64,000 nt of DNA from [Phialemoniopsis] sp. UDSM-2020 (Eukaryota; Ascomycota; Sordariomycetes; Thyridiales; Thyridiaceae), in contig JAEILZ010000004.1 in the NCBI GenBank assembly GCA_018873225.1, positions 806,001 to 870,000 on the forward strand, given 5' to 3'. Of the stretch, positions 1 to 64,000 are shown piece after piece. Below the pieces are notes generated by a model that was not told the origin of the DNA, ran no database searches, and saw nothing but the letters and a program-made list of their open reading frames with translations. The number at the start of each line of letters is the position of its first letter. The first letter of the stretch is position 1. The position numbers were made by a program, and so were the translations under genes.

Positions 1-28
1 TGCACTTGTTTTCCCAGCATCAGTGATC

Positions 29-1552
29 ATGCCGACCACCCAGTTTTCCACTCCTGACCCATACAGCTATCTCCACGGCTTTGGTTCCTATCAAGAGTAC
101 GGCCTCGCTTACCTAATGGTCTTAAAGTAGAGAGCTAAAAATTAAACAAGATCAGAATCAGTGCAGGGCGCTCTACCAGTGGGACAGAACTCGCCGCAGA
201 CTCCTCCGTATGGCTTGTACACGGAAAAGCTGTCCGGGAGTGCGTTCACTGCACCGCGCCACGAAAACAAGCAGTCATGGCTATACAGGATCCTGCCTTC
301 GGCATCGCACCAGCAATTCCAAAAGCTGGACGGCTCCGACTACCATGTTCAGCTGAGTACTGAGACGGAGAAGCTGCACTACCTTCCCAACCAACTGCGG
401 TGGAATCCGTTCGACCTTGACGAACACGTTGATTGGGTCCATGGGCTGCACGTAGTTGCTGGCGCCGGGAACCCGACCATGAAGAGTGGCTTGGGAATCC
501 TTCTCTACGCTGCTGGCAAGGATATGGGACGTGAGGCGTTCTACTCGGCCGACGGCGACTTTCTCATTGTGCCGCAGCATGGGACTTTGGACATACAGAC
601 TGAGTTTGGAAAGATCTTGCTCCGGCCGAATGAGATTGCTGTAATTCCTAGAGGTGTGAGGTTAGTACACAGGCTACCGCTGGATGGTTACAAGCTGACC
701 ACAGCAGATACCGCGTCACGCTACCTTCGGGTCCCGTCAGGGGCTACATCTGCGAGCTTTACGAAGGCCATTTCCAACTACCAGAACTTGGTCCTATTGG
801 ATCCAATGGCCTTGCCAATGCTCGTGACTTTCAGATCCCCGTCGCGAGTTTCGACGATGAGGAAGAGCCAGGACAATACACTGTTGTCAGCAAGTTTAAC
901 AACACCCTTTTCGCCGCCCGACAGAACCATACTCCCTTCGATGTCGTAGCGTGGCACGGAAACCACTATCCGTACAAATACGATTTGGGCCGCTTCAACA
1001 CCATCGGGTCGATCTCTTTCGACCATCCTGACCCTTCCATCTTTACTGTCCTCACTGGTCCCTCTAGCCGCGCTGGCACAGCTATCGCCGACTTTGTGGT
1101 GTTCCCCCCGCGCTGGCTGGTGACCGAGAATACGTTCCGTCCACCATGGTATCACCGCAACGTGATGTCCGAGTTTATGGGCCTGATAGCGGGTGACTAC
1201 GACGCGAAAGTCGGCGGCGGCTTCAAGCCGGCTGGAGCTAGTCTGCACAATGTCATGAGTGCCCATGGGCCAGACTCGGCAACACATGAGAAAGCAAGCA
1301 GCGCAACACTGAAGCCCCAGAAAGTCGGAGAAGGAAGTATGGCGTTCATGTTCGAAAGGTAAGTAATTCTAGCTTGTCTTCAATGATCGTACGCAAGTCT
1401 TGAGCTGATGCAAATGTAGCTGTCTCATGATGGGTGTTTCCGAGTGGGGGCTGAAAACCTGTGAGAAGGTCCAAGAGGATTACAATGCGGAGAGTTGGGA
1501 ACCATTGAAGAGGCATTTTGTTAGACCGAAGGACGTGGCATCTCAGACTTGA
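29..1552 (+). CDS. hmgA: Homogentisate 1,2-dioxygenase
   Basis: Predicted exons are 29-96, 151-660, 708-1358 and 1420-1552, giving 453 aa, the usual family length. All three introns (54, 47 and 61 nt) are GT-AG and restore the conserved frame. The enzyme is the non-heme Fe(II) dioxygenase that opens the homogentisate ring to maleylacetoacetate in tyrosine/phenylacetate breakdown, in the cytosol. Visible family blocks include [44 protein letters not shown] and [16 protein letters not shown]. The last carries the iron ligands His342 and Glu348; the third ligand is His379 in AHGPDS. The ATG at 29 gives a typical fungal N-terminus ([21 protein letters not shown]). It is the first gene of the inferred cluster and converges on the flavin monooxygenase. 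Its promoter lies outside the window. Confidence 0.93.
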
Positions 1553-2076
1553 TAACTAGGCCTTCAGAAGAAAGCTGTACTGGACCAAGACCTACTGGTG
1601 TAATGATTTCCAACACATCTTTAATTTAGTCCTGGCCGTATCTGACAGATATGCGCATTTTGATCCGCCGTGCAAGTGTAACCTCTTGATACAGCAAAGT
1701 CGATATTATCTCGGGGTTTGCCCAAAATAACTGAGTACATTGCTCAATATCATTGGGCTCGTTTCTTCAGTACAGTCATAGAGACCATGGGCTAATAATA
1801 TGGCGCTTGGGAGTAAGGCTCACGTCTACAAATCCTGATATTTCATTCAGTTTTTCGGGCAGGCAAGTGGGAATGTCATGTCACCACTTTTTCGCTGAAG
1901 ACGAAGAAGAATATTTAATTTCCATTGCATTCAAAAACAGACCAGTCGCAGTACATGAAAGAAGAGAACAATGATCCTTTCACGAATGTGTCGACAGCAA
2001 CGAGCACGCTTAGAAGTCAGGTGCCAGAAAGAATTCCATAGCATAAACTGGTGCCATAGTCTTGCTCCCGCCCACT
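1553..2076. other. Convergent intergenic region
   Basis: This 524-bp stretch lies between two converging genes and presumably holds both 3' UTRs. I see no supported ORF, RNA gene or repeat in it. Confidence 0.6.
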
Positions 2077-4140
2077 TCAAACATCCTTGGAATCATCCCT
2101 CCCAAACCCATCCTTGCGTACATAGTACGAGAGATCCTCGTCATTCGCGTCCTTCCAAGTGATCCCGTTTCCAAAGAAGAAATAGCGATTGGGGCTGATA
2201 TACTTGATATCGTAATCCTCGGCACGTTGCACGCTCATCAGATCCTTGAAATGCATGGGACTTCCGGCCCACATCGTGGTGACCGGACCATGGGTCTTGT
2301 TGTTCTTGTACCACGAGCGACAGTGCGAGGTGTAGACCGTGCGCTTGAGATACTCTTGTGTGTACACGTTGAAGTCTTCGATGGCCTCTTGCTTGGGGTC
2401 GATGGAGTGGATGTGCTCTTTGGCCATCTTTTCGATCCACTTGACTGCATAGAGGCCAGCCCATTCCATCTGCGGGATCAGGCTCCCGTTCCCGACAGCT
2501 GCACACGGTAATATTAGCGATGTAGATACAAAAATCAGAAGCGGCCATCGAGGATCTTACGTGAGTTTGGACCGAGGATGAAGAAGAAGTTGGGGAAGTG
2601 TCGCGCAGTGACACTCATGTAAGACTCTGGATTGTCTTTCCATTCTTCCTTCAATGTCTTCCCGCCGCGACCGACCACGGGCCACTGCTTGGCAAAAGAG
2701 ACGTCGAAACCTGTCGCACAAATGACTGCATCAACCTCATGTTTGTCCCCGTTCGCATCGATGACTCCGTCTTCTGTGAACTCTGTCACAGCGGCAAAGA
2801 CAGTGTTAACGTTGGGCTCCAGTAGTGCCTCAAGATACCCGTCGCCGGGGCTCAACCGCCTGCAGCCAAAAGCCCAGGTGGGGATCATCTTGTCAGTAAA
2901 CTCCTTCCTCCCCTGGAGCCTGTCATTCATGAGCTTGAGAGAGGCTTCCTTGAAGAACTCTTGCTCAGGAGTTCCGTATTGCAGGCCCTTGTAGAGCTTG
3001 TTGAAGTCGTGCTCGATCTTCTTGCGGTAAGCTAGCAGCTTTTCCGGGTCCTCAAATTCTTTGAGCTGCTCCTCGGTGTATGTGAAGTTCTTGCCGTCTT
3101 CGCTGGCAAACTGGGCCGCAAAGTTAGGGCTGATCCAGGTCGGCGAGCGGATGAAAGTGGTCAGCTTCTCGACAACAGGCTGGATGCTGGGGAGAATCTG
3201 GATTGCCGATGATCCGTTCCCAATGAGGGCAACCTTCTTCCCAGTGAAGTCGTAATCATGATCCCAAGCAGCTGAGTGAACTCGATGGCCTTTGAATTTC
3301 TCGAGACCTTTCACATTTGGCCACTTCCAATTGCTGTTGCTGTTAGATTGCGGACGATGGTGTATATCGGATACAGGACTGTCACATACTTGAGCACACC
3401 ACTGGCGTTAATGACCACGTCTGCTCTGTCTTCGATGATTTTGCTATCGATCTCAATCTTGACCGTCCACTTGCCCTCATCTTCGTTCCACTCGGCGTGA
3501 ACAACTTTGGCGTTGAACTTAACATCTCTATCCAAGTTGTACTCTCTTGTCACGTTTTGTATGTGCTGTCGAATCTCCGGGCCATTGGCGTAGAATCGGC
3601 TCCATTCTGTGAGACGGGTCGTTCGAATGTTAGCTGACTGTGAGCTTGATGACAGGAGCGACTAGGTGGGTGATATCACTGACTTGGATTTGGGCCCCAA
3701 GTGAAGGTGTAGATATGAGCTGGCACGTCGCAGGCCACGCCGGGGTACTGATTCTCGTACCACGTACCGCCAACTTCGGGGTTCTTCTCGTAGATGACAT
3801 GGTCCACGTAGCTTTCCATCTTCATCTCGTACCGCAACTTTACAGATCCTTTGTGAGCAAAATTCATCATAGCATCGCTTCATCAAGCATCGGGAGAGTC
3901 TAGTACCTTCTGAGCCACCATGAGGCCTGAGAAGCCAGCTCCAATAGTGATGACTCGAAGCTTGCGTGGAGTGTATAACGGTTGCTCGTTGACGGGGATC
4001 CAGTTGGCAGGCTTGGGTAGGGCATCGCCATGGGGCCCGCCCTGGTTTCGAACCCACTCTATTGGAGAGGGACGGCTTCCATCAACCGCGGTGTCTCCAT
4101 TGAGTCCGTTCACATGGGTTGGGTTTGCGATTGGCGACAT
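2077..4140 (-). CDS. Baeyer-Villiger-type flavin monooxygenase
   Basis: Exons on the minus strand are 4140-3907, 3837-3684, 3606-3390, 3333-2561 and 2498-2077, giving 599 aa, normal for class B monooxygenases. Position 3848 is an equally in-frame acceptor for exon 2. The protein has an FAD-binding GAGFSG at residues 67-72, the block [19 protein letters not shown], a second Rossmann motif GNGSSA at 240-245 and the Baeyer-Villiger fingerprint FxGxxxHxxxWD at 215-226. Such enzymes use NADPH and O2 to insert oxygen next to a ketone. It sits between the ring-cleavage dioxygenase and the cluster regulator, so an aryl ketone or related aromatic is a reasonable guess for substrate, but the sequence does not settle it. 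The ATG at 4140 was chosen over an upstream in-frame TTG. Confidence 0.87.
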
Positions 4141-4667
4141 GTTCAAAGTGATGCTGAAGAGGCTGTCATGAGGTATGAGTATGCGGCTTTGATTCTCCTC
4201 TATTGAACTATGAATCCAGGGACCGTCCGCCGTCCGCCTTTTATGGTGCCATCGTGAAGCACTTCTTCGCCCACAGGCAAATCACTCCCTTCGTCGGTTC
4301 TAGCCACCCACCAGTATCAGTAGCTCATGATCTATCAAGTTCGAACTTCCCAATCCCGTTACACGCCACCCCAGCTTTACCCCGCAATTCCATGTTGCCA
4401 ACGGAATGGTGCTCGCTGGGTTCTCCGCATAACATCTTGGGGGAATTTACGGCGCGGAACGACTTCCCGTCTCCATTTCTGTCACTTCTCCATTTTCAGG
4501 GTGTCAATATCCAGGGCGGTATCTGCTGCGCCGCGTGCACCGTTGATCACTGGTCAGGCGCGGCGCAAGAAGATGGTTTCAGAACGGTCCACCCCTTTCG
4601 AAGAGGATGGGCAGGCATACAATGCGGATCCTCGTGCAAGTGCAGCGTTCATGTTCAGATTAACTGA
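4141..4667. other. Promoter region of the flavin monooxygenase
   Basis: These 527 bp lie upstream of the monooxygenase and downstream of the regulator's stop. They contain a CGG-N9-CCG element, listed separately. No supported gene is seen. Confidence 0.55.
4455..4469. promoter_or_regulatory. Candidate Zn(2)Cys(6) site, CGG-N9-CCG
   Basis: The sequence CGGAACGACTTCCCG is a near-palindrome with outward half-sites CGGAA and CGGGA. It lies 315 bp upstream of the monooxygenase ATG. The same CGG/CCG spacing occurs in the P450/isomerase divergent promoter at 9638-9652. Binding by the cluster regulator is an inference. Confidence 0.35.
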
Positions 4668-7050
4668 CTAGAGAAAGTCTTTGAGGACGGAAGCAAGTTG
4701 GGGACCGCTTCCGAACCAAAAGCTGTCGGTGACGGGCCACTGTCCAATCTCGGATGGGAGCTGATCCCCTGGCTCCCTCCCCAGGTTTGCAGGTTCCCCA
4801 ATTGCTTCGTACAAGTCCATCAGTTCGCGACTCATCTGCATCCCGTCTACCTGCAAATCTTGGTCCTGGAACCAGGGTTCCGCGGCTATGCCCAGAGCGT
4901 CTGCTTGGCCCTGACCTTCTTCCCCGCCAGCGTTAGCGGCAGGTACCTGTGTCACCGAAGACTGTCCCTGTTGTTCAAGGCCCATCTGCGGAGCGAGCTG
5001 CCGCAGGCTCTTGATCGACCTCCATAGCCGCCGTGAGACATAAGATCTCATGGAAAAGCCTTCTATGAGCTCCAGCGCCATGTAGAACTCAGTCTTGCAG
5101 CAGCTAGCAAATTGCGTCGGTGCATGAGCCACGGCCAAAAAGAGGATCGCCAAGGCCGACACCAGAAACCAGTTGAACGTCACCTGCTGCAGCCTGTAGA
5201 TGTCGGACACTTGGTTGAGATGCGTCATGAGTCTAATGGAAGCCTTCGCAATGTCTACGACCGTGGAGGCTTCCACGGGATGTAACGCGATGTGGGTTGC
5301 GTTGAGAAGTATCGGCCTGTGCACCAGTATCCTCAACATGTTGCCGCGTAGATAAAGCAAGCTTTTCAAGCGCCAAGTGACCCGATTCGAGTTGTCGATG
5401 GGAGAGTTCGCGATGCACTCCGGATATGACAGTTTCAGCTGCTCTGGCACAGATTTGTACCATTGCATAGCCTGCCAGTCAAGACAGGCCATCTCCTCGA
5501 CCTGAGCGTTGTGGTCTGCTCCAGGGCTGCTCGTAAATCTCCATACCTTTTGTGCAATCCGACAGTAGCTGATCATGGAGCAGAGATAGGGTTCGGCAGT
5601 CTGCAGACAATACATTAGAGCCGTCACGATAACAGGTAGGGGCTAGACCTACGGGCCGAGGAAGTGAAGGGTCAATATCCATGAAGTTGAGGTGATTCGG
5701 CATTCCGGTGCCCATGCTCCATCTCACATCTAGGGTATACACAGACCAGAACATCTTGAGAGCATTCTCACGTCCTGCGGCGATAATCGAAGGTTGATTG
5801 TAGCCCTCGGCTCGGTGCAAACCCATCTCCATGCACATGCGCTGAACCGTGCCAACTGTTCTCCATGCCAGGGTTTCTTCGTCTATTTGAAATAGAAATA
5901 TGGACTAGCAGAACGTTAGAAATAGGTATTCAGACCTGAGCTTGTTTTATAAGTGAATTCGTAGTAAGACACACCACAAGAGTCAGGATCGTCGCGGTCT
6001 GCATGTCGGCAGGCCTCCACATCGTGTCAGACAACGCACCCTTGACACTCCTGAATATCCGCATGCCTAGTTCGCTGCGGCCATTCTCCTCGGCAGTTAG
6101 GGCACATGCGAAAACGATCTTGATTATGTTGACGTCTTCGTCTTTGATCAGGGGTACGTCTGCGGATAGCATTTGGCGGGTAGACAAGGAGCCGAGGTGG
6201 TCGTACAAGATGTTGACCTGCTTGATGGTCGATTCTAGCTCGAGCACCGGATACATGATACCCATTTCGTCTTCATACACACGACATAGCCGCAGTGCTT
6301 CTATTCTGCTGATGGCCCAGAAGGGCCCGACGGGTGGTGACCAAAATGCCGGGATTCCTTCGCGGTCGCGTGTCGAGGATGGCGAGGCTACTGGAGTCGG
6401 CTCTTGTGTGACATCTTCGGCCCTCTCTAGCTCGGTTATCCCTCTATCGCGGAGGCTCTGGCGGGCAATGCCGAAGTCGAAGACTGATGTGGTTGGTCCG
6501 TGGAAAGACTGATCGCGGGTTGTGCGGTTCTGGTCGTGGTCAACAGCGGCAGACGTGAGACCGAGTGAAGGTTCCCGTCGCGCGACGGACGGGCTTGATT
6601 GCGTCGCCGACAGACTCTCAACCTGTGACTGCAAGGATAGCACCTGCTCCTGGAGCTTTTCGATGCTTCTTAACAAGCATGTCAATACATTGGGGCCTGC
6701 GGCTAGGATACACATAACATCGATAGGCTTACTGATTCTCAGAGGTGACGGTGTCGGCAGGGTATTCGCAATTCAAACGCTGGCGTCGGCACCGCTCGCA
6801 TGGTTGCTGTCCACCGCATTTGATCTTGCGGCGTTTGCAATGGTTGCTATGTTCCAACTAGCGGTCAGCAAATGTTGTACGGTGAGGCACTGGCAGCGTC
6901 GGCTCAGGGATGTGTTGTGCAACAAGCCGCCAGGCTGTTTGTTCTCATTACGTACCACGCTTTAGCAACATACTTCGTCCGCTTCCGCTTCTCGGGCATC
7001 GTGCTCGCGGTGATATCGTCATCTATGTTCCATACATGCTGCGAGCTCAT
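4668..7050 (-). CDS. Zn(2)Cys(6) transcription factor, probable cluster regulator
   Basis: Exons on the minus strand are 7050-6956, 6846-6733, 6668-5975, 5904-5653 and 5600-4668, giving 695 aa. A start at 6999 would give 678 aa. The first intron interrupts the zinc cluster; splicing produces ACNHCKRRKIKCGGQQPCERC, with Cys at 32, 35, 42, 48, 51 and 58 (C-x2-C-x6-C-x5-C-x2-C-x6-C). A short coiled coil follows (IEKLQEQVLSLQSQVESL). The middle region, including the block DEETLAWRTVG followed by MCMEMGLHRAEGY, is the fungal-specific transcription factor domain. It is a nuclear DNA-binding regulator. Its position between the monooxygenase and the P450 suggests that it controls the aromatic cluster. 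The donor at 5974 is GTGTGT rather than the usual GTRAGT, but the next in-frame choice would leave an intron of only 31 nt. Confidence 0.86.
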
Positions 7051-7646
7051 ATTGGCTTCCAATTGGCCACACAGCCTTGAGTGACATGTGCTGATGCGTG
7101 TCGTCTGTTGGAGACTGGGGAAAACCTGGAGGTGCGGGGGTTTGCAAGAGTGAAAACGGAACGGGCGGGAACCGGGTACCTGTATGGGAGTGAGTGTGGG
7201 TTGACCCACCGCCCCAACCTGGAGACAAACCATAAGATCTGGGCGCTGACACCGCTAAAAGAATTGTCAGTTAGATCATTGGACCGCTCTGAGCACACGC
7301 CATAATAGCTTCCACCCTAAAGCTGCTAGACACATCGCACCGCAGGTCAGGTGGAGTTCGCATCGAGGCATTGCAACTATTACCATCCTCTGTCAACACT
7401 ACAAAAGCTTGTTTGGCATTGACTGAATAGTGAACTTTTCACGTTGACAGGCGTCGTATAGATCCACTTTGTATCATCGAACTTGCAAAGCAGCACCGGC
7501 ACATTGTTATCAATGGAGATGGATTATACCAAACTGTTTCGCAATTTCTATCTCATCTCCTCCACTGATGAAACCATGGAGTGTTTAAAGCTCTCTTGCC
7601 TTTTTCTCCGTGTCCTGCATCGACTTGTTGTCTACTTATCTCATAT
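7051..7646. other. Promoter region of the cluster regulator
   Basis: These 596 bp lie between the regulator start and the P450 stop. A GC-rich patch around 7125-7215 contains clustered CGG/CCG triplets but no clear repeat. No gene is supported. Confidence 0.5.
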
Positions 7647-9404
7647 CTACAAGTCCTTGGTACGCTCATCGCTCTCGGCGATCCACCTGGCCAGGTCCTC
7701 ACGGTTGCGTGCCTTCAGCGCGATCTTGAATGCCTTGGGCTCCGTGGTCAATGCAGTGGGGATCGAGTTGCATTCCAAGGCATCAAGAACGGGATAATCT
7801 GCGCGGTCCCTCGGCGGGTGGATAGTGAAGGCTGTGAAGATCCTGATGAATGCGGTGTACAGCTCTCTGTTAGCCAAGTGAGACCCTGCACACATCCGGG
7901 ACCCAGCACCATATCCGTAGTGAGGCGTTCCCTCACCCTCGCCACCTCCGAGGTAGCGCTCTGGAATAAACTTGGCAGGGTCCTTGAAATGGGCCTCGTC
8001 ATAGTCTGCAGCCCAAGCGTTCTAGTTAAGATTTGAACATTGGTCAGCGCTTGGCTTGGTGATATACATCGCGCTACCATCATTCGAAGATCATTGCAAA
8101 ACTCACCATGAAGAATGTTGTCCCCGCTGGAATCGTCGCGGAGCCCCATTTGATATCTCTGATGCTCCTGCGAGGTAGGCAGATGGGAATGACCGTCCAG
8201 AAGCGGAGGACTTCTTTGACGAAGGCGGTGATATAAGGGACCTTCTCCTCAACAAGACACTTCTCCCATGCGTCATTGTCGGGATACACCTTCATGATCT
8301 CCTCGTATGCAGTCTTTTGTATGCGCTGACCATCGTCGGAGGTCAGATACGCCAGTGCCATGACTAAGTTCCCAGGCACAGTATCCAAGCCAGCAGAAAC
8401 CATCGTAAGGCAGAGTGATTTGATCTCGGCTAGTAGAGTAGATAAGTCAGTATCGCCCAAGTTGAATCAGTGACGTGAATCTATGTCGGTTACTAACCAT
8501 CATTCAGCTTAGCATCAGGGTCTTTCAGAATATTTCCCGTGATGCAAGGCTTATCAGTTCCATCTGCGATCCTTTGCTTTAGGATGTTTAGTAGATGTGA
8601 TAGGTACTTATCGCGCCGGACACGAAATTCTTCGGCTTCTTTGTTGGTCTTGGGAAACAGGCGAAGAAGCGGAATGTAGTCCTGCCAGTTGTTGCTGGTA
8701 CTACGGAAATTGGAAACACCCCGTTCTACTGCAACAATTTCTTGCAAAAGAGTGTCGTCAACATTTCCCTCGATGCGAATACCGTAGTTGAGTGTCAGAC
8801 TAGTATTCAACGCGTATCGCTGGAAATAAGGAATCGGGCTGATCTCGACCGTGCCGTCTTTGCTATCCCGGAACATCTCTTTGATACTTGTTGTTGCTTC
8901 CAAGTCAATGATTGGCATATAAGACTGGACCGCGGGTCTGTTGAGGGCGGTGGCGGCAGCTTTGCGACGGCGTTTGCAAGAATCATCCCAGGGTGATGTT
9001 CCGATCGTGAACCCTTGGGAACTCGAAACCACACTATGGAAGGTGTGGAACGTAGGGCGAGATATCATGGCTGACTGCTCCTTTACCCATAGATGCTTGA
9101 CAGAATCAAAGCTATTGGCAAACACAATTCGCTAGTAACATTGTCAGTCCTATCGTGCATGCACTCCGTTGAAAGGTCGGCCCACCTTATTGCCCATGCG
9201 GACCTGAAATACAGGACCATATTTCTTGGCCCATGCCCCCGCAACCTTCGCATGGTGCTCGCCTAGTTGGAGTAGATTGCCGAATATAGGTACACCGTGG
9301 ACCTCCGGCAGATTCTTGATCTTAGGAACGTCTGTGGTGTTCAAGTAGTACCACAGTACTGCCAAGACTGACAGCACGGCGAAGCCGACTGTTTGATAAC
9401 TCAT
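7647..9404 (-). CDS. Cytochrome P450, CYP504-type phenylacetate hydroxylase
   Basis: Exons on the minus strand are 9404-9186, 9131-8498, 8429-8107 and 8021-7647, giving 516 aa. Near residues 5-20 there is an N-terminal membrane anchor, followed by a Pro-rich hinge (VPIFGNLLQLG). The I-helix motif AGLDT is at 297-301, the K-helix is EVLR, and the heme-binding segment GAGSRMCAGSHL places the ligand at Cys436. The run SSSQGFTIGTSPWDDSCKRR and the overall pattern resemble the CYP504 enzymes PhacA/PhacB of Aspergillus nidulans. Those hydroxylate phenylacetate or 3-hydroxyphenylacetate toward homogentisate in the ER membrane. The presence of a homogentisate dioxygenase gene 6 kb away supports this role. 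Ortho-hydroxylase and 6-hydroxylase subtypes cannot be told apart by eye. The gene shares an 811-bp divergent promoter with the isomerase-like gene. Confidence 0.86.
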
Positions 9405-10215
9405 GGTGCATGTAATTCGAAGCTTGATGAAGCAAAGCGCGGGACAGGATAGCTATTGTGTCTACGAAGTAAGGTCGAAGGTCTCGACAGATTTCAATAA
9501 ATACACTGTTAGGGATGCGTAGTGCCATGTACACCAGGCCACCCAGCCTGCCTCGGCGAAAGAGCTGCACCTGTGATCGCCGCTGGCGTTCCGTCTTGAT
9601 CTCCACAACCAATTGCTGGACTTACCGTAAAGGGGTGCGGAAAGGCTTTCCGTTTGAGCTAGAGCTTACATGGCGTTCCGTTGCCCTCCACTCCCACCCC
9701 GCACCACGACTCGTGATCATATGGAAAGGAAAGGAGAACGAACTTCGAGGGCGTTTCCAGGGTAGACAACCCGCTTTCGTTTCATCCAATGCAGTCCGTC
9801 GTCTTTCGAATTATCAAGCATAAAGACGACGGTTTTGTGTTCCGTCTCTCCGCTAGGTTCCCCGCATCCTCCTAACTTCTCCACATTCCAAGACCCAAAG
9901 CCCGCCGAAGAGGATGCTCGGAAATCAACAGATGATGGCCTCGAGCCAACCCAGCCACTCGCATCTGAATTGTAATGACCGATCTCTGACTAGTTGGCAG
10001 TGAGTGGAGCCAGTTGTGATATGACCTGTCAAATCCTCCTCGGCTTATATTGCCTTTCCACAGTCGATTTGCTTCTCGTGGTTTTACTCCTTCTCTCTTC
10101 ACATAACTCGCCCTGTCATCGTCTTTGTCAAACCTCATACCTTCATCTCATACCTTCATACACCTTTTGGACCTTGCTTCTATTCTTCCAACTACGTCAC
10201 TCGACACAGCCCAAC
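9405..10215. promoter_or_regulatory. Divergent promoter between P450 and isomerase-like gene
   Basis: This 811-bp interval separates two outward-facing cluster genes, so it should drive both. It holds a palindromic CGG-N9-CCG element at 9638-9652. The frame of the isomerase-like gene is open back to an ATG at 10021, but that extension has no family support and is treated as leader. No other gene is seen. Confidence 0.6.
9638..9652. promoter_or_regulatory. Palindromic CGG-N9-CCG element
   Basis: CGGAAAGGCTTTCCG is a perfect 7-bp inverted repeat around one base. It lies 234 bp upstream of the P450 start and 564 bp upstream of the isomerase-like gene. Zn(2)Cys(6) dimers commonly bind paired CGG triplets with a fixed spacer, and the same spacer recurs at 4455-4469. 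Confidence 0.4.
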
Positions 10216-10734
10216 ATGACTGTCTCTCCCAGAGTCGCTGTCCTGCGCCGCAAAATGATTGGCCACGGGTCCTTGATGCTGATGTCCTGTCTCCTTGGGG
10301 GCGTCGGCTTGTGGATGCATATCCTCGGCGGGTTCGAGATCGTGCCCGGCTACACCCTGAGATTTGACATCTGGGGAACCGAAGCCGGATGGCTGCGATG
10401 CCACACGGGCCCCGCTGCCAACGGTTTTATGGTAATCGTCTCTGCTCTCGGGCTGCCTTACATTAGCATGCCCGATTCGACTTCTGACTGGGTTGGTTGG
10501 ATCATTCTCATGGACGGCTGGTCCAACGTGGGATTCTACTTCTTCGGCAACCTTTCGCCCAACCGTGGTCTGGCGTTTGGGAAGAGCCGCCTCGGTCCTG
10601 CAAACATCTTCAGTACCTTGGCACTTGGTCCGGCCTACTTCTTTGGTGTTTTGGCCATAGGTGCCCTCGGATATATGGGTTACTATGCTCTATATGTGGG
10701 CGACAAGACCAAAGAGCGCAGCCACACATTATGA
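10216..10734 (+). CDS. Styrene oxide isomerase (StyC)-like membrane protein
   Basis: This is a single intronless ORF of 172 aa; bacterial styrene oxide isomerases have about 169. Four hydrophobic helices are visible, near residues 17-38, 64-85, 92-112 and 127-155. From memory of the bacterial family, conserved blocks are RKMxGHG, GVGLWM, GGFEIxPGY, HxGPAxNGxMVI, DGWSNVGFYxFxN, SPNRGLxFG and LAxAPAYxFGVLAxGAL. The residues reported as heme ligand and active-site partners in the bacterial enzyme (His58, Asn64, Tyr103) align with His63, Asn69 and Tyr108 here. The family uses a ferric heme b between subunits for the Meinwald rearrangement of styrene oxide to phenylacetaldehyde. The gene lies beside an aldehyde dehydrogenase and a phenylacetate-type P450, exactly where such a step would fit. 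The lack of introns and the match to bacterial proteins suggest horizontal transfer. The substrate in this organism is inferred. Confidence 0.88.
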   Translation: MTVSPRVAVLRRKMIGHGSLMLMSCLLGGVGLWMHILGGFEIVPGYTLRFDIWGTEAGWLRCHTGPAANGFMVIVSALGLPYISMPDSTSDWVGWIILMDGWSNVGFYFFGNLSPNRGLAFGKSRLGPANIFSTLALGPAYFFGVLAIGALGYMGYYALYVGDKTKERSHTL

Positions 10735-11479
10735 GAGGCGGTCAGTGGTGGACTGGAGGCAGCTGCTGGTGTATCAAGTCTAATACTTCTACTCTTGCTA
10801 GAGGTGTTCGTCCTCGGCTTATCCCAAGAATTGCTAGAGTATTATTTCAGGGCGGTCAAACATCCATTTCATTATGGCGGCGGTGCTCTATTATGCTCAT
10901 GTCATTCAGCGTCTGGCATTAAAGTCAGCCCTGGTACAATCTTCTGTAGCTCATTAAGTTTCGAATTGCATTGCGGTTTCAGCATGATTTGTCTAATAGT
11001 TAGAGTCAGTAGTATTGCGAAATCCAGTTGAGCCTGTTTTTGTACTATGTTGAAGTTTAAAACTTGCGATGACCACGAGCGTTCTTGAACGACCCTAAAA
11101 ATTCGATGTTTGAAGACAGATCCTGCAATCATCTCACTTCCATCAGTTTGGGTAAGTGTGGAAACACGGCCTCAAGCCTGCATAGAAAGTAAGCAGAGCT
11201 TACGGAAATGATACCGAAAGTCTTCCCCAATAACGGAACCCCGCCAATGTGATGCTAGCGAGCTGGCATGGTGGTTGATACCAATCTCTTCGACTTACAG
11301 CCTGTGTCCCCGATCATTCCGAGGCCCAAAAGGGGTCGCATAACCTAATGCACTTTGCGCAAGGTACATGTATAAACCGGGACCTGCAGGTATCTGCAAT
11401 GAAGCTCGTCTGAGCTACTTGTCTCGAACGTCTATTTGCATTCCACAGCGACCAGCAGACGTCACTTGATATCAACACA
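10735..11479. other. Upstream region of aldehyde dehydrogenase
   Basis: These 745 bp hold the isomerase 3' end and the dehydrogenase promoter. A CGG-N8-CCG pair at 11203-11216 differs by one base in spacing from the two N9 elements. No gene is seen. Confidence 0.5.
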
Positions 11480-13341
11480 ATGAGTACAGATATTCAGACA
11501 AAGTTATTCATCAACAACCAAGTAAGTGCACTTGCGTGATAAACGGTCCAAGACAAGTCTGACCATGACGCATCGAAAAGTATGTGGATGCGAAGTCTGG
11601 GAAGACGCTAGAGATTCGCAATCCTGCGGACGGAACAACTGTTGCTTCCAACGTGCAGGTAGCTGGGCCGGAAGACGTCAACGCTGCGGTCGACGCGGCA
11701 ACAGCAGCTTTCAATGGACCATGGCGGTCTCTCACGGGTGCTCAGCGGGGTGAACTTTTATACAAGTTCGCGGATCTGCTTGCCGAGGAACTTGATTCTG
11801 TCTTAAGGCTGGAGACGATTTCGATGGGAATGCCTATCTCCGTGGCGCGAGCTTTTGGGGGGGCCGCTGTGGCGTACTTTCGATGTGAGGTTTCGCGTCT
11901 TGTCTCTCCGCGCCCCAAGGATCCAGGGCTCATCAATGTTTTATGTCATAGTCTACGCGGGGTATGCCGACAAGCTAGAAGGAGACGTGTTCCCTCTCGA
12001 TGATGGTTTCTGCAAGATGGTACAATACGAGCCTCTTGGGGTCGTCGCATCCATCGCTTCGTGGAACGCAACACCACTGTATGAGCTAGTCCATATGAAC
12101 AAGCATCCATGATTGACTTTATGAGCAGGTATTTCGGCTGGAAGATCGCCCCCGCACTTGCAACAGGAAACACAGTCAGTACAACTATATCCTTCTTCCC
12201 TGATGGGTGCATGCTGTGTTGACGGTTGTTTGGAACTCAAGGTGATTTTCAAAGCATCCGAGAAGTCTCCGTTGGGATCCTTGGCGCTGGGAGAGCTCTT
12301 TGTCAAGGCCGGTTTTCCTCCCGGCGTGGTCAATTTTGTGACCGGCGGCGGTGAGACTGGTCAGCTTCTAGCGAGCAATCAGAAGATACGAAAGATCAGT
12401 TTCACGGGATCGGCGGCCGTCGGTCGCAAGGTTCAAGAAGCAGCTACGAAAAGCAATCTGAAGAGGGTCACTCTGGAGCTTGGAGGCAAGAGCCCGGCCA
12501 TTGTGTTCGACGATGCGTACTTCGATGCCGCGGTGTCGACGTAAGTTGTCCGCCATGTGTTGCGAGCCACCTGTTGCTGATGTGGGCCAGGATCACCGAA
12601 GGATTTCTCTTGAACTCGGGACAGGTTTGCGCAGGTATGTTCACCTTTCGTCTTTACGCCAATAAAATCTGACAAGCCGTTCTTGTAGCTGCTAGCCGCG
12701 TGTATGTCCAGGAGGCTATCGCCTCGAGGTTCGTTGCTGGTCTCAAAGCCAACTATGCAGGGGCTGCGGCTGCGCTCGGCGCCTCTCCACTCGACCCACG
12801 GACGACACTTGGGCCAGTCGCCGACGAAGCCCAGTTTAAGCGGGTGCTGACTTATATCGAAGACGGGGCAAAATCCGCTAAGCTGATCACTGGTGGCAAG
12901 CGAAAGGGTGAGCAAGGCTTCTTCGTGGAGCCCACCATCTTCCTTGATCCGGCTTCAGACTCGAAGGTGTACCAGGAAGAGATATTTGGGCCAGTCCTCG
13001 TCCTCAAGACCTTCAAAACGGAGGACGAAGTCGTTGCTCTGGCCAATGATACAGAATATGGTCTATCAGGTAAAATTTGAAATGTACCCCTGTCACATTT
13101 GTTGATTTGCTCATCGCATCCTGTAGCTTGTGTGTATACCAAAGACGTATCTCGTGCGCTTCGAGTAGCCTCAAGGCTAGAGTCTGGAACGGTGGCTATC
13201 AATTCTGCGTTTCTGCCGAACCCATCGACGGCTTTCGGAGGCTTCAAGCAAAGCGGGAATGGCGGCCGCGAATCCGGGAAATATGCTCTGCGTGAGTACC
13301 TCGAGACCAAGACGATTCATATCAAGTCAGTATTGTCCTGA
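11480..13341 (+). CDS. NAD(P)-dependent aldehyde dehydrogenase, probable phenylacetaldehyde dehydrogenase
   Basis: Eight exons: 11480-11521, 11581-11884, 11952-12078, 12129-12174, 12242-12540, 12591-12634, 12689-13069 and 13127-13341, giving 485 aa. All splice sites are GT-AG and each junction restores the family sequence. Visible features are SWNATPL with the catalytic Asn154, the cofactor loop FTGSAAVG, LELGGKSP with general base Glu252, and the nucleophile Cys286 in NSGQVCA. The enzyme family oxidises aldehydes to carboxylates with NAD(P)+ in the cytosol. Placed directly after the epoxide-isomerase-like gene on the same strand, it most likely turns phenylacetaldehyde into phenylacetate. 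Substrate specificity cannot be read from the sequence. Seven introns in 1.9 kb contrast sharply with its intronless neighbour. Confidence 0.9.
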
Positions 13342-14821
13342 TTCACTTTATTTCATCTCGTGGCTCCATCTGACAGGATAGCGGTAGGCTTTGACCTCAT
13401 TTGGTGGAGATAGTCTTGATGGGTGCACATGCTGTGTTGCTTTCTGTCTCTCTTTTGGTATGCGCCGAGTCTACGAGAAGTAGCCACAAATGTTATAAAT
13501 CAATGTCTGCCACTATCACATATTGATCGACGCTACATGAATCTCCCATCTGTTTACCTGGGCTCATGGATCATGCCACAGGATTCCACACTCCAATGCA
13601 TCAAAAAGGGTAACGGAAAAATTTGATCAAATCAATATATGAAGAGAGCCGCCTGGCGCATACAAATGGTAGTCTGGGAGTCGACCCACACTAGGTCGCG
13701 AGGAAAGACTTCTCCGTTTTTCATGGCAGTAGTAGCTTTCGAAAGACTGTTTCTCTCGTTCTTGGCAGAAGAGACCCGACACGCGACCCAGACATCACGG
13801 GTTCAAGAATTCTCCTGCACCCGTGGTGGTTAAAAGGCAGTAGTCTGTGGAGACAGATCGATAAGATATCGGGTAGAAGGGTTTCACCCGTGGTGGATCT
13901 GAGAAAGAAGATTCGTACCCTGGAGGAAAAGCACCGGGCGAGCCAACATGATGGCTTGTCTCGCATATGCACAATTTTACGTGATCCTGTGGGGGGCCCG
14001 TCGGTGGTTCCGTCTCCATCTCAGCTCAAGATCTCAAGATCTCTCTCTTCATGAGCAGATGGCATGCAAATGGTCGAATTATCACTGCATACATAAAGAC
14101 GCACTTCGCAGGGATAGGAATTGTCAGTCGTCTTTTTTCGGTCTGACGACCAAGCTTTGAGACAAGAGAAGCCAAGCAGAAAAAGCACGAGAGGCGTCGT
14201 CGCCCAGACCTGTGGCGGCTAACGTCAAATGCTTGACCGGGTGTCCTGCGCGCATAGTGTCCAAGAAGCGAGAGATCTAGTGGGTCAAAAGGAAGAAAGA
14301 AGCAAACGAGCGTGTGCCAAGTGGAACACTCTCGAGATTTGCCTCGGGATCAGAGGGTACTTTTTTCTTTACAGCGTACGTATGTTCGCAATGCCAAGAC
14401 ACCGAGTTCGGATCAGATAAGATTGAAACACCACCATCTCGCCATGCGCGGCATCCAACGGCCGGCAAGGGACCCATCCAGACTCCGCACTGGCGGCTTG
14501 GCGATATCTTTCGCGCCAATTCTTCGTCTTCGATGCTGGCATCTGGTCCACCTGCCTCGTGGACGGTGGCACCATCAGGTCCTTTATGCTCATGGCCTGA
14601 TGGGTAAAGACAGGGCCAGGGCCGTCTAATGTCACCACTTTGAGGAACGTTCCCCGAAGCCCGGCCAGGATGTGTAGATCTTCCATCTTCAGTGGGGGTG
14701 CTCAAAATGCATGTACAAAAGAGGGCTGTCAGCCCAGTCCATCAGCTTGCGCAAAATGAGAGATAACTGTTTCCCAAAGCTTCAAACTGTACTCAATTGT
14801 CATATCGGACGTTCGAAGAAA
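13342..14821. other. Intergenic region upstream of an MFS gene
   Basis: This 1.5-kb stretch shows no ORF with family support on either strand. The 12-base word CACCCGTGGTGG occurs twice, near 13818 and 13887, and the first copy forms a short inverted repeat with CACGGGT at about 13796. Function is unknown; it contains the promoter of the following gene. Confidence 0.45.
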
Positions 14822-17007
14822 ATGGCCGCCCTAAAGAGCCATCAAGACGCCGAAGAGCGCCCTCCATCCGATCACGAGGGCAAGCAAGAACCTCGAGTCG
14901 ATGAGGACTCAGTATCGGAGAAGAAGGGGAGATCTTGGGGCGTCTTTCAGTCAGATCTAATCAGGAAAGCGCCCAAGAAATGGATCATCGTCGCCTTCTG
15001 TGGGTATGTGCACATCACGACCTATGATGGCCAGCCGCACCGACTGACTGTGTGACAGCTTGTACCTCATGACCTTTGTGTTTGCTTTCGAGAGTCATAC
15101 AACCACGACGTATGCCGCCTATGCGACGAGCAACTTCAAAGGACACTCGCTTCTCAGCGCATCTCGCGTGGTCAATGCCATCACCATGCTGTTGACATAT
15201 CCGATCGTTGCCAAGCTGTCTGATGTAAGTCTCTGGATAAACCACAGAGACAAGAGGGTGACGAACTCACACTGATGGTCATAGCTATTTGGTCGTGTAC
15301 AACTCTTCACGTTTGCGATCATGCTCTCCATCATATCTCTCATCCTGTACGCCGCGTGCCAGAATATCGAGACATACTTTGTAAGACAGACTTCTGGCAA
15401 CCTTGACACTGCCGATTACTTACGCACTACTCTTTTTGCAGGTCGCCGGCTTCTTCAGTTCCATCGGCAGTGTTGGCTTCGGCATCACCCAGCAGATCTT
15501 CATCTCGGACGTCACCACCCTGCGCAACCGCGGCATCTGGCTCTCTCTGCCGGACACCATCGCCGGCATCCCGACCCTCTATCTCGGCACCTACGTCGCC
15601 GATGCCTTCCTTGACGGGCCCGGCTGGCGCTGGGGCTACGGCATGTGGTCCATCGTCGAGCCCGCCGCCGCCATCCCCTTGCTCGTGACCCTGTTCATCC
15701 GCGAGCGCAAGGCCAAGATGGCCCGCCTGCAGTCCGACGCCGTCGTCGCGCCGCGCGTGCTCAGCGAGATTCACCACGGCGACTCCATCCTGACAAAGGT
15801 GTACAAGCTGTTCTGGATCGAGCTCGACCTGCCCGGTGCGATCCTGCTCATCGCGGGCCTGGCGCTGATCCTGGTGCCCGTGTCGCTGACGGGCTCCGGC
15901 AACAGCACGGCCTGGGGCAACGCGTCGTTCATCGCCATGGTCGTCGTCGGCTTCGTCTTGTTCGTGTGTTTCCTGGTTTGGGACGCGCGGTTCGCGCGCA
16001 AGCCGTTCATCCCGTTTAAGTTGGTCAAGCACAGGACCATCGTCGGTGCGTGCATCCTCTGCGTGCTCGACTTTATGCACTACTCGCTCTTCACTGTTTT
16101 CCTACCTAGCTACCTCCAAGTCGCGGGCCACTTCTCGCCCGGCCATGCCACCAGAATTGAGTAAGTTGAAGCAACCCCAGTCGCCTCTAATCATAGGGCC
16201 ACCGGCACAAGAAACACATGACTGACATGATTAAACAGTAACTCTCTTCGCGTGGCTTTTCAAATTGCCTCCCTCGTCGCCGCCCTGCTCATGCGTTGGA
16301 CCAACCGCGCCAAGATGTGGGTTCTCGTCGGTGTGCCCCTGTGCGTTCTCGGCCAGGGTCTCGAGATCTATCTTGTCAACATCGGCGGCACGCACCCGGC
16401 CAACGAGGCGTCCTTCATCACGGCCAAGTCGCTCGTCGGTATCGGCCGCGGGTTCTACCAGACCGCGGCGCAGGTGTGCGTGCAGGCTGTCGTGCAGCGT
16501 GACGAGGTCGCTGTGGCCACGGGCGTCTTCTTCGCCAGCATGAACTTGGGTGGTGCGATCGGTACTAGGTATGTGATAAAGTCCCGTCGGACTGTTCGAT
16601 TTGGCCGGTGGCACAAGAGGACTAACATTTCATAACGCAGCATTTCGGGGGCCATCTGGCGCGCCAACCTACTGCCCAAGCTCCAGGCTTACCTACCCGC
16701 CGCGTCCAAGGCCAAGGCAGCCCAGATATTTGCCTCCATCGTCGTGGCGCAAAAGTACGCTGTGGGATCGGCTGAGCGCACAGCTATCGACCAGGCGTAC
16801 CGGGAGACGCAGAAGCTGCTGGCCATCGGGGCGACATGCGTGCTGGTGCCGATGCTGGTGGCCATGTGGTTCGTCAAGAATGTGGATCTGAGCAAGAACC
16901 CCAAGGGTATGAGCAGCGATGACGAGACTGAGGATGGGAGCAAAGTTGAGGATGCGAAGGAAAAGGGGGCCGAGAAGGACAAGGCGCAGCTCAGAGCCAA
17001 TCAGTAA
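14822..17007 (+). CDS. MFS transporter, siderophore-iron transporter (SIT/ARN) type
   Basis: Exons are 14822-15003, 15059-15224, 15285-15380, 15442-16160, 16239-16568 and 16641-17007, giving 619 aa. A charged cytoplasmic N-terminus precedes about 14 hydrophobic helices, and the C-terminal tail is strongly charged ([17 protein letters not shown]). The segment [20 protein letters not shown] after the first helix matches the pattern typical of fungal siderophore-iron transporters, as does the 14-helix layout. These plasma-membrane or vesicle proteins carry ferric siderophores by proton symport. The gene follows the aldehyde dehydrogenase on the same strand. Cluster enzymes need heme or non-heme iron, so iron supply is possible. 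A diverged member that exports or imports aromatic compounds is equally possible. The ATG at 14822 was preferred over longer in-frame options without family support. Confidence 0.78.
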
Positions 17008-17385
17008 CTCAGGGCATCTTGCCATGGGTCGAGCAATCGGAGCACCTCCTATTCAGGAGCCGGTTTGTGCCATGGTCCATCCGAGATGAGATAGTCATTG
17101 AGTCAAGAGCTGCTGCGAAGCACAAAAGAAACTCAACTAATTCACTAGTGCACACCCGGTCCGGTCCCAAGTCACATCCGGTGGTATCAACGTCAGTTTG
17201 ATAGATCGGCAATGCAGGCACGGATCACGCTTTGTGATGATTGTCAATTAATTGATCCCTTCTTATCTCGTCTTCCATCATCTCCTGGACAGCGATCCTG
17301 CGCGTACAACACCTCGAGCTCACACCTAACTGCAATATACCCCTTGCACCCTCCACCGGCACTCCCTGCACGCCTGACTGCACCC
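17008..17385. other. Convergent intergenic region
   Basis: These 378 bp between two converging transporter genes show nothing beyond likely 3' UTRs. Confidence 0.55.
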
Positions 17386-18975
17386 TCAATAAGTGTATCG
17401 GAACTCCGGCTTCTCTCGGTCGGTTTTATCGGAGAACTCATTGGCGACCGCGATTTCGCTAGTTAGCATGGCCGTCGTGGCGTTGTCCCGTCTCTTGTTC
17501 TCCCAGTAGCAGAGAACTCCGTACAGAGAGATAGATATGCTAGCCACCACGAAACAAGCCAAGAGACCGATGTATCCATGACTGTAGTTCGGGGCATCGG
17601 AAGATCTAAACATTTGCGGGCCAATGATGTTGCCGACGCAATACGCGAGAAAGTAGATGGCGTTCATCGTCACCTTCTTGGTGTGTCCTGAAACGTTCGC
17701 CATTGGTACTGATGTTGACATGACCCAGGGGCCCCAGTAGGTGTAGAATACGAAGTATGCTGCTAGGAGCCCGTTCTTGTTTGACTGGGGTAGCTTCCAC
17801 ATGAGGATCGCGCAAGCCATCGGGACGAGGTTTGCGATCGCGATGATGGTGCAACGCTTGTTCTTTAGCCGGGCACAGGGGGCGGCGAGAATGATTTGCC
17901 ACAGAGTGGCGACAACACCAGTAGGCATGCCCAGCAGAGTAGTGATGCTTGATGTATAGCCGAGGCCCGAAACGATAAGTGCCGCGAAGGTTACTAATCC
18001 GCCATTGGGGATGTTCTGGGCACAAGCGAACACAGCCAGTAGCCAGGTCTTGGGGTCGACGAGACACTCCTTGAGTTGATACCATTTGATCCTCTTCTCC
18101 TCGATGCCGGTGTTGTTCACTTGCACACGCCGGACGCAGATGTACCTCTGCCGTTTCGATAACCACCATGCGGAGACTGGTGAGTCGGGGAGGAACGTCA
18201 GGAGCAGGAGGGCCCAGAGTATGGAGAAAGCGCCAAGCACGATGAAGAGGAGTCGCCATTGCGCGAGGCTTGTGTGGGTCTTCGAGATGCCATACGAGAC
18301 TATGCCTGAGAATAAGGACGAGAACTGACGGTGAGTTGCAATTAGTTTGACTGGGTTTAGGTTCGCATTGGGTGAGTGTACACTTACTTGGTTGAACCAG
18401 ATTGCCACACGGATTGGCTGCTCTTGATTCGTATACCACATGACTGTCAAAATGCTTGCGATCGGAAATGCCCCTGCCTCGGTACAGCCCATGATGAATC
18501 GTACAGCCGCGAGACCTGCAAAGTTGTGTGTCGCGGCCGTGCAGAAAAGCATCACCGCCCAGCAGAAAGTCAACCCGGCTAGCAGCTTTCCAACTGGAAG
18601 ACGCTGGATTAGAATAGCCGTCGGCCACTCGAAAACCAAATATCCAAAATAAAAGATACTGCCGGACCAGGAATATTCGTTGCCGATGAGGTTCAAGTCA
18701 GTCTTCATGCCCAGAATCGCGGCGTTGGAGATGATGACTTTGTCGACCGCGCTCAAAATCACGGTGCCGGCGATAAGTGGCAGAACAATCAAGTCAATCT
18801 TCCACAGAACTTTGCGAGCCTCGCTCGGTGAGATAGGGGTATCCTTGACCGAGGCGTCGAGGGTCGACAGAAACTTGGCGGCGATATCATCCTCATGCAG
18901 CACAACCGTCTCACCAGGTTGAGCAGAGGTAGTCGGTTGGAGTTCTTTAGACTGCGGCATCTTCGAGATATCCAT
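17386..18975 (-). CDS. MFS transporter, Dal5/allantoate-permease-like (anion:cation symporter family)
   Basis: Two exons on the minus strand, 18975-18388 and 18324-17386, give 508 aa. The intervening 63-nt intron happens to be open in frame, so an unspliced reading would add 21 foreign residues between WFNQ and FSSLFSG; its GT/AG ends and the family pattern show that it is an intron. About 12 membrane helices are visible, with family blocks such as KVIISNAAILGMKTDL, GNEYSWSGSIFYFGYL and MGCTEAGAFPI. This family imports organic anions such as allantoate, ureidosuccinate and nicotinate across the plasma membrane. At the right edge of the aromatic cluster, it is a reasonable candidate for uptake of an aromatic acid such as phenylacetate, but that is inference. 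Confidence 0.86.
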   Translation of the reverse strand: MDISKMPQSKELQPTTSAQPGETVVLHEDDIAAKFLSTLDASVKDTPISPSEARKVLWKIDLIVLPLIAGTVILSAVDKVIISNAAILGMKTDLNLIGNEYSWSGSIFYFGYLVFEWPTAILIQRLPVGKLLAGLTFCWAVMLFCTAATHNFAGLAAVRFIMGCTEAGAFPIASILTVMWYTNQEQPIRVAIWFNQVSVHSPNANLNPVKLIATHRQFSSLFSGIVSYGISKTHTSLAQWRLLFIVLGAFSILWALLLLTFLPDSPVSAWWLSKRQRYICVRRVQVNNTGIEEKRIKWYQLKECLVDPKTWLLAVFACAQNIPNGGLVTFAALIVSGLGYTSSITTLLGMPTGVVATLWQIILAAPCARLKNKRCTIIAIANLVPMACAILMWKLPQSNKNGLLAAYFVFYTYWGPWVMSTSVPMANVSGHTKKVTMNAIYFLAYCVGNIIGPQMFRSSDAPNYSHGYIGLLACFVVASISISLYGVLCYWENKRRDNATTAMLTSEIAVANEFSDKTDREKPEFRYTY

Positions 18976-21044
18976 GGTGAGAAGCTAAATCAGTTGCAAG
19001 ACTCTGTCAAGTTACTATCCAAGCAATTCCATCATCAAAACATTCCCCCCTCTCGTGCTTTATACGCATTCTGTCTACCCTGCCTTGAAGATAAGCTTTT
19101 GCCCAACTTGGGTAAAAATGCGGGGGATTGGTTGCAGCAAAGATAGGCACACCAAGTTGGAAATGATTACGGTTTGTGGAGAGGAAGGTCAGGCCTTACA
19201 GGTCTAGCTGGACTAAAGGATGTGAGACGGCCGGCTCGACCGGATCATAGTGTGCTTGATCCGGTCAGCACCGGGCCGGCAACCCTGGCGGAAGCGATGA
19301 CGCGGGGTACCTCAGGTATACAGGAAGGGGCCTGAAGGGAACTGGAGCGAACCATTTTCAATCGATAAGTCAAGTTTAATCTTTAGTTCAACATCTTTCT
19401 CCAGAACTCCGACCGGCAGGCGACCGGAAACTTGTTGTCACCGGCTTTGCAGGTACATGGATATTTGGTCACACCCTACGTCGCAATGGAACTGCTAAGA
19501 ATCTCTACAAGATTCTTGTGTAAACCACAATGCCTTCCTGTATGTATCTGACCACTCGCGGGGACACTACCAGTCGAGAGCGGTCGGCTAGTTCACTTCC
19601 AAAGGGCAAGAAGGCCTCTCAGCAGCGACCCTTTGCTGGAGAACGGACCGTATGGCCCCTGTCCTAAGCCGAGAGGATGTTCATGATCGGTCATGGAGAG
19701 GTAAAAGCTCGCCGGTGATTTGAAGTACGTCGGTAGGCATGGAGAGTCGCAGCATCGCAGTGATTTCGACTTGAACGTATGGGCGCCTGCCGACTGCAAG
19801 ACTGTTGTGACCATGCCCGGTGGAAGTAGGAAGGGTGACATTTCTGTTGACAAGTTCTCTGTTCCAAGTTAGTCTCTGTGTGAAGTTTATGCAGGTATGG
19901 GGTTCAGCATGGGCTCGGCCGGAAAAGAGCAGTGCACTTGACCTGGGAGCCTGAGTTCCCTCGCACATCGTAACGGAAGCTAGTACTACCATTGCCCAGC
20001 GGTGAAATTGCCATTGCAACCCTTTAGTGGCAGATGGTATGTCTTAGAGGAGATCGAGGCGGCGTTCGCATCAAGCGGATGGTGATTTGTGTCATTGACA
20101 ACGAGATGTGGCTCAACTCAGCAAATTCCTTGACCACCACAGTGGGCCAACAAAGGACAGCACCGACCCAATTTCTCGGGTTGAACACGCTTGTCCTTCG
20201 TTCCGTCCCAGGATCAATAGACGCGGTGATTCATTTTACGACGTCCTGAGAGTCAATGCATGATTTCACGAAGCTGGAAGTGCCACAAGTAACCCATCCG
20301 ACTTACACCGTACTGTCGGCATTCGGCACAGCAAAACTGGCGTGTTAGTGATCCCTGAACATGTCAACTGCAAGTCTGGAACGGCCAGAAATAGAAAAAC
20401 CTCGCAACATGGGACGGATTACATTCAAAGGCGTGTCACTGGCTCAATCAGTCGAATGTGCACGCGAGCGATTGGGCTTTTGGGTATGGCGAGCCGGTTG
20501 GGACCCCGGTAGCGATCCATGATCTGAGACGCTAGATCTGGGGATTTTGGTGGTGGATGGCTATTTTCAGAACTTCAAGTTTCAGCAACCCCTGCCCGCC
20601 GGGTGAAACGCGTGCTATTCTCGGCACCACTTGACACTTTCAAAACCACGATGGCTTCGAGTAGTGGGTGTCAAGCCTAGACGGTCGCATTCTTGGTAAA
20701 CTTGGTGGTCGGCTTGCCCTGTCGTAGGTGTTCGCCAGTGTACTGATGAGACACTAGCAACCACCCAAGCGATGGTTGTAGGCACAGGACGATGCCGCAC
20801 AGCCGGCCACCATATTTGTGTGAGTTCAATCACCAGGCTGGTTGGCGTCTGTCTGAGTACTTAAGTGGTGTAGATCCCCGACTTCATTTGCTTGTCTCAA
20901 CCAAACTCATCAACAACTACACTCTTGAGAACTAAAGTACCTGACTTCAAACCCCAGCTCTCCTGAGATCAAACTCTCACATCTTGGATCTTCCCCTTCC
21001 ATCCTTCCTCTCCATTTCCTACAACACACATCAACCACAAAACA
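18976..21044. other. 2.1-kb intergenic region
   Basis: This region lies between two divergent genes. It contains a perfect inverted repeat at 19238-19266 (listed separately) and several other CCGG-rich words nearby. No ORF in it has family support, and no RNA gene is recognised. Confidence 0.5.
19238..19266. repeat. Perfect 10-bp inverted repeat with 9-bp spacer
   Basis: GACCGGATCA is followed, after nine bases, by its exact reverse complement TGATCCGGTC. It lies 263 bp upstream of the Dal5-like gene and is flanked by GGCCGGC-type words. It could be an operator for a dimeric regulator or a structured-DNA site; function is not known. Confidence 0.6.
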
Positions 21045-21935
21045 ATGGCTCGCTCAAGACAAACACAAACCAGGCGCCTAAGCCGCCGCCGCCACGTCAA
21101 CCCAGGCACCATCGGCCTGACAGCCCTGCTCCTCCCCTCAGTCGCCCTAGCCGACGACGACGCCACCTCCTCGACCGCACAGCTTACCACACCATTTACC
21201 GAGCAAGCCACTGGGCTACAGATGGAGCGCTTCTTCGGCGCCCGCACAAACTTTGGTTGCGCCATCGCCCTGCCGCAGCAGCAGCAGACAGCCGCGACGG
21301 GCAGCTTTATCGGGCAGATGACCTTTCCACTTGTCAACGGCATCGGCTGGGGCGCCATGGGCCTGACGGGCGATATGGAGGGTAACTTCATCCTCGCCGT
21401 GTGGCCTGATGGTGCCGGCGGCGTCATGGCCTCGTTCCGCCAGGCTGTTGACGAGGATAACCCGGCCGAGGTGAAGGGCAACTTTGCCGTGCGACCCATC
21501 GCTGAGGGTGTCTCGGTCAACAATACTTTCCTTACGTACACTTTCCTGTGCGAGAACTGCCTCGACGCCACTCTGGGTCTTGGTCCGGAGGCCACAGGGG
21601 GTAACCGAGCTATGGGCTGGGCGCTGTCAGAGCGCGCTCCTAGGGGCAACGCCGCTGACCCCGGCGCCCAGCTCGGCTTCCACGAGCGCGGCTTTGGGCC
21701 CTTCACTGCCAGGCTAGGCAACGCTGCAGTTGCCGGCTTCGATGCGGTTGCCGCTACTGCTGGAGCACCCGTCAGCGCTTCTCGGAGAGCTGTGGCCACT
21801 GTAGCTAACATCTTTGACGGTGAAGGGGATGATGACAGTGGAGATGAGGGCAGTGGTGGCAACACCGGGACTGGAGGCAACACTGGCGGCCGGGGTGGCA
21901 ATGATAGCGACGATGACAGCGATGACGATGATTAG
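21045..21935 (+). CDS. Secreted stand-alone CDH-type cytochrome domain protein
   Basis: An intronless ORF of 296 aa. The N-terminus is Arg-rich (RRLSRRRH) followed by a hydrophobic stretch ending in VALA, consistent with a signal peptide with a long n-region. Residues about 48-220 resemble the heme-b cytochrome (DOMON-like) domain of cellobiose dehydrogenase: see FGARTNFGCAIALP, FPLVNGIGWGAMGL and FLTYTFLCENC. A Met in GWGAMG and a His in GFHERGFG are plausible axial ligands. There is no flavin dehydrogenase domain and no carbohydrate-binding module. The C-terminus is a low-complexity Gly/Ser/Asp tail ending in DSDDDSDDDD. Such single cytochromes may pass electrons to extracellular enzymes such as lytic polysaccharide monooxygenases; that role is inferred. 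Confidence 0.75.
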   Translation: MARSRQTQTRRLSRRRHVNPGTIGLTALLLPSVALADDDATSSTAQLTTPFTEQATGLQMERFFGARTNFGCAIALPQQQQTAATGSFIGQMTFPLVNGIGWGAMGLTGDMEGNFILAVWPDGAGGVMASFRQAVDEDNPAEVKGNFAVRPIAEGVSVNNTFLTYTFLCENCLDATLGLGPEATGGNRAMGWALSERAPRGNAADPGAQLGFHERGFGPFTARLGNAAVAGFDAVAATAGAPVSASRRAVATVANIFDGEGDDDSGDEGSGGNTGTGGNTGGRGGNDSDDDSDDDD

Positions 21936-22520
21936 ATACCCATTTGAATGGTGTTGGTGTTCCAAAAATTAGCGAGAGCCCTGAGGCGGACTTCACTTCT
22001 TCAGCTGTACATTTTGAGAAGCATCTTAGAGAGCAAGCGACCCTGTTAGTCCCAAATTGCATTACTGATTCAATTTCACGACCAAATGCTTCAGAGTGCT
22101 TCAATGAGATTGCTTCTTCCTAATGTTGCCCAGACTCAGTCGTCTCAGGACGTTGCTCGGCCTGGTGTATCCAGAAGAAGTCGAAACCAACCTGATACCA
22201 CAAGCCGAGGCCTTAATTAGATCTCGCGGCATGTCTTCTGTCTAGTGTGGAACTCCTAATGAACTGCCACCCCGGCTCATCGTGCATCGAGAAACTGTCG
22301 CACATCTGCACGAGGCACTGGTCATCCGCATGATCACCAAGAAAGTGAGAGAACTGTGGTGTGAAATGAGTGAATGGCTGGCCAGCTAATCTAGTTGAGA
22401 AATAAGAAAGGATTTGGTGAAGGCCCGCTGCATCAGCTTTTCCTTCACCACCCCGAAACCTAGTTAGGCGAGATACAATGTCTCCGCGTCTCAAGGCCCA
22501 GGGCTCTCAAGAATAGCTGC
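21936..22520. other. Convergent intergenic region
   Basis: These 585 bp between converging genes show nothing beyond likely 3' UTRs. Confidence 0.5.
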
Positions 22521-22979
22521 TCAAGGACCGTTGCGGCACACGGCGGGGCCAGAGGCGCTACGGCCATTGCACTCGCCCGCAGCAGGGACGCCATTGGGGT
22601 TGTTGCAGGGGTGCAGCCAGATGGGGTCGGTGGTGGTGCACTGATAGAGACCATCAATGGCGATATCGTCGTTGCGGTTGCCTCCGGCAGCCTGGACGAG
22701 GCAGCCAAGCTGCTCCCGGGTGTAGAACTGTGTGGGGCCGTCTAGAGGTAAGATGGCAGACATTAGTAGAGAAGAGCAGCTACCCCTTGCGTCAAGGTAG
22801 TTTAGTTGGAAGGAAGAATACTTACCACGAAGCTCGAAGGCGCAAACGAACGTGCCGGGAGCGCAGCCGGGGACACCGTTAGGTCGGAAGGGGGTGGTAG
22901 GGCACGCCGGCGGGGGCTGGGCAACGGCAGAGCCACTCAGGGCCGCGAAGACAGTAGCGAAGACGGTGAAGGTCTGCAT
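22521..22979 (-). CDS. Small secreted cysteine-rich protein
   Basis: Two exons on the minus strand, 22979-22826 and 22741-22521, give 124 aa. The 84-nt intron is open in frame, so the unspliced ORF looks continuous, but its GTAAGT donor and CTAG acceptor are clear. The protein starts with a signal peptide (MQTFTVFATVFAALSGSAVA), then a mature chain of about 105 residues with eight cysteines, which probably form four disulfide bonds. I recognise no domain family. The size, secretion signal and cysteine content fit a secreted fungal protein of effector or antimicrobial type, but no activity can be assigned. The ATG at 22979 was chosen because the longer frame starts only with TTG. Confidence 0.72.
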   Translation of the reverse strand: MQTFTVFATVFAALSGSAVAQPPPACPTTPFRPNGVPGCAPGTFVCAFELRGKYSSFQLNYLDARGSCSSLLMSAILPLDGPTQFYTREQLGCLVQAAGGNRNDDIAIDGLYQCTTTDPIWLHPCNNPNGVPAAGECNGRSASGPAVCRNGP

Positions 22980-25900
22980 GGTGAAGATTTGGGTCAAAGA
23001 TTCGAAGTCGTAGACTCAGAGAAGTGTTTGCGATGTTGTTTCTGTCAATTCTCTCTGGACTATTCGCGGCGACGAGTCGACTCTTAAATACCTGAAGCAT
23101 ACCTCTCATAGTGGCTATGCTGACTGGCGTCGTGCCTCGTTGTGTTGCTGCATTGTCTTCGACTTCATAACCTTCTGCAAGCCTCGCCTCCCGATGATAC
23201 CCAAGATGGATGTAAGATTAAGCGACAATCGAGGAGCGAGCGTGAGATGATCAGGCTGCAACCAGGCAACACCGAGTGAAAGCGGCTTTGAATAATCGTA
23301 TCTTCACCTCATGTCGACGTGAAGAGAACGCCTCGCTCCATTCTCACACGCGCCAAGATGGCAACATCACAATCGGTGTAAGATACCGGATCGAGTCTGT
23401 GCCAGAGCCGACTGTTGTTCGACACGCTCCGGTCCACTCATCATGTTCTGGGACCGAAACTCTGACTTCCATAAGCAGACATAATCTTGTGGCTTGCCAC
23501 ACATAGGCTTCTCTTACAACGTTTCGACCAATAATCAAGTAGATGCTTCGCTGACATCCAAGCATTGTCTGTGCAACAACCCCTTTCTACTGCGGCTAGG
23601 CTACTACAACTGGTTTTCACACGGAACTAAGGCCCGCAAAGCCAGTAGGCCAATGGCTGCGAAGGCTCTACATCTTCTTACAATGGAAAACATCCTTATG
23701 ATGATTTGTTCAGGAAATGTGTGTTTTGCTGGTGTGTGCTAGGGTATTTGGTTGAGTCGTCAATATGTGGTTCTTGGTGCGCTGGTGCTGAAGATTCACC
23801 GGCCAAGCTTGGCAGCAAAGAGAATCAGATTTTCGAGCGTATAAACATCCATCATGTATCCAAATGGGGAAAATGGGAACGAGATGCAATGCAGATAGCC
23901 AGCAAGCCTTTGAAACCGGTCAAGAAGGCAACTAAGAGTGGCGGAGTTGACGTGAGCATTGCACCCATTGACCAACAAGACATCAGACCTTGGCGTCGAC
24001 AGCTACGAATGGGAAAGCTTCCCGGAACCATGAGGTCATCATACCAAGAACACACAAGAACACCGTGCGCTTCGTGACCTTGAGCCGAGCCCGAACGTTT
24101 GGTTCCAATAATCGTAGGGCTGACCGCAAAGTCTGGTTCATTTTAGCCTTCCCACTCCCAGACGCCGGGGTATCTCCGTGGGGGTCTTTGATCTTGGCCC
24201 ATAAAATAATCACGACGGGCGGACAGGCACCCGATCATCATACGTCGTCCCCGCCAAAACGGCGGCGTAAACCGAGCTTGTGACCGGCGGGCGTGTGGCG
24301 TGGAGTGCGGCGCTGCTCGTGTCAGATCCTCGGAACCGGGTTTGCCTAGACCTCCAACTGTTGTGCATCTGACCGACGATGTCACACCAGCAAGAAAGCT
24401 GTCAGCCGCTCGTACCTGGGTAAGGATGCGCTCGCTCCAGTCGCGGGAGGGTTGGGTAAGCCTTGGCTTCCAGTCTCTCACGCATAATTGAGCTGTATTA
24501 AGCAACATGCATGCTGCAGGCGTATCTGCTCGAAAAAGGGATTGGTGCGCCTACTTTTCCCCTCATCTTCACATTGCAGGTTGTGATGCCAAGAAAGGAT
24601 TCAGTGTAAACAATGTAACCATGGTGCTGGGAAGGTAATTTGGAACCATGTCGGTGGCTCCGCAGTGCTCTCACTGGAATGACCACCCATTGATGGCCTG
24701 AAACGGACCCTCATTCTAGGCGTGTCTACCTTATTATTTCACTAATCCAAACATTGATCTACTCGACACATCGGACCTGCCCATTGCTATGCTCGCTCTC
24801 CTTTCACGTCTTCTCGCATTCCTATCGCCGTCGATATCCGCGTCTGAGCTAAACCCGTGTGTGAGAGCAAGATCTAAAAGTACGAGCTGGGAGAATGCCA
24901 CTCCACTCAGGTGAGAGCCACGGGCATCCAGCAGTCTAGCAAACAAAAGCCGATGCTTGGGGGAACGGCAGGCTCGGAATAAAGCTTTGCTGGATCAGCT
25001 GGCACCCAGACTCCACCAAAACACAGGTGAGTTCTCGGCTTGTCTCCACCCGAGTAGCGTCTCCCAGGTCCAGGGTGCTGGACGAGTTTTTGCTCGTATC
25101 ACATTGGATAGCATGATATTAATACTGATTCCAGTAAGACGAGCCTTTGAGTCTCAAGTTTGCATGTATCAGCTGCCCCTTTCCAGTCGTTCTAGAAGGC
25201 CTTTCAACGTATGACGTACAGCGAGCGGCTGTCGCTCCGACTCAAGCATCTAGCATTTTGTTCATGACGGTGAGACACTGAGCCAGTGGCTCGTGATTCC
25301 CATCGTGGCCAGGGGAGAATCTCTGCATGTTCACTGTGGGGGATACGACTTTATCCATGAGAGACCCACGGGGTAAATAAATGGAAACGTGGGAGATATT
25401 CATGGAGTCGCAACAGCGAAGAGAATCCATCTTCATGGAGTATCCCCGTGTTGAAAGAGATCAACTCGGTGTGCGTCCACTGTAAATCTCATGGGTCCCC
25501 TGGAAATCAGGTTATCCACCTACCTAGCGAGCGGTAAAAAGCCACGTGCAATTTAGCCTAAACACCCTGAGCTGCCCTCTTTGGCTCGTCTCGTGCTGCT
25601 CGAATCGTGCCTGGTGGACTGCTATTTACTTAATAGCGTATGGTTTGGTATGAGGTTGGCGCCTTGGCACGAAAAAGACGAGTAAGGCGGACCCTCAAAA
25701 CCCGAACAAGCGAGCCCTTTACCGAGTCGTGAAGACGTTACTGCCGTCGGCGAACTGCCGACTAGTCGCTACCAGACCCGCACCGGTGCTGAATCAAGCC
25801 CTCGAACGGCCCCTGCCCAGCAAGCACTTGTTCGCTGGGCCCCCGGAAGACTCCGCCAGTACAAGCCCTAGAACTTCGAGATCTGGAGACAACTGAATTG

Positions 25901-26117
25901 GATGATTTCAGTGGTCTCCATGTCCACTTGGTACGGAGAAAAGATGGGGACCAGACGGCCTACCGGGCCGCAATTCAGAATCGGAGTTGCGGCGGACTCG
26001 AGAAGTTGATATAATTCGTGCCCTCTTCGCGATTCAGTGTCGATCTTGTTGTTTTGCTTTCCCATGTCCATCAACACTTGTTGAACAAACAGTAGTAACA
26101 CATCACAACCCACTACA
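22980..26117. other. 3.1-kb gene-poor region
   Basis: This is the longest gap in the window, between divergent genes. Short ORFs occur but none shows family features or good codon patterns. No tRNA, rRNA or intact transposon is recognised. It may include degraded repeats, which cannot be confirmed from one copy. Confidence 0.45.
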
Positions 26118-27928
26118 ATGGCGGATAACCAACACGTCAAAACTGCTCAGAAGCTTGCCGACCAGGCAATCCAGGACAAGCTTGGTCTGGATGCCTTCCA
26201 GGAGGCCAAGCAGGCCACCGAGGAGGAGCATGCTCAGACACTCAGCCAGGCCCTGCGGGAGAACCGCAAGGCCGTCCTCTGGTCCATGGCCATCTCCATG
26301 TGTATCATTATGGAAGGGTGCGCAGATCCCAAGAACATACCACTGTGATGCCTTCTAGAATGCCTATTGACACGTCCTTCCCCTACAGATACGACACTAT
26401 TCTGATTGGTAACTTCTTCGCCTACCCCGAGTTCCAGAAGAAGTTCGGCCACTACTACCCGGAGCTCGGCAAATGGCAAGTCTCGGGCCCCTGGCAGACC
26501 GGCCTGACCATGGCCAGTACCTGCGGCGCCATCATCGGCGGTCTCGCCAACGGCTGGTTCGCCTCGCGCCTCGGCTACCGCAAGGTCCTCATGGCGGCCA
26601 TGATGGCCCTCAACTGCTTCCTCTTCATCGTCTTCTTCGCCACCGGCCGCGAGATGCTGCTCGCCGGCCAGGTCCTTTGCGGTCTCTGCTGGGGCGTCTT
26701 CGCCACCCTCGCGCCCGCCTACGCCTCCGAGGTCTGCCCTACCAACCTCAGAGGTTACATGACCACCTACGTCAACCTGTGCTGGGCTATCGGCCAACTC
26801 CTCGCGGCCGGTGTCCTCCGTGGATGCCTGCACATCAACAGCGAGATGGGCTACCGTATTCCTTTCGCTCTGCAATGGGTGAGTGCTTTAATTCTGTCCC
26901 AATGTCGGAGATCAGCAAGCTAACAGTCGCTATCAGATGTGGCCCACTCCCATCATCGTCATCGCCTGGTTCGCCCCCGAGTCTCCCTGGTTCCTCGTCC
27001 GCTCCGATCGCCTCGAAGAGGCCAAGCGCAACATCCACCGGCTCAGCGGCGACAAGACCGACGCCCAGATCAACGCCCAGCTCGCCATGATGCTGCACAC
27101 CACCACCGTCGAGTCCCAGGTCAGCAAGGGCGCCACCTACCTCGACTGCTTCCGCGGCGTCAACATCCGCCGTAGCGAGATTTGCATGCTGGCATTCGTC
27201 GGCCAGATCTTGTCCGGCAGCAGCTTCGCCTACACGCCCACTTACTTCTTCACCTCGGCCGGTATGGAGTCCGCCCGCGCCTTCGAGATGGGTCTCGGCG
27301 CCAAGGCCTTTGGCTTCATTGGTACTGTCTGGTATGCATCAATCCAACTCGTCGCTTGCTCAAACATAGTTGCTAACATCCACCCAGCTCTTGGTTCCTG
27401 ATCACCCGATTCGGCCGTCGCACGCTCTACGTTAGCGGTCTCGGCTGCCTCTTCGTGATCCTCTTCATCATCGGCATCCTCAACGTCTCGGCCCACGACA
27501 AGGCGCTGTGGCCCTCGGGAGCCCTCTGCGTCGTCTGGCTGTTCGTCTACTCGCTCACCCTGGGACCCGTCACATACAGTATCATCTCCGAGACTTCCTC
27601 CGTGCGCCTCCGCCCCTTGGCCGTCGTGCTCGCCCGCAACGCCTACCAGGTCGTCAACATCGTCTCCATCGTCCTGCAGACCTACATGATGAACCCGACC
27701 GAGTGGAACCTGCAGGGCAAGACGGGCTTCGTCTGGGGCTCGACTTGCTTCTGCATGTTCATCTGGGCCTTCTTCCGCTTGCCCGAGGTCAAGGGCCGCA
27801 CCTACGAGGAGCTCGATATCCTGTTCAAGCACAAGGTCTCCGCCCGCAAGTTCGCCTCGACCCAGGTCGACGCCTACGCCGACCGCGCTGCCGAGCACGA
27901 GGTCAAGGAGGAGCAGGCCGCCAAATAA
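26118..27928 (+). CDS. MFS sugar transporter, maltose/alpha-glucoside permease-like
   Basis: Exons are 26118-26317, 26389-26878, 26937-27331 and 27388-27928, giving 541 aa. Twelve membrane helices are expected. Sugar-porter signatures are visible: EGYDTILIGNFFAYPEF at helix 1, ANGWFASRLGYRK between helices 2 and 3, PAYASEVCPTNLRGY after helix 4, PESPWFLVRSDRLEEAKR before the central loop, FGRRTLYVSG in the second half and FRLPEVKGRTYEELD near the end. The long N-terminus and the helix-1 wording resemble fungal maltose/alpha-glucoside:H+ symporters rather than monosaccharide carriers. It acts at the plasma membrane. Neighbours give no pathway clue. Confidence 0.9.
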
Positions 27929-29273
27929 AGACCAAATGTCGGGATATTCCTACCTCCCCATACATAACCCACGATCAACCCAGATCATAACATTATCACG
28001 ACATGGATTAATGACTCTTATTGTGGAATATTGCCTATCTACGAAGAGATGACTCTTTCAAGATTTTGGATCTAGAGTAGCACCTATCTTATGGGTAGCA
28101 TGTCAAGTTTTAGTCATTGACTTAAGTGAATACTTGAATAGCAAACACTTTGAATTCATCTTTGTCTCATTCTTTCGGTTTCATGGTATGATCGGGAGGG
28201 TAGTAATAGCTTTAGCCAGTCCAACATTCCTCTATAGCCTCTCGCCACTTGACAACGTTACTTGAGCCACAGTGAATGTGCCTTGGCCTTCGTGTAATTT
28301 GGGACAGATCGGTGTCGAAACGCCATGCCTACACTCGTCCATTGCGTTGGTCCAGCATGGTTCTATACTCTATTCGCCGTGAGATGAGGGCGAGTCTAAG
28401 CCCCGACGGAATCTTATCTCGTCAAGATCCCTTTTAGTTGTGCCTTTTTCGTAGCAACTTGCTGCCAAGTGCCGGCTGTGGCGTCCACTATCGACTGGGC
28501 GCCAAGCGGCTTGTCCCGATGAGCCAAGGACATGTTTGGCTGAACATCCAACCCTGCAGCTAAGTTTTCGTGGCAGCTTGGCTTAACCCATGGTGACTGC
28601 TAACTTAATTTGACAACGCATTTCTTCGCCCCAGAGAATGGTAATAGCCGCGCAGGAGAACCACTGAGTACCTAAGTTTCGCGATATAGTCTAATCCAGT
28701 CATGGCCTAGACCATTCCCCCGATCAGGATGGCTTGCGGCGTGGGCCCGGGCCCTTAACCGAACGCACTTTAAGCTTCATATCCACGAAAAGAAAGTCCC
28801 CACGCAACGGTTTCACGATCCAGCAGTCTTCTCCTTTTTGCTGCAATCGTAGAATGAGACGTTCTCTCTTTTCTGTGAAGAAGAAAGATGACGTGTCTAA
28901 TTCTGAAGTCGAAGATATGAGGTTCTTCCGACATTTTTGCTCAGTCTTGCAGCTGGCATCGTGGGTGGCCATCTCGCCAAACACCTCAACGCTAGCTGTT
29001 CAGCAGAGCTTCACTGTGGGGTCCTGCCAGCATGTTAGGCATATTTGAGGATTAGTTTCTGTTCAGCTGAAGACGCTATGCCATGCTTCTTGTCGTTTCG
29101 AGTACAGCGTAGGCGGAATGGCGCGGAACCCATGGGAAAAGACAAAGGGGTAAAAGGACTCGCTTGGAAACCCGTTGAAAAGCCCGTGCCAAGACCCGGC
29201 TCCCGTCTTGGCTCTCTTGTTCCCCGGATCTTACCACCGATCGCCAAGCACCGCCAAGGGCCTCACGTACATC
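27929..29273. other. 1.3-kb intergenic region
   Basis: It contains the sugar transporter 3' end and the promoter of the next gene. No supported gene or repeat is seen. Confidence 0.5.
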
Positions 29274-30356
29274 ATGCACGTCAAATCGCTACACTTGATC
29301 CTCCTAGCAGGCCTGCGCCTGGCCGAGGCCACCGTCAAACTGACCAGCAACGGCTGCGTCGACTCACCCGGGTTCCAAAAATGCTACAGCGACTCGCAGG
29401 CCACGGCCGCCTCGTGCGTCAAGCAGGCCCAGAGCGACCGCAGCCAGGAGGAGGTCGTGGCGTGCGGCTGCGCCAACTACCAGGCCAACTACAACTGCTA
29501 CGTGACGCACTGCTGGAACCGCGTCTGGGAGTGCGAGTACCAGGAGTACATGGTCGAGTACCTCACGCTCTGCCAGGTCGCCAAGACGCCGCTGCCATAC
29601 TTCCCCATCCCGGACAGCGTGCAGGACAGTTGCTCGTGCAACGTCGGCAAGATATACAACGCCTTTATTGATACGGTTGACAAGTCCAATGCGTGCATCC
29701 AGAAGGCCGGCATCGGCAGCAGCGCCTTCACCACCATGGAGGCGTGCAAGTGCTGCATGGTCAGCGGCCTGCTCACCAAGTAAGTCTTCTGCACACACGG
29801 ACATCCTATATCCGGCTCAGGCACGGGGCTAACAAATGTGCTTCCCTCCTGCAGCATTTACGGCACATGCCCCACCACGAATCCAGACCTCGTCGGCCTG
29901 ACCCAGGTCTCGTCGCAGGAGAAGCTCTACGACATGGACTTCAACGAATGCGGTCCGCTACTGTCCAAGTACAACTGCGCCAGCGATCTCGGCTTCTCCT
30001 CCGTGCCCGGCGGCAAGTTCCTCGGCCCAAACGACATTCCCGCCAAGGGCACCAACACGCTGAGCAACGAGCCGGGCACGGTGACAGCGCCTGCCAGTGG
30101 CAGCGTCTTCACGTACACAGACCTAGCCAACGAGAGCGTCTTCACTGTGACGGCGGCCAGCGCTGGCAGCGGCGGCAACTCGGGCGGTTCGAAGACGACT
30201 GGTTCGGGATCTGGCTCAGGCTCGGCGGACCAGACAGCTGCGTCAGGTTCCCAGGGTTCGGCTTCCCAGACGGGGACATCAAAGAACAGTGGTGCATCTG
30301 TCATGGTGCAGAAGGGACTTGTCGCATGCGCTCTTTTACTTGTCATTGGGTGCTAG
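29274..30356 (+). CDS. Cysteine-rich GPI-anchored-type surface protein
   Basis: Exons 29274-29779 and 29855-30356 encode 335 aa. A signal peptide (about MHVKSLHLILLAGLRLAEA) is followed by a cysteine-rich domain of about 200 residues, with motifs such as CGCANYQANYNCYVTHC, CSCNVGKIYNAF and CKCCMVSG. A Ser/Gly/Thr-rich spacer (GSGSGSGSADQTAASG) follows, then a hydrophobic C-terminus preceded by NSGAS, the usual layout of a GPI-anchor signal. The protein is therefore expected at the cell surface or wall. The cysteine spacing is not the eight-cysteine CFEM pattern, and I do not recognise the domain. The ATG at 29274 is the first ATG that gives a signal peptide. Confidence 0.72.
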
Positions 30357-30592
30357 GACAAAGATTTCCTTGACAACGTCACTCTCGCAAAACTATTTAG
30401 ATGGAATAATTTGGGTATCATCCAGGTAAACTTATGTACATGAAACTGATGTACAGGTAACCGCTAAAAGATAGAATAGTAATACAGTTCAAGGCCTTGC
30501 CTCAGTACCTGGCTTGTTAACCGATGGCCAAGTATTTCATCTCCAGTCCACTAAATGGTACCAGAGCTCTTGCTTCACAGTACCCTCTGGAC

Positions 30593-31045
30593 TTAAGCAT
30601 GGTGTCCGCCACCGTGGTGACCGCCCGTGAACCCGCCGGCATCATGGTGGTGGTGGTGGTGCGCCGCGGTATGCGCAGCCGGCATGCCCGTCACGCCGCC
30701 GCTGTACTGGTAGTTGTTCCCGCCGACGGTCGAGTGGCTGTACCGGTGGTCGGCCTCCTTCTGGTAGCCGGGCCCGTAGCCGTAGCCGTTGTTGTCGACG
30801 GCGTCGATGCGCCGCCTGTTGCGCCGGCTGCGCGTGCAGACGCAGAGGATGACGCCGACGCCGACGAGGAAGGCGAGCACGGCGAGGACGATACCCACGA
30901 TAGCGCCCGTCGAGATGATGCGGTGCGTGCGGTGGAAGTCGTCCTCGAACCTGTCGTTGTTGTTGCCGCCGGCGTAGACGCGCTTGGCGAGGATGTCGTT
31001 GGCGGCGGCGGCGACGGCCCTGTAGACTGTTTGTGCTGGGGCCAT
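30593..31045 (-). CDS. Single-pass membrane protein with histidine-rich tail
   Basis: An intronless ORF of 150 aa. A polar N-terminal part of about 45 residues is followed by one strong membrane helix (STGAIVGIVLAVLAFLVGVG), then a CVCTRSRRNRRR basic stop-transfer stretch. The cytoplasmic-side tail is rich in Gly, Tyr and His and ends with HTAAHHHHHHD and GGHHGGGHHA. The topology suggests a type I or III single-pass protein with the His-rich tail inside. Poly-His tails can bind Zn, Cu or Ni, so a metal-related role is possible but unproven. No family is recognised. The helix and the mixed codon use argue for a real gene rather than a chance ORF. Confidence 0.65.
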   Translation of the reverse strand: MAPAQTVYRAVAAAANDILAKRVYAGGNNNDRFEDDFHRTHRIISTGAIVGIVLAVLAFLVGVGVILCVCTRSRRNRRRIDAVDNNGYGYGPGYQKEADHRYSHSTVGGNNYQYSGGVTGMPAAHTAAHHHHHHDAGGFTGGHHGGGHHA

Positions 31046-32034
31046 GATGGGCTTATCTTTATTAGTAGTGTTTTGTGGGATGTGACTTGAGTAGATATTT
31101 TATTTGGTGGTGAATCGCAAGGGTGTGCGATCAAGGTGCTGACAGTAGGATTCTGGGAAGAGGATTCAAAGAGATGCTTAGGGCGGCCGAGCAGACATAT
31201 ATGCTTGTTCCTTCAACCCTACGCGGACCTCCGATCCCGATTTGATTTCCCCCATAAGAACCCCGGAATATCGGCATGATATCAGCCCAGCGCCGCAGGG
31301 CGGTGCTTTTGGTTGTTGGTCCTTTGGGTTTTCCTGCTGCGCCGCCAGGGATCGCCGCCATTTGACATCATCCACACCAAATCCAGGGTCGCGTCAAGCC
31401 CTACGCCAAGACGGATCCCCACCAAATACGGCCCGTAATGACAACATAATCCAGCGCATTGGCCAGTAAATGGATGTCTCTGGTTCATTGCGCCACATAC
31501 AAGCCTTTCTGCCTGGGGGGAGCGATGTTCCACCCGGGTTACACCCAAGGGTGAAAGATGGGCGGTCGATGACACAAGTACCAACTATGTTCGGCCGAGA
31601 GAGTGGACAGGTTGGCATGCCCGCACTGGATTCAGTATGAGCTTGTCTGCATTATCCTGGCACTGTCTTGGAAAGCCAAAAAGCCTAACCATTCACAGCC
31701 ATGCTGGTGGCGCTTCAAGCAATGCCAAGCGATGCAGGGCGATTGAAACGCAGAGATGACGACTGGAGATCACAATTGCCAATCTGGCCATGGTAGAATA
31801 TTATGACTAAGAATTAATGTATGTACTGTACGACATTGAACTCATGGGAGCCCTCCTGCTAAACCTCTTGCAATCCTCGAAACATCACTCATCATAGCAG
31901 AGTGATGCCAGTAACGGACCCCATTGACTTCTGATGCTCCAATGAGACCCTAAATAGCTGATATGATCATTCATACTTGGCATGACTGTCGTAGCTAGCC
32001 ATCAAAATCTCAGCGGGCTGCACTGAGAGTGCGC
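31046..32034. other. Intergenic region
   Basis: About 1 kb between the His-rich protein gene start and the stop of the next minus-strand gene. Nothing supported is seen. Confidence 0.5.
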
Positions 32035-33706
32035 TTAGTAGTAGATGGGGTTCTCCGGGTCAGTCAGGTCAAAAATGACGCTGGAGTGAGGACGAGCACC
32101 GCCGCGGCTGCGAGTGAAGATGGTCTCGAAGTCGATAGTGCGGTTGAACGACAGGGATCCGTCGGGGTTGATGTCAATCCAGTGTCCCTTGTAGTCGCCA
32201 GGGGTGTTCACGACGGAGATCTGATGCATCGAATTAGTAAATGATTATCTAACCGACATTTTTCAAGGTGAATACTTACATCGCCAGCCTGGACAAAGTA
32301 GCCCGTGACCAAAAGGTTCTTCTTGTCGGGCGAGATCTTGACGTAGTGGGGACCGATGATGGGCTGCTGCTCGTTGGGGTCGTCGAGGCGCTTGACGTTG
32401 TTCAGGTCCGAGATGTCGAGGGCGGCGATGTGGTTGCCCAGGGTGATGGTGAAGTAGGCCAGCTTGCCGTCGTCCGAGATGTCCGAGTAGATGGCCAGCG
32501 AGTTCTTGGCCTTGTCGCCGAGGTCGTACAGGAGCTCGGCAACACCTTGCGATCCGTCGGGGTTCTTGCGGAAGGGGTAGATGATCCAGACCTGGCCGGG
32601 GCCGACGGCACTATCATTTCACAGTCAGTCAAATGCACGAAAGCCCTCTTGAGTATTGAAGGTTCACTTACGTAGCAAGAGCAGCGGACTCGGGGTTGCC
32701 AGGGATGAACTTGACGTCCTGGATACCCTGGCCGTTGGGGATGGTGATGGTGGAGATGATGCTGCGCGACTTGAGGTCCCAGAGGCGGAGCGTGTCCGCC
32801 TTTTGGATGCCGAGCGTGGGCTTAAGGATGGTGATGGGGACGACAAAGTCCGACGTGAGGATGATGTTCTTGTCCCAGTCGATGCTTAGGCCGTGGGGCG
32901 AGAACTGCTCGCCGAGGACGTTGAGCAAGCTGGGGACATCCTCGGGCCACTCGTGCAGAATGTTGCCGTTGGCGTCGGTCTCCACCAGACGGCCGGGAGC
33001 AGTACCGACAGCGCTGCCCATGTAGGTAATGAAGAAACCACTGCAGAAGCGATTAGCGATGTTTTCGCGACGACATCATGTCTAGATATAGTATCACGTA
33101 CCCTTCAGGCTTAGCACGGATCTCATCGACAATCGAACTGAGGATGGCTCGGTTGCTGTGGGAGAATTTGGGGCGGTAGGGGTTGGTGACGTCCCAGTAG
33201 AAGGCAGTATCCTGGGTCTTCAGGAGGGAGAGCAGACCACCACCAACAAGTGTCTTGCCATCCTGAGAGACACCCAGATGGTGAGGCGAGTTGCCACTTG
33301 TGGGTACGTCGGTCAAGTCGATGATGGTACCGAAGGTGTCCTGAGAGGGTTAGCGAAAATGTGGGAGTAACATAGATATAAGCGAAGGACATACATCGTC
33401 CAAGCTGGCAGTGACCAGGAAGTCAGCATGAATGTTGTCGCCAGCACCGGTCCAGAAGTAGCCGATCTTCTTAGGCTTGATGTTGGATGCCGTGAAGGGA
33501 TCGCTGGGCAGGGGAGGCGTGGGGAGCTGGAGGATGGGCAGGGGTGGTGCGTTGGAGGCCAGGGGCTCAGTGACACCCGGGATCGAAGGGATCAAGGGCG
33601 GGAGGCTGATGCCGAGAGGGTCTCTCTTGCTGACGGCAGCGGGTTTGGCCGCGACAAAGGCAACCAAGTGGCCCAGAAGGGCGGCAGCGACTGTGACTGA
33701 CCGCAT
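32035..33706 (-). CDS. Secreted selenium-binding protein 1 / methanethiol oxidase homologue
   Basis: Exons on the minus strand are 33706-33395, 33340-33102, 33040-32672, 32610-32280 and 32220-32035, giving 478 aa. A signal peptide (MRSVTVAAALLGHLVAFVAA) and a KR site at about residues 27-28, typical of Kex2 cleavage, precede a proline-rich linker. The rest is the SBP56 beta-propeller. Hallmarks include NSPHHLGVSQDGKTLVGGG, TQDTAFYWDVTNPYRPKF, PGRLVETDANGNILHEWPED, EQFSPHGLSIDWDKN and RPHSSVIFDLTDPENP. Human SELENBP1 and bacterial relatives oxidise methanethiol and bind copper through such His residues; they are cytosolic or periplasmic. Export into the fungal secretory pathway is unusual. The substrate here is unknown. 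Confidence 0.85.
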
Positions 33707-35598
33707 GTTGCAGGCGAGCTAAGGTCAAGAACTATGCTTCAACGAGATGGATAACCAATTGTCTGAGTGCAGTTGAGCCGGATGAGTTGTGGGACTGTGA
33801 GCAAGATTGAGCATATTTCTCTGGCTCTTATATATCTGAAAGACCACCCTCTCGTCATCGAGTGATTCCTCCATTGCATGTTGAACACACAGGTTCTTTA
33901 CCAAGTCCGGCTTCGTGTGAATGGTATCATCAAGCCCCAGCAAGACAACATCTTCGCCCGTGACAGTCCTAATTCTCAGCTGCGTCTGTCATTTCAGCAG
34001 TTTCCCGTATGCCAACACATCTTTAGGTCCACGATAGTGCCGGTAAGATGAGTATCTGCCGGTCGAATATCGGTCAAAGAGCTCCGCCGTGTGGAGGAGG
34101 GGGACGATGGTCAGGGGTCGGCGTCTGCCTGCACGCTCCCACTAACACCCGTTTGAGAGTTCATCCCATCACGAATCCGTACTATTGCTGCAATGCAAGA
34201 TGCAGATCAGTACACTTTACCTAACCTGGTGCCATCTGGTGGGGGTGGGAATGGCGGAGAGCGTCAACGAGACCCTCGTCCCCCTGCCGCTCAGGCCCCA
34301 GTAAGCGCGCCGATCCGGCTTTAATCAGACTGACAGACCCAAGGAGAGAAAGACGACATACACCAGCTGCCTACTTGGGATGCAAGTGCTCCAAGCCCAC
34401 AGGTCCCGGGCTACTGGAAGAGCCTTGGCCATGCAAGATGACGCTGATCTTGCCGCAAAGCTTGAGTCTGGCTAGTCCAGTGATCATGGAGTCAGAACAC
34501 AACAACGGTCGCCGTTTGAAGCAGCGTGCTGAGTTGTCTCTCGATCATACTATCATCGGTGACTAGACAATATATGTTCGACTTCTCGTTATCCTGCAAC
34601 CGGCACCTGTGTTGGGAGTCCTGGTTCAGTTGGAGGAAAGCTGGCTCACAACACAATTTCCCGTTCAAATTAAAGACTGCATCTTGTGATACTGAAAGTG
34701 GTCGCCGACTGTTTGGGAAAGCAGAAGCAAAAGGCAGTGATCTGCACCTGGTGCTTTGGCCCCGCGATCACCTCATCGGTGCTGCAGGTAGTTGACCTTT
34801 CAGCTGGGACACAAGCAGGAGAGTCACCAAGCCTACGAACAGGTCGGTGACCAGCACCACCGGGCATTAGTAGACGCACCAACGGCTGAGCTTGTAGGTG
34901 CTTGTAATGTCTTGCAAGTGATCGTCGCAAGACGCCTTTTTAGTCCCGATTTCCTGGTAGTTTAGGCTCGAGCAGGTTGGTGGTCCGCTCTGAGCCCATT
35001 GCCCAGGGAAGAGAAGCCTTATTAACTGGAACCCAAGAGATTTGACAAAGGATAACGCCGGCACTCCCAGCCAGGGCTCCATCTAACCTAATAGTTATCC
35101 AATGAGATGATCCAGAATTCCGTGCTCGACATACAAGTGGTGTACTTGACCCCCGAAACGGTTGCATTGCGCCAATGCCAAGGCCCACTAATCGATCACG
35201 ACACTAGACCCCAGATCTCGCGAAATCCCAGCAGAAGCGGTGTTCGGTCTCGCCCGGCCCGTGACGACATGGCCGGATTCGACCAAGACGGGGACGATCT
35301 CAATCATAAGAGTGCTCCCTGCGCCGATCTTTCTGACATTGCTTGACCGCCCGTGGGGGTTGCGGCGTCAATAGCGCGCGTTGACGGTTGGGCTTGGGGA
35401 TACTAGGGCAGCACTTCTTTGACGTGATTGGGACCGTTGAATTCATTGGTAATCCTCAGTTTAATGTGGTAAGAGTATCAATCAAACAATAAACCGGCTA
35501 CTTGTATTTCCGACTACTCAAGTCACCTCATCTCAACCTAACTGGCACAAAAGCCAGAGATTAAAGTGGCAGCAGAGTCCTAGGCGTTCAAGCGGCGC
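33707..35598. other. 1.9-kb intergenic region
   Basis: It holds the promoter of the selenium-binding-protein homologue and the 3' side of an MFS gene. Short ORFs in it have no recognisable features. Confidence 0.5.
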
Positions 35599-37408
35599 TC
35601 AAGGCCTCCATCTAAATGCCGGGTGAGCCCAGTCCAGGTCCTGAATCTCTGCAATCGAAAGTCCTTGGATTTCCGTGTCAATCACTCTGCCCTCCCTCTT
35701 CTTGTTGTCACGCGCCATCCACCAGGTTAACAAGATCGACGAGATCAGAATGGTGGACGAGGTGGCCAGGTTAAGCCCGTTGCCAATATGATAGTTCGGG
35801 CCATCAAAGGGCAAGAATGACCAAGTGGAGATCAGGCCGCCGATGTTGCCAAACATGACGTTGATGCCGATCGCCGAAGACCTCGCCGTGTCGGAGACAA
35901 CGTTGGCGGACACTTGGGCGTTGCAGAGGGCGCCGTAGGAGAACGCGCCGCTGGTGATGAGGAACGTGGCTCCGTAGCGCGTTCGGGGATCTGTGCTTGC
36001 CAGAAACATGATGTAGCCTACATTTCGCGTTCTGTCAGCCAAGAAAAGCACATCAGTAGAGTCTCAAGCTGAGCACATACCACAGATCATGAGCGGTGCC
36101 GACGCAATGAAGTACACATTGCGGCGATCCGTCTTCCAACTCAAGTAAGGGAACAGCAGCGTAAAAAACGCCCCGACCACGTAAGGAGGCACAGTCTTCA
36201 GCTGCTGTGACACAATCGACTCGGTCGGATAGATCGTCTTGACGATCGTGGGCAAGAAGAACGCCACGCCCTGGACGGTCACGTTGTCGAGGAGGAAGAT
36301 GAAGGACGTGACCAGCGTGACGGGGTTCAGGATGCCGCGGCGGATCTTCTTGGCCTGGAGCTTGTCGAGGACCTCGGTGGTGCCGATGCGCTCCGACTTG
36401 ATGCGCGCGATCGCCATGTCCTTCTCTGCCTCGCTCAGCCACCTGGCCGTGGCGGGTCTGTCCGTGAGCGTGAAGAAGGCGATGAGCGCGAGGCCGCAGG
36501 TGATGATGCCCTCGACGATGAAGATCATCCTCCACTGGTGGACGCTCCCGATGCCTGGAAGAGTCAGGATACCCGAGGCCAGCAGGCCACCGAAAGCGCC
36601 TGCAAGCGGTGCCATCACAATGTATAAGGATAGTCGGAAAGCCAGCTCGCTTCGTCTATACCATCTCGACATGTAGCTAGATACGTGTTAGCTAGTGTTG
36701 ACTTGCTGTACTGTTGCCAGGTGTCACTTACTAGGCAATGCCTGGAAGCATGCCCGCCTCAAAGACACCGAGAAGAAAGCGAACGCCGCATATTGCCGCC
36801 TTGTTAGTCACAAAGGCCGTGCCAAGCGAGCAGATCCCGAAGCCGAGGGTGGTGGCGGGGAGGAACCAGCCCGGACCGATCCACTTGCAAGCCAGGTTGC
36901 AAGGAACCTCGAAGAGAATGTAGGAGACGTAGAACACGGAGAGGACAACGTTGTAGTCGTAGCCAAGCAGACCGAGCTGGGGCTCTAAGCCGGCGAGTCG
37001 GGCATTTCCTGAATGAATTGGTCAGTCTAAGGAGCCGCGGATGCAGTCGGGCTTCAATGAACGAACCTATATTGGCCCTATCGATGAAGCAGAATAGGTA
37101 TAGGAGGGCGACTGTCGGCACGATGTACCAATCGATCTTTCGGACGAGTCTCCTCTCCAGTACTGGATCGAATGTGACTAGGGAGTACCCGTATCTGCAG
37201 CGTGTGGTTAGCCAACGTTTCTTCTCAACGCGACAAGGTTCATGGCTGCCACTGACTGGTCGGTGGCAACGTGGCCGCGTTCTGCGACATCGTGCGTGGT
37301 GCCCTTCAGATCGTGCTCCGCCTGGTGGACATCGGGCTTGTCTTCGTGTCCTGGAGACGCTCCGTGAGCACCGCCTTGGGTAACGTGAGCTTGGGGTTCG
37401 AGAGACAT
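35599..37408 (-). CDS. MFS transporter, Dal5/TNA1-like
   Basis: Exons on the minus strand are 37408-37257, 37194-37067, 37008-36732, 36676-36081 and 36017-35599, giving 523 aa. The N-terminal 50 residues are polar and His/Asp-rich. Twelve helices follow. Family blocks include RKIDWYIVPTVALLYLFCFIDRANIGNARL, shown here as the two parts RKIDWYIVPTVALLYLF and CFIDRANIGNARL, then LFEVPCNLACKWIGPGWFLP, FEAGMLPGIAYYMSRWYRR, and ADRTRNVGYIMF-type sequence near the last junction. It belongs to the anion:cation symporter group, which imports organic acids and vitamins such as nicotinate. It resembles the carrier at 17386 in family but not closely in sequence. Substrate unknown. Confidence 0.87.
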
Positions 37409-38445
37409 GGTTGATGCTGGACAGAAGGCTTGCGGAGCAGAGAGATCAACAAAGTGTGGGGGAATGATGCGCATCCCATCGTGAACCTTATATATCCTAC
37501 GCGTTCCAGCCCCCGAGGGAGCCGGGTCCAGGTGCCGCGTTCGCAAGCCGTGTCGGGCAAAGCTCGCTAGCGTGCGCTTCTGGGACATGGCTTGACTTGG
37601 CATTCGAACCTCTCCACGATATTGAGGGCTTGCCCCCCAATCCCCCCAATCCCCCGACCCCGCTTACCCCGGAGACGTGACCCAAAAATGTCGAAGCGCC
37701 AGCTAGCATTTGGCATGGCCTGGCCTATGGTCTAGCCCAGTCAAACCAGTCAAAGAGCCGCGATTACAAGCCGACGGTCTGGACTGACAACAAGCCGCGG
37801 TTCGCTAGCCGATAAATTAACCTTCGACAAAAGGACGAAGAGGTCAACTAGTTTCAAAGTAGACTGTGGCTCCGGCTTCCAAGTGCGGAGAAGCGCTGGG
37901 CACACGCTGGGGTAATTAACACCAAGCGAAAGCAGTCCCTTCCCCTTATCCGCATGCCAATCCACGCCAAGCGGATCGAGAGGTCATAGAGGTGGCCTTG
38001 CCCCCAAGAACGCGCTTCGTACTTGCCGCAGCTCGTAGCCGTGTCGGACCTCCAACCTGACCTAGAGCAGAACGTGGAGGGATGCATCGCGTCTCTGAAG
38101 CGCCAAGGAGGGTCGGGATTGACGAATGGTGCGCATGCTGTTGGCCCTTGCGTGCTGTGCCTTGCATGCCTTGGATGCCGTGCACATGGACAGATTGACC
38201 TGCGACCCCACCTCAGTATTACAGGTTAGCATTGCACAACATGATGGTTGTCGAGCAATATAAGCGTATTTTATTTACATGTACTCCGTATGCTATGTCG
38301 CTGTTATGTAAAATCGCAAATGCTGTACAAATGAATCCAACGGCAAATCAAGCACACTCCTTGGTCTGAACTCTTACAATTGAGTGGACTTCTCACAGCA
38401 GAGCACCACACAACACGTGCCCGGAGACACGACGTACTATGACGA
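37409..38445. other. Intergenic region
   Basis: About 1 kb with the promoter of the MFS gene. A B-box-like word near 37611 on the minus strand is not part of a foldable tRNA. A C-run-rich patch lies at 37634-37660. No gene is supported. Confidence 0.5.
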
Positions 38446-39904
38446 TCATCGTTTCTCGTGTCCACGCTCCTCGTCTCCCAGTATGTCCTCGGCGCTCGAA
38501 GTGTCGAGAGGCGCGCGTTGGCGCGTGTGGTACTGCACCCGAAAGTCCTCCGTGACGACAATGTTGCTGCCTCCCTTGCCACCCTTCTTGCCACCGAAAG
38601 TGCCGTCGCCGCCGCCACTGGGTACCTTGGCGCGATCGACGCTGTGTAGCTGGTAGCTGTGGTTGGCGCGGTCGCCGCGGAAGGGGTTGAAGCGGCCGCT
38701 CTTGTTGCGACTGCTCTTGCCCACGCCCGAGGCATCGGCGCTGTCTCCGTTGCTGCCGTAGCCGCCGACCAACGATGTGAGCCAGGGCATGTGCGTCCGG
38801 ACGAAGGGCTTCAGGGTGGCGAGGCAGCCGCAGATGATGCCGACGTTGACTTCGAGGCAGGACCAGACGGCGGCGGAGGCTTGAGTCCAGGTGACGTCGG
38901 GGTTGTCCTGCATGCCCTGGATGTAGGTGACGCGTACGATGGACAGGATGACAACACTGGAAGGGATGTTTGCATTAGCCTCTCTAGGAGTCAGCGATAT
39001 AAGCCACTCGCATAAGGGACTTACGTGGATCCAAGGGCTAGAATGCAGCCTACTGTTACCCTAGCCTTGAGGGGCATGTTAAGCTTATGGATCATTGGGA
39101 TCGGAACGACAATGAGGATAGCATCGCTGACGATGTTGAGGACGGCCTGCGCAACGGCCAGGTTGTTGAGGCACACGCCACTGCCGACCGACTTGGGGTT
39201 GCAAGGACCCAAGAACAAGATCGTGATCGCCATGGTGTAGGCGAAGAGACCAAGGAAGCAAAGGTGGAGGCAGTAAGGAAAGCACATCTTGGGGTCGACT
39301 CGATAGTACAAGCAGACAATGGCCATCTTCGCGAGGGTCGGGGGCCAGATGTACGTGAGCGCAATATCCATGACGATCTAATACAACCAACGTCAGCACA
39401 CTAGGGTTTTGCCAATCACCCAAAGCGAAACCAACCTCGAGGTAGCCCTGCAACATGGTGATTGAGACATCCCAGCCGTGTCTTCCGAAACCAACCGGAA
39501 ATGCTTTGATGAAGACGAGGTCAGTCTATGCAGGCCGTGCGATATCCACTTGCCTCTTCTCTGGGTGCTTACCTTTGAGCACTACGATGAAGAAGCCGAG
39601 TGAGCATCCCCACGATGCTGTGATGAAGACTAAGCCGCATGCCATGTCAGTACTGTTGAGTCGTCCAGCAACCCATCATTCAGATGCACTGACAGCTGTC
39701 GAAACTTGGCCTTTTCACAATGAAAAACGCGGTGTAATGGCGCAACACAAGCAGTACTGTCGCAATGGCAAAGGTGACACAGTAAGATATCTTGATGGTG
39801 CGTTGGAGCTCGGTTTCGTCGGTAAAGTTAGGCGACACTCCGTCTGGGATGGGCAAGTAGGGCGTCTTGGCCGCCGTGGCCGGGTCGATTTGGCTGAAGT
39901 CCAT
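38446..39904 (-). CDS. PTH11-like seven-helix membrane protein (fungal rhodopsin-domain family)
   Basis: Exons on the minus strand are 39904-39694, 39629-39573, 39503-39436, 39377-39025 and 38956-38446, giving 399 aa. Seven hydrophobic helices are expected between about residues 35 and 285. Typical blocks are GFGRHGWDVSITMLQGYLE, DIALTYIWPPTLAKMAIVCL, YYRVDP, LNIVSDAILIVVPIPMIHKL and VTWTQASAAVWSCLEVNVGI, ending in CGCLATLKPFVR. The cytoplasmic tail of about 110 residues is rich in Ser, Gly and Lys. No N-terminal CFEM domain is present. PTH11-type proteins act as putative plasma-membrane receptors for surface or chemical cues. No ligand can be inferred. Confidence 0.86.
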
Positions 39905-41488
39905 GATGCGACGTGACTCGGCTCGGGCCGTCTTCTGCTAATGATGTCCAAGAATGGCGAATATCGGCAACTGAGCCAAGAGGTTACTGCCGGCAGTGGC
40001 TGCTTCTTATAAACATGAAGTAAGACCTGCCAAATGACAGAAAAGGGGACAGCCAAGTCAAACATGGTTCGTTTTGACGGCACTACCTACACCAGAAACC
40101 GGGGAGTCGGCAGATCAGTTGTGTTTACCCCATGCCAGTCGCAAGCCAGGAGTAACGTAAAAATATCTCACTCGACTCGACTTGGAGTTGAGCTACTGCA
40201 AGCACCCCAGTTTCCCATACAAATTTACCCATGCATTTCCTGGAGAGTGGAGTTTTTGGTGAATATCAACAGAAGATAGAACCACAAAATACAAGTGTAT
40301 TTAGCCCAAATTAGAGTTGAATGAGATTTTACCGTGACCATACAGTTCTTGGCAGTCACAGGGCTTAAAAGATGAGCTGACAGCAAGCGCATAACTGACC
40401 AAGGAGACGACATGAATAGCAGCCCAGAGAAAGGCGCATACCACAAAATATGACTCGTGCTCGATGAAATCTGGACTGACCTCTTGAACGGACGGCGTTG
40501 GGCAACCCTGAAAACATACAATGCTCATTGTTCTATGTATGTACAAAAGACTTGGGCAACCCAATTACACCTTGCATGCAGAAGAAGACGTTGGTCAACG
40601 AAGGTAAGCAAGGACCCTGGTCCGCACATGGGTATCAAACGTTAGCTCGGGATTTCGCCAGGGTTCTGCAGAAAATTTACAACGGCTTTTCACCATAAGA
40701 TAGGCAGAGATCGTCAGTAAATCGACATAAGAGGCAAATTGTCAGCCCTTTAGCAAGGCTCTAGACCAAGTCTTGACGAGATAGCCGCGTGCTAATGTTT
40801 GAAGCCCATGAGGACTTTACAACACCAGCGAAACTTAACTGAGATTTGGCGGCCCGGCTTACCTACTTCGTATCACTCGTGAGGACTTACACATAAGTGG
40901 ATAACGATGTACATCAATCAACGGCGCAAAATTCTGACAAGGCTTTTAGGCAATCCTTCCCTCTGCCCCATGATCAGCCCCCTGAATGGAGGGTACAAAT
41001 CTCGCCTCATTCTTGAAGACAATGCTAAAATAAGATAAAGTTCTTGGCAGGGCAGGCTTCCCCGGCTTCGCGTTGTTCTTCTGATTGGCCTTCAAGTGAT
41101 TCTAGAGCAGCGAAACCGTTGTCAAGATCAAGGTGGTGCCCGACAAAAACGGCACCATCGCCACCCATCAATCCTCCCGCAAAATAAGTGCTTGTCAAGC
41201 GGTCGCGTGGTCTTGCAAACGATGGGCTAATTAGTGACCAACAGCCTTTTTTCGCAGGATCCCTGTCCTGACCCTTGGGCTTGGCCTGGAGCTATGCCGA
41301 TAGCTGCATGATGAAAGCTTTTCGCTCCCAGGGCTAGACTCCTGGACCATTCACCGCCTCCCCGTCTCTGTTCCCTCGTCAATGGTTCATGTTGACTTAA
41401 GATTGCCTGTCATACCCGGCATTCTCCAGGACAAGCTCGCTTCATCAAACCTCCAAACATCCTCCGAATTGCTTCGAGATCAGTCCTC
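39905..41488. other. 1.6-kb intergenic region
   Basis: This stretch lies between divergent genes and is somewhat more AT-rich than its surroundings. No gene, RNA or repeat is supported. Confidence 0.5.
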
Positions 41489-42607
41489 ATGGGTTCCACA
41501 AGTCCTCTCCTGAACAAGGCCGGCCAGCCGTTCGACCAGCCTCTTCCCAATACCGTGGCTGATCTGACGCCGGAATGGTTCACCAAGATTCTAGGCCACA
41601 AGGTCAAAACCGCCAACGTCGTTAAGGAGATCCACGGTACCGCGTCCAAGATCTTGGTTGAGCTCGAGTACGAGAATGCACCCGTGGAGGCTGCTCCCAA
41701 GCGCGTTTGCGTCAAGGGTGGCTTTAACCCGGAGCTGCTGAAAGTCCACCCGGCCCTCGCCGGCGTCTACCAGCTCGAGGCCCAATTCTTCGAGTATGTT
41801 GCCCCAGACACTGATGGAATGCGCCTGCCGAAGAGCTGGTTCAACGGCATTGATACCGCCGGCGGTCAAGGCCTCATCGTCCTTGATGACCTCACTGCTA
41901 TGGACTGGACCTTTGGCGAGCCTACCGAGGCCTGGCCCGTCGCCCGCGTCCGGTCGGCGCTCGAGCAGCTCGCCATACTCCACGGCCGCACTTGGGGCAA
42001 GAGGTCAGCCGACTACCCACAGGTCTCCACCGCCATCGACCTACGCGATGTCGTCGCCTCGCTCATCAGCGAGCAGGCCTGGAAGGTACAGTTCGACCGG
42101 GAGGACCGCCCTCCGCTCCCAGCCTACCTCCTCGACCGCAAGCGTGTCTTCGCCGCCCTCAAGACGCTGTGGCGCACACCGGACGAGCGCTTCGCCGCTG
42201 TCCTCCACGGCGACGGCCATGTCGGCAATACCTTTATCAAACCGGATGGGCAGCCGGGCTTCCTCGATTGGCAGGGCGTACACTTTGGCTCCGTGTTTCA
42301 TGATATCTGCTACTTCATGACGGGAGCATTAACGCCCGAGGACAGGAGGCAGCACGAGGAGGAGCTGTTAGTGCACTACCTTGAGCACCTGCATAAGAAC
42401 GGCGGCGCGAAGTTCACCAAGGACGAGGTCTGGCTGGAGTTCCGCCGGCAGCAGATGTACGGCTTCGTGTGGTCGCTCACGCCATACGCACTGCAGGCCA
42501 AGGAACGCGTCGACGCGATGACGGTGCGATACTGCTCCGCCATCGCGGATCACAAGACCTTGGAGCTCCTCGAGTCGCTGCCTGAGCACCAGAAGCTGAA
42601 GGAGTAG
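41489..42607 (+). CDS. APH/EcKL-fold small-molecule kinase-like protein
   Basis: An intronless ORF of 372 aa. The catalytic loop VLHGDGHVGNTF at about residues 237-248 is the HGDxHxxN motif of the aminoglycoside-phosphotransferase/choline-kinase fold. GFLDWQ about 15 residues later supplies the metal-binding Asp. An ATP-binding N-lobe with GTASKILVELEY and a Lys in RVCVKGGF is also seen. The pattern resembles fungal ecdysteroid-kinase-like and DUF1679-like proteins, which phosphorylate hydroxyl groups on small molecules. The real substrate is unknown; the fold name does not imply antibiotic resistance. The ATG at 41489 has family-like downstream sequence. Confidence 0.82.
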   Translation: MGSTSPLLNKAGQPFDQPLPNTVADLTPEWFTKILGHKVKTANVVKEIHGTASKILVELEYENAPVEAAPKRVCVKGGFNPELLKVHPALAGVYQLEAQFFEYVAPDTDGMRLPKSWFNGIDTAGGQGLIVLDDLTAMDWTFGEPTEAWPVARVRSALEQLAILHGRTWGKRSADYPQVSTAIDLRDVVASLISEQAWKVQFDREDRPPLPAYLLDRKRVFAALKTLWRTPDERFAAVLHGDGHVGNTFIKPDGQPGFLDWQGVHFGSVFHDICYFMTGALTPEDRRQHEEELLVHYLEHLHKNGGAKFTKDEVWLEFRRQQMYGFVWSLTPYALQAKERVDAMTVRYCSAIADHKTLELLESLPEHQKLKE

Positions 42608-43921
42608 GAGACGTGGATTGTGGTTGAGAAAGACATGTCGGAAGCTTGAGGATGGCGCGTCGGCAAAGAAAAAAGAATTATTACCAAGCCAGTCCAAAGA
42701 ACATGAAGCCATCCAGTTCCGTGACCATGACGATACTCTCAGCGAATGCGTGATTTCAGGACATGGATGTGACCTAGGCCGAGGTACTCTCAATAACCCC
42801 ATCAAGTCTGAACCTAGGCCCTCTCACAGCTCTGCTGCACCCGATAGGTATCGCACCGGTGTGCCTTGGTCCCCTGGGTAGATGAGACATGTAGGTAGAG
42901 CTGGTGTGTGGCGGGCGAACCACGCCAAGAGAGAGGCATTGAAAGGCAGAGGAGGCATCCAGTCTAAGAGGCACCATCGATGCAGGAGCTCATTCCCACG
43001 GCTTCGTCACGCTCAATTGGGCTATCTCAGAGCGTAGATCTCCGTGGAGGGTAGTAACGGTGGCTGTGTGGAAATGCCAGGTTTGACAGTCAACAGACCA
43101 ATCTTGTGTCCAAAATGGAACAAAGACCGGTCCATGGCCAGTGCTGGAGTTGGGCGCTTCGCGCCGCGATCTGTGTCGCGACCCCAGTGGTTCGACCAGG
43201 GTCACGGTCACTCATCTGATGGGACGCTGCGATCTACCCTGGTTTAGGGGTTTGTTTATCTCACTCTGATTGGGGCTCCGGGAAGTGCGGCCACCAGATC
43301 CGTTCCATCTGCGGCCCACATGCAACCACATCCCTGCTCACGCCATGCGTGCGTGCCGCCTGGCTGGGATGCAGAGAAGCCTCTGAAACAAGGAGAATCG
43401 GGGGAGGCTGGAGGTTTCGAAACATGAAACATGATTGCCTTTGCTTCCAGCCCTTGACCTCGATGACGGAAACCCCAGGTCTTGTGCGGAATACTGGGAA
43501 CTTCAGAGCAGCTCCGCTTCGGTGAGCACGCTGGACCTGCCCATTTAGGTCGCTGCGTTGCATTTTCACAAGGGTGTTTGTGCTGTTGGTGATTTCACTG
43601 TCACCCTTTCAAGTTCAGCTGACAGGGTTGGTGGTTTCAATCGCACCGGCGCAAGAAAACATGGCTGGTCAGTCACGAACGATGGGGTGATCTGGGAGAA
43701 AGAAGCCCAGCTTAAAAGGCGACGTCTCCGTCGTTGAGATGGATGAGGTTTGAATAGCTTCAGCCATCAGCTTCCTCCTCCAGCTTTTCTCAGGACTGTC
43801 GTTGACCGACACTCCTTCTTTTTCAACAGCACATTTATGTTTCACTGTCGTTGATCGACCCCTTGTATTACTATTGTCATTAATCAGATTTCATTTTTCA
43901 CGATTCACGATACTTGTTACC
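42608..43921. other. 1.3-kb intergenic region
   Basis: It contains a 3' UTR and the promoter of the next gene. No supported gene is seen. The reading frame of the next gene stays open back to a TTG at 43802, but there is no ATG in that extension. Confidence 0.5.
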
Positions 43922-45313
43922 ATGCCCCGGTCCAACTCCCAAATCCCTAGCTCCGGCTTCTCATTCAGGATGCCAGGTAGTATGCCTTCCGAGGTTGTGA
44001 TCACTACTCCGTCTGAGAGAGCCCGACGCTACGAGCGACGATGTCGAATGAAGAATGAAGGATTGCCCTCTGGAAGTCAATCCTGTGACGTGCCTCAGCC
44101 CGTCGAAGAGATGGAGATTTCTTACCCTGAGTCAGTACCGGGATGTGCCTCCCACTCGGTCTGTACTGATCATTGCCAACCTAGGCACAGTCTCACTATG
44201 GCCCTGGCCAACCTTCCTCGAAACTTCAAAGGCCTCAGCCTCCAGCAGAGCAACGCTTCTCAGTCAACCACGACTGACCAGACTGACTGCCAGGAGGATA
44301 CCTTCCTCCGCACCCCGAACAAGCGAACAAGATCCGGCTCGAGGGTCTCGCAGCAATATCTCTGGGCATCATCTCCGGGCTCCGTTGCTTCAAGCCGACC
44401 TGCAAGTGTCTTCGACTCGGATGAAGTCAACGTCGACTCCTGGATCTCGCCTCTTAGTGAGCCCGACCGCAGCGAGCTGCAGCCCAGTCCCAACTCGCCG
44501 ACGGATTTCCGTCGTCACCGTCATAAGGTCAGCGAGACTTCAGTGAGCGACAGCGACAGCGAGGCCTCTTTTCATACGGCCCAGGACGATGACGAAACCC
44601 TAGAGAGCGATTCTGAAATCCACGGCTTCGAGCCGTACAGAACAAAGGGAGATCCCTTCAGAAATTGTCTCACGATTCTCGCCCGACATATATCCAAAAC
44701 GGCCGCCGAACACGGCTACATCTACTGCTACCGGCACGAAGACCATCCAGGTTATGTCAAGATAGGCTCAGTGAGGGAAAAGAACCCGAAGCTAGTGAAG
44801 CCAATGGGCGATCTGTACCCCGCCCGAGTCCAAATGCGATACGACCGGTGGGAACAAGCCTGTGGGTGGCGGCCCGAGTCCCTCTTCGTCTATGAGATGT
44901 CCTTCGCGGTCTCGCATATGGAAAGCTTGATAAGGGCGGAGCTGCAGCCTCACCGGAGGTCGGTCAAGAATTGCAACCCGAAGAAGAAGTGCGTGAAGAA
45001 ACATAACGAGTGGTTCGAGATCTCAGTTGAGAAAGCCCGCGAGATCGTTGAGCGGTGGCAGCGTTTCAATAGGCTCGTGCCTTATTGCTCCACGCGCGTC
45101 CTCAACGGCGATCTGAGGCTCGACGTCAACAACGCCACGGACTCGGGGGAGAAGGGGGATATCGCGAGGTGGATCGAGAGGCAGATCAGCATCTGGCCAT
45201 GCAGACACGAGGAAAAGAAGCGTATGATCGAGAGAACGTCCCGAAAGGAGATCAAAGATCAGAGGGAGCGGGAGAAGAGCGCGGTGCCGAGATCGAGCAC
45301 CTTCCATGTCTGA
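43922..45313 (+). CDS. T5orf172 (GIY-YIG-like) domain protein
   Basis: An intronless ORF of 463 aa from the ATG at 43922. The first 240 residues are low in complexity, rich in Ser, Pro and acidic patches (SDSDSEASFHTAQDDDETLE). Residues about 255-375 form a T5orf172/DUF1766-type domain: GYIYCYRHEDHPGYVKIGS, then a Trp-containing helix (RWEQACGW), VYEMSFAVSHMESLIRAEL and NEWFEIS. This domain is distantly related to GIY-YIG nucleases and is common in filamentous fungi, often in multiple copies. The C-terminal 60 residues are basic. Function is unknown; DNA binding or cleavage is only suggested by the domain. The ORF extends upstream to 43802, but without an ATG. Confidence 0.75.
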   Translation: MPRSNSQIPSSGFSFRMPGSMPSEVVITTPSERARRYERRCRMKNEGLPSGSQSCDVPQPVEEMEISYPESVPGCASHSVCTDHCQPRHSLTMALANLPRNFKGLSLQQSNASQSTTTDQTDCQEDTFLRTPNKRTRSGSRVSQQYLWASSPGSVASSRPASVFDSDEVNVDSWISPLSEPDRSELQPSPNSPTDFRRHRHKVSETSVSDSDSEASFHTAQDDDETLESDSEIHGFEPYRTKGDPFRNCLTILARHISKTAAEHGYIYCYRHEDHPGYVKIGSVREKNPKLVKPMGDLYPARVQMRYDRWEQACGWRPESLFVYEMSFAVSHMESLIRAELQPHRRSVKNCNPKKKCVKKHNEWFEISVEKAREIVERWQRFNRLVPYCSTRVLNGDLRLDVNNATDSGEKGDIARWIERQISIWPCRHEEKKRMIERTSRKEIKDQREREKSAVPRSSTFHV

Positions 45314-45584
45314 AGCTTCGATTAGCTGCTGATATCTTTTCCTTTGGTCTTTCTCTTGATGAATTCGATGGTTCTATGTATCTCATGTATCTCATGTTCT
45401 CACGTTTGTTATGGTCTTTCTTCCCTTTGCTCGCTCTAATGGTAATGATACACATAATATCTTTTTCGGTTATAATAGACTCCCAGCTTCCTCAAGAACC
45501 CCGAAGATGAGAAATATTATCACCCAAAGTCTAGCAATGCCGTCCCTGACCGTCCCTGAAATCATTCCCTTTCTAATAAGTGCA

Positions 45585-48106
45585 TCAAAATGCCCACCCC
45601 TGACCCATCTCACCACCCGGGGTCCCCGTCTCCGGATCCACAGTCCCAGCCATCAGCCTGTCAAAGAACGCCATGTCCACCCCCTGGAAAGCCCAGTCTT
45701 CAGCTTCGGCAGTCAAGCCCGGCATGAGCGTCTGCTGCGCGCCGCTCTCCTCGTACGGACCCAAGTCCTCCGGCACCGCCTCCTCAGCGCGAGGCACAGG
45801 CGTTTCCGTAGACGCAGTGATCGACCCTAGCTGCCAACCACCCAGCAGCTGATCACCAGCCACGAAACCCGAAGGCTTGTTGCCCGGGCCTGGCTTCTGC
45901 TTCTGCTTCTGCGCCGCAGCCGCAGCAGCAGCTACATCCCCTTCGGCGTCGGCCCGCGGGCGCGACACGCCCTCCTTGGCGATGCGGATGAGCCCAAAGT
46001 ACGGCACGCTCAGCGTGATCGCCCCGTCGACGCCGACCGTCCCGCAGTCGTCCTCCCTCGCGGTGGTGCTCGTGCTGTACACGCCCCCGCCGTCGGCCGC
46101 GTCGTCCTCGATGACGAGCATGCGCCGCAGGATCCCCGCGCTCTGGCGGCTCAGCAGGTCGGCGTTGAGCTCCGCGCGCTCCTCGAGGTAGTCCATGACC
46201 TTCTCTACTAATCCTCTATCCCCGAGGCGCTGGTGCACGAGGTAGCTGTCGTGGTTGGACGACGTGCCGCGCTGGTGGTTGTCGAGGTGGCCCAGGAGCA
46301 GGGTCATGGACGCGAGGAAGGTGAAGAACTCGACGCCCCGGTAGGTAAAGGCCACGAGGTTGACCTGCCGGTACGCGACGTACCTGACGAGGATCTCGCG
46401 GCTCGCGTTGATGCACGCGACCTTGGAGTAGTCGTAGCGCCGGCTCGCGGTCGACAGGCGCAGCATGTAGGGCAGGTGCAGCTGCGTGAGCAGGAAGTAG
46501 TGGTAGAGCTGGTCGACGAGGCGCGCCGACTCGCGGAACTGGCGCTCCGGGTCGTCGCCGGCGCAGTCGGCGGCGCTGGGGCTCAGCCACCACTGCGCGG
46601 GCATGGTGCGCGTGGCGCGCTGCAGGTCCGTGTCGATGTCGCGCGTCATGGTGTAGGCCTCGTCGTCGAGGTCGCGCTCGTTGCGCTCGAGGATGCGGCC
46701 CGCGATCATGGCGTGGACGTAGCCGAGGCGGTCCTGCGCCGCGACGATGTTGTCTACGTCAGACGTGGGGAGATTGGTGAAGTTGTTGATGTAGGTGGCG
46801 GCGGGAAGGCCGAGCATCAGGGAGAGGTAGCGGTCCGTGTAGAGGATGCGGAACCAGAGGTGTTCCGGGTCGATCCTTTGTCGCGTCTGGAGCTCGAGGA
46901 TCCTCAGGGACGGCGAGTCGGCACCCTTGTGTATCCTCATGAGCTGAGCCAGTGTTGTAGCGCGGTGAAAGGCGAGCCATGACCGACGCAGGTTGCCACA
47001 GTTGGTCTGGTATATCCCTTCCAGGGCCAGGCACTCCAGGCCCTCCAAGGAGCCAATCAGCTCCTCGTTAGTAGTGACAAGTGTAATGGCCCGCTCAGCA
47101 GTCCGGCGCGCCAGCTCGCGGTAAGGCACAGACAGCTGATGCAGCTCCGTGTGATATTGCGGATGCAAGTTCTGCAGCATTATGGCAAGTGAAAGCATCT
47201 TCCGCGCAATGATGACGGGGTGGTGCGTCACCTCGGGTGGCGGGCAGGTAACTGGCGGTTCAACTCCCATATCAACGGCTGAGAGTTTGGAGAACGGCTT
47301 GCAGAATGCCCTCTGCAGTAGACCGGCTGTCTGCTCCTTGATGCCGCAAAGTATCGCGACATCGGCCTGAGAGGGCCAAGCGGCCATCAGATCCTTGGAG
47401 ATGTCGGCATACTTGCCGGCCCGCGTGTGCTGGCCGCTGTCTGGCGTGTTGCCCACTGGCGTTGGAGTGGCTTCCGTCAGGGTTTCTCTCTCCAGTGAGT
47501 TCTAATAGGCAGTCGTTAGTCACTTCCATCCCTGAAAATACGTAGCGGTCAGAATAAAAGACATACGTGAACGGCCCTCCCCGACCAATTCATGTACGCC
47601 GGTCCGTCGGACTCGGACCACTCGGGCGTCGGTATTCCGTCTTCGGCAGACTTGTCACCCCCTCCACTCTCAGCCCTCTGCCGGGGCACCAGCCAAGGCT
47701 GGTACGCCTGCTTCACAATCCTGCTCTGCGGGGTCCTCGTCTGCGTCTGCACAAGCCTCTCAACGAGCGCCTCCATCCGCCCCAGCCTGTCGCCGACGTG
47801 CCTCGGTGCTCCAGGGACAGCGTGCACGGGGGATCCCGTGGCGCCCGGGTCCGCCTCCTCGGGGTAGTCCTGCCCGACGCAGGCCGTGCCGCGCTGCTGG
47901 CAGCCCCTGCAGACGGCCGTGCCGGGTTCCGGGTCAAGGCCGCTGGCGGTGGGGTCATCGTCAAAGATGCAGCGCACCTTGCGGCGCTTGCATGCCCAAC
48001 AGCTGCGGGTGCCCTTGCGTATCTTGCGGCGCTTGGGCTCCGGGCCTTCGGGCGCGTCGTCGGCAACGTCCACCGGCGGAGCGGACATCGCGTTGGATCG
48101 GGCCAT
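45585..48106 (-). CDS. Zn(2)Cys(6) transcription factor with long zinc-cluster loop
   Basis: Exons on the minus strand, 48106-47567 and 47501-45585, give 818 aa, with a 65-nt intron. The zinc cluster uses Cys36, Cys39, Cys46, Cys66, Cys69 and Cys76, preceded by the basic PKRRKIRKGTRS. The loop between the third and fourth Cys is 19 residues, longer than in most family members. Residues about 270-620 resemble the fungal-specific transcription factor domain, for example LEGIYQTNCGNLRRSWLAFH and HLWFRILYTDRYLSLMLGLP. The C-terminal part is acidic and Gly/Ala-rich and could act in activation. It is expected in the nucleus. Its target genes are unknown; no obvious cluster surrounds it. Confidence 0.86.
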
Positions 48107-49126
48107 GGTTTGCAGGGGTTTCTGCTTCCGGTTCTAGCGCTTAATGCGTCTCCTTGGGATTGGGTGCGTTGAAATGCCGGGATCTGGTCGTCGGTGGCCC
48201 TCGATGCCGGACTTGCATGAGGGAAAGTAGACAGTGCCGGTGCGGCGGCGGAGGAAGTGTCTAAGTTGGGGAGCTTGATTTGTCAGGGAGAGGCCGAAGC
48301 TTCCGCCGACCGGACGGAGTTTGCTCTCGAGACGGTGTCTGATTGGTGGGCCCTTCTGGTTTTACGTAGTAGGCCTCCCTCCTCGCTAACTCCTTTTGTA
48401 AGAAGCTAGAGCCGAGAAAGGGACCCTACTCCAGATGCCTGCAAATGGTGCTGGAAGCTTTCGCAGTTACATGTCTGCCGAAATTGAGGATATTTATCAT
48501 TCAAAGGTTGTTGTTATCTGCAAGCGTTGGCATTATTGCCAAACTATTCTTAAATACTCTATGAGTTGCATCTTTCGAAATATCGATGTCTTGGCAAATA
48601 CGAGTCAAAGCTCACCTGTTCCTGCTCAACTCTGATGGAACTACCTATGGAGCAGGGACAGGTCAGTTAAGCTATTTCCTAATTTACAACTCCAGGGGCA
48701 AGTGAACTTTAGAACAAGGCACAAGTGATGTATGTTATTAGTTACGAAGAACAACAAAACAGTTATTTTAAGCTCCTAGAGCGTCCAGTCGGAATCAATA
48801 AATTCTCGACTGAACAAGTCCAGCTCATACATTAAACACTTCTTCAGCGATGCAAAGATTTTGTCTGGAAAACAACGAACCGTGATCGAATATACGTTGT
48901 TCGGTTTCATGAAGGGACAAATAGCGAGTCGACAGTCGAAACATGCCGGCGCTTTAATACGCTTCATATTCATGGATGGGTTTCGACATATCTTCCCTTT
49001 CCTTCATTTGTTGAGGAGTTCTACAGAGCTAAGTACTTGTGTAGTGTAAAGACCAAAACCGGACAGGGCTAGATGACGAGCTTGCTGTGAATGCAAAACC
49101 ACGACTGCTGAATTCTGATCCAGCAG
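48107..49126. other. Intergenic region
   Basis: About 1 kb holding the transcription factor promoter and the 3' side of the next gene. Its right half is AT-rich. Nothing else is supported. Confidence 0.5.
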
Positions 49127-50224
49127 TCATGAAGCGCCGGAGTACGCGGAAAGTACAGTCTGCCCACCAGTGTGAATGAAGAGCACATTGACATTGCTGC
49201 TGTCCTGGTGGCCGTGCTGCTTACAATCATCAGCAAGTCGGCCACTCTCAATCCAGTCCAATAACCCCCTTGCGCCTTTGCCAGAGTACACGGGGTCTAG
49301 TAGCACCCCGTCCTCGTGTAGAACTCGCCGAAGTGTCTCTTCGATCTTGTCGTCCAACACTCCATATCCAGGGCCGAAGTAATCCTGCAACAGGCGAACA
49401 TTGTCAAGCTCGATCATGCCTTCCGAGAGTCCAACTTTGGTGCCGGCATTTCGCGCAATATTTGCGACTTGCTCTTCAAAGTTGAGCTTGTCCATGACCA
49501 TGACACCAATGAGCTGGCGTTTCGGCATGTTGACATCCGATTTTTGCAATGCCGTTCGATCCTGTAAATCGAACCCAGCCTTCAACCCAGCGATTGTGCT
49601 ACCACTACCACAAGCGACGAAGATATAATCAAATCGTCCACTACCAGGCAGATTCATGTCTTTCTCCTGCGCAGCAATCTCAAAGGCGCACCGAGCGTAT
49701 CCGAGCCCGCCGAGCGGGTGCGTGCTCCCACCACTCGGAATGAAGTACGGTACCTTGCCCTCCGCTTCGAGCTCCCGCAAGACAGTGTCTTTGTTGTGCG
49801 GACCTTGACCAACTCTAACGTCCGCGCCCAAAATCCGGTACATCTGGATGTTACCAGCGGTCCGGAACGTTTCCGGACTTGCAGCGGTCGCTAACCCACC
49901 CGCATTCTCATCGAGGAGCAGCACGCACTCGAGCCCTAGCCGGGCGGCGACGGCGGCAGTCTGCGCGGCGTGATTGCTCTGCAGGCCACCTTCGGTGACT
50001 ATGGTCGTTACCTTGGGTGATTCGTTGAGGATGTCCGGGATGATGTACTCTAGCTTGCGGTACTTGTTGCCGCAGCAGACTGCCGGCGCCGACTGGTCAT
50101 CGCGCTTGATGTGCACGTTGAAGGGCCATTTTCCCTGGCGGCCGAAGGGGTGGATGGGAGATGGTGAGTCGTAGCGGATCTGGTAGAGCGGGATGCTCGC
50201 GAAAGGCTCTGGTAGTTGGACCAT
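49127..50224 (-). CDS. PLP-dependent D-cysteine desulfhydrase / ACC deaminase family enzyme
   Basis: An intronless ORF of 365 aa, the normal family length. The PLP-binding lysine is Lys54 in GNKYRKLEY; the substrate loop is GGLQSNHAAQTAA at 79-91; phosphate-binding GSGST is at 206-210. In bacterial ACC deaminase the substrate is fixed by Tyr-Glu in a YEGK motif and by Leu in an HLGG motif. Here the motifs read YSGK (Ser314) and HTGG (Thr352), the pair reported for D-cysteine desulfhydrase. The likely reaction is therefore D-cysteine to pyruvate, H2S and ammonia rather than ACC to 2-oxobutyrate. Many fungal genomes label such genes as ACC deaminase. It is divergent from the mitochondrial ribosomal protein gene. 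Confidence 0.85.
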   Translation of the reverse strand: MVQLPEPFASIPLYQIRYDSPSPIHPFGRQGKWPFNVHIKRDDQSAPAVCCGNKYRKLEYIIPDILNESPKVTTIVTEGGLQSNHAAQTAAVAARLGLECVLLLDENAGGLATAASPETFRTAGNIQMYRILGADVRVGQGPHNKDTVLRELEAEGKVPYFIPSGGSTHPLGGLGYARCAFEIAAQEKDMNLPGSGRFDYIFVACGSGSTIAGLKAGFDLQDRTALQKSDVNMPKRQLIGVMVMDKLNFEEQVANIARNAGTKVGLSEGMIELDNVRLLQDYFGPGYGVLDDKIEETLRRVLHEDGVLLDPVYSGKGARGLLDWIESGRLADDCKQHGHQDSSNVNVLFIHTGGQTVLSAYSGAS

Positions 50225-50822
50225 CTTTTATTCACGGTTACGAGGGGCTGCTCCAACTCTGACTACGTCCTAGTGAGGAGGGGATGCATGCCTTGGTAGA
50301 TATTGGCCGAGTGTGTCGGCTCGTATTCACGGACACACATCACGTCATCGGTCCCAGTAAGCGGACTGTGATACCTCTTCTACCTACCGGACATGTCTTC
50401 CAATCGGAAGCGCTAGCGTTGTCGTGGCTGACGGTCGGCGGCGGCGGTCCCATTGCGGAATTTGGTGTGGTCGTGAGCGTTCCCCGCCTCAGAGACCTTG
50501 CTTCGCGTGTCCGATCTGTACATTCACGTCACCCCTTTAGAGGTAAATGAGATAAAACATACGAGATTATTCTGCGTCATAGTTAATATCCTACCCTCTT
50601 GTGCACTTTTTGAAAATTGAGATCTTTGAAGCTCATGATGAATTTTGTCGTGAAGCTTGCAGGGAAAGGAGGTGCCAACTGATCGGCGATAAGATAAAGA
50701 AAAATCCAGGCCTGGCAGCTCAGGCACTAAAAATCGACTGGCTCGACATTTTCTCGAGATTGGCTGTTGAGGAACTTCCCCCCGAGGTCGATCACCAATT
50801 CCGCAACACGGCCGTCAAAGGG
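50225..50822. other. Divergent promoter region
   Basis: These 598 bp separate the desulfhydrase-like gene and the mitochondrial ribosomal protein gene and should contain both promoters. No further feature is recognised. Confidence 0.5.
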
Positions 50823-51792
50823 ATGGCTTCCACAAATCAATGCCTTGCCTCGCTGGCAAGGCTCAGTCTAGCGACGACGTCAAGACCGACAGCTACCTCG
50901 GCCGCCCGGCCCCTATTGCAGTCATGCGCCTCCCAGGTCCGGTACGCGGGAGCAGGCGGTGCGAGGAAACGCGAGAAGAAGAGGAAGACGTACAAGGAGT
51001 TTAAGGTCTGGGACAAGGAGAAGCTGGAGCAGTACTCGTTGTGTGACGCGATAAGGTAAGACGACGCCGTCCCGAGCCCACCAATTGTCCGGCGAGTGCA
51101 GGAGACTGACACTGCCCCTTCGCCACAGATACATCCGGGCCTTCGAGGTCGGCCACAACCCCATGTCCGTCAAGTACTCGATCGCCCTCAAGCTCAAGAC
51201 GATGAAGTCCGGCCCCGTCATCCGCAACCGCATCCGCCTCCCCCACCCCGTAAAGTCCGACGTGCGCATCGGTGTCATCGCCAAGGAGGACAGCGCCGCG
51301 GCAGCAGAAGCCCGCGCGGGCGGCGCCGTCTTCGTCGGCGAGGAGTCGCTCTTCGAGGCCGCGCGCAGCGGGAACATCCCCTTCAACCGCCTGATCTGCC
51401 ACTCGGACTCGGTCATGGCTCTCAACAACGCCAAGCTGGGCCGCGTCTTGGGTCCCAAGGGCCTGATGCCGAGCATGAAGACGAAGACCATCACAAACGA
51501 CGTCAAGAGCCTGATGAGGGAGCTCGTGGGCGCCGACGAGTACAGGGAGCGCGAAGGCACGGTGCGCATGGCCGTGGGTCAGCTGGGCTTCTCGCCCGAG
51601 CAGCTGGCCGACAACGTCAAGGTGTTTATGAAGCAGGTCAAGAGCGATGTTGGCGCCGTCGACGACTCATTCACCAAGGAGGTCGACGACATTGTTCTGA
51701 GCTCTACGAATGGGCCTGGCTTCAGTTTGAGCGGCGGGTTTAACCCGACTGACGACAAGATCACGCCTGGACACCTCACGGGCCAGATGTAG
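50823..51792 (+). CDS. mrpl1: Mitochondrial large-subunit ribosomal protein uL1m
   Basis: Exons 50823-51055 and 51129-51792 encode 298 aa. The N-terminus is rich in Ser, Thr, Arg and Ala without acids up to about residue 45, as in a mitochondrial targeting sequence. The conserved uL1 body contains HPVKSDVRIGVIA, AGGAVFVGEESL, LGRVLGPKGLMPSMKTKTIT and the REREGTVRMAVGQLGF stretch. uL1 sits at the ribosomal L1 stalk and helps release E-site tRNA. The ATG at 50823 starts the targeting sequence; further upstream the frame is open but unlike a leader. The gene converges on COG2 with only 125 bp between the stops. Confidence 0.92.
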
Positions 51793-51917
51793 GATTGAAG
51801 AGAAGACTGATGTATAATATCTGTATTTAACTGTATATCCCCTTCATAGGAAGCAGAGAAAAGCGATGTAAAGTTTGCATTTGTTGGGGTATCTCGATGA
51901 ACCGTGATCTATCGCTC

Positions 51918-52871
51918 CTACTTTTCTCGTAATACTTGGACCGCCTCTGCCTCGGCGTCTATTAATCGGTAGATAGCGAGCAGTTTGAGTGTCCTCGTCT
52001 GACCCGCTGCTCCTGTAGACTTCGCTTCCTTGACCACCGTCTTCAGGTCCAGCAGTATCGTATTCCGGCACCTGATCAGCCTCTCTTGCATCTTCTTGAC
52101 AAAGGCAACATCTCGACCAATGCTGTCCGCCAATTGCTCTGCTAGCATCAGGTCCTTGGCTAGATCCAGTAGCTTGGTCGGGCTGCTCGCCACGAACCTC
52201 TTGTGGTGCCCGTCTATCGTGTCCTCATCTTCGTCCTCCTCGTCGCTCTCCTCCACATCGTCAAACCCACCACTTCCCTCCTTGGGCAGACTAGCCAATG
52301 CCAATCGCCCTTCGAGCAGTCCAACCCTCTCATCAAGCTCAAGCATGCGCCGCCCGAGCTCGATCGCCGACCTCACGCCACCAAGCTCGCGACACGCTTG
52401 CGCGACCTCGACCCTTCGCGCCCGCACGCGAGCTTGTACATCCTCCACACCCCTCCGGAACCCAAGCAGCGCGACGCGCACGTCCTCGACGCGGTCCTCG
52501 CCGCCCTTGAGCTCGTCGCCCAAGCCCAGGAAGCTGGTATAGTTGGCGTTGACGAGCTCGAGCAGCTCGGCGCCGATGGCGGTGCCGCGGTCGCGCAGCT
52601 CGGAGCGCAGGTCCTCGAGCGTCTGGTGCCTGTGCGCCGCGGTGGTGTCGCTGCCCGACGGGAAGAGCGAGGAGAGGAACTCTGCGGCCTTGAAGTCCGG
52701 GGCGAGGAAGTCGCGGCGGGCGAGGGCGGTGGGGAAGGGTAAGGGCGCGTCGTCGTTGTCGGAGGCGTCGTCGGCGGAGGAGGAGGATGAGGAGGGCAGG
52801 GCGAAGCCTGAGTAGGATGAGGTTGGGCGGTTGGGGGACTGCGGGCCCGGGCGGAGGGAGAGGGAGGCCAT
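51918..52871 (-). CDS. cog2: Conserved oligomeric Golgi complex subunit 2
   Basis: An intronless ORF of 317 aa. Residues about 50-150 carry the COG2 N-terminal pattern: RRDFLAPDFKAAEFLSSL, then TLEDLRSELRDRGTAIGAEL, LELVNANYTSFLGLGDELKG and GEDRVEDVRVALLGFRRGV, with heptad character. An acidic patch (DDVEESDEEDEDEDTIDG) follows, then a helical C-terminus. Filamentous fungal COG2 is usually this short form without the metazoan C-terminal half. The COG complex tethers retrograde vesicles at the Golgi. The first 35 residues are Ser/Pro-rich. The stop lies close to that of the uL1m gene. Confidence 0.83.
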   Translation of the reverse strand: MASLSLRPGPQSPNRPTSSYSGFALPSSSSSSADDASDNDDAPLPFPTALARRDFLAPDFKAAEFLSSLFPSGSDTTAAHRHQTLEDLRSELRDRGTAIGAELLELVNANYTSFLGLGDELKGGEDRVEDVRVALLGFRRGVEDVQARVRARRVEVAQACRELGGVRSAIELGRRMLELDERVGLLEGRLALASLPKEGSGGFDDVEESDEEDEDEDTIDGHHKRFVASSPTKLLDLAKDLMLAEQLADSIGRDVAFVKKMQERLIRCRNTILLDLKTVVKEAKSTGAAGQTRTLKLLAIYRLIDAEAEAVQVLREK

Positions 52872-55615
52872 GATTGAGAATGCGGGTTCGGACTCGGGAG
52901 GGTAGGAGGACCGCCGCCGGGGTTAGACGGGGTTGTTTGGACGGAGGTGGATGGTGACCGCTTGCACCCCGCCACGTATGCTCGGATGGCCTTGCGGTGC
53001 GGGTGGAAGGGTACTCAATGCTCACAACGCTGGGAAGCTGGGAATCTCAGTGCGTGTATACAGTTCTCATTCAAAGGTATACATGAGATCAAGTGACATG
53101 CGAAACAAGATTGATTGTCTGGCAGTCTATCACCACCTGGCGATGCTAGACCGGCGAGTGCTCGACGAAGCCATGGAGCTTTGCTGGGTGGGGCTGATCA
53201 ACCCCAAAAGTGGCTGCTTACCTAATGCTACATATTGCTGCATTTTCATGGACGAAAACGATATATACCAAACAAATTATTTTTGACAATTCGAATATTC
53301 GTTTACTTCACTCACAATCCTTGCCAGCCTTGTTCCGACACATTGGAGAAGCTATGGCAATTTCTTCTTCTGCAGAAGGGTCTCAGCCGAAAGCGGAGGG
53401 TATGCTCCTTATCTAAGAAGTTGCGCAGTCTAGCCATAGCCCAGCCGTCAAGACATGATTAAATTCGGGGGTGAAACCCGTCACAAAGCTTCCGAGCTCA
53501 TATCATCGGCTTACGAGCCTTGCAGCTCGGCGAGCGACATGGAAGCCGCGTGTAATGGTGGCAAGAAGGCTGGGAGAATCCCCACCAGGCTCCTTTGAGC
53601 TCCATCTTGCAGAGCTGACAGGACGCTCAGATGGGACAAATGTGGAATCGGTGGTCACGCAGGAGAGATAGATTTTTCACCTCTTGCCAAGATTTTCAGC
53701 AGATCTATCCTCATCCGATCCGTGAGCCGAGCAGAAGACTAGCACACCGACGTGGGGATAGCTGCAAAGACCCTGAAGACTTTTTAGCATTGCGGCGGGG
53801 TCGGCTGGTCGGTTGACACGGAGTATGCCTGTGGGAAAAAGCACGCCATTTCGAGTGGCACCGGGCCGAGAGCAATTGGGGGCAGAGGCGTGAGTTGAGT
53901 GTCAGTACCAGGGTGTCAGGATTCCCTTATGCGAAGGAGGCCAGGGACGGCTTGCTTTGGCATGTGCGGTAACGGCTCGCGATGAGAGAGAGAGCATCTC
54001 AACGCATAGAGTGAGCCGAGACTATTGAGACTCCACAGAAGCTCCTGGTGCCAGGGTGCTCCAGCGAATACAAAAGGACGGAATGGATTGATGAGGGGAT
54101 TGGCAATGTGGTGAGCCTGAGGGGTGGTCGGGCGGCTAAGGTGAGGTTCTTTAACCTGCATGACCCCCCGAAAAGATCTTATCTGATCCGAGAGATGGAC
54201 CTGATCAAAGGATCAATGAATGGTGCCATACCAGATGCATCCACCCAGAAAGCCTCGCACTGTGCCAATGTCGGGCGCTGGTGGGGCAGATCAAAGATCA
54301 GATAACTGTGCCCTTCTTGAAGAAGCTGCTGCTCCGAAGTCGGTCGCTTCAACAATTGGGAACCTTTGGGACCGGCTCGGCTTGGCAACGAGGTTAGAGA
54401 AGCCCTGAATGGATGCTGTCCCGCAAATCGACAAATGACCGGAGGCCATCGGTATTTCAGCTTACGTTTCTGTTGGTCAGACGCAATTGAACGGCCTCCT
54501 TGTGGCCCCGACGAGGGCCAATCACAAAAAGGGCTCGCTTGATTGACCTGGATGAACCCGACTTGACCCTGGCTCTTCTCGTCTCGCTAGAGTGAACTTT
54601 GCCTAGCGCCAGTGCAAAATTATCTTATCAATCAGTTGGATCAAATCAATCAGTGGGGTGCGACGGGGACAACTGAGAGGGAAGAACTGGGCCATCGAAA
54701 GATCGCCAAATGCCGCGCCATTCTTTTCTCCCAGTGAGGAATCCGCTCCTTTCTCCCAGTCTGCCTGTCCCCTTCCGCTGCCCTCCCCTCTCTTTTTCTC
54801 CCTCCAATTTGCGCACATTTCCCGTTTCTATGTAAAGTACCTGACCAAGGGAAAAAAAGGCCTCTTGAAAACGAAACGGGTCCCCGCAACCCTCTCAGTC
54901 TCAGGAACTGCTCTGGACCCATCTACTGCGGCTCCAGGTCGTTCTGCCTAGTGTGTATCGACTTGAATTGGCACTGGCATTGACCAAGACGCCGAGTCCG
55001 CTTGCCCTTTCCCTAGAATCTAGAATTGCGATGCATTTATGACTTTGATCCCCTTGACCATCCGTCCCCCCCATTTTCCCTTTTTGTTATTTCCCCTCCT
55101 TCGAATAATCCAAACCTGGAAATCCTTTCCGTCTTCTTTTTCTTCAATTGATACCTTTGATACCCCTAGAAGCCGAACACAACCCGGCTTGTTGATGATT
55201 CCCTGAGACGTCAGTCTACAACAAAAACAACAATACCCAGGACACTACCCAGGAAAGGGAAAAAGAACACAGCACAACCATACCACATTCAATCAATTCA
55301 TGGGTAAGTTCTCGATCAGTCTCTGCAGCTTTTTTTTCACCCACACCCACACCCATATACACATCTGTCCTTGTCTTATCAATCGATCAATTTGATCTCT
55401 TGTTGGTGTGGATTTTCGGTGGATGCACCACAATGCACCCAATTGAAGGAGCCGAGCAGGCAAGAAATTAACTCCGAGGCAGTTTTAGCGGTCCACTCGA
55501 TGCCCACTGCGCCCACGCACACCCACCGAAAAATCATCTGACGAGTCACGCACCACCCGAAACCACCCACCCGACGCCCGCTAGCCCGATTCTTCTCATT
55601 TCCCTCATCCCGACC
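52872..55615. other. 2.7-kb upstream region of hapX
   Basis: This region lies between divergent genes. Its right half is pyrimidine-rich, typical of a fungal promoter and leader. An ATG at 55300 is followed at once by a GTAAGT donor, so a leader intron and upstream ORF are possible. No other gene is supported. Confidence 0.5.
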
Positions 55616-57622
55616 ATGGCGGGTTCACCTCCTTCACATCAACAACTCCCCAAACTGTCAACACGACCGGTGGCCCTCGCATCAAATATTCCCGGTGGTG
55701 TGAGCCGTGCTTCTTCCGTGTCGAGTCCCGCATCATCAGCGGCATCTCCGGGCTCGGGTGCGTCCACCCCTGTGCACACCCCGGGTGCCGCCTCTTCACA
55801 ACCCCACCTGGCCATCAAGCCATCACACATCGCCGCTCAGCCTTCGACAGCAAAGCCTGTCAATATGATGGCCATGGCCTCTGTAATTGCACCCACACAG
55901 CAGGCTCCGGCCATGAAGCCGCCCATGTCAGTCACCAGCAAGGAGTGGGTGATCCCTCCTCGGCCCAAGCCGGGCCGGAAACCGGCAACCGACACGCCGC
56001 CGACCAAGCGTAAGGCACAGAACCGTGCTGCGCAGCGGGCCTTCCGTGAGAGGAGAGCCGCTCGCGTCGGTGAGCTGGAGGAGCAGCTCGAAGAGCAAAA
56101 GGAAGGCCACGAGAAGGTCGAGCAGGACCTGCGTGACAAGATCCAGGGTCTTGAAGTCGAGACTCAGACCCTCCGCACGAGATGCCAGGTGCTCGAGAAC
56201 ATGCTCGAGCGTGAGAGGGTCGAGCGGACCCGTGTCGGCACCGAGCTTGAGAGCCTGAAGCGCAAGACCTCTGAGGAGTCGCACTCGCGTAGCGGAAGCA
56301 CCTCGTCGACCCAACCTAGGCATCATTCATTTCAGCACCAACGAGGATCCACCGGCAATGCCGACCACTACTCCAGATCAAGCCGCTCCAGCACTACCAG
56401 CGTTGCGGCCCCTCGGCCCTCGGCGCACACCTTCTCCATCTCGCAGATCATCTCGCCGCCCGACGAGCTAGACGGCCCGGCCACGCTCACCTGCGGCTCG
56501 TGCAAGCCTACTGGCCCGTGTGCCTGTGCCGACGAGGTCATCGCCAAGGTGACTTCGACCTCGGGCTGCGGCAAGTGCTCCTTGGGCACCAAGTGCGAGT
56601 GCCTCGAGGAGACCGTCAACGCCCTGAGCGGCTCAGGATCTCTATCGTCACAGGATCTGAAACGGCCATTTCGATCCAGTTCGCCATCCCTAGCCCCCGA
56701 CGAGAAGCGATTTCGCCCAGATACTGAGATGGAGACCGACTTCACCTCGCTCTTCTCGAGGAAGCGGACTTCGGTGGTTGCCCTGACTACCCCCGCCGTG
56801 CCGCCGCAGCCTACGGCCAGCAGCACTTCTTATTTTCCCATCCCCAGCACAGAGGAGGAGTCGCAGACGGGCGTCCCCAAGGACCCCTGCGGATTCTGTG
56901 AGGAAGGGACCTACTGCGTCTGTGCAGACGCCATGCGCAGCTCCTCCAGCGCTCCTCCCGCCCCTGCGCCAGCTCCTCAGCAGCAACCTACCTCGTTGAT
57001 GTCTGGGCAGGAGCACACGCCGCCGCCGTCCGAGGACGACGTCGTCCCCTCCCCTATGGAGGTCACGGCCACGGGCGCCATCAAGCTGCCCAGCCTCAAG
57101 TCGCTGCGTCTGCGCCGCGACAACAGCGCCCCCGTCAAGAGGTCGACCTGCGGCCCCGGCGGACCTGGTACCTGCGCGCAGTGCCTGTCGGACCCCAAGT
57201 CGGGCCTGTTCTGCCGGTCCCTCGCTGCCAACTTTGAGCGCCAGGGTGGCTCCTCCGGCGGCTGCTGCGGTGGCGGCGGCGCCGGGGGAGGGTGCTGCAA
57301 GAGCAAGAACAAGCCTTCCTCCAAGTCTGCTGCACCGGCGGCCCCGGCCCCGGCCAAGAAGCAGCAGATCGGGCTGAGCTTGTCGTGCGCCGAGACGTAC
57401 AAGACGCTGGCGAGCCACCGGCACTTTAGCGAGGCGACCGACGACATCGGCACGTGGCTCCCGCTACTGCGGGCGGCGCCGCGGCCGGACCCGAGGCGCG
57501 AGCAGCAGCAGGCCGCCAAGAGCGGGGAGCGGACGCCCGGCGGTAAGCTTCACCCCATGGAGGTCGAGGCCGCGAGCATCATGAGCGTGCTCAAGGGGTT
57601 TGACGTGCGGTTCGGGGAGTGA
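55616..57622 (+). CDS. hapX: HapX bZIP iron-homeostasis regulator
   Basis: An intronless ORF of 668 aa with a good start context (ACCATGGCG). In order: a Ser/Pro-rich N-terminus; the CCAAT-binding-complex contact SKEWVIPPRPKPGRKP at 108-123; the basic region KRKAQNRAAQRAFRERRAAR at 131-150; a coiled coil to about 215; and four cysteine-rich regions. These are CGSCKPTGPCAC at 293-304, CGKCSLGTKCEC at 318-329, CGFCEEGTYCVC at 425-436, and a cysteine cluster at 512-533 with TCAQC. A Gly/Cys-rich stretch CCGGGGAGGGCC follows at 550-561. In aspergilli HapX works with the CCAAT-binding complex: it represses iron-consuming genes in low iron, and in high iron its cysteine regions sense iron-sulfur status. 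A nuclear protein. This is the clearest orthologue in the window. Confidence 0.95.
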   Translation: MAGSPPSHQQLPKLSTRPVALASNIPGGVSRASSVSSPASSAASPGSGASTPVHTPGAASSQPHLAIKPSHIAAQPSTAKPVNMMAMASVIAPTQQAPAMKPPMSVTSKEWVIPPRPKPGRKPATDTPPTKRKAQNRAAQRAFRERRAARVGELEEQLEEQKEGHEKVEQDLRDKIQGLEVETQTLRTRCQVLENMLERERVERTRVGTELESLKRKTSEESHSRSGSTSSTQPRHHSFQHQRGSTGNADHYSRSSRSSTTSVAAPRPSAHTFSISQIISPPDELDGPATLTCGSCKPTGPCACADEVIAKVTSTSGCGKCSLGTKCECLEETVNALSGSGSLSSQDLKRPFRSSSPSLAPDEKRFRPDTEMETDFTSLFSRKRTSVVALTTPAVPPQPTASSTSYFPIPSTEEESQTGVPKDPCGFCEEGTYCVCADAMRSSSSAPPAPAPAPQQQPTSLMSGQEHTPPPSEDDVVPSPMEVTATGAIKLPSLKSLRLRRDNSAPVKRSTCGPGGPGTCAQCLSDPKSGLFCRSLAANFERQGGSSGGCCGGGGAGGGCCKSKNKPSSKSAAPAAPAPAKKQQIGLSLSCAETYKTLASHRHFSEATDDIGTWLPLLRAAPRPDPRREQQQAAKSGERTPGGKLHPMEVEAASIMSVLKGFDVRFGE

Positions 57623-58713
57623 AAGATGAGCATCCGAGGGTCAAATGCCAATATCATATCTCAAGTCTTTCCGTGAATGCAGGAGCGAGGCACTGCATGT
57701 ACGGGGAACAGAATCCGGACCGCATTGCAGATGAGATAGACTGGGATTGTTCTCTTCCCCCGCCTGTAGGGGGAGAGCAGCCGGTTGAAATCTCATGCGG
57801 CCGAGTATGCGGCCAGCTCCATTCGGGGCGGCCGGGGGGCACGCCGCGGATGGCAGACCCCGGGGCCGGCAGATGCAAAGTACATAAGAGAAAAAAAGGA
57901 GACGCCAGGGTATATAGGATCTGCGCGCTAGGTGGTTTTGTACATATTATCATCGGGGCGTTGGGGACGCTGGATGGTGGCATGGGGAAGTCTGTTCATG
58001 CATCAAGGTTTATGTCGTTTATGAGGAGTCATATGTGTTTTGATAGGTGGTTTGTCCTCTTTGGCCGGGCCTTCTGAAAAGGTTTCCGGCATGGAAAGAA
58101 TGAAAAGTATTGGCATTATTGCATCTTCCAAAAAAAACCAAAATCATCTACCTGCTCGAAGCCTGTGACAGTGACCCGTACTTACACTTGAGGACCTCTC
58201 ATAATGATTGAATGACAAGTCTTGAAACTGAGATCGAAGTGCGGGATGGAAGAGGCAGCCGTTGAAACGCCTTCTTACACGAAACACTCTTCATGATAGG
58301 CTGGCGACCTTGGACCCGGCCAGCTGCAAACTTCGCCAATCGCAGAGGATAGGAATCTGTTGAGTCAGATGCGAAAGGGACAAACAACAACGACGACAAT
58401 GTGGTTGGCAGACAAACCAGACGAGGCACAAGGGCCACACAGCAGGATACAGCCGAGACAGGTGGCCGCGGCGACAGGTCAGCAGCCCCCCTGTCTGCCG
58501 CTGCCGCCCAATCACCGCTGTACACGCCGCTCTCGCCCTCCCCCACCCTTGCGACTTGCCAGCGCACACAGGCGGACCCCAATGGCCGGCCACCCCTTTC
58601 GAAAAGGCGAGGGGGAGTGCTGGTCGAATCAGACGGGCCGGCGCAGCATGCGAATGCAAGGCCACCTCAGAAAAGGAGGGTCTTCTTGCCTGGTCTTTGC
58701 CGGTTCGGTCGTT

Positions 58714-58740
58714 CAGTCAGTCAGTCAGTCAGTCAGTCAG
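58714..58740. repeat. (CAGT)n microsatellite
   Basis: The tetranucleotide CAGT is repeated just under seven times without interruption. It lies in a gene-free region. Confidence 0.9.
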
Positions 58741-59265
58741 GGACTGTGAGGTGGCCACTGTAAGTACTTAGTGCTTTAAAGCGGAAGGGATATGAGGTGA
58801 GGTGAGAAGAGCTGCAGCGGACGGTTGAGCTGGGTCTGTTGTGAGGTGGCGTGGGAAGGAGAGGTGGCTGTACAGGCTTGTACAGAGCACGAGAGTACAC
58901 GAGACACAGGGGAGGACATGCCAGCGAGCGAGTGCAGGATCGGTGACTATTTTGTGTCGTGGTCATTTTCATGCTCAAAGTCAGCTTCAGCCTGGCGAGC
59001 CAGCTGTCCAGCTCAAGTACCGAGGCTCCCAGTACTCTACCTAAGTTTTTGATGAATCTGCTTCACAGCTCGAGTGGCACCAACCGAGCTGAGACTTCCT
59101 TGGGGGCGAAAGAGGACAGCATTTGGGGGTTACAATTGCCAGCTCAGCTGAGTGAGCACTGCGACCTGTCAAGGTGCGACGACACCACCACGAGCCAACC
59201 TGAAGGCAAGTATCGCTTAGAGGGGTCCTTGTAGCACTAGAGCTCACTGTTTTGCGGTCGTTAAG

Positions 59266-59345
59266 CACTAACGGCGGGCGGACGGGAGCGGTCCCTTCGT
59301 GCGCCGCCCGTTACTTTCTAGGTGAGCCTAGGGTACGTGTTAGTG
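59266..59345. repeat. GC-rich imperfect inverted repeat, possible mini-element
   Basis: An 80-bp unit starts with CACTAAC and ends with its reverse complement GTTAGTG. Inside, AACGGCGGGCG at 59270-59280 pairs imperfectly (9 of 11) with CGCCGCCCGTT at 59302-59312. It could be a small non-autonomous element or a structured leader of an unseen transcript. No target-site duplication was found. Confidence 0.3.
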
Positions 59346-60313
59346 GGAGCGTGGCAACGAGACAGTGGATTAAGGATCTCCCCGCCCCTGGGCTAAGCCT
59401 TAGCGAACCCGTCCCGTCGCGCCCTAACACGGGCCTAACTTCTTACCTGCCTGGCCTGACACATTAACATGAATCCATGGATGTTTTCTCAGAGGTCGCC
59501 TTTTTACCCCACGTCCCAGTGACACCTCACTGCTGGTCGCACTGGTGGGCTCCATGCCGGGCCGCATCCAACCAGCCCGCTCTTCTCCCGTCCAACACAA
59601 CCACGACCACCTCCCTCCCCAACAGCTAGCAAACCAGCCAAGGGAACAAGTCTGGAGATCTTTGTCCTGCCTGCCCTGCGTGCGCTGTTTGTGTGTCTGT
59701 GCTAGTTACCTTGGTACTCCCGGCCACCTGCCTGCCTTGCATGCTACGGGTCCTTGTCTGTTCGACATCCATAGGCGAGGATCGTAGATCCAGTCAGACT
59801 GACTTGCCAACAACGGGTGCCCCGATAGGCCGACGACAAGTCGCATAGATCTATGCTCTTTATTCAGCCCCTGGATATCCTTTGCGAATTCTTGTCGTCT
59901 GAATCCTTTTTAAACTCTGGTCCCCTTTCCAAATTTCCTCGCGCGCCCGAGGGCCTTGTTGAATTTCAGAGCCCTGTCGCAAAACCCACCTTGGGCGAAG
60001 AAGGAACCACTGCCTGCCATCACCACCCTGGCAAAACACACTGTCGCACGCTGCCCAACCAGACCACTCGCACGCATCCCGGAACCCCGCGACACGAAGC
60101 AGATGTGACCGACGTCCTCTCTCTCTTCCCACAACTACACGCATCCTTTACTGCGCGCCGACTTTCCATTACACAGGACTCGCCCCGAGTACAACACCCA
60201 GTCCCGATCGAATCTCTCCGTCCGCAGTGGTCGCTTCCCCCATGACTACCGGCAGCTAAAGCTGGTAGTTCCCGGGCGATCGCGCACGCCGGCTCACCTC
60301 ACATGGGGTCGCT

Positions 60314-63300
60314 ATGATCTCCATGCAGCGCTCCCTCTCTTCGCCCGTCCGCATTCACGCTTCTCCTCGTGCGTACTTGCTATCTACCATGACCAGTGCA
60401 TCCATTTGCGCCGTCTACTCTCCTGCGTGGGGCCTCATAATACAAGACAAGCTGACAGCGGCAAATTGAACAGCATTATCTCCCACCATCACCCAGAACT
60501 CGTCGAGATCCCCGACACCGTCCCCGGACAACAACCATGGCGGCGCACTCGATCGCACGAGAGGGCTTGATGCCCAACATTTCTCTCTCAATGCCGACAG
60601 CAACACCTCCCTCCCTTTCCGTCGCAGCGCAGACCTGCCCCGGCGGCCCTCGACCCGCCAGAGCTCGAGCTCTACCCCGACCCGAAAGCCAGTCATAGCT
60701 CAGGCACCGATCAAGCTACAGCCTCTGCCGGCTGCGGACCACCACGCCAGCTCCGACAGCCGAGATGACGGCGCATACTCGCGATCTTCCAACAGTCCTC
60801 CCCTCGCCCAGGAAAGGCCGCAGCCCCTGCTACGAGACGTGTCCCTGTACACAAACCCGCACCTGGCGCCGGATATAGAGAGCACGACCTTGGAAGAGCT
60901 GGCCCACCTTGTCCGGCTGTCCAAGTACCAGGAGCGGAAGCGTGCTAACACGCGCATACGCCTGCAGCGGAGCCTAGTGTCCACGGCCTTGACTGCGCGC
61001 CTGGCTCGCTGCGGCGAGATTGCGCACAGGAACCTCGTCGACTGCTTCCGCGGCGACGACAGGAAGGCCTTCGCGAGCCTCTACAATGCCATCAACGACG
61101 TGCGCAACAGCTGCGACGAGCTCCGCAGGTTTGCCCTCCAGGAGCCCGAGATGGAGAGCCTGCGTTCCCCAGGAGCTGAGTCTACGGACAGCCTGCCTAC
61201 GCCAACCACCATCCCCGGTGCGGCGAGTGCCGCCACGGGCGCTATTTCTCCCTTCCTGAATGACATCTCTGCATCCGCCAGGGAGGCCCTCTTGGGCTTC
61301 TTGACTCAGTTGCGCAATAATCCTGACTTCCTCGCGGCTCGCCTGACCGCTCTCAACTCCTCGGAGCTGGCTGCTCTCACGACTTTCCACCAAGGATTGG
61401 AGCCCATTGAGACTGTTCTTCCCTTCCACAACCGGCCTTCCGGGCGAGGGCCTAGCACTGCTTCTAACAAGGGCGCGTCCCAGCCGCCCAATACGGTAGA
61501 GCGCCTGCTCTCCTTCCAGCGACATGATCCCTTATCTGCGTTAATACATACCTGCTTTGCCAACTCCGCTGGCCCGGACAGTGCAGAGGACAGGCGTCGG
61601 ACCGAGATTTGGGCTACCGCCTGCGCGCGGCTCATCTCGGAGCCCAAGACGGGGTTCGACTCCTTTGTAATATCTGTGTTGAATGCGTGGTCCGCCATGA
61701 GGGACTGGTCTGGCCGCGCTAATATGGAGTGGTATCTGATGAAGATCCTTGAAGACGGTGCTTTCCTACTGGACCGAGCCGAGGATCAGCACGGGACGAG
61801 GTTCAACCTGTCTGACTGGACGCAAAAGGACCAGATCAGGGCCGAGGAGTTTTACGACCGCGCCACGGACGAGCTCTTTGCCATAATCGATGACGAGGAT
61901 GCCACGGGCATCCCAGAAGGATTACTCGAGCTCGGCAACGAGATCCTCAAGAAGTTGGATAAAAAGTACGCTGACAGCACCAGGAAATGGTTTGTCTTCA
62001 AGTGGCTGTTCTCCGTCTGGCTGATTGGTGTCATTATCCACCCGGAGAGCTATGGCCTCATGACCGAGTACCACATCACCGAGTACGGACGGCAGAAGAT
62101 CCTGAAGCAGGTGGCTCTCCGGGCCTCGCGCTTGGTCGTCGACATGCTCTGGCAGACGGGCCCAGTCTCCACCCCGCCCAAGGTCAAGATGCATGTGGAA
62201 AACATCCTGAATCGGTTCAAGGGTCCCAGGTCCAAGCGGTCGACTGCCAGGCTGCTGCCCGCTCGATCCATTACCTCTCTGAGAGAGACAGTCGAGGTCC
62301 ATCCTTACATTGTGATTAGTCCTGCTGATTTGGTTACGCTGGTGAACGCCCTGTTCCCAGAGCGCCGCCCACAGTCGGCGCAGTCCGGCAGTCTTCGTTC
62401 CACGGCCAACTCTATTTCGGGATTCTCTGCTATCTCTCAGCCCATCTCGGTGTCTAATTCTAGAGGTAACTTTGAGACTGGCTCTGTACTGAGTACAAGC
62501 GCTTCCTCGAGCTTTAGCGATGCCACCACCTCCCGCGAACCCCTTCTGGAGGAGCAGCGCACTGGGACTTCGACGCGGTCTTCGCCCCCGCTCCATGATC
62601 TGGCTAGCCAGCGGCAGCTGAACCACTATGAGGACGACGGATATAGGCTTCGCCTGGCCGTGCATGACATGATCCAGACCCTTGGAAGTGATGTGGCTCG
62701 TGGTTCGTGCCACCCGTGCGCCGAGCGCTGGGCTGTGCTTTTCATCTCCGCTGATGGCAACAACCTGACGACGCAAATGACTTATGACCCGGATGACGAC
62801 TTGGACGATGAGGAGAACTCTTCCACGAGTGACTCGGACGGCGACGATGCTGATGATGACCGGCCAGAGCTGGACAAGGACTACCACCAGTTGCGCGATT
62901 CCATCCTGAAGTTGGTTGAGGACTACGAAATTCCCCATAATCTGGAGAAGGACGGCAGCAAGGCACAGACGTTTAGCAATCGTGCCACGAGCCTCAAGAA
63001 GTACCGCTTGAAAAACAAGATTATCACTTCGGAGAGGTCCATGGAGAGCCGGAATCCGTACCGGCGGCAATCCGCTGCCGGATCTGTAGCGGAATCTTTG
63101 GCCACAAGCGCCTCGGAGCACGGTAAGGGCAAGAGCACAGAGGACAGCAATGAACCTGCGGAGGAATACCAGCCCGTTCTTGTGACGATGCTCGAGGCGG
63201 CGTCTTCGCAGTCTCGGGCGCAGTCTGATTTTGTTTCTGCTCACCTGTACTGGAGGACGCTTCAGCAGCTGAATGCCCTCACCTCGGACTCGCTTCGGCG

Positions 63301-64000
63301 AGATGGCTTTGCGACACTGCTCAATATCTTCTCACGAGGACCCCGGGACTCGATCCGGCGCTCTGCCTCTGCGATCGAGGAGTACGACGCCTGGCTTGTC
63401 TGGCTCAAGCAATCACAGGAGCGTGCAGAGGGCCTGCTGGACTCCATGGTGCGCAAGCTACGCGCGCTGCGAGACAAGATGTGGTATGTCACTGATGTAC
63501 GAAACTCCGGGCCCTACGAACACACGCGCAACATTGCCGCTGCGCTCAAGACGATGGGCATGCCGCGGCGGTGGGGCACGCTGCAGAAGAACCGCCATGC
63601 TTTCACCCGGGGCCCGGCTGCTTCTTACCTGTTCAGGACGGAGACGCAGATCGTGGACCTGCTGGCTGCCACCGAGGACCAGGGCGGACCCAACAAACTG
63701 TCGGATGACCAAGCTGAGAAGACGCTGCGATGGCTGCAGCAGTACGGCATTGAGAAGAACTTCTGCCAGGGTGAGGAGCGCATCCACCGCTTCTGCTGCG
63801 AGATTGACAACTGCATTGCCAAGCTCGTGGGCGAGGGCATTGTGGACTCGCCGGTGCTGTGGTCGAGCGAGCTCTACCTGCGCGACAGGAAGATCTTTGA
63901 GGCTACGAGAACTCGGGACCGCGATAGCCAGATCTGGGACGATGCGTCGAGTGTCATCAGCGATCCCGAACGCCGGTACGCGTCTTCCAGCAGACCGAAC
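60314..64000 (+). CDS. Very large conserved-type protein of unknown function (3' end outside window)
   Basis: Exon 1 is 60314-60368. After a 105-nt intron, exon 2 runs open from 60474 to the right edge, giving more than 1,190 residues without a stop. The N-terminus is Ser/Pro-rich (SPTPSPDNNHGG). A helical segment begins near TTLEELAHLVRLSKYQERKR. Acidic low-complexity patches occur (DPDDDLDDEENSSTSDSDGD). The block WFVFKWLFSVWLIGVIIHPE followed by SYGLMTEYHITEYGRQKIL faintly recalls the core of a Ras-GAP domain, but I cannot confirm it. Domains further right may name it. The frame is supported by consistent protein-like sequence over 3.5 kb. The start at 60314 (or the in-frame ATG at 60323) depends on the proposed intron, whose donor is GTGCGT. 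Confidence 0.7.

Follow-up and report, generated by a model that had tools for sequence, protein, structure and literature searches.

What is a gene for a bacterial-type styrene oxide isomerase doing in a fungal genome, and could it serve the fungus in the breakdown of styrene? This question is raised by an open reading frame in a 64-kb stretch of fungal DNA (the window: positions 806001-870000 of contig C6), which an original prediction made from the letters alone had assigned to the StyC family. The evidence set out below consists of the family, fold and conserved active site of the encoded protein, its gene neighbourhood (Table 1), a duplication of the neighbouring CYP504A gene, a matching gene order in Clonostachys and an FDC1 homologue elsewhere in the genome; the substrate, the order of the pathway, the part played by unlinked P450s and the regulation are our interpretation. 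On this evidence we consider it likely that the gene encodes a membrane-bound styrene oxide isomerase that depends on haem b, descends from bacteria and works in the fungus, in the route proposed below.

Table 1. The isomerase frame and its neighbours, in window coordinates
Feature	Position	Strand	Product and gene structure	Pfam domains and remarks
Homogentisate 1,2-dioxygenase (HGD)	29..1552	+	453 aa, 4 exons (3 introns)	PF20510, PF04209
Baeyer-Villiger-type flavin monooxygenase	2077..4140	-	599 aa, 5 exons (4 introns)	PF00743
Zn2Cys6-type fungal transcription factor, candidate regulator of the pathway	4668..7050	-		PF00172, PF04082 on hand-joined partial model; exon joints approximate
CYP504A-type phenylacetate 2-hydroxylase P450	7647..9404	-	516 aa, 4 exons (3 introns)	PF00067
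Styrene oxide isomerase (StyC-type)	10216..10734	+	172 aa, intronless	ATG start, TGA stop
Aldehyde dehydrogenase (ALDH), candidate phenylacetaldehyde dehydrogenase	11480..13341	+	485 aa, 8 exons (7 introns)	PF00171

The isomerase protein and its predicted active site

As predicted, the frame is open from its ATG to its TGA. Its openness is in itself little evidence of a gene, because the complementary strand in the same register meets two stops close to one of its ends and then runs on for about 158 codons without any; neither is its length, as an ATG frame of at least 172 aa was present in 13 of 20 random 64-kb sequences of equal G+C. What makes the frame a gene is its homology to the StyC model and to a solved isomerase. 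The protein matched NF045734 (StyOxIsoStyC), the curated equivalog model of NCBIfam, with an E-value of 3.8e-58 and 195.7 bits against a cut-off of 150 bits, and phmmer aligned it with the styrene oxide isomerase of PDB entries 8pnu/8pnv at E 7.5e-57, colinearly across residues 5-161. A search of 5.8 billion proteins gave 160 related ones at E<=1e-3 (the names and identities of database homologues quoted here come from the best 120 of these 160 matches). Eight out of eight further rows of fungal type, five from named fungi and three without a species name, pass the same NCBIfam model with 180.9-217.6 bits. No match was obtained with the 172-aa protein in a local copy of Pfam, and PF26512 is annotated on database homologues among the matches listed. 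Read at the level of sequence, these results support in substance the first assignment of the protein to the StyC family.

The residues that had been proposed as equivalents of the haem-ligand histidine and of two further active-site residues were chosen correctly, as His63, Asn69 and Tyr108 align with H58, N64 and Y103 of the Pseudomonas enzyme (SOI) in 8pnu, and D100 and N104 with its D95 and N99. Together with R117, these five residues are invariant in all 18 isomerases of our alignment A1. In the passages of PMC11374702 on the Pseudomonas SOI, ferric haem b sits where the subunits of the trimer meet, with H58 as its ligand, and the substrate network includes N64, D95, N99 and Y103; the H58A protein is colourless and inactive, N99A and Y103A are inactive, and N64A and D95A are impaired. 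R117 is the equivalent of R111 of Rhodococcus opacus, which lies near a haem propionate and whose alanine variant is described as retaining haem with significantly reduced activity (PMC12502698). One reported contact that differs is Thr20, described as locking the haem ligand in the Pseudomonas SOI (PMC11374702), which is Cys25 in the window protein; since C, S, A and T all occur at this position among the 18 sequences, also in those from bacteria, Thr20 does not define the family.

The predicted four-helix layout was recovered by an AlphaFold2 model (mean pLDDT 92.1) with long helices at residues 5-37, 56-82, 87-112 and 131-161, and its fold is that of 8pnu. In a Foldseek search, 8pnu_A was the only PDB match at E<=0.001 (E 1.2e-16, rmsd 0.9 over 150 columns, 59% identity), with a TM score of 0.94 by target length and 0.85 by query length. 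The original prediction had also spoken of a "cofactor-free-in-redox", haem-dependent isomerase, and here only the redox-neutral part can stand: the enzyme is not cofactor-free, since the bacterial protein carries ferric haem b (PMC11374702). Haem binding, activity and a membrane site are what the likeness to that protein would lead one to expect of the fungal one.

Two other readings of the protein have to be weighed at this point. Its four membrane helices in the model, and the fact that human PS-1/mPGES-1 chains come next among the Foldseek matches, might point to some other, unrelated group of four-helix membrane proteins, for example that of the microsomal prostaglandin E synthases. However, the best E-value of these chains is 0.34 with an rmsd of 7.0, as compared to 1.2e-16 and 0.9 for styrene oxide isomerase, the local Pfam copy offers no other family for the protein, and the StyC model, phmmer and Foldseek all lead to styrene oxide isomerase, by which we regard this idea as refuted and its remaining probability as negligible. 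It might also be argued, from the one substituted second-shell residue (Thr20 to Cys25), that the gene is a transferred relic, non-functional in its host. This we find very improbable, as the frame is open, the active site is invariant, the protein is 80% identical over its full length to that of Bionectria (among the matches listed), and the partner ALDH gene has been kept in another fungus, Clonostachys.

Origin of the gene and its passage between fungi

The host genome (44.2 Mb in 11 contigs), fungal to judge from the genes around the isomerase, has a single isomerase locus. Bacterial contamination was considered and rejected, as the gene lies 816 kb inside a 4.6-Mb contig and is flanked by intron-bearing genes. 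A viral source was rejected as well, a scan of viral contigs having given no relatives. When genome contigs were scanned with the single window protein, no relatives were found, and a scan with alignment A1 gave 37 loci. The isomerase tree was built from 84 of the 156 available rows, picked for spread; P0014 and P0031 (short; altered end) and L056 (a partial match) had been dropped, and in three locus translations with one stop each the stop was set to X.

In this tree, the window protein clusters with the isomerases of Bionectria ochroleuca and Clonostachys byssicola (100/99). The motif RCHTGP is found in 16 of the 156 rows, and these make up one group (99/92) of seven named ascomycete rows, the window included, and nine rows without a species name; together with the basidiomycete Exobasidium they form a 17-row branch (100/99). 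It follows that the eight named fungal rows are one branch only if the nine further rows inside it are counted as fungal by their position. The next rows, joined to these in a branch of 24 rows with modest support (88/81), include alphaproteobacterial ones, from Rhodospirillales MAGs and a Caulobacter. Among bacteria, homologues occur in Alpha-, Beta- and Gammaproteobacteria and in Actinomycetota. Because they are found in such a wide range of bacteria and the fungal ones look scattered, bacteria to fungi is the likelier direction, and a transfer in this direction best accounts for the tree and for the patchy occurrence in fungi. In the AU test, a position of Exobasidium, which has a long branch, outside the other fungi was not rejected (p 0.13 and 0.076), and there may have been one or two transfers into fungi, with a separate one into Exobasidium. 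Of the acquisition from bacteria that had been claimed, the bacterial affinity is borne out by the phylogeny, and the direction and the number of transfers are what we infer from it. Composition gives no sign of transfer, as the G+C content of the isomerase gene (55.9%) is near that of the window (55.0%).

Several rows of the isomerase collection deserve mention in their own right. In Rhodococcus jostii NBRC 16295 (NZ_BCWY01000008.1), roughly 9 kb separate two isomerase genes of divergent sequence (L033 and L045), and a MAG of Rhodococcus likewise has two copies, each on its own contig (L031 and L047). For a Rhodopirellula MAG, the isomerase (L034) hardly differs from the one in Marinobacter flavimaris (L036), so that the contig is probably mis-binned. 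A transcriptome protein from EukProt (P0020) lies among isomerases of Hydrocarboniphaga and probably comes from bacterial contamination, not from a eukaryotic gene.

A second kind of transfer is suggested by the dehydrogenase that follows the isomerase gene at a distance of 745 bases from stop to start, on the same strand. In C. byssicola, one annotated chain (P0283) consists of about 152 residues of isomerase and then an ALDH, the latter beginning at the equivalent of the second exon of the window ALDH. We read this chain as two neighbouring genes, with the order and strand seen in the window, that gene prediction has probably run together; it may also be a real fusion protein. For the trees, P0283 was split at residue 152, and P0208 was trimmed to 520 residues. 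The latter, a CYP504A of Clonostachys solani, carries a cupin domain (PF07883) in its annotation and may likewise be two gene models run together.

In the ALDH tree, the window sequence groups with those of Clonostachys and Bionectria (99/96), within a branch with Talaromyces (100/100). A grouping of the window ALDH with Talaromyces to the exclusion of Clonostachys/Bionectria was weakly disfavoured (p 0.032, for a group named after the tree had been seen), and one of the Clonostachys/Bionectria ALDH with those of Neonectria and Plectosphaerella was rejected (p 9.5e-06). Clonostachys belongs to the Hypocreales, and the CYP504A sequences of C. solani and B. ochroleuca group with four other rows, from Sordariomycetes, away from the CYP504A of the window. 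These sequence comparisons suggest that the isomerase-dehydrogenase pair moved between fungal lineages. On the other hand, the rejection of the Neonectria/Plectosphaerella grouping may reflect ALDH paralogy, and paralogy, instead of a transfer of the pair, may then lie behind the pattern.

The gene neighbourhood and the proposed styrene route

The gene models of the neighbours were spliced by hand. They agree with the predicted fungal gene order of intron-rich genes around the isomerase (3, 4, 3 and 7 introns in HGD, the flavin monooxygenase, CYP504A and ALDH, respectively), and likewise with the predicted catabolic cluster, as ALDH, CYP504A and HGD are neighbours of the isomerase and fit the steps that would follow it. 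By its PDB matches, the ALDH is ALDH1/2-like (best E 1.1e-126); 4o5h, the entry named as a phenylacetaldehyde dehydrogenase, ranks in the middle of these matches (E 7.8e-103), which we count against the proposed role. The P450 has its best listed matches in Rasamsonia byssochlamydoides (82% identity) and Talaromyces marneffei (80%), many of the matches listed are named phenylacetate 2-hydroxylase, and it is 77% identical to the phenylacetate hydroxylase pahA of Penicillium chrysogenum; judged by these similarities it is within the CYP504A phenylacetate 2-hydroxylase family. For the CYP number we follow PMC5844311.

No StyA/StyB-like styrene epoxidase was recognised among the neighbours (window positions 1-19000), where the only cluster P450 is of the phenylacetate 2-hydroxylase family. 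The styrene monooxygenase A domain PF17885 was found nowhere in the genome, which is weak evidence, as 14 control genomes were silent as well. The flavin monooxygenase has a 12-residue motif that we take to be of the Baeyer-Villiger type, and cyclohexanone and phenylacetone monooxygenases are among its PDB matches. The proposed styrene route has no place for such an enzyme, which we count against the route; it may mark a ketone or a branched-aldehyde substrate. Past 14.8 kb lie two genes of transporter type: a TRI12 match below the cut-off was obtained for one and a clear MFS match for the other, and we left both outside the cluster. In ORF lists inspected by eye, no further pathway gene was recognised over the 20 kb that precede the window, and two upstream ORFs run against Pfam were a Zn2Cys6 protein and a short-chain dehydrogenase.

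Elsewhere in the genome there is a second CYP504A gene, on contig C10, which a quick tree pairs with the one in the cluster as its sister (SH-aLRT 95; 82% identity), and a third, more distant CYP504-like P450 is on C1. Other HGD homologues lie on C9 (71% identical) and C4 (68%), with more distant ones besides, including one on C1. By these comparisons the cluster CYP504A is an extra, lineage-specific duplicate, as the sister copy on C10 indicates, and the cluster HGD is one of several. On C1 (481858-487368), an HGD homologue, a gene of the fumarylacetoacetate-hydrolase family and a CYP504-like P450 lie within 6 kb. It is known that fungi can make styrene from cinnamate via Fdc1. UbiD-family genes are present at two places in the genome; one of them, a homologue of ferulic/cinnamic acid decarboxylase (C7:391291-391896), matches the Aspergillus niger Fdc1 in the PDB at E 8.3e-118, with an ALDH fragment about 3 kb off (C7:394729).

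The following course of reactions can be proposed. Styrene, possibly formed internally from cinnamic acid by the FDC1-like decarboxylase, would be oxidised to styrene oxide, probably by an unlinked P450, which we think likely by analogy with Exophiala jeanselmei, as far as accounts of that fungus go. In the isomerase, ferric haem held by His63 at the subunit interface would act as a Lewis acid and take the epoxide oxygen, with Tyr108 and Asn69 holding that oxygen in place; ring opening would leave a benzylic cation, from which a 1,2-hydride shift would lead to phenylacetaldehyde (Meinwald rearrangement). The adjoining ALDH would then produce phenylacetate and the adjoining CYP504A 2-hydroxyphenylacetate, which a further P450 encoded elsewhere would turn into homogentisate, the ring of which would be opened by the neighbouring HGD. 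This order of ALDH, CYP504A and HGD follows the fungal phenylacetate breakdown described for Rhinocladiella mackenziei (PMC5844311).

It is also conceivable that the isomerase is active and that in nature it acts on a different aryl or alkenyl epoxide, derived for example from plant phenylpropenes, with styrene being incidental and the flavin monooxygenase acting on the resulting ketone or branched aldehyde. This would give that otherwise unexplained enzyme, with its cyclohexanone- and phenylacetone-monooxygenase matches, something to do, and the bacterial enzyme is described as accepting substituted epoxides (PMC11374702). Yet ALDH, CYP504A and HGD fit the passage of unsubstituted phenylacetaldehyde through phenylacetate to homogentisate, and we think such a substrate unlikely. 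A little less probable still is a purely protective role, in which the isomerase would remove styrene and styrene oxide arising from the fungus's own decarboxylation of cinnamate and would supply no carbon. The FDC1 homologue is in keeping with this idea, but the extra CYP504A and an HGD beside the gene point to full breakdown over detoxification. We lean towards a dedicated eukaryotic styrene-degradation cluster, in which a bacterial haem-dependent Meinwald isomerase was combined with a fungal ALDH and duplicated native phenylacetate-pathway genes, the isomerase-dehydrogenase pair having then moved between fungi; we hold this fuller account with less confidence than the reading given at the outset. 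If it is true, a catabolic cluster was assembled from a transferred bacterial gene and duplicated native ones, the missing gene of the fungal styrene route is supplied, and a link is made to the styrene that fungi form from plant cinnamate.

Comparison with known styrene-degrading systems

The original prediction had expected a rare eukaryotic member of a bacterial family. A fungal copy it is, but not the first, since database homologues occur, among the matches listed, in B. ochroleuca, Capronia epimyces, C. coronata, Metarhizium humberi, M. majus and Exobasidium rhododendri, and those of Capronia and Metarhizium already bear the name styrene-oxide isomerase in UniProt or NCBI. These proteins share the tree branch of the window isomerase, and the gene neighbourhood of such a fungal copy is known to us for Clonostachys byssicola only, from the joined gene model. 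A further sequence, KIV94526.1, comes presumably from Exophiala mesophila. It is called 'EmSOI' in a figure legend of PMC12502698. In the open-licence literature searched, as far as its passages were available, no fungal styrene oxide isomerase gene or cluster was found described, and what we report adds a protein to an established enzyme family, within a genomic context for which no description was found in that literature.

To our knowledge, the styrene route of the fungus used in biofilters is known as chemistry and not as genes. The 1996 study of E. jeanselmei by Cox et al. is said to have reported isomerase activity, and as far as we know it is a biochemical description that names no gene. 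P450-dependent styrene oxidation and a phenylacetaldehyde dehydrogenase are ascribed to this species (Cox et al. 1996, AEM 62:1471, as cited in PMC5874493 and PMC7910268), so that its route resembles the one proposed here, in biochemistry there and in genes here. Work with a fungus in biofilters against styrene vapour is likewise on record (Cox thesis 1995; Cox et al. 1996; cited in PMC9476466 and PMC5874493).

In R. mackenziei, CYP504 and HGD genes with consecutive locus tags have been discussed as a styrene route (PMC5844311); they are like those of the window, and the passages of that account on them name no styrene oxide isomerase. According to the same source this fungus might hold all enzymes of the styrene pathway, which conflicts with PMC7179667, where, in the passages concerned, styrene-pathway genes were not detected in E. 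dermatitidis, E. spinifera, R. mackenziei and Cladophialophora immunda. In C. immunda, 109 genes have been called transferred, some of them in a toluene route, which makes it a precedent for bacterial genes in fungal aromatic degradation; the passages in question are on toluene, and their mention of styrene concerns homogentisate only (PMC5595782).

The isomerase gene and its neighbours make the fungal styrene route testable, and the place of the gene among the host's own genes for breakdown of the product hints at a way in which certain fungi could live on styrene. If our reading is true, this is a eukaryotic haem enzyme that uses its iron as a Lewis acid and not for redox chemistry, which could be useful for aldehyde production. 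In bacteria, the StyA, StyB, StyC and StyD genes form an operon. The StyC of Pseudomonas sp. VLB120 (8pnu, 8pnv; PMC11374702) has the same fold, 59% identity and the same haem-ligand and substrate-network residues as the window protein, which differs in its fungal host, in its intron-bearing fungal neighbours with no StyA/StyB-like epoxidase recognised nearby, and in the change of Thr20 to Cys. The bacterial isomerase is followed by an ALDH that gives phenylacetate, which is described as passing onward via phenylacetyl-CoA (PMC5874493). A linked ALDH, here a candidate for the role of StyD, is thus common to both systems, whereas the fungal neighbours point to 2-hydroxylation and homogentisate.
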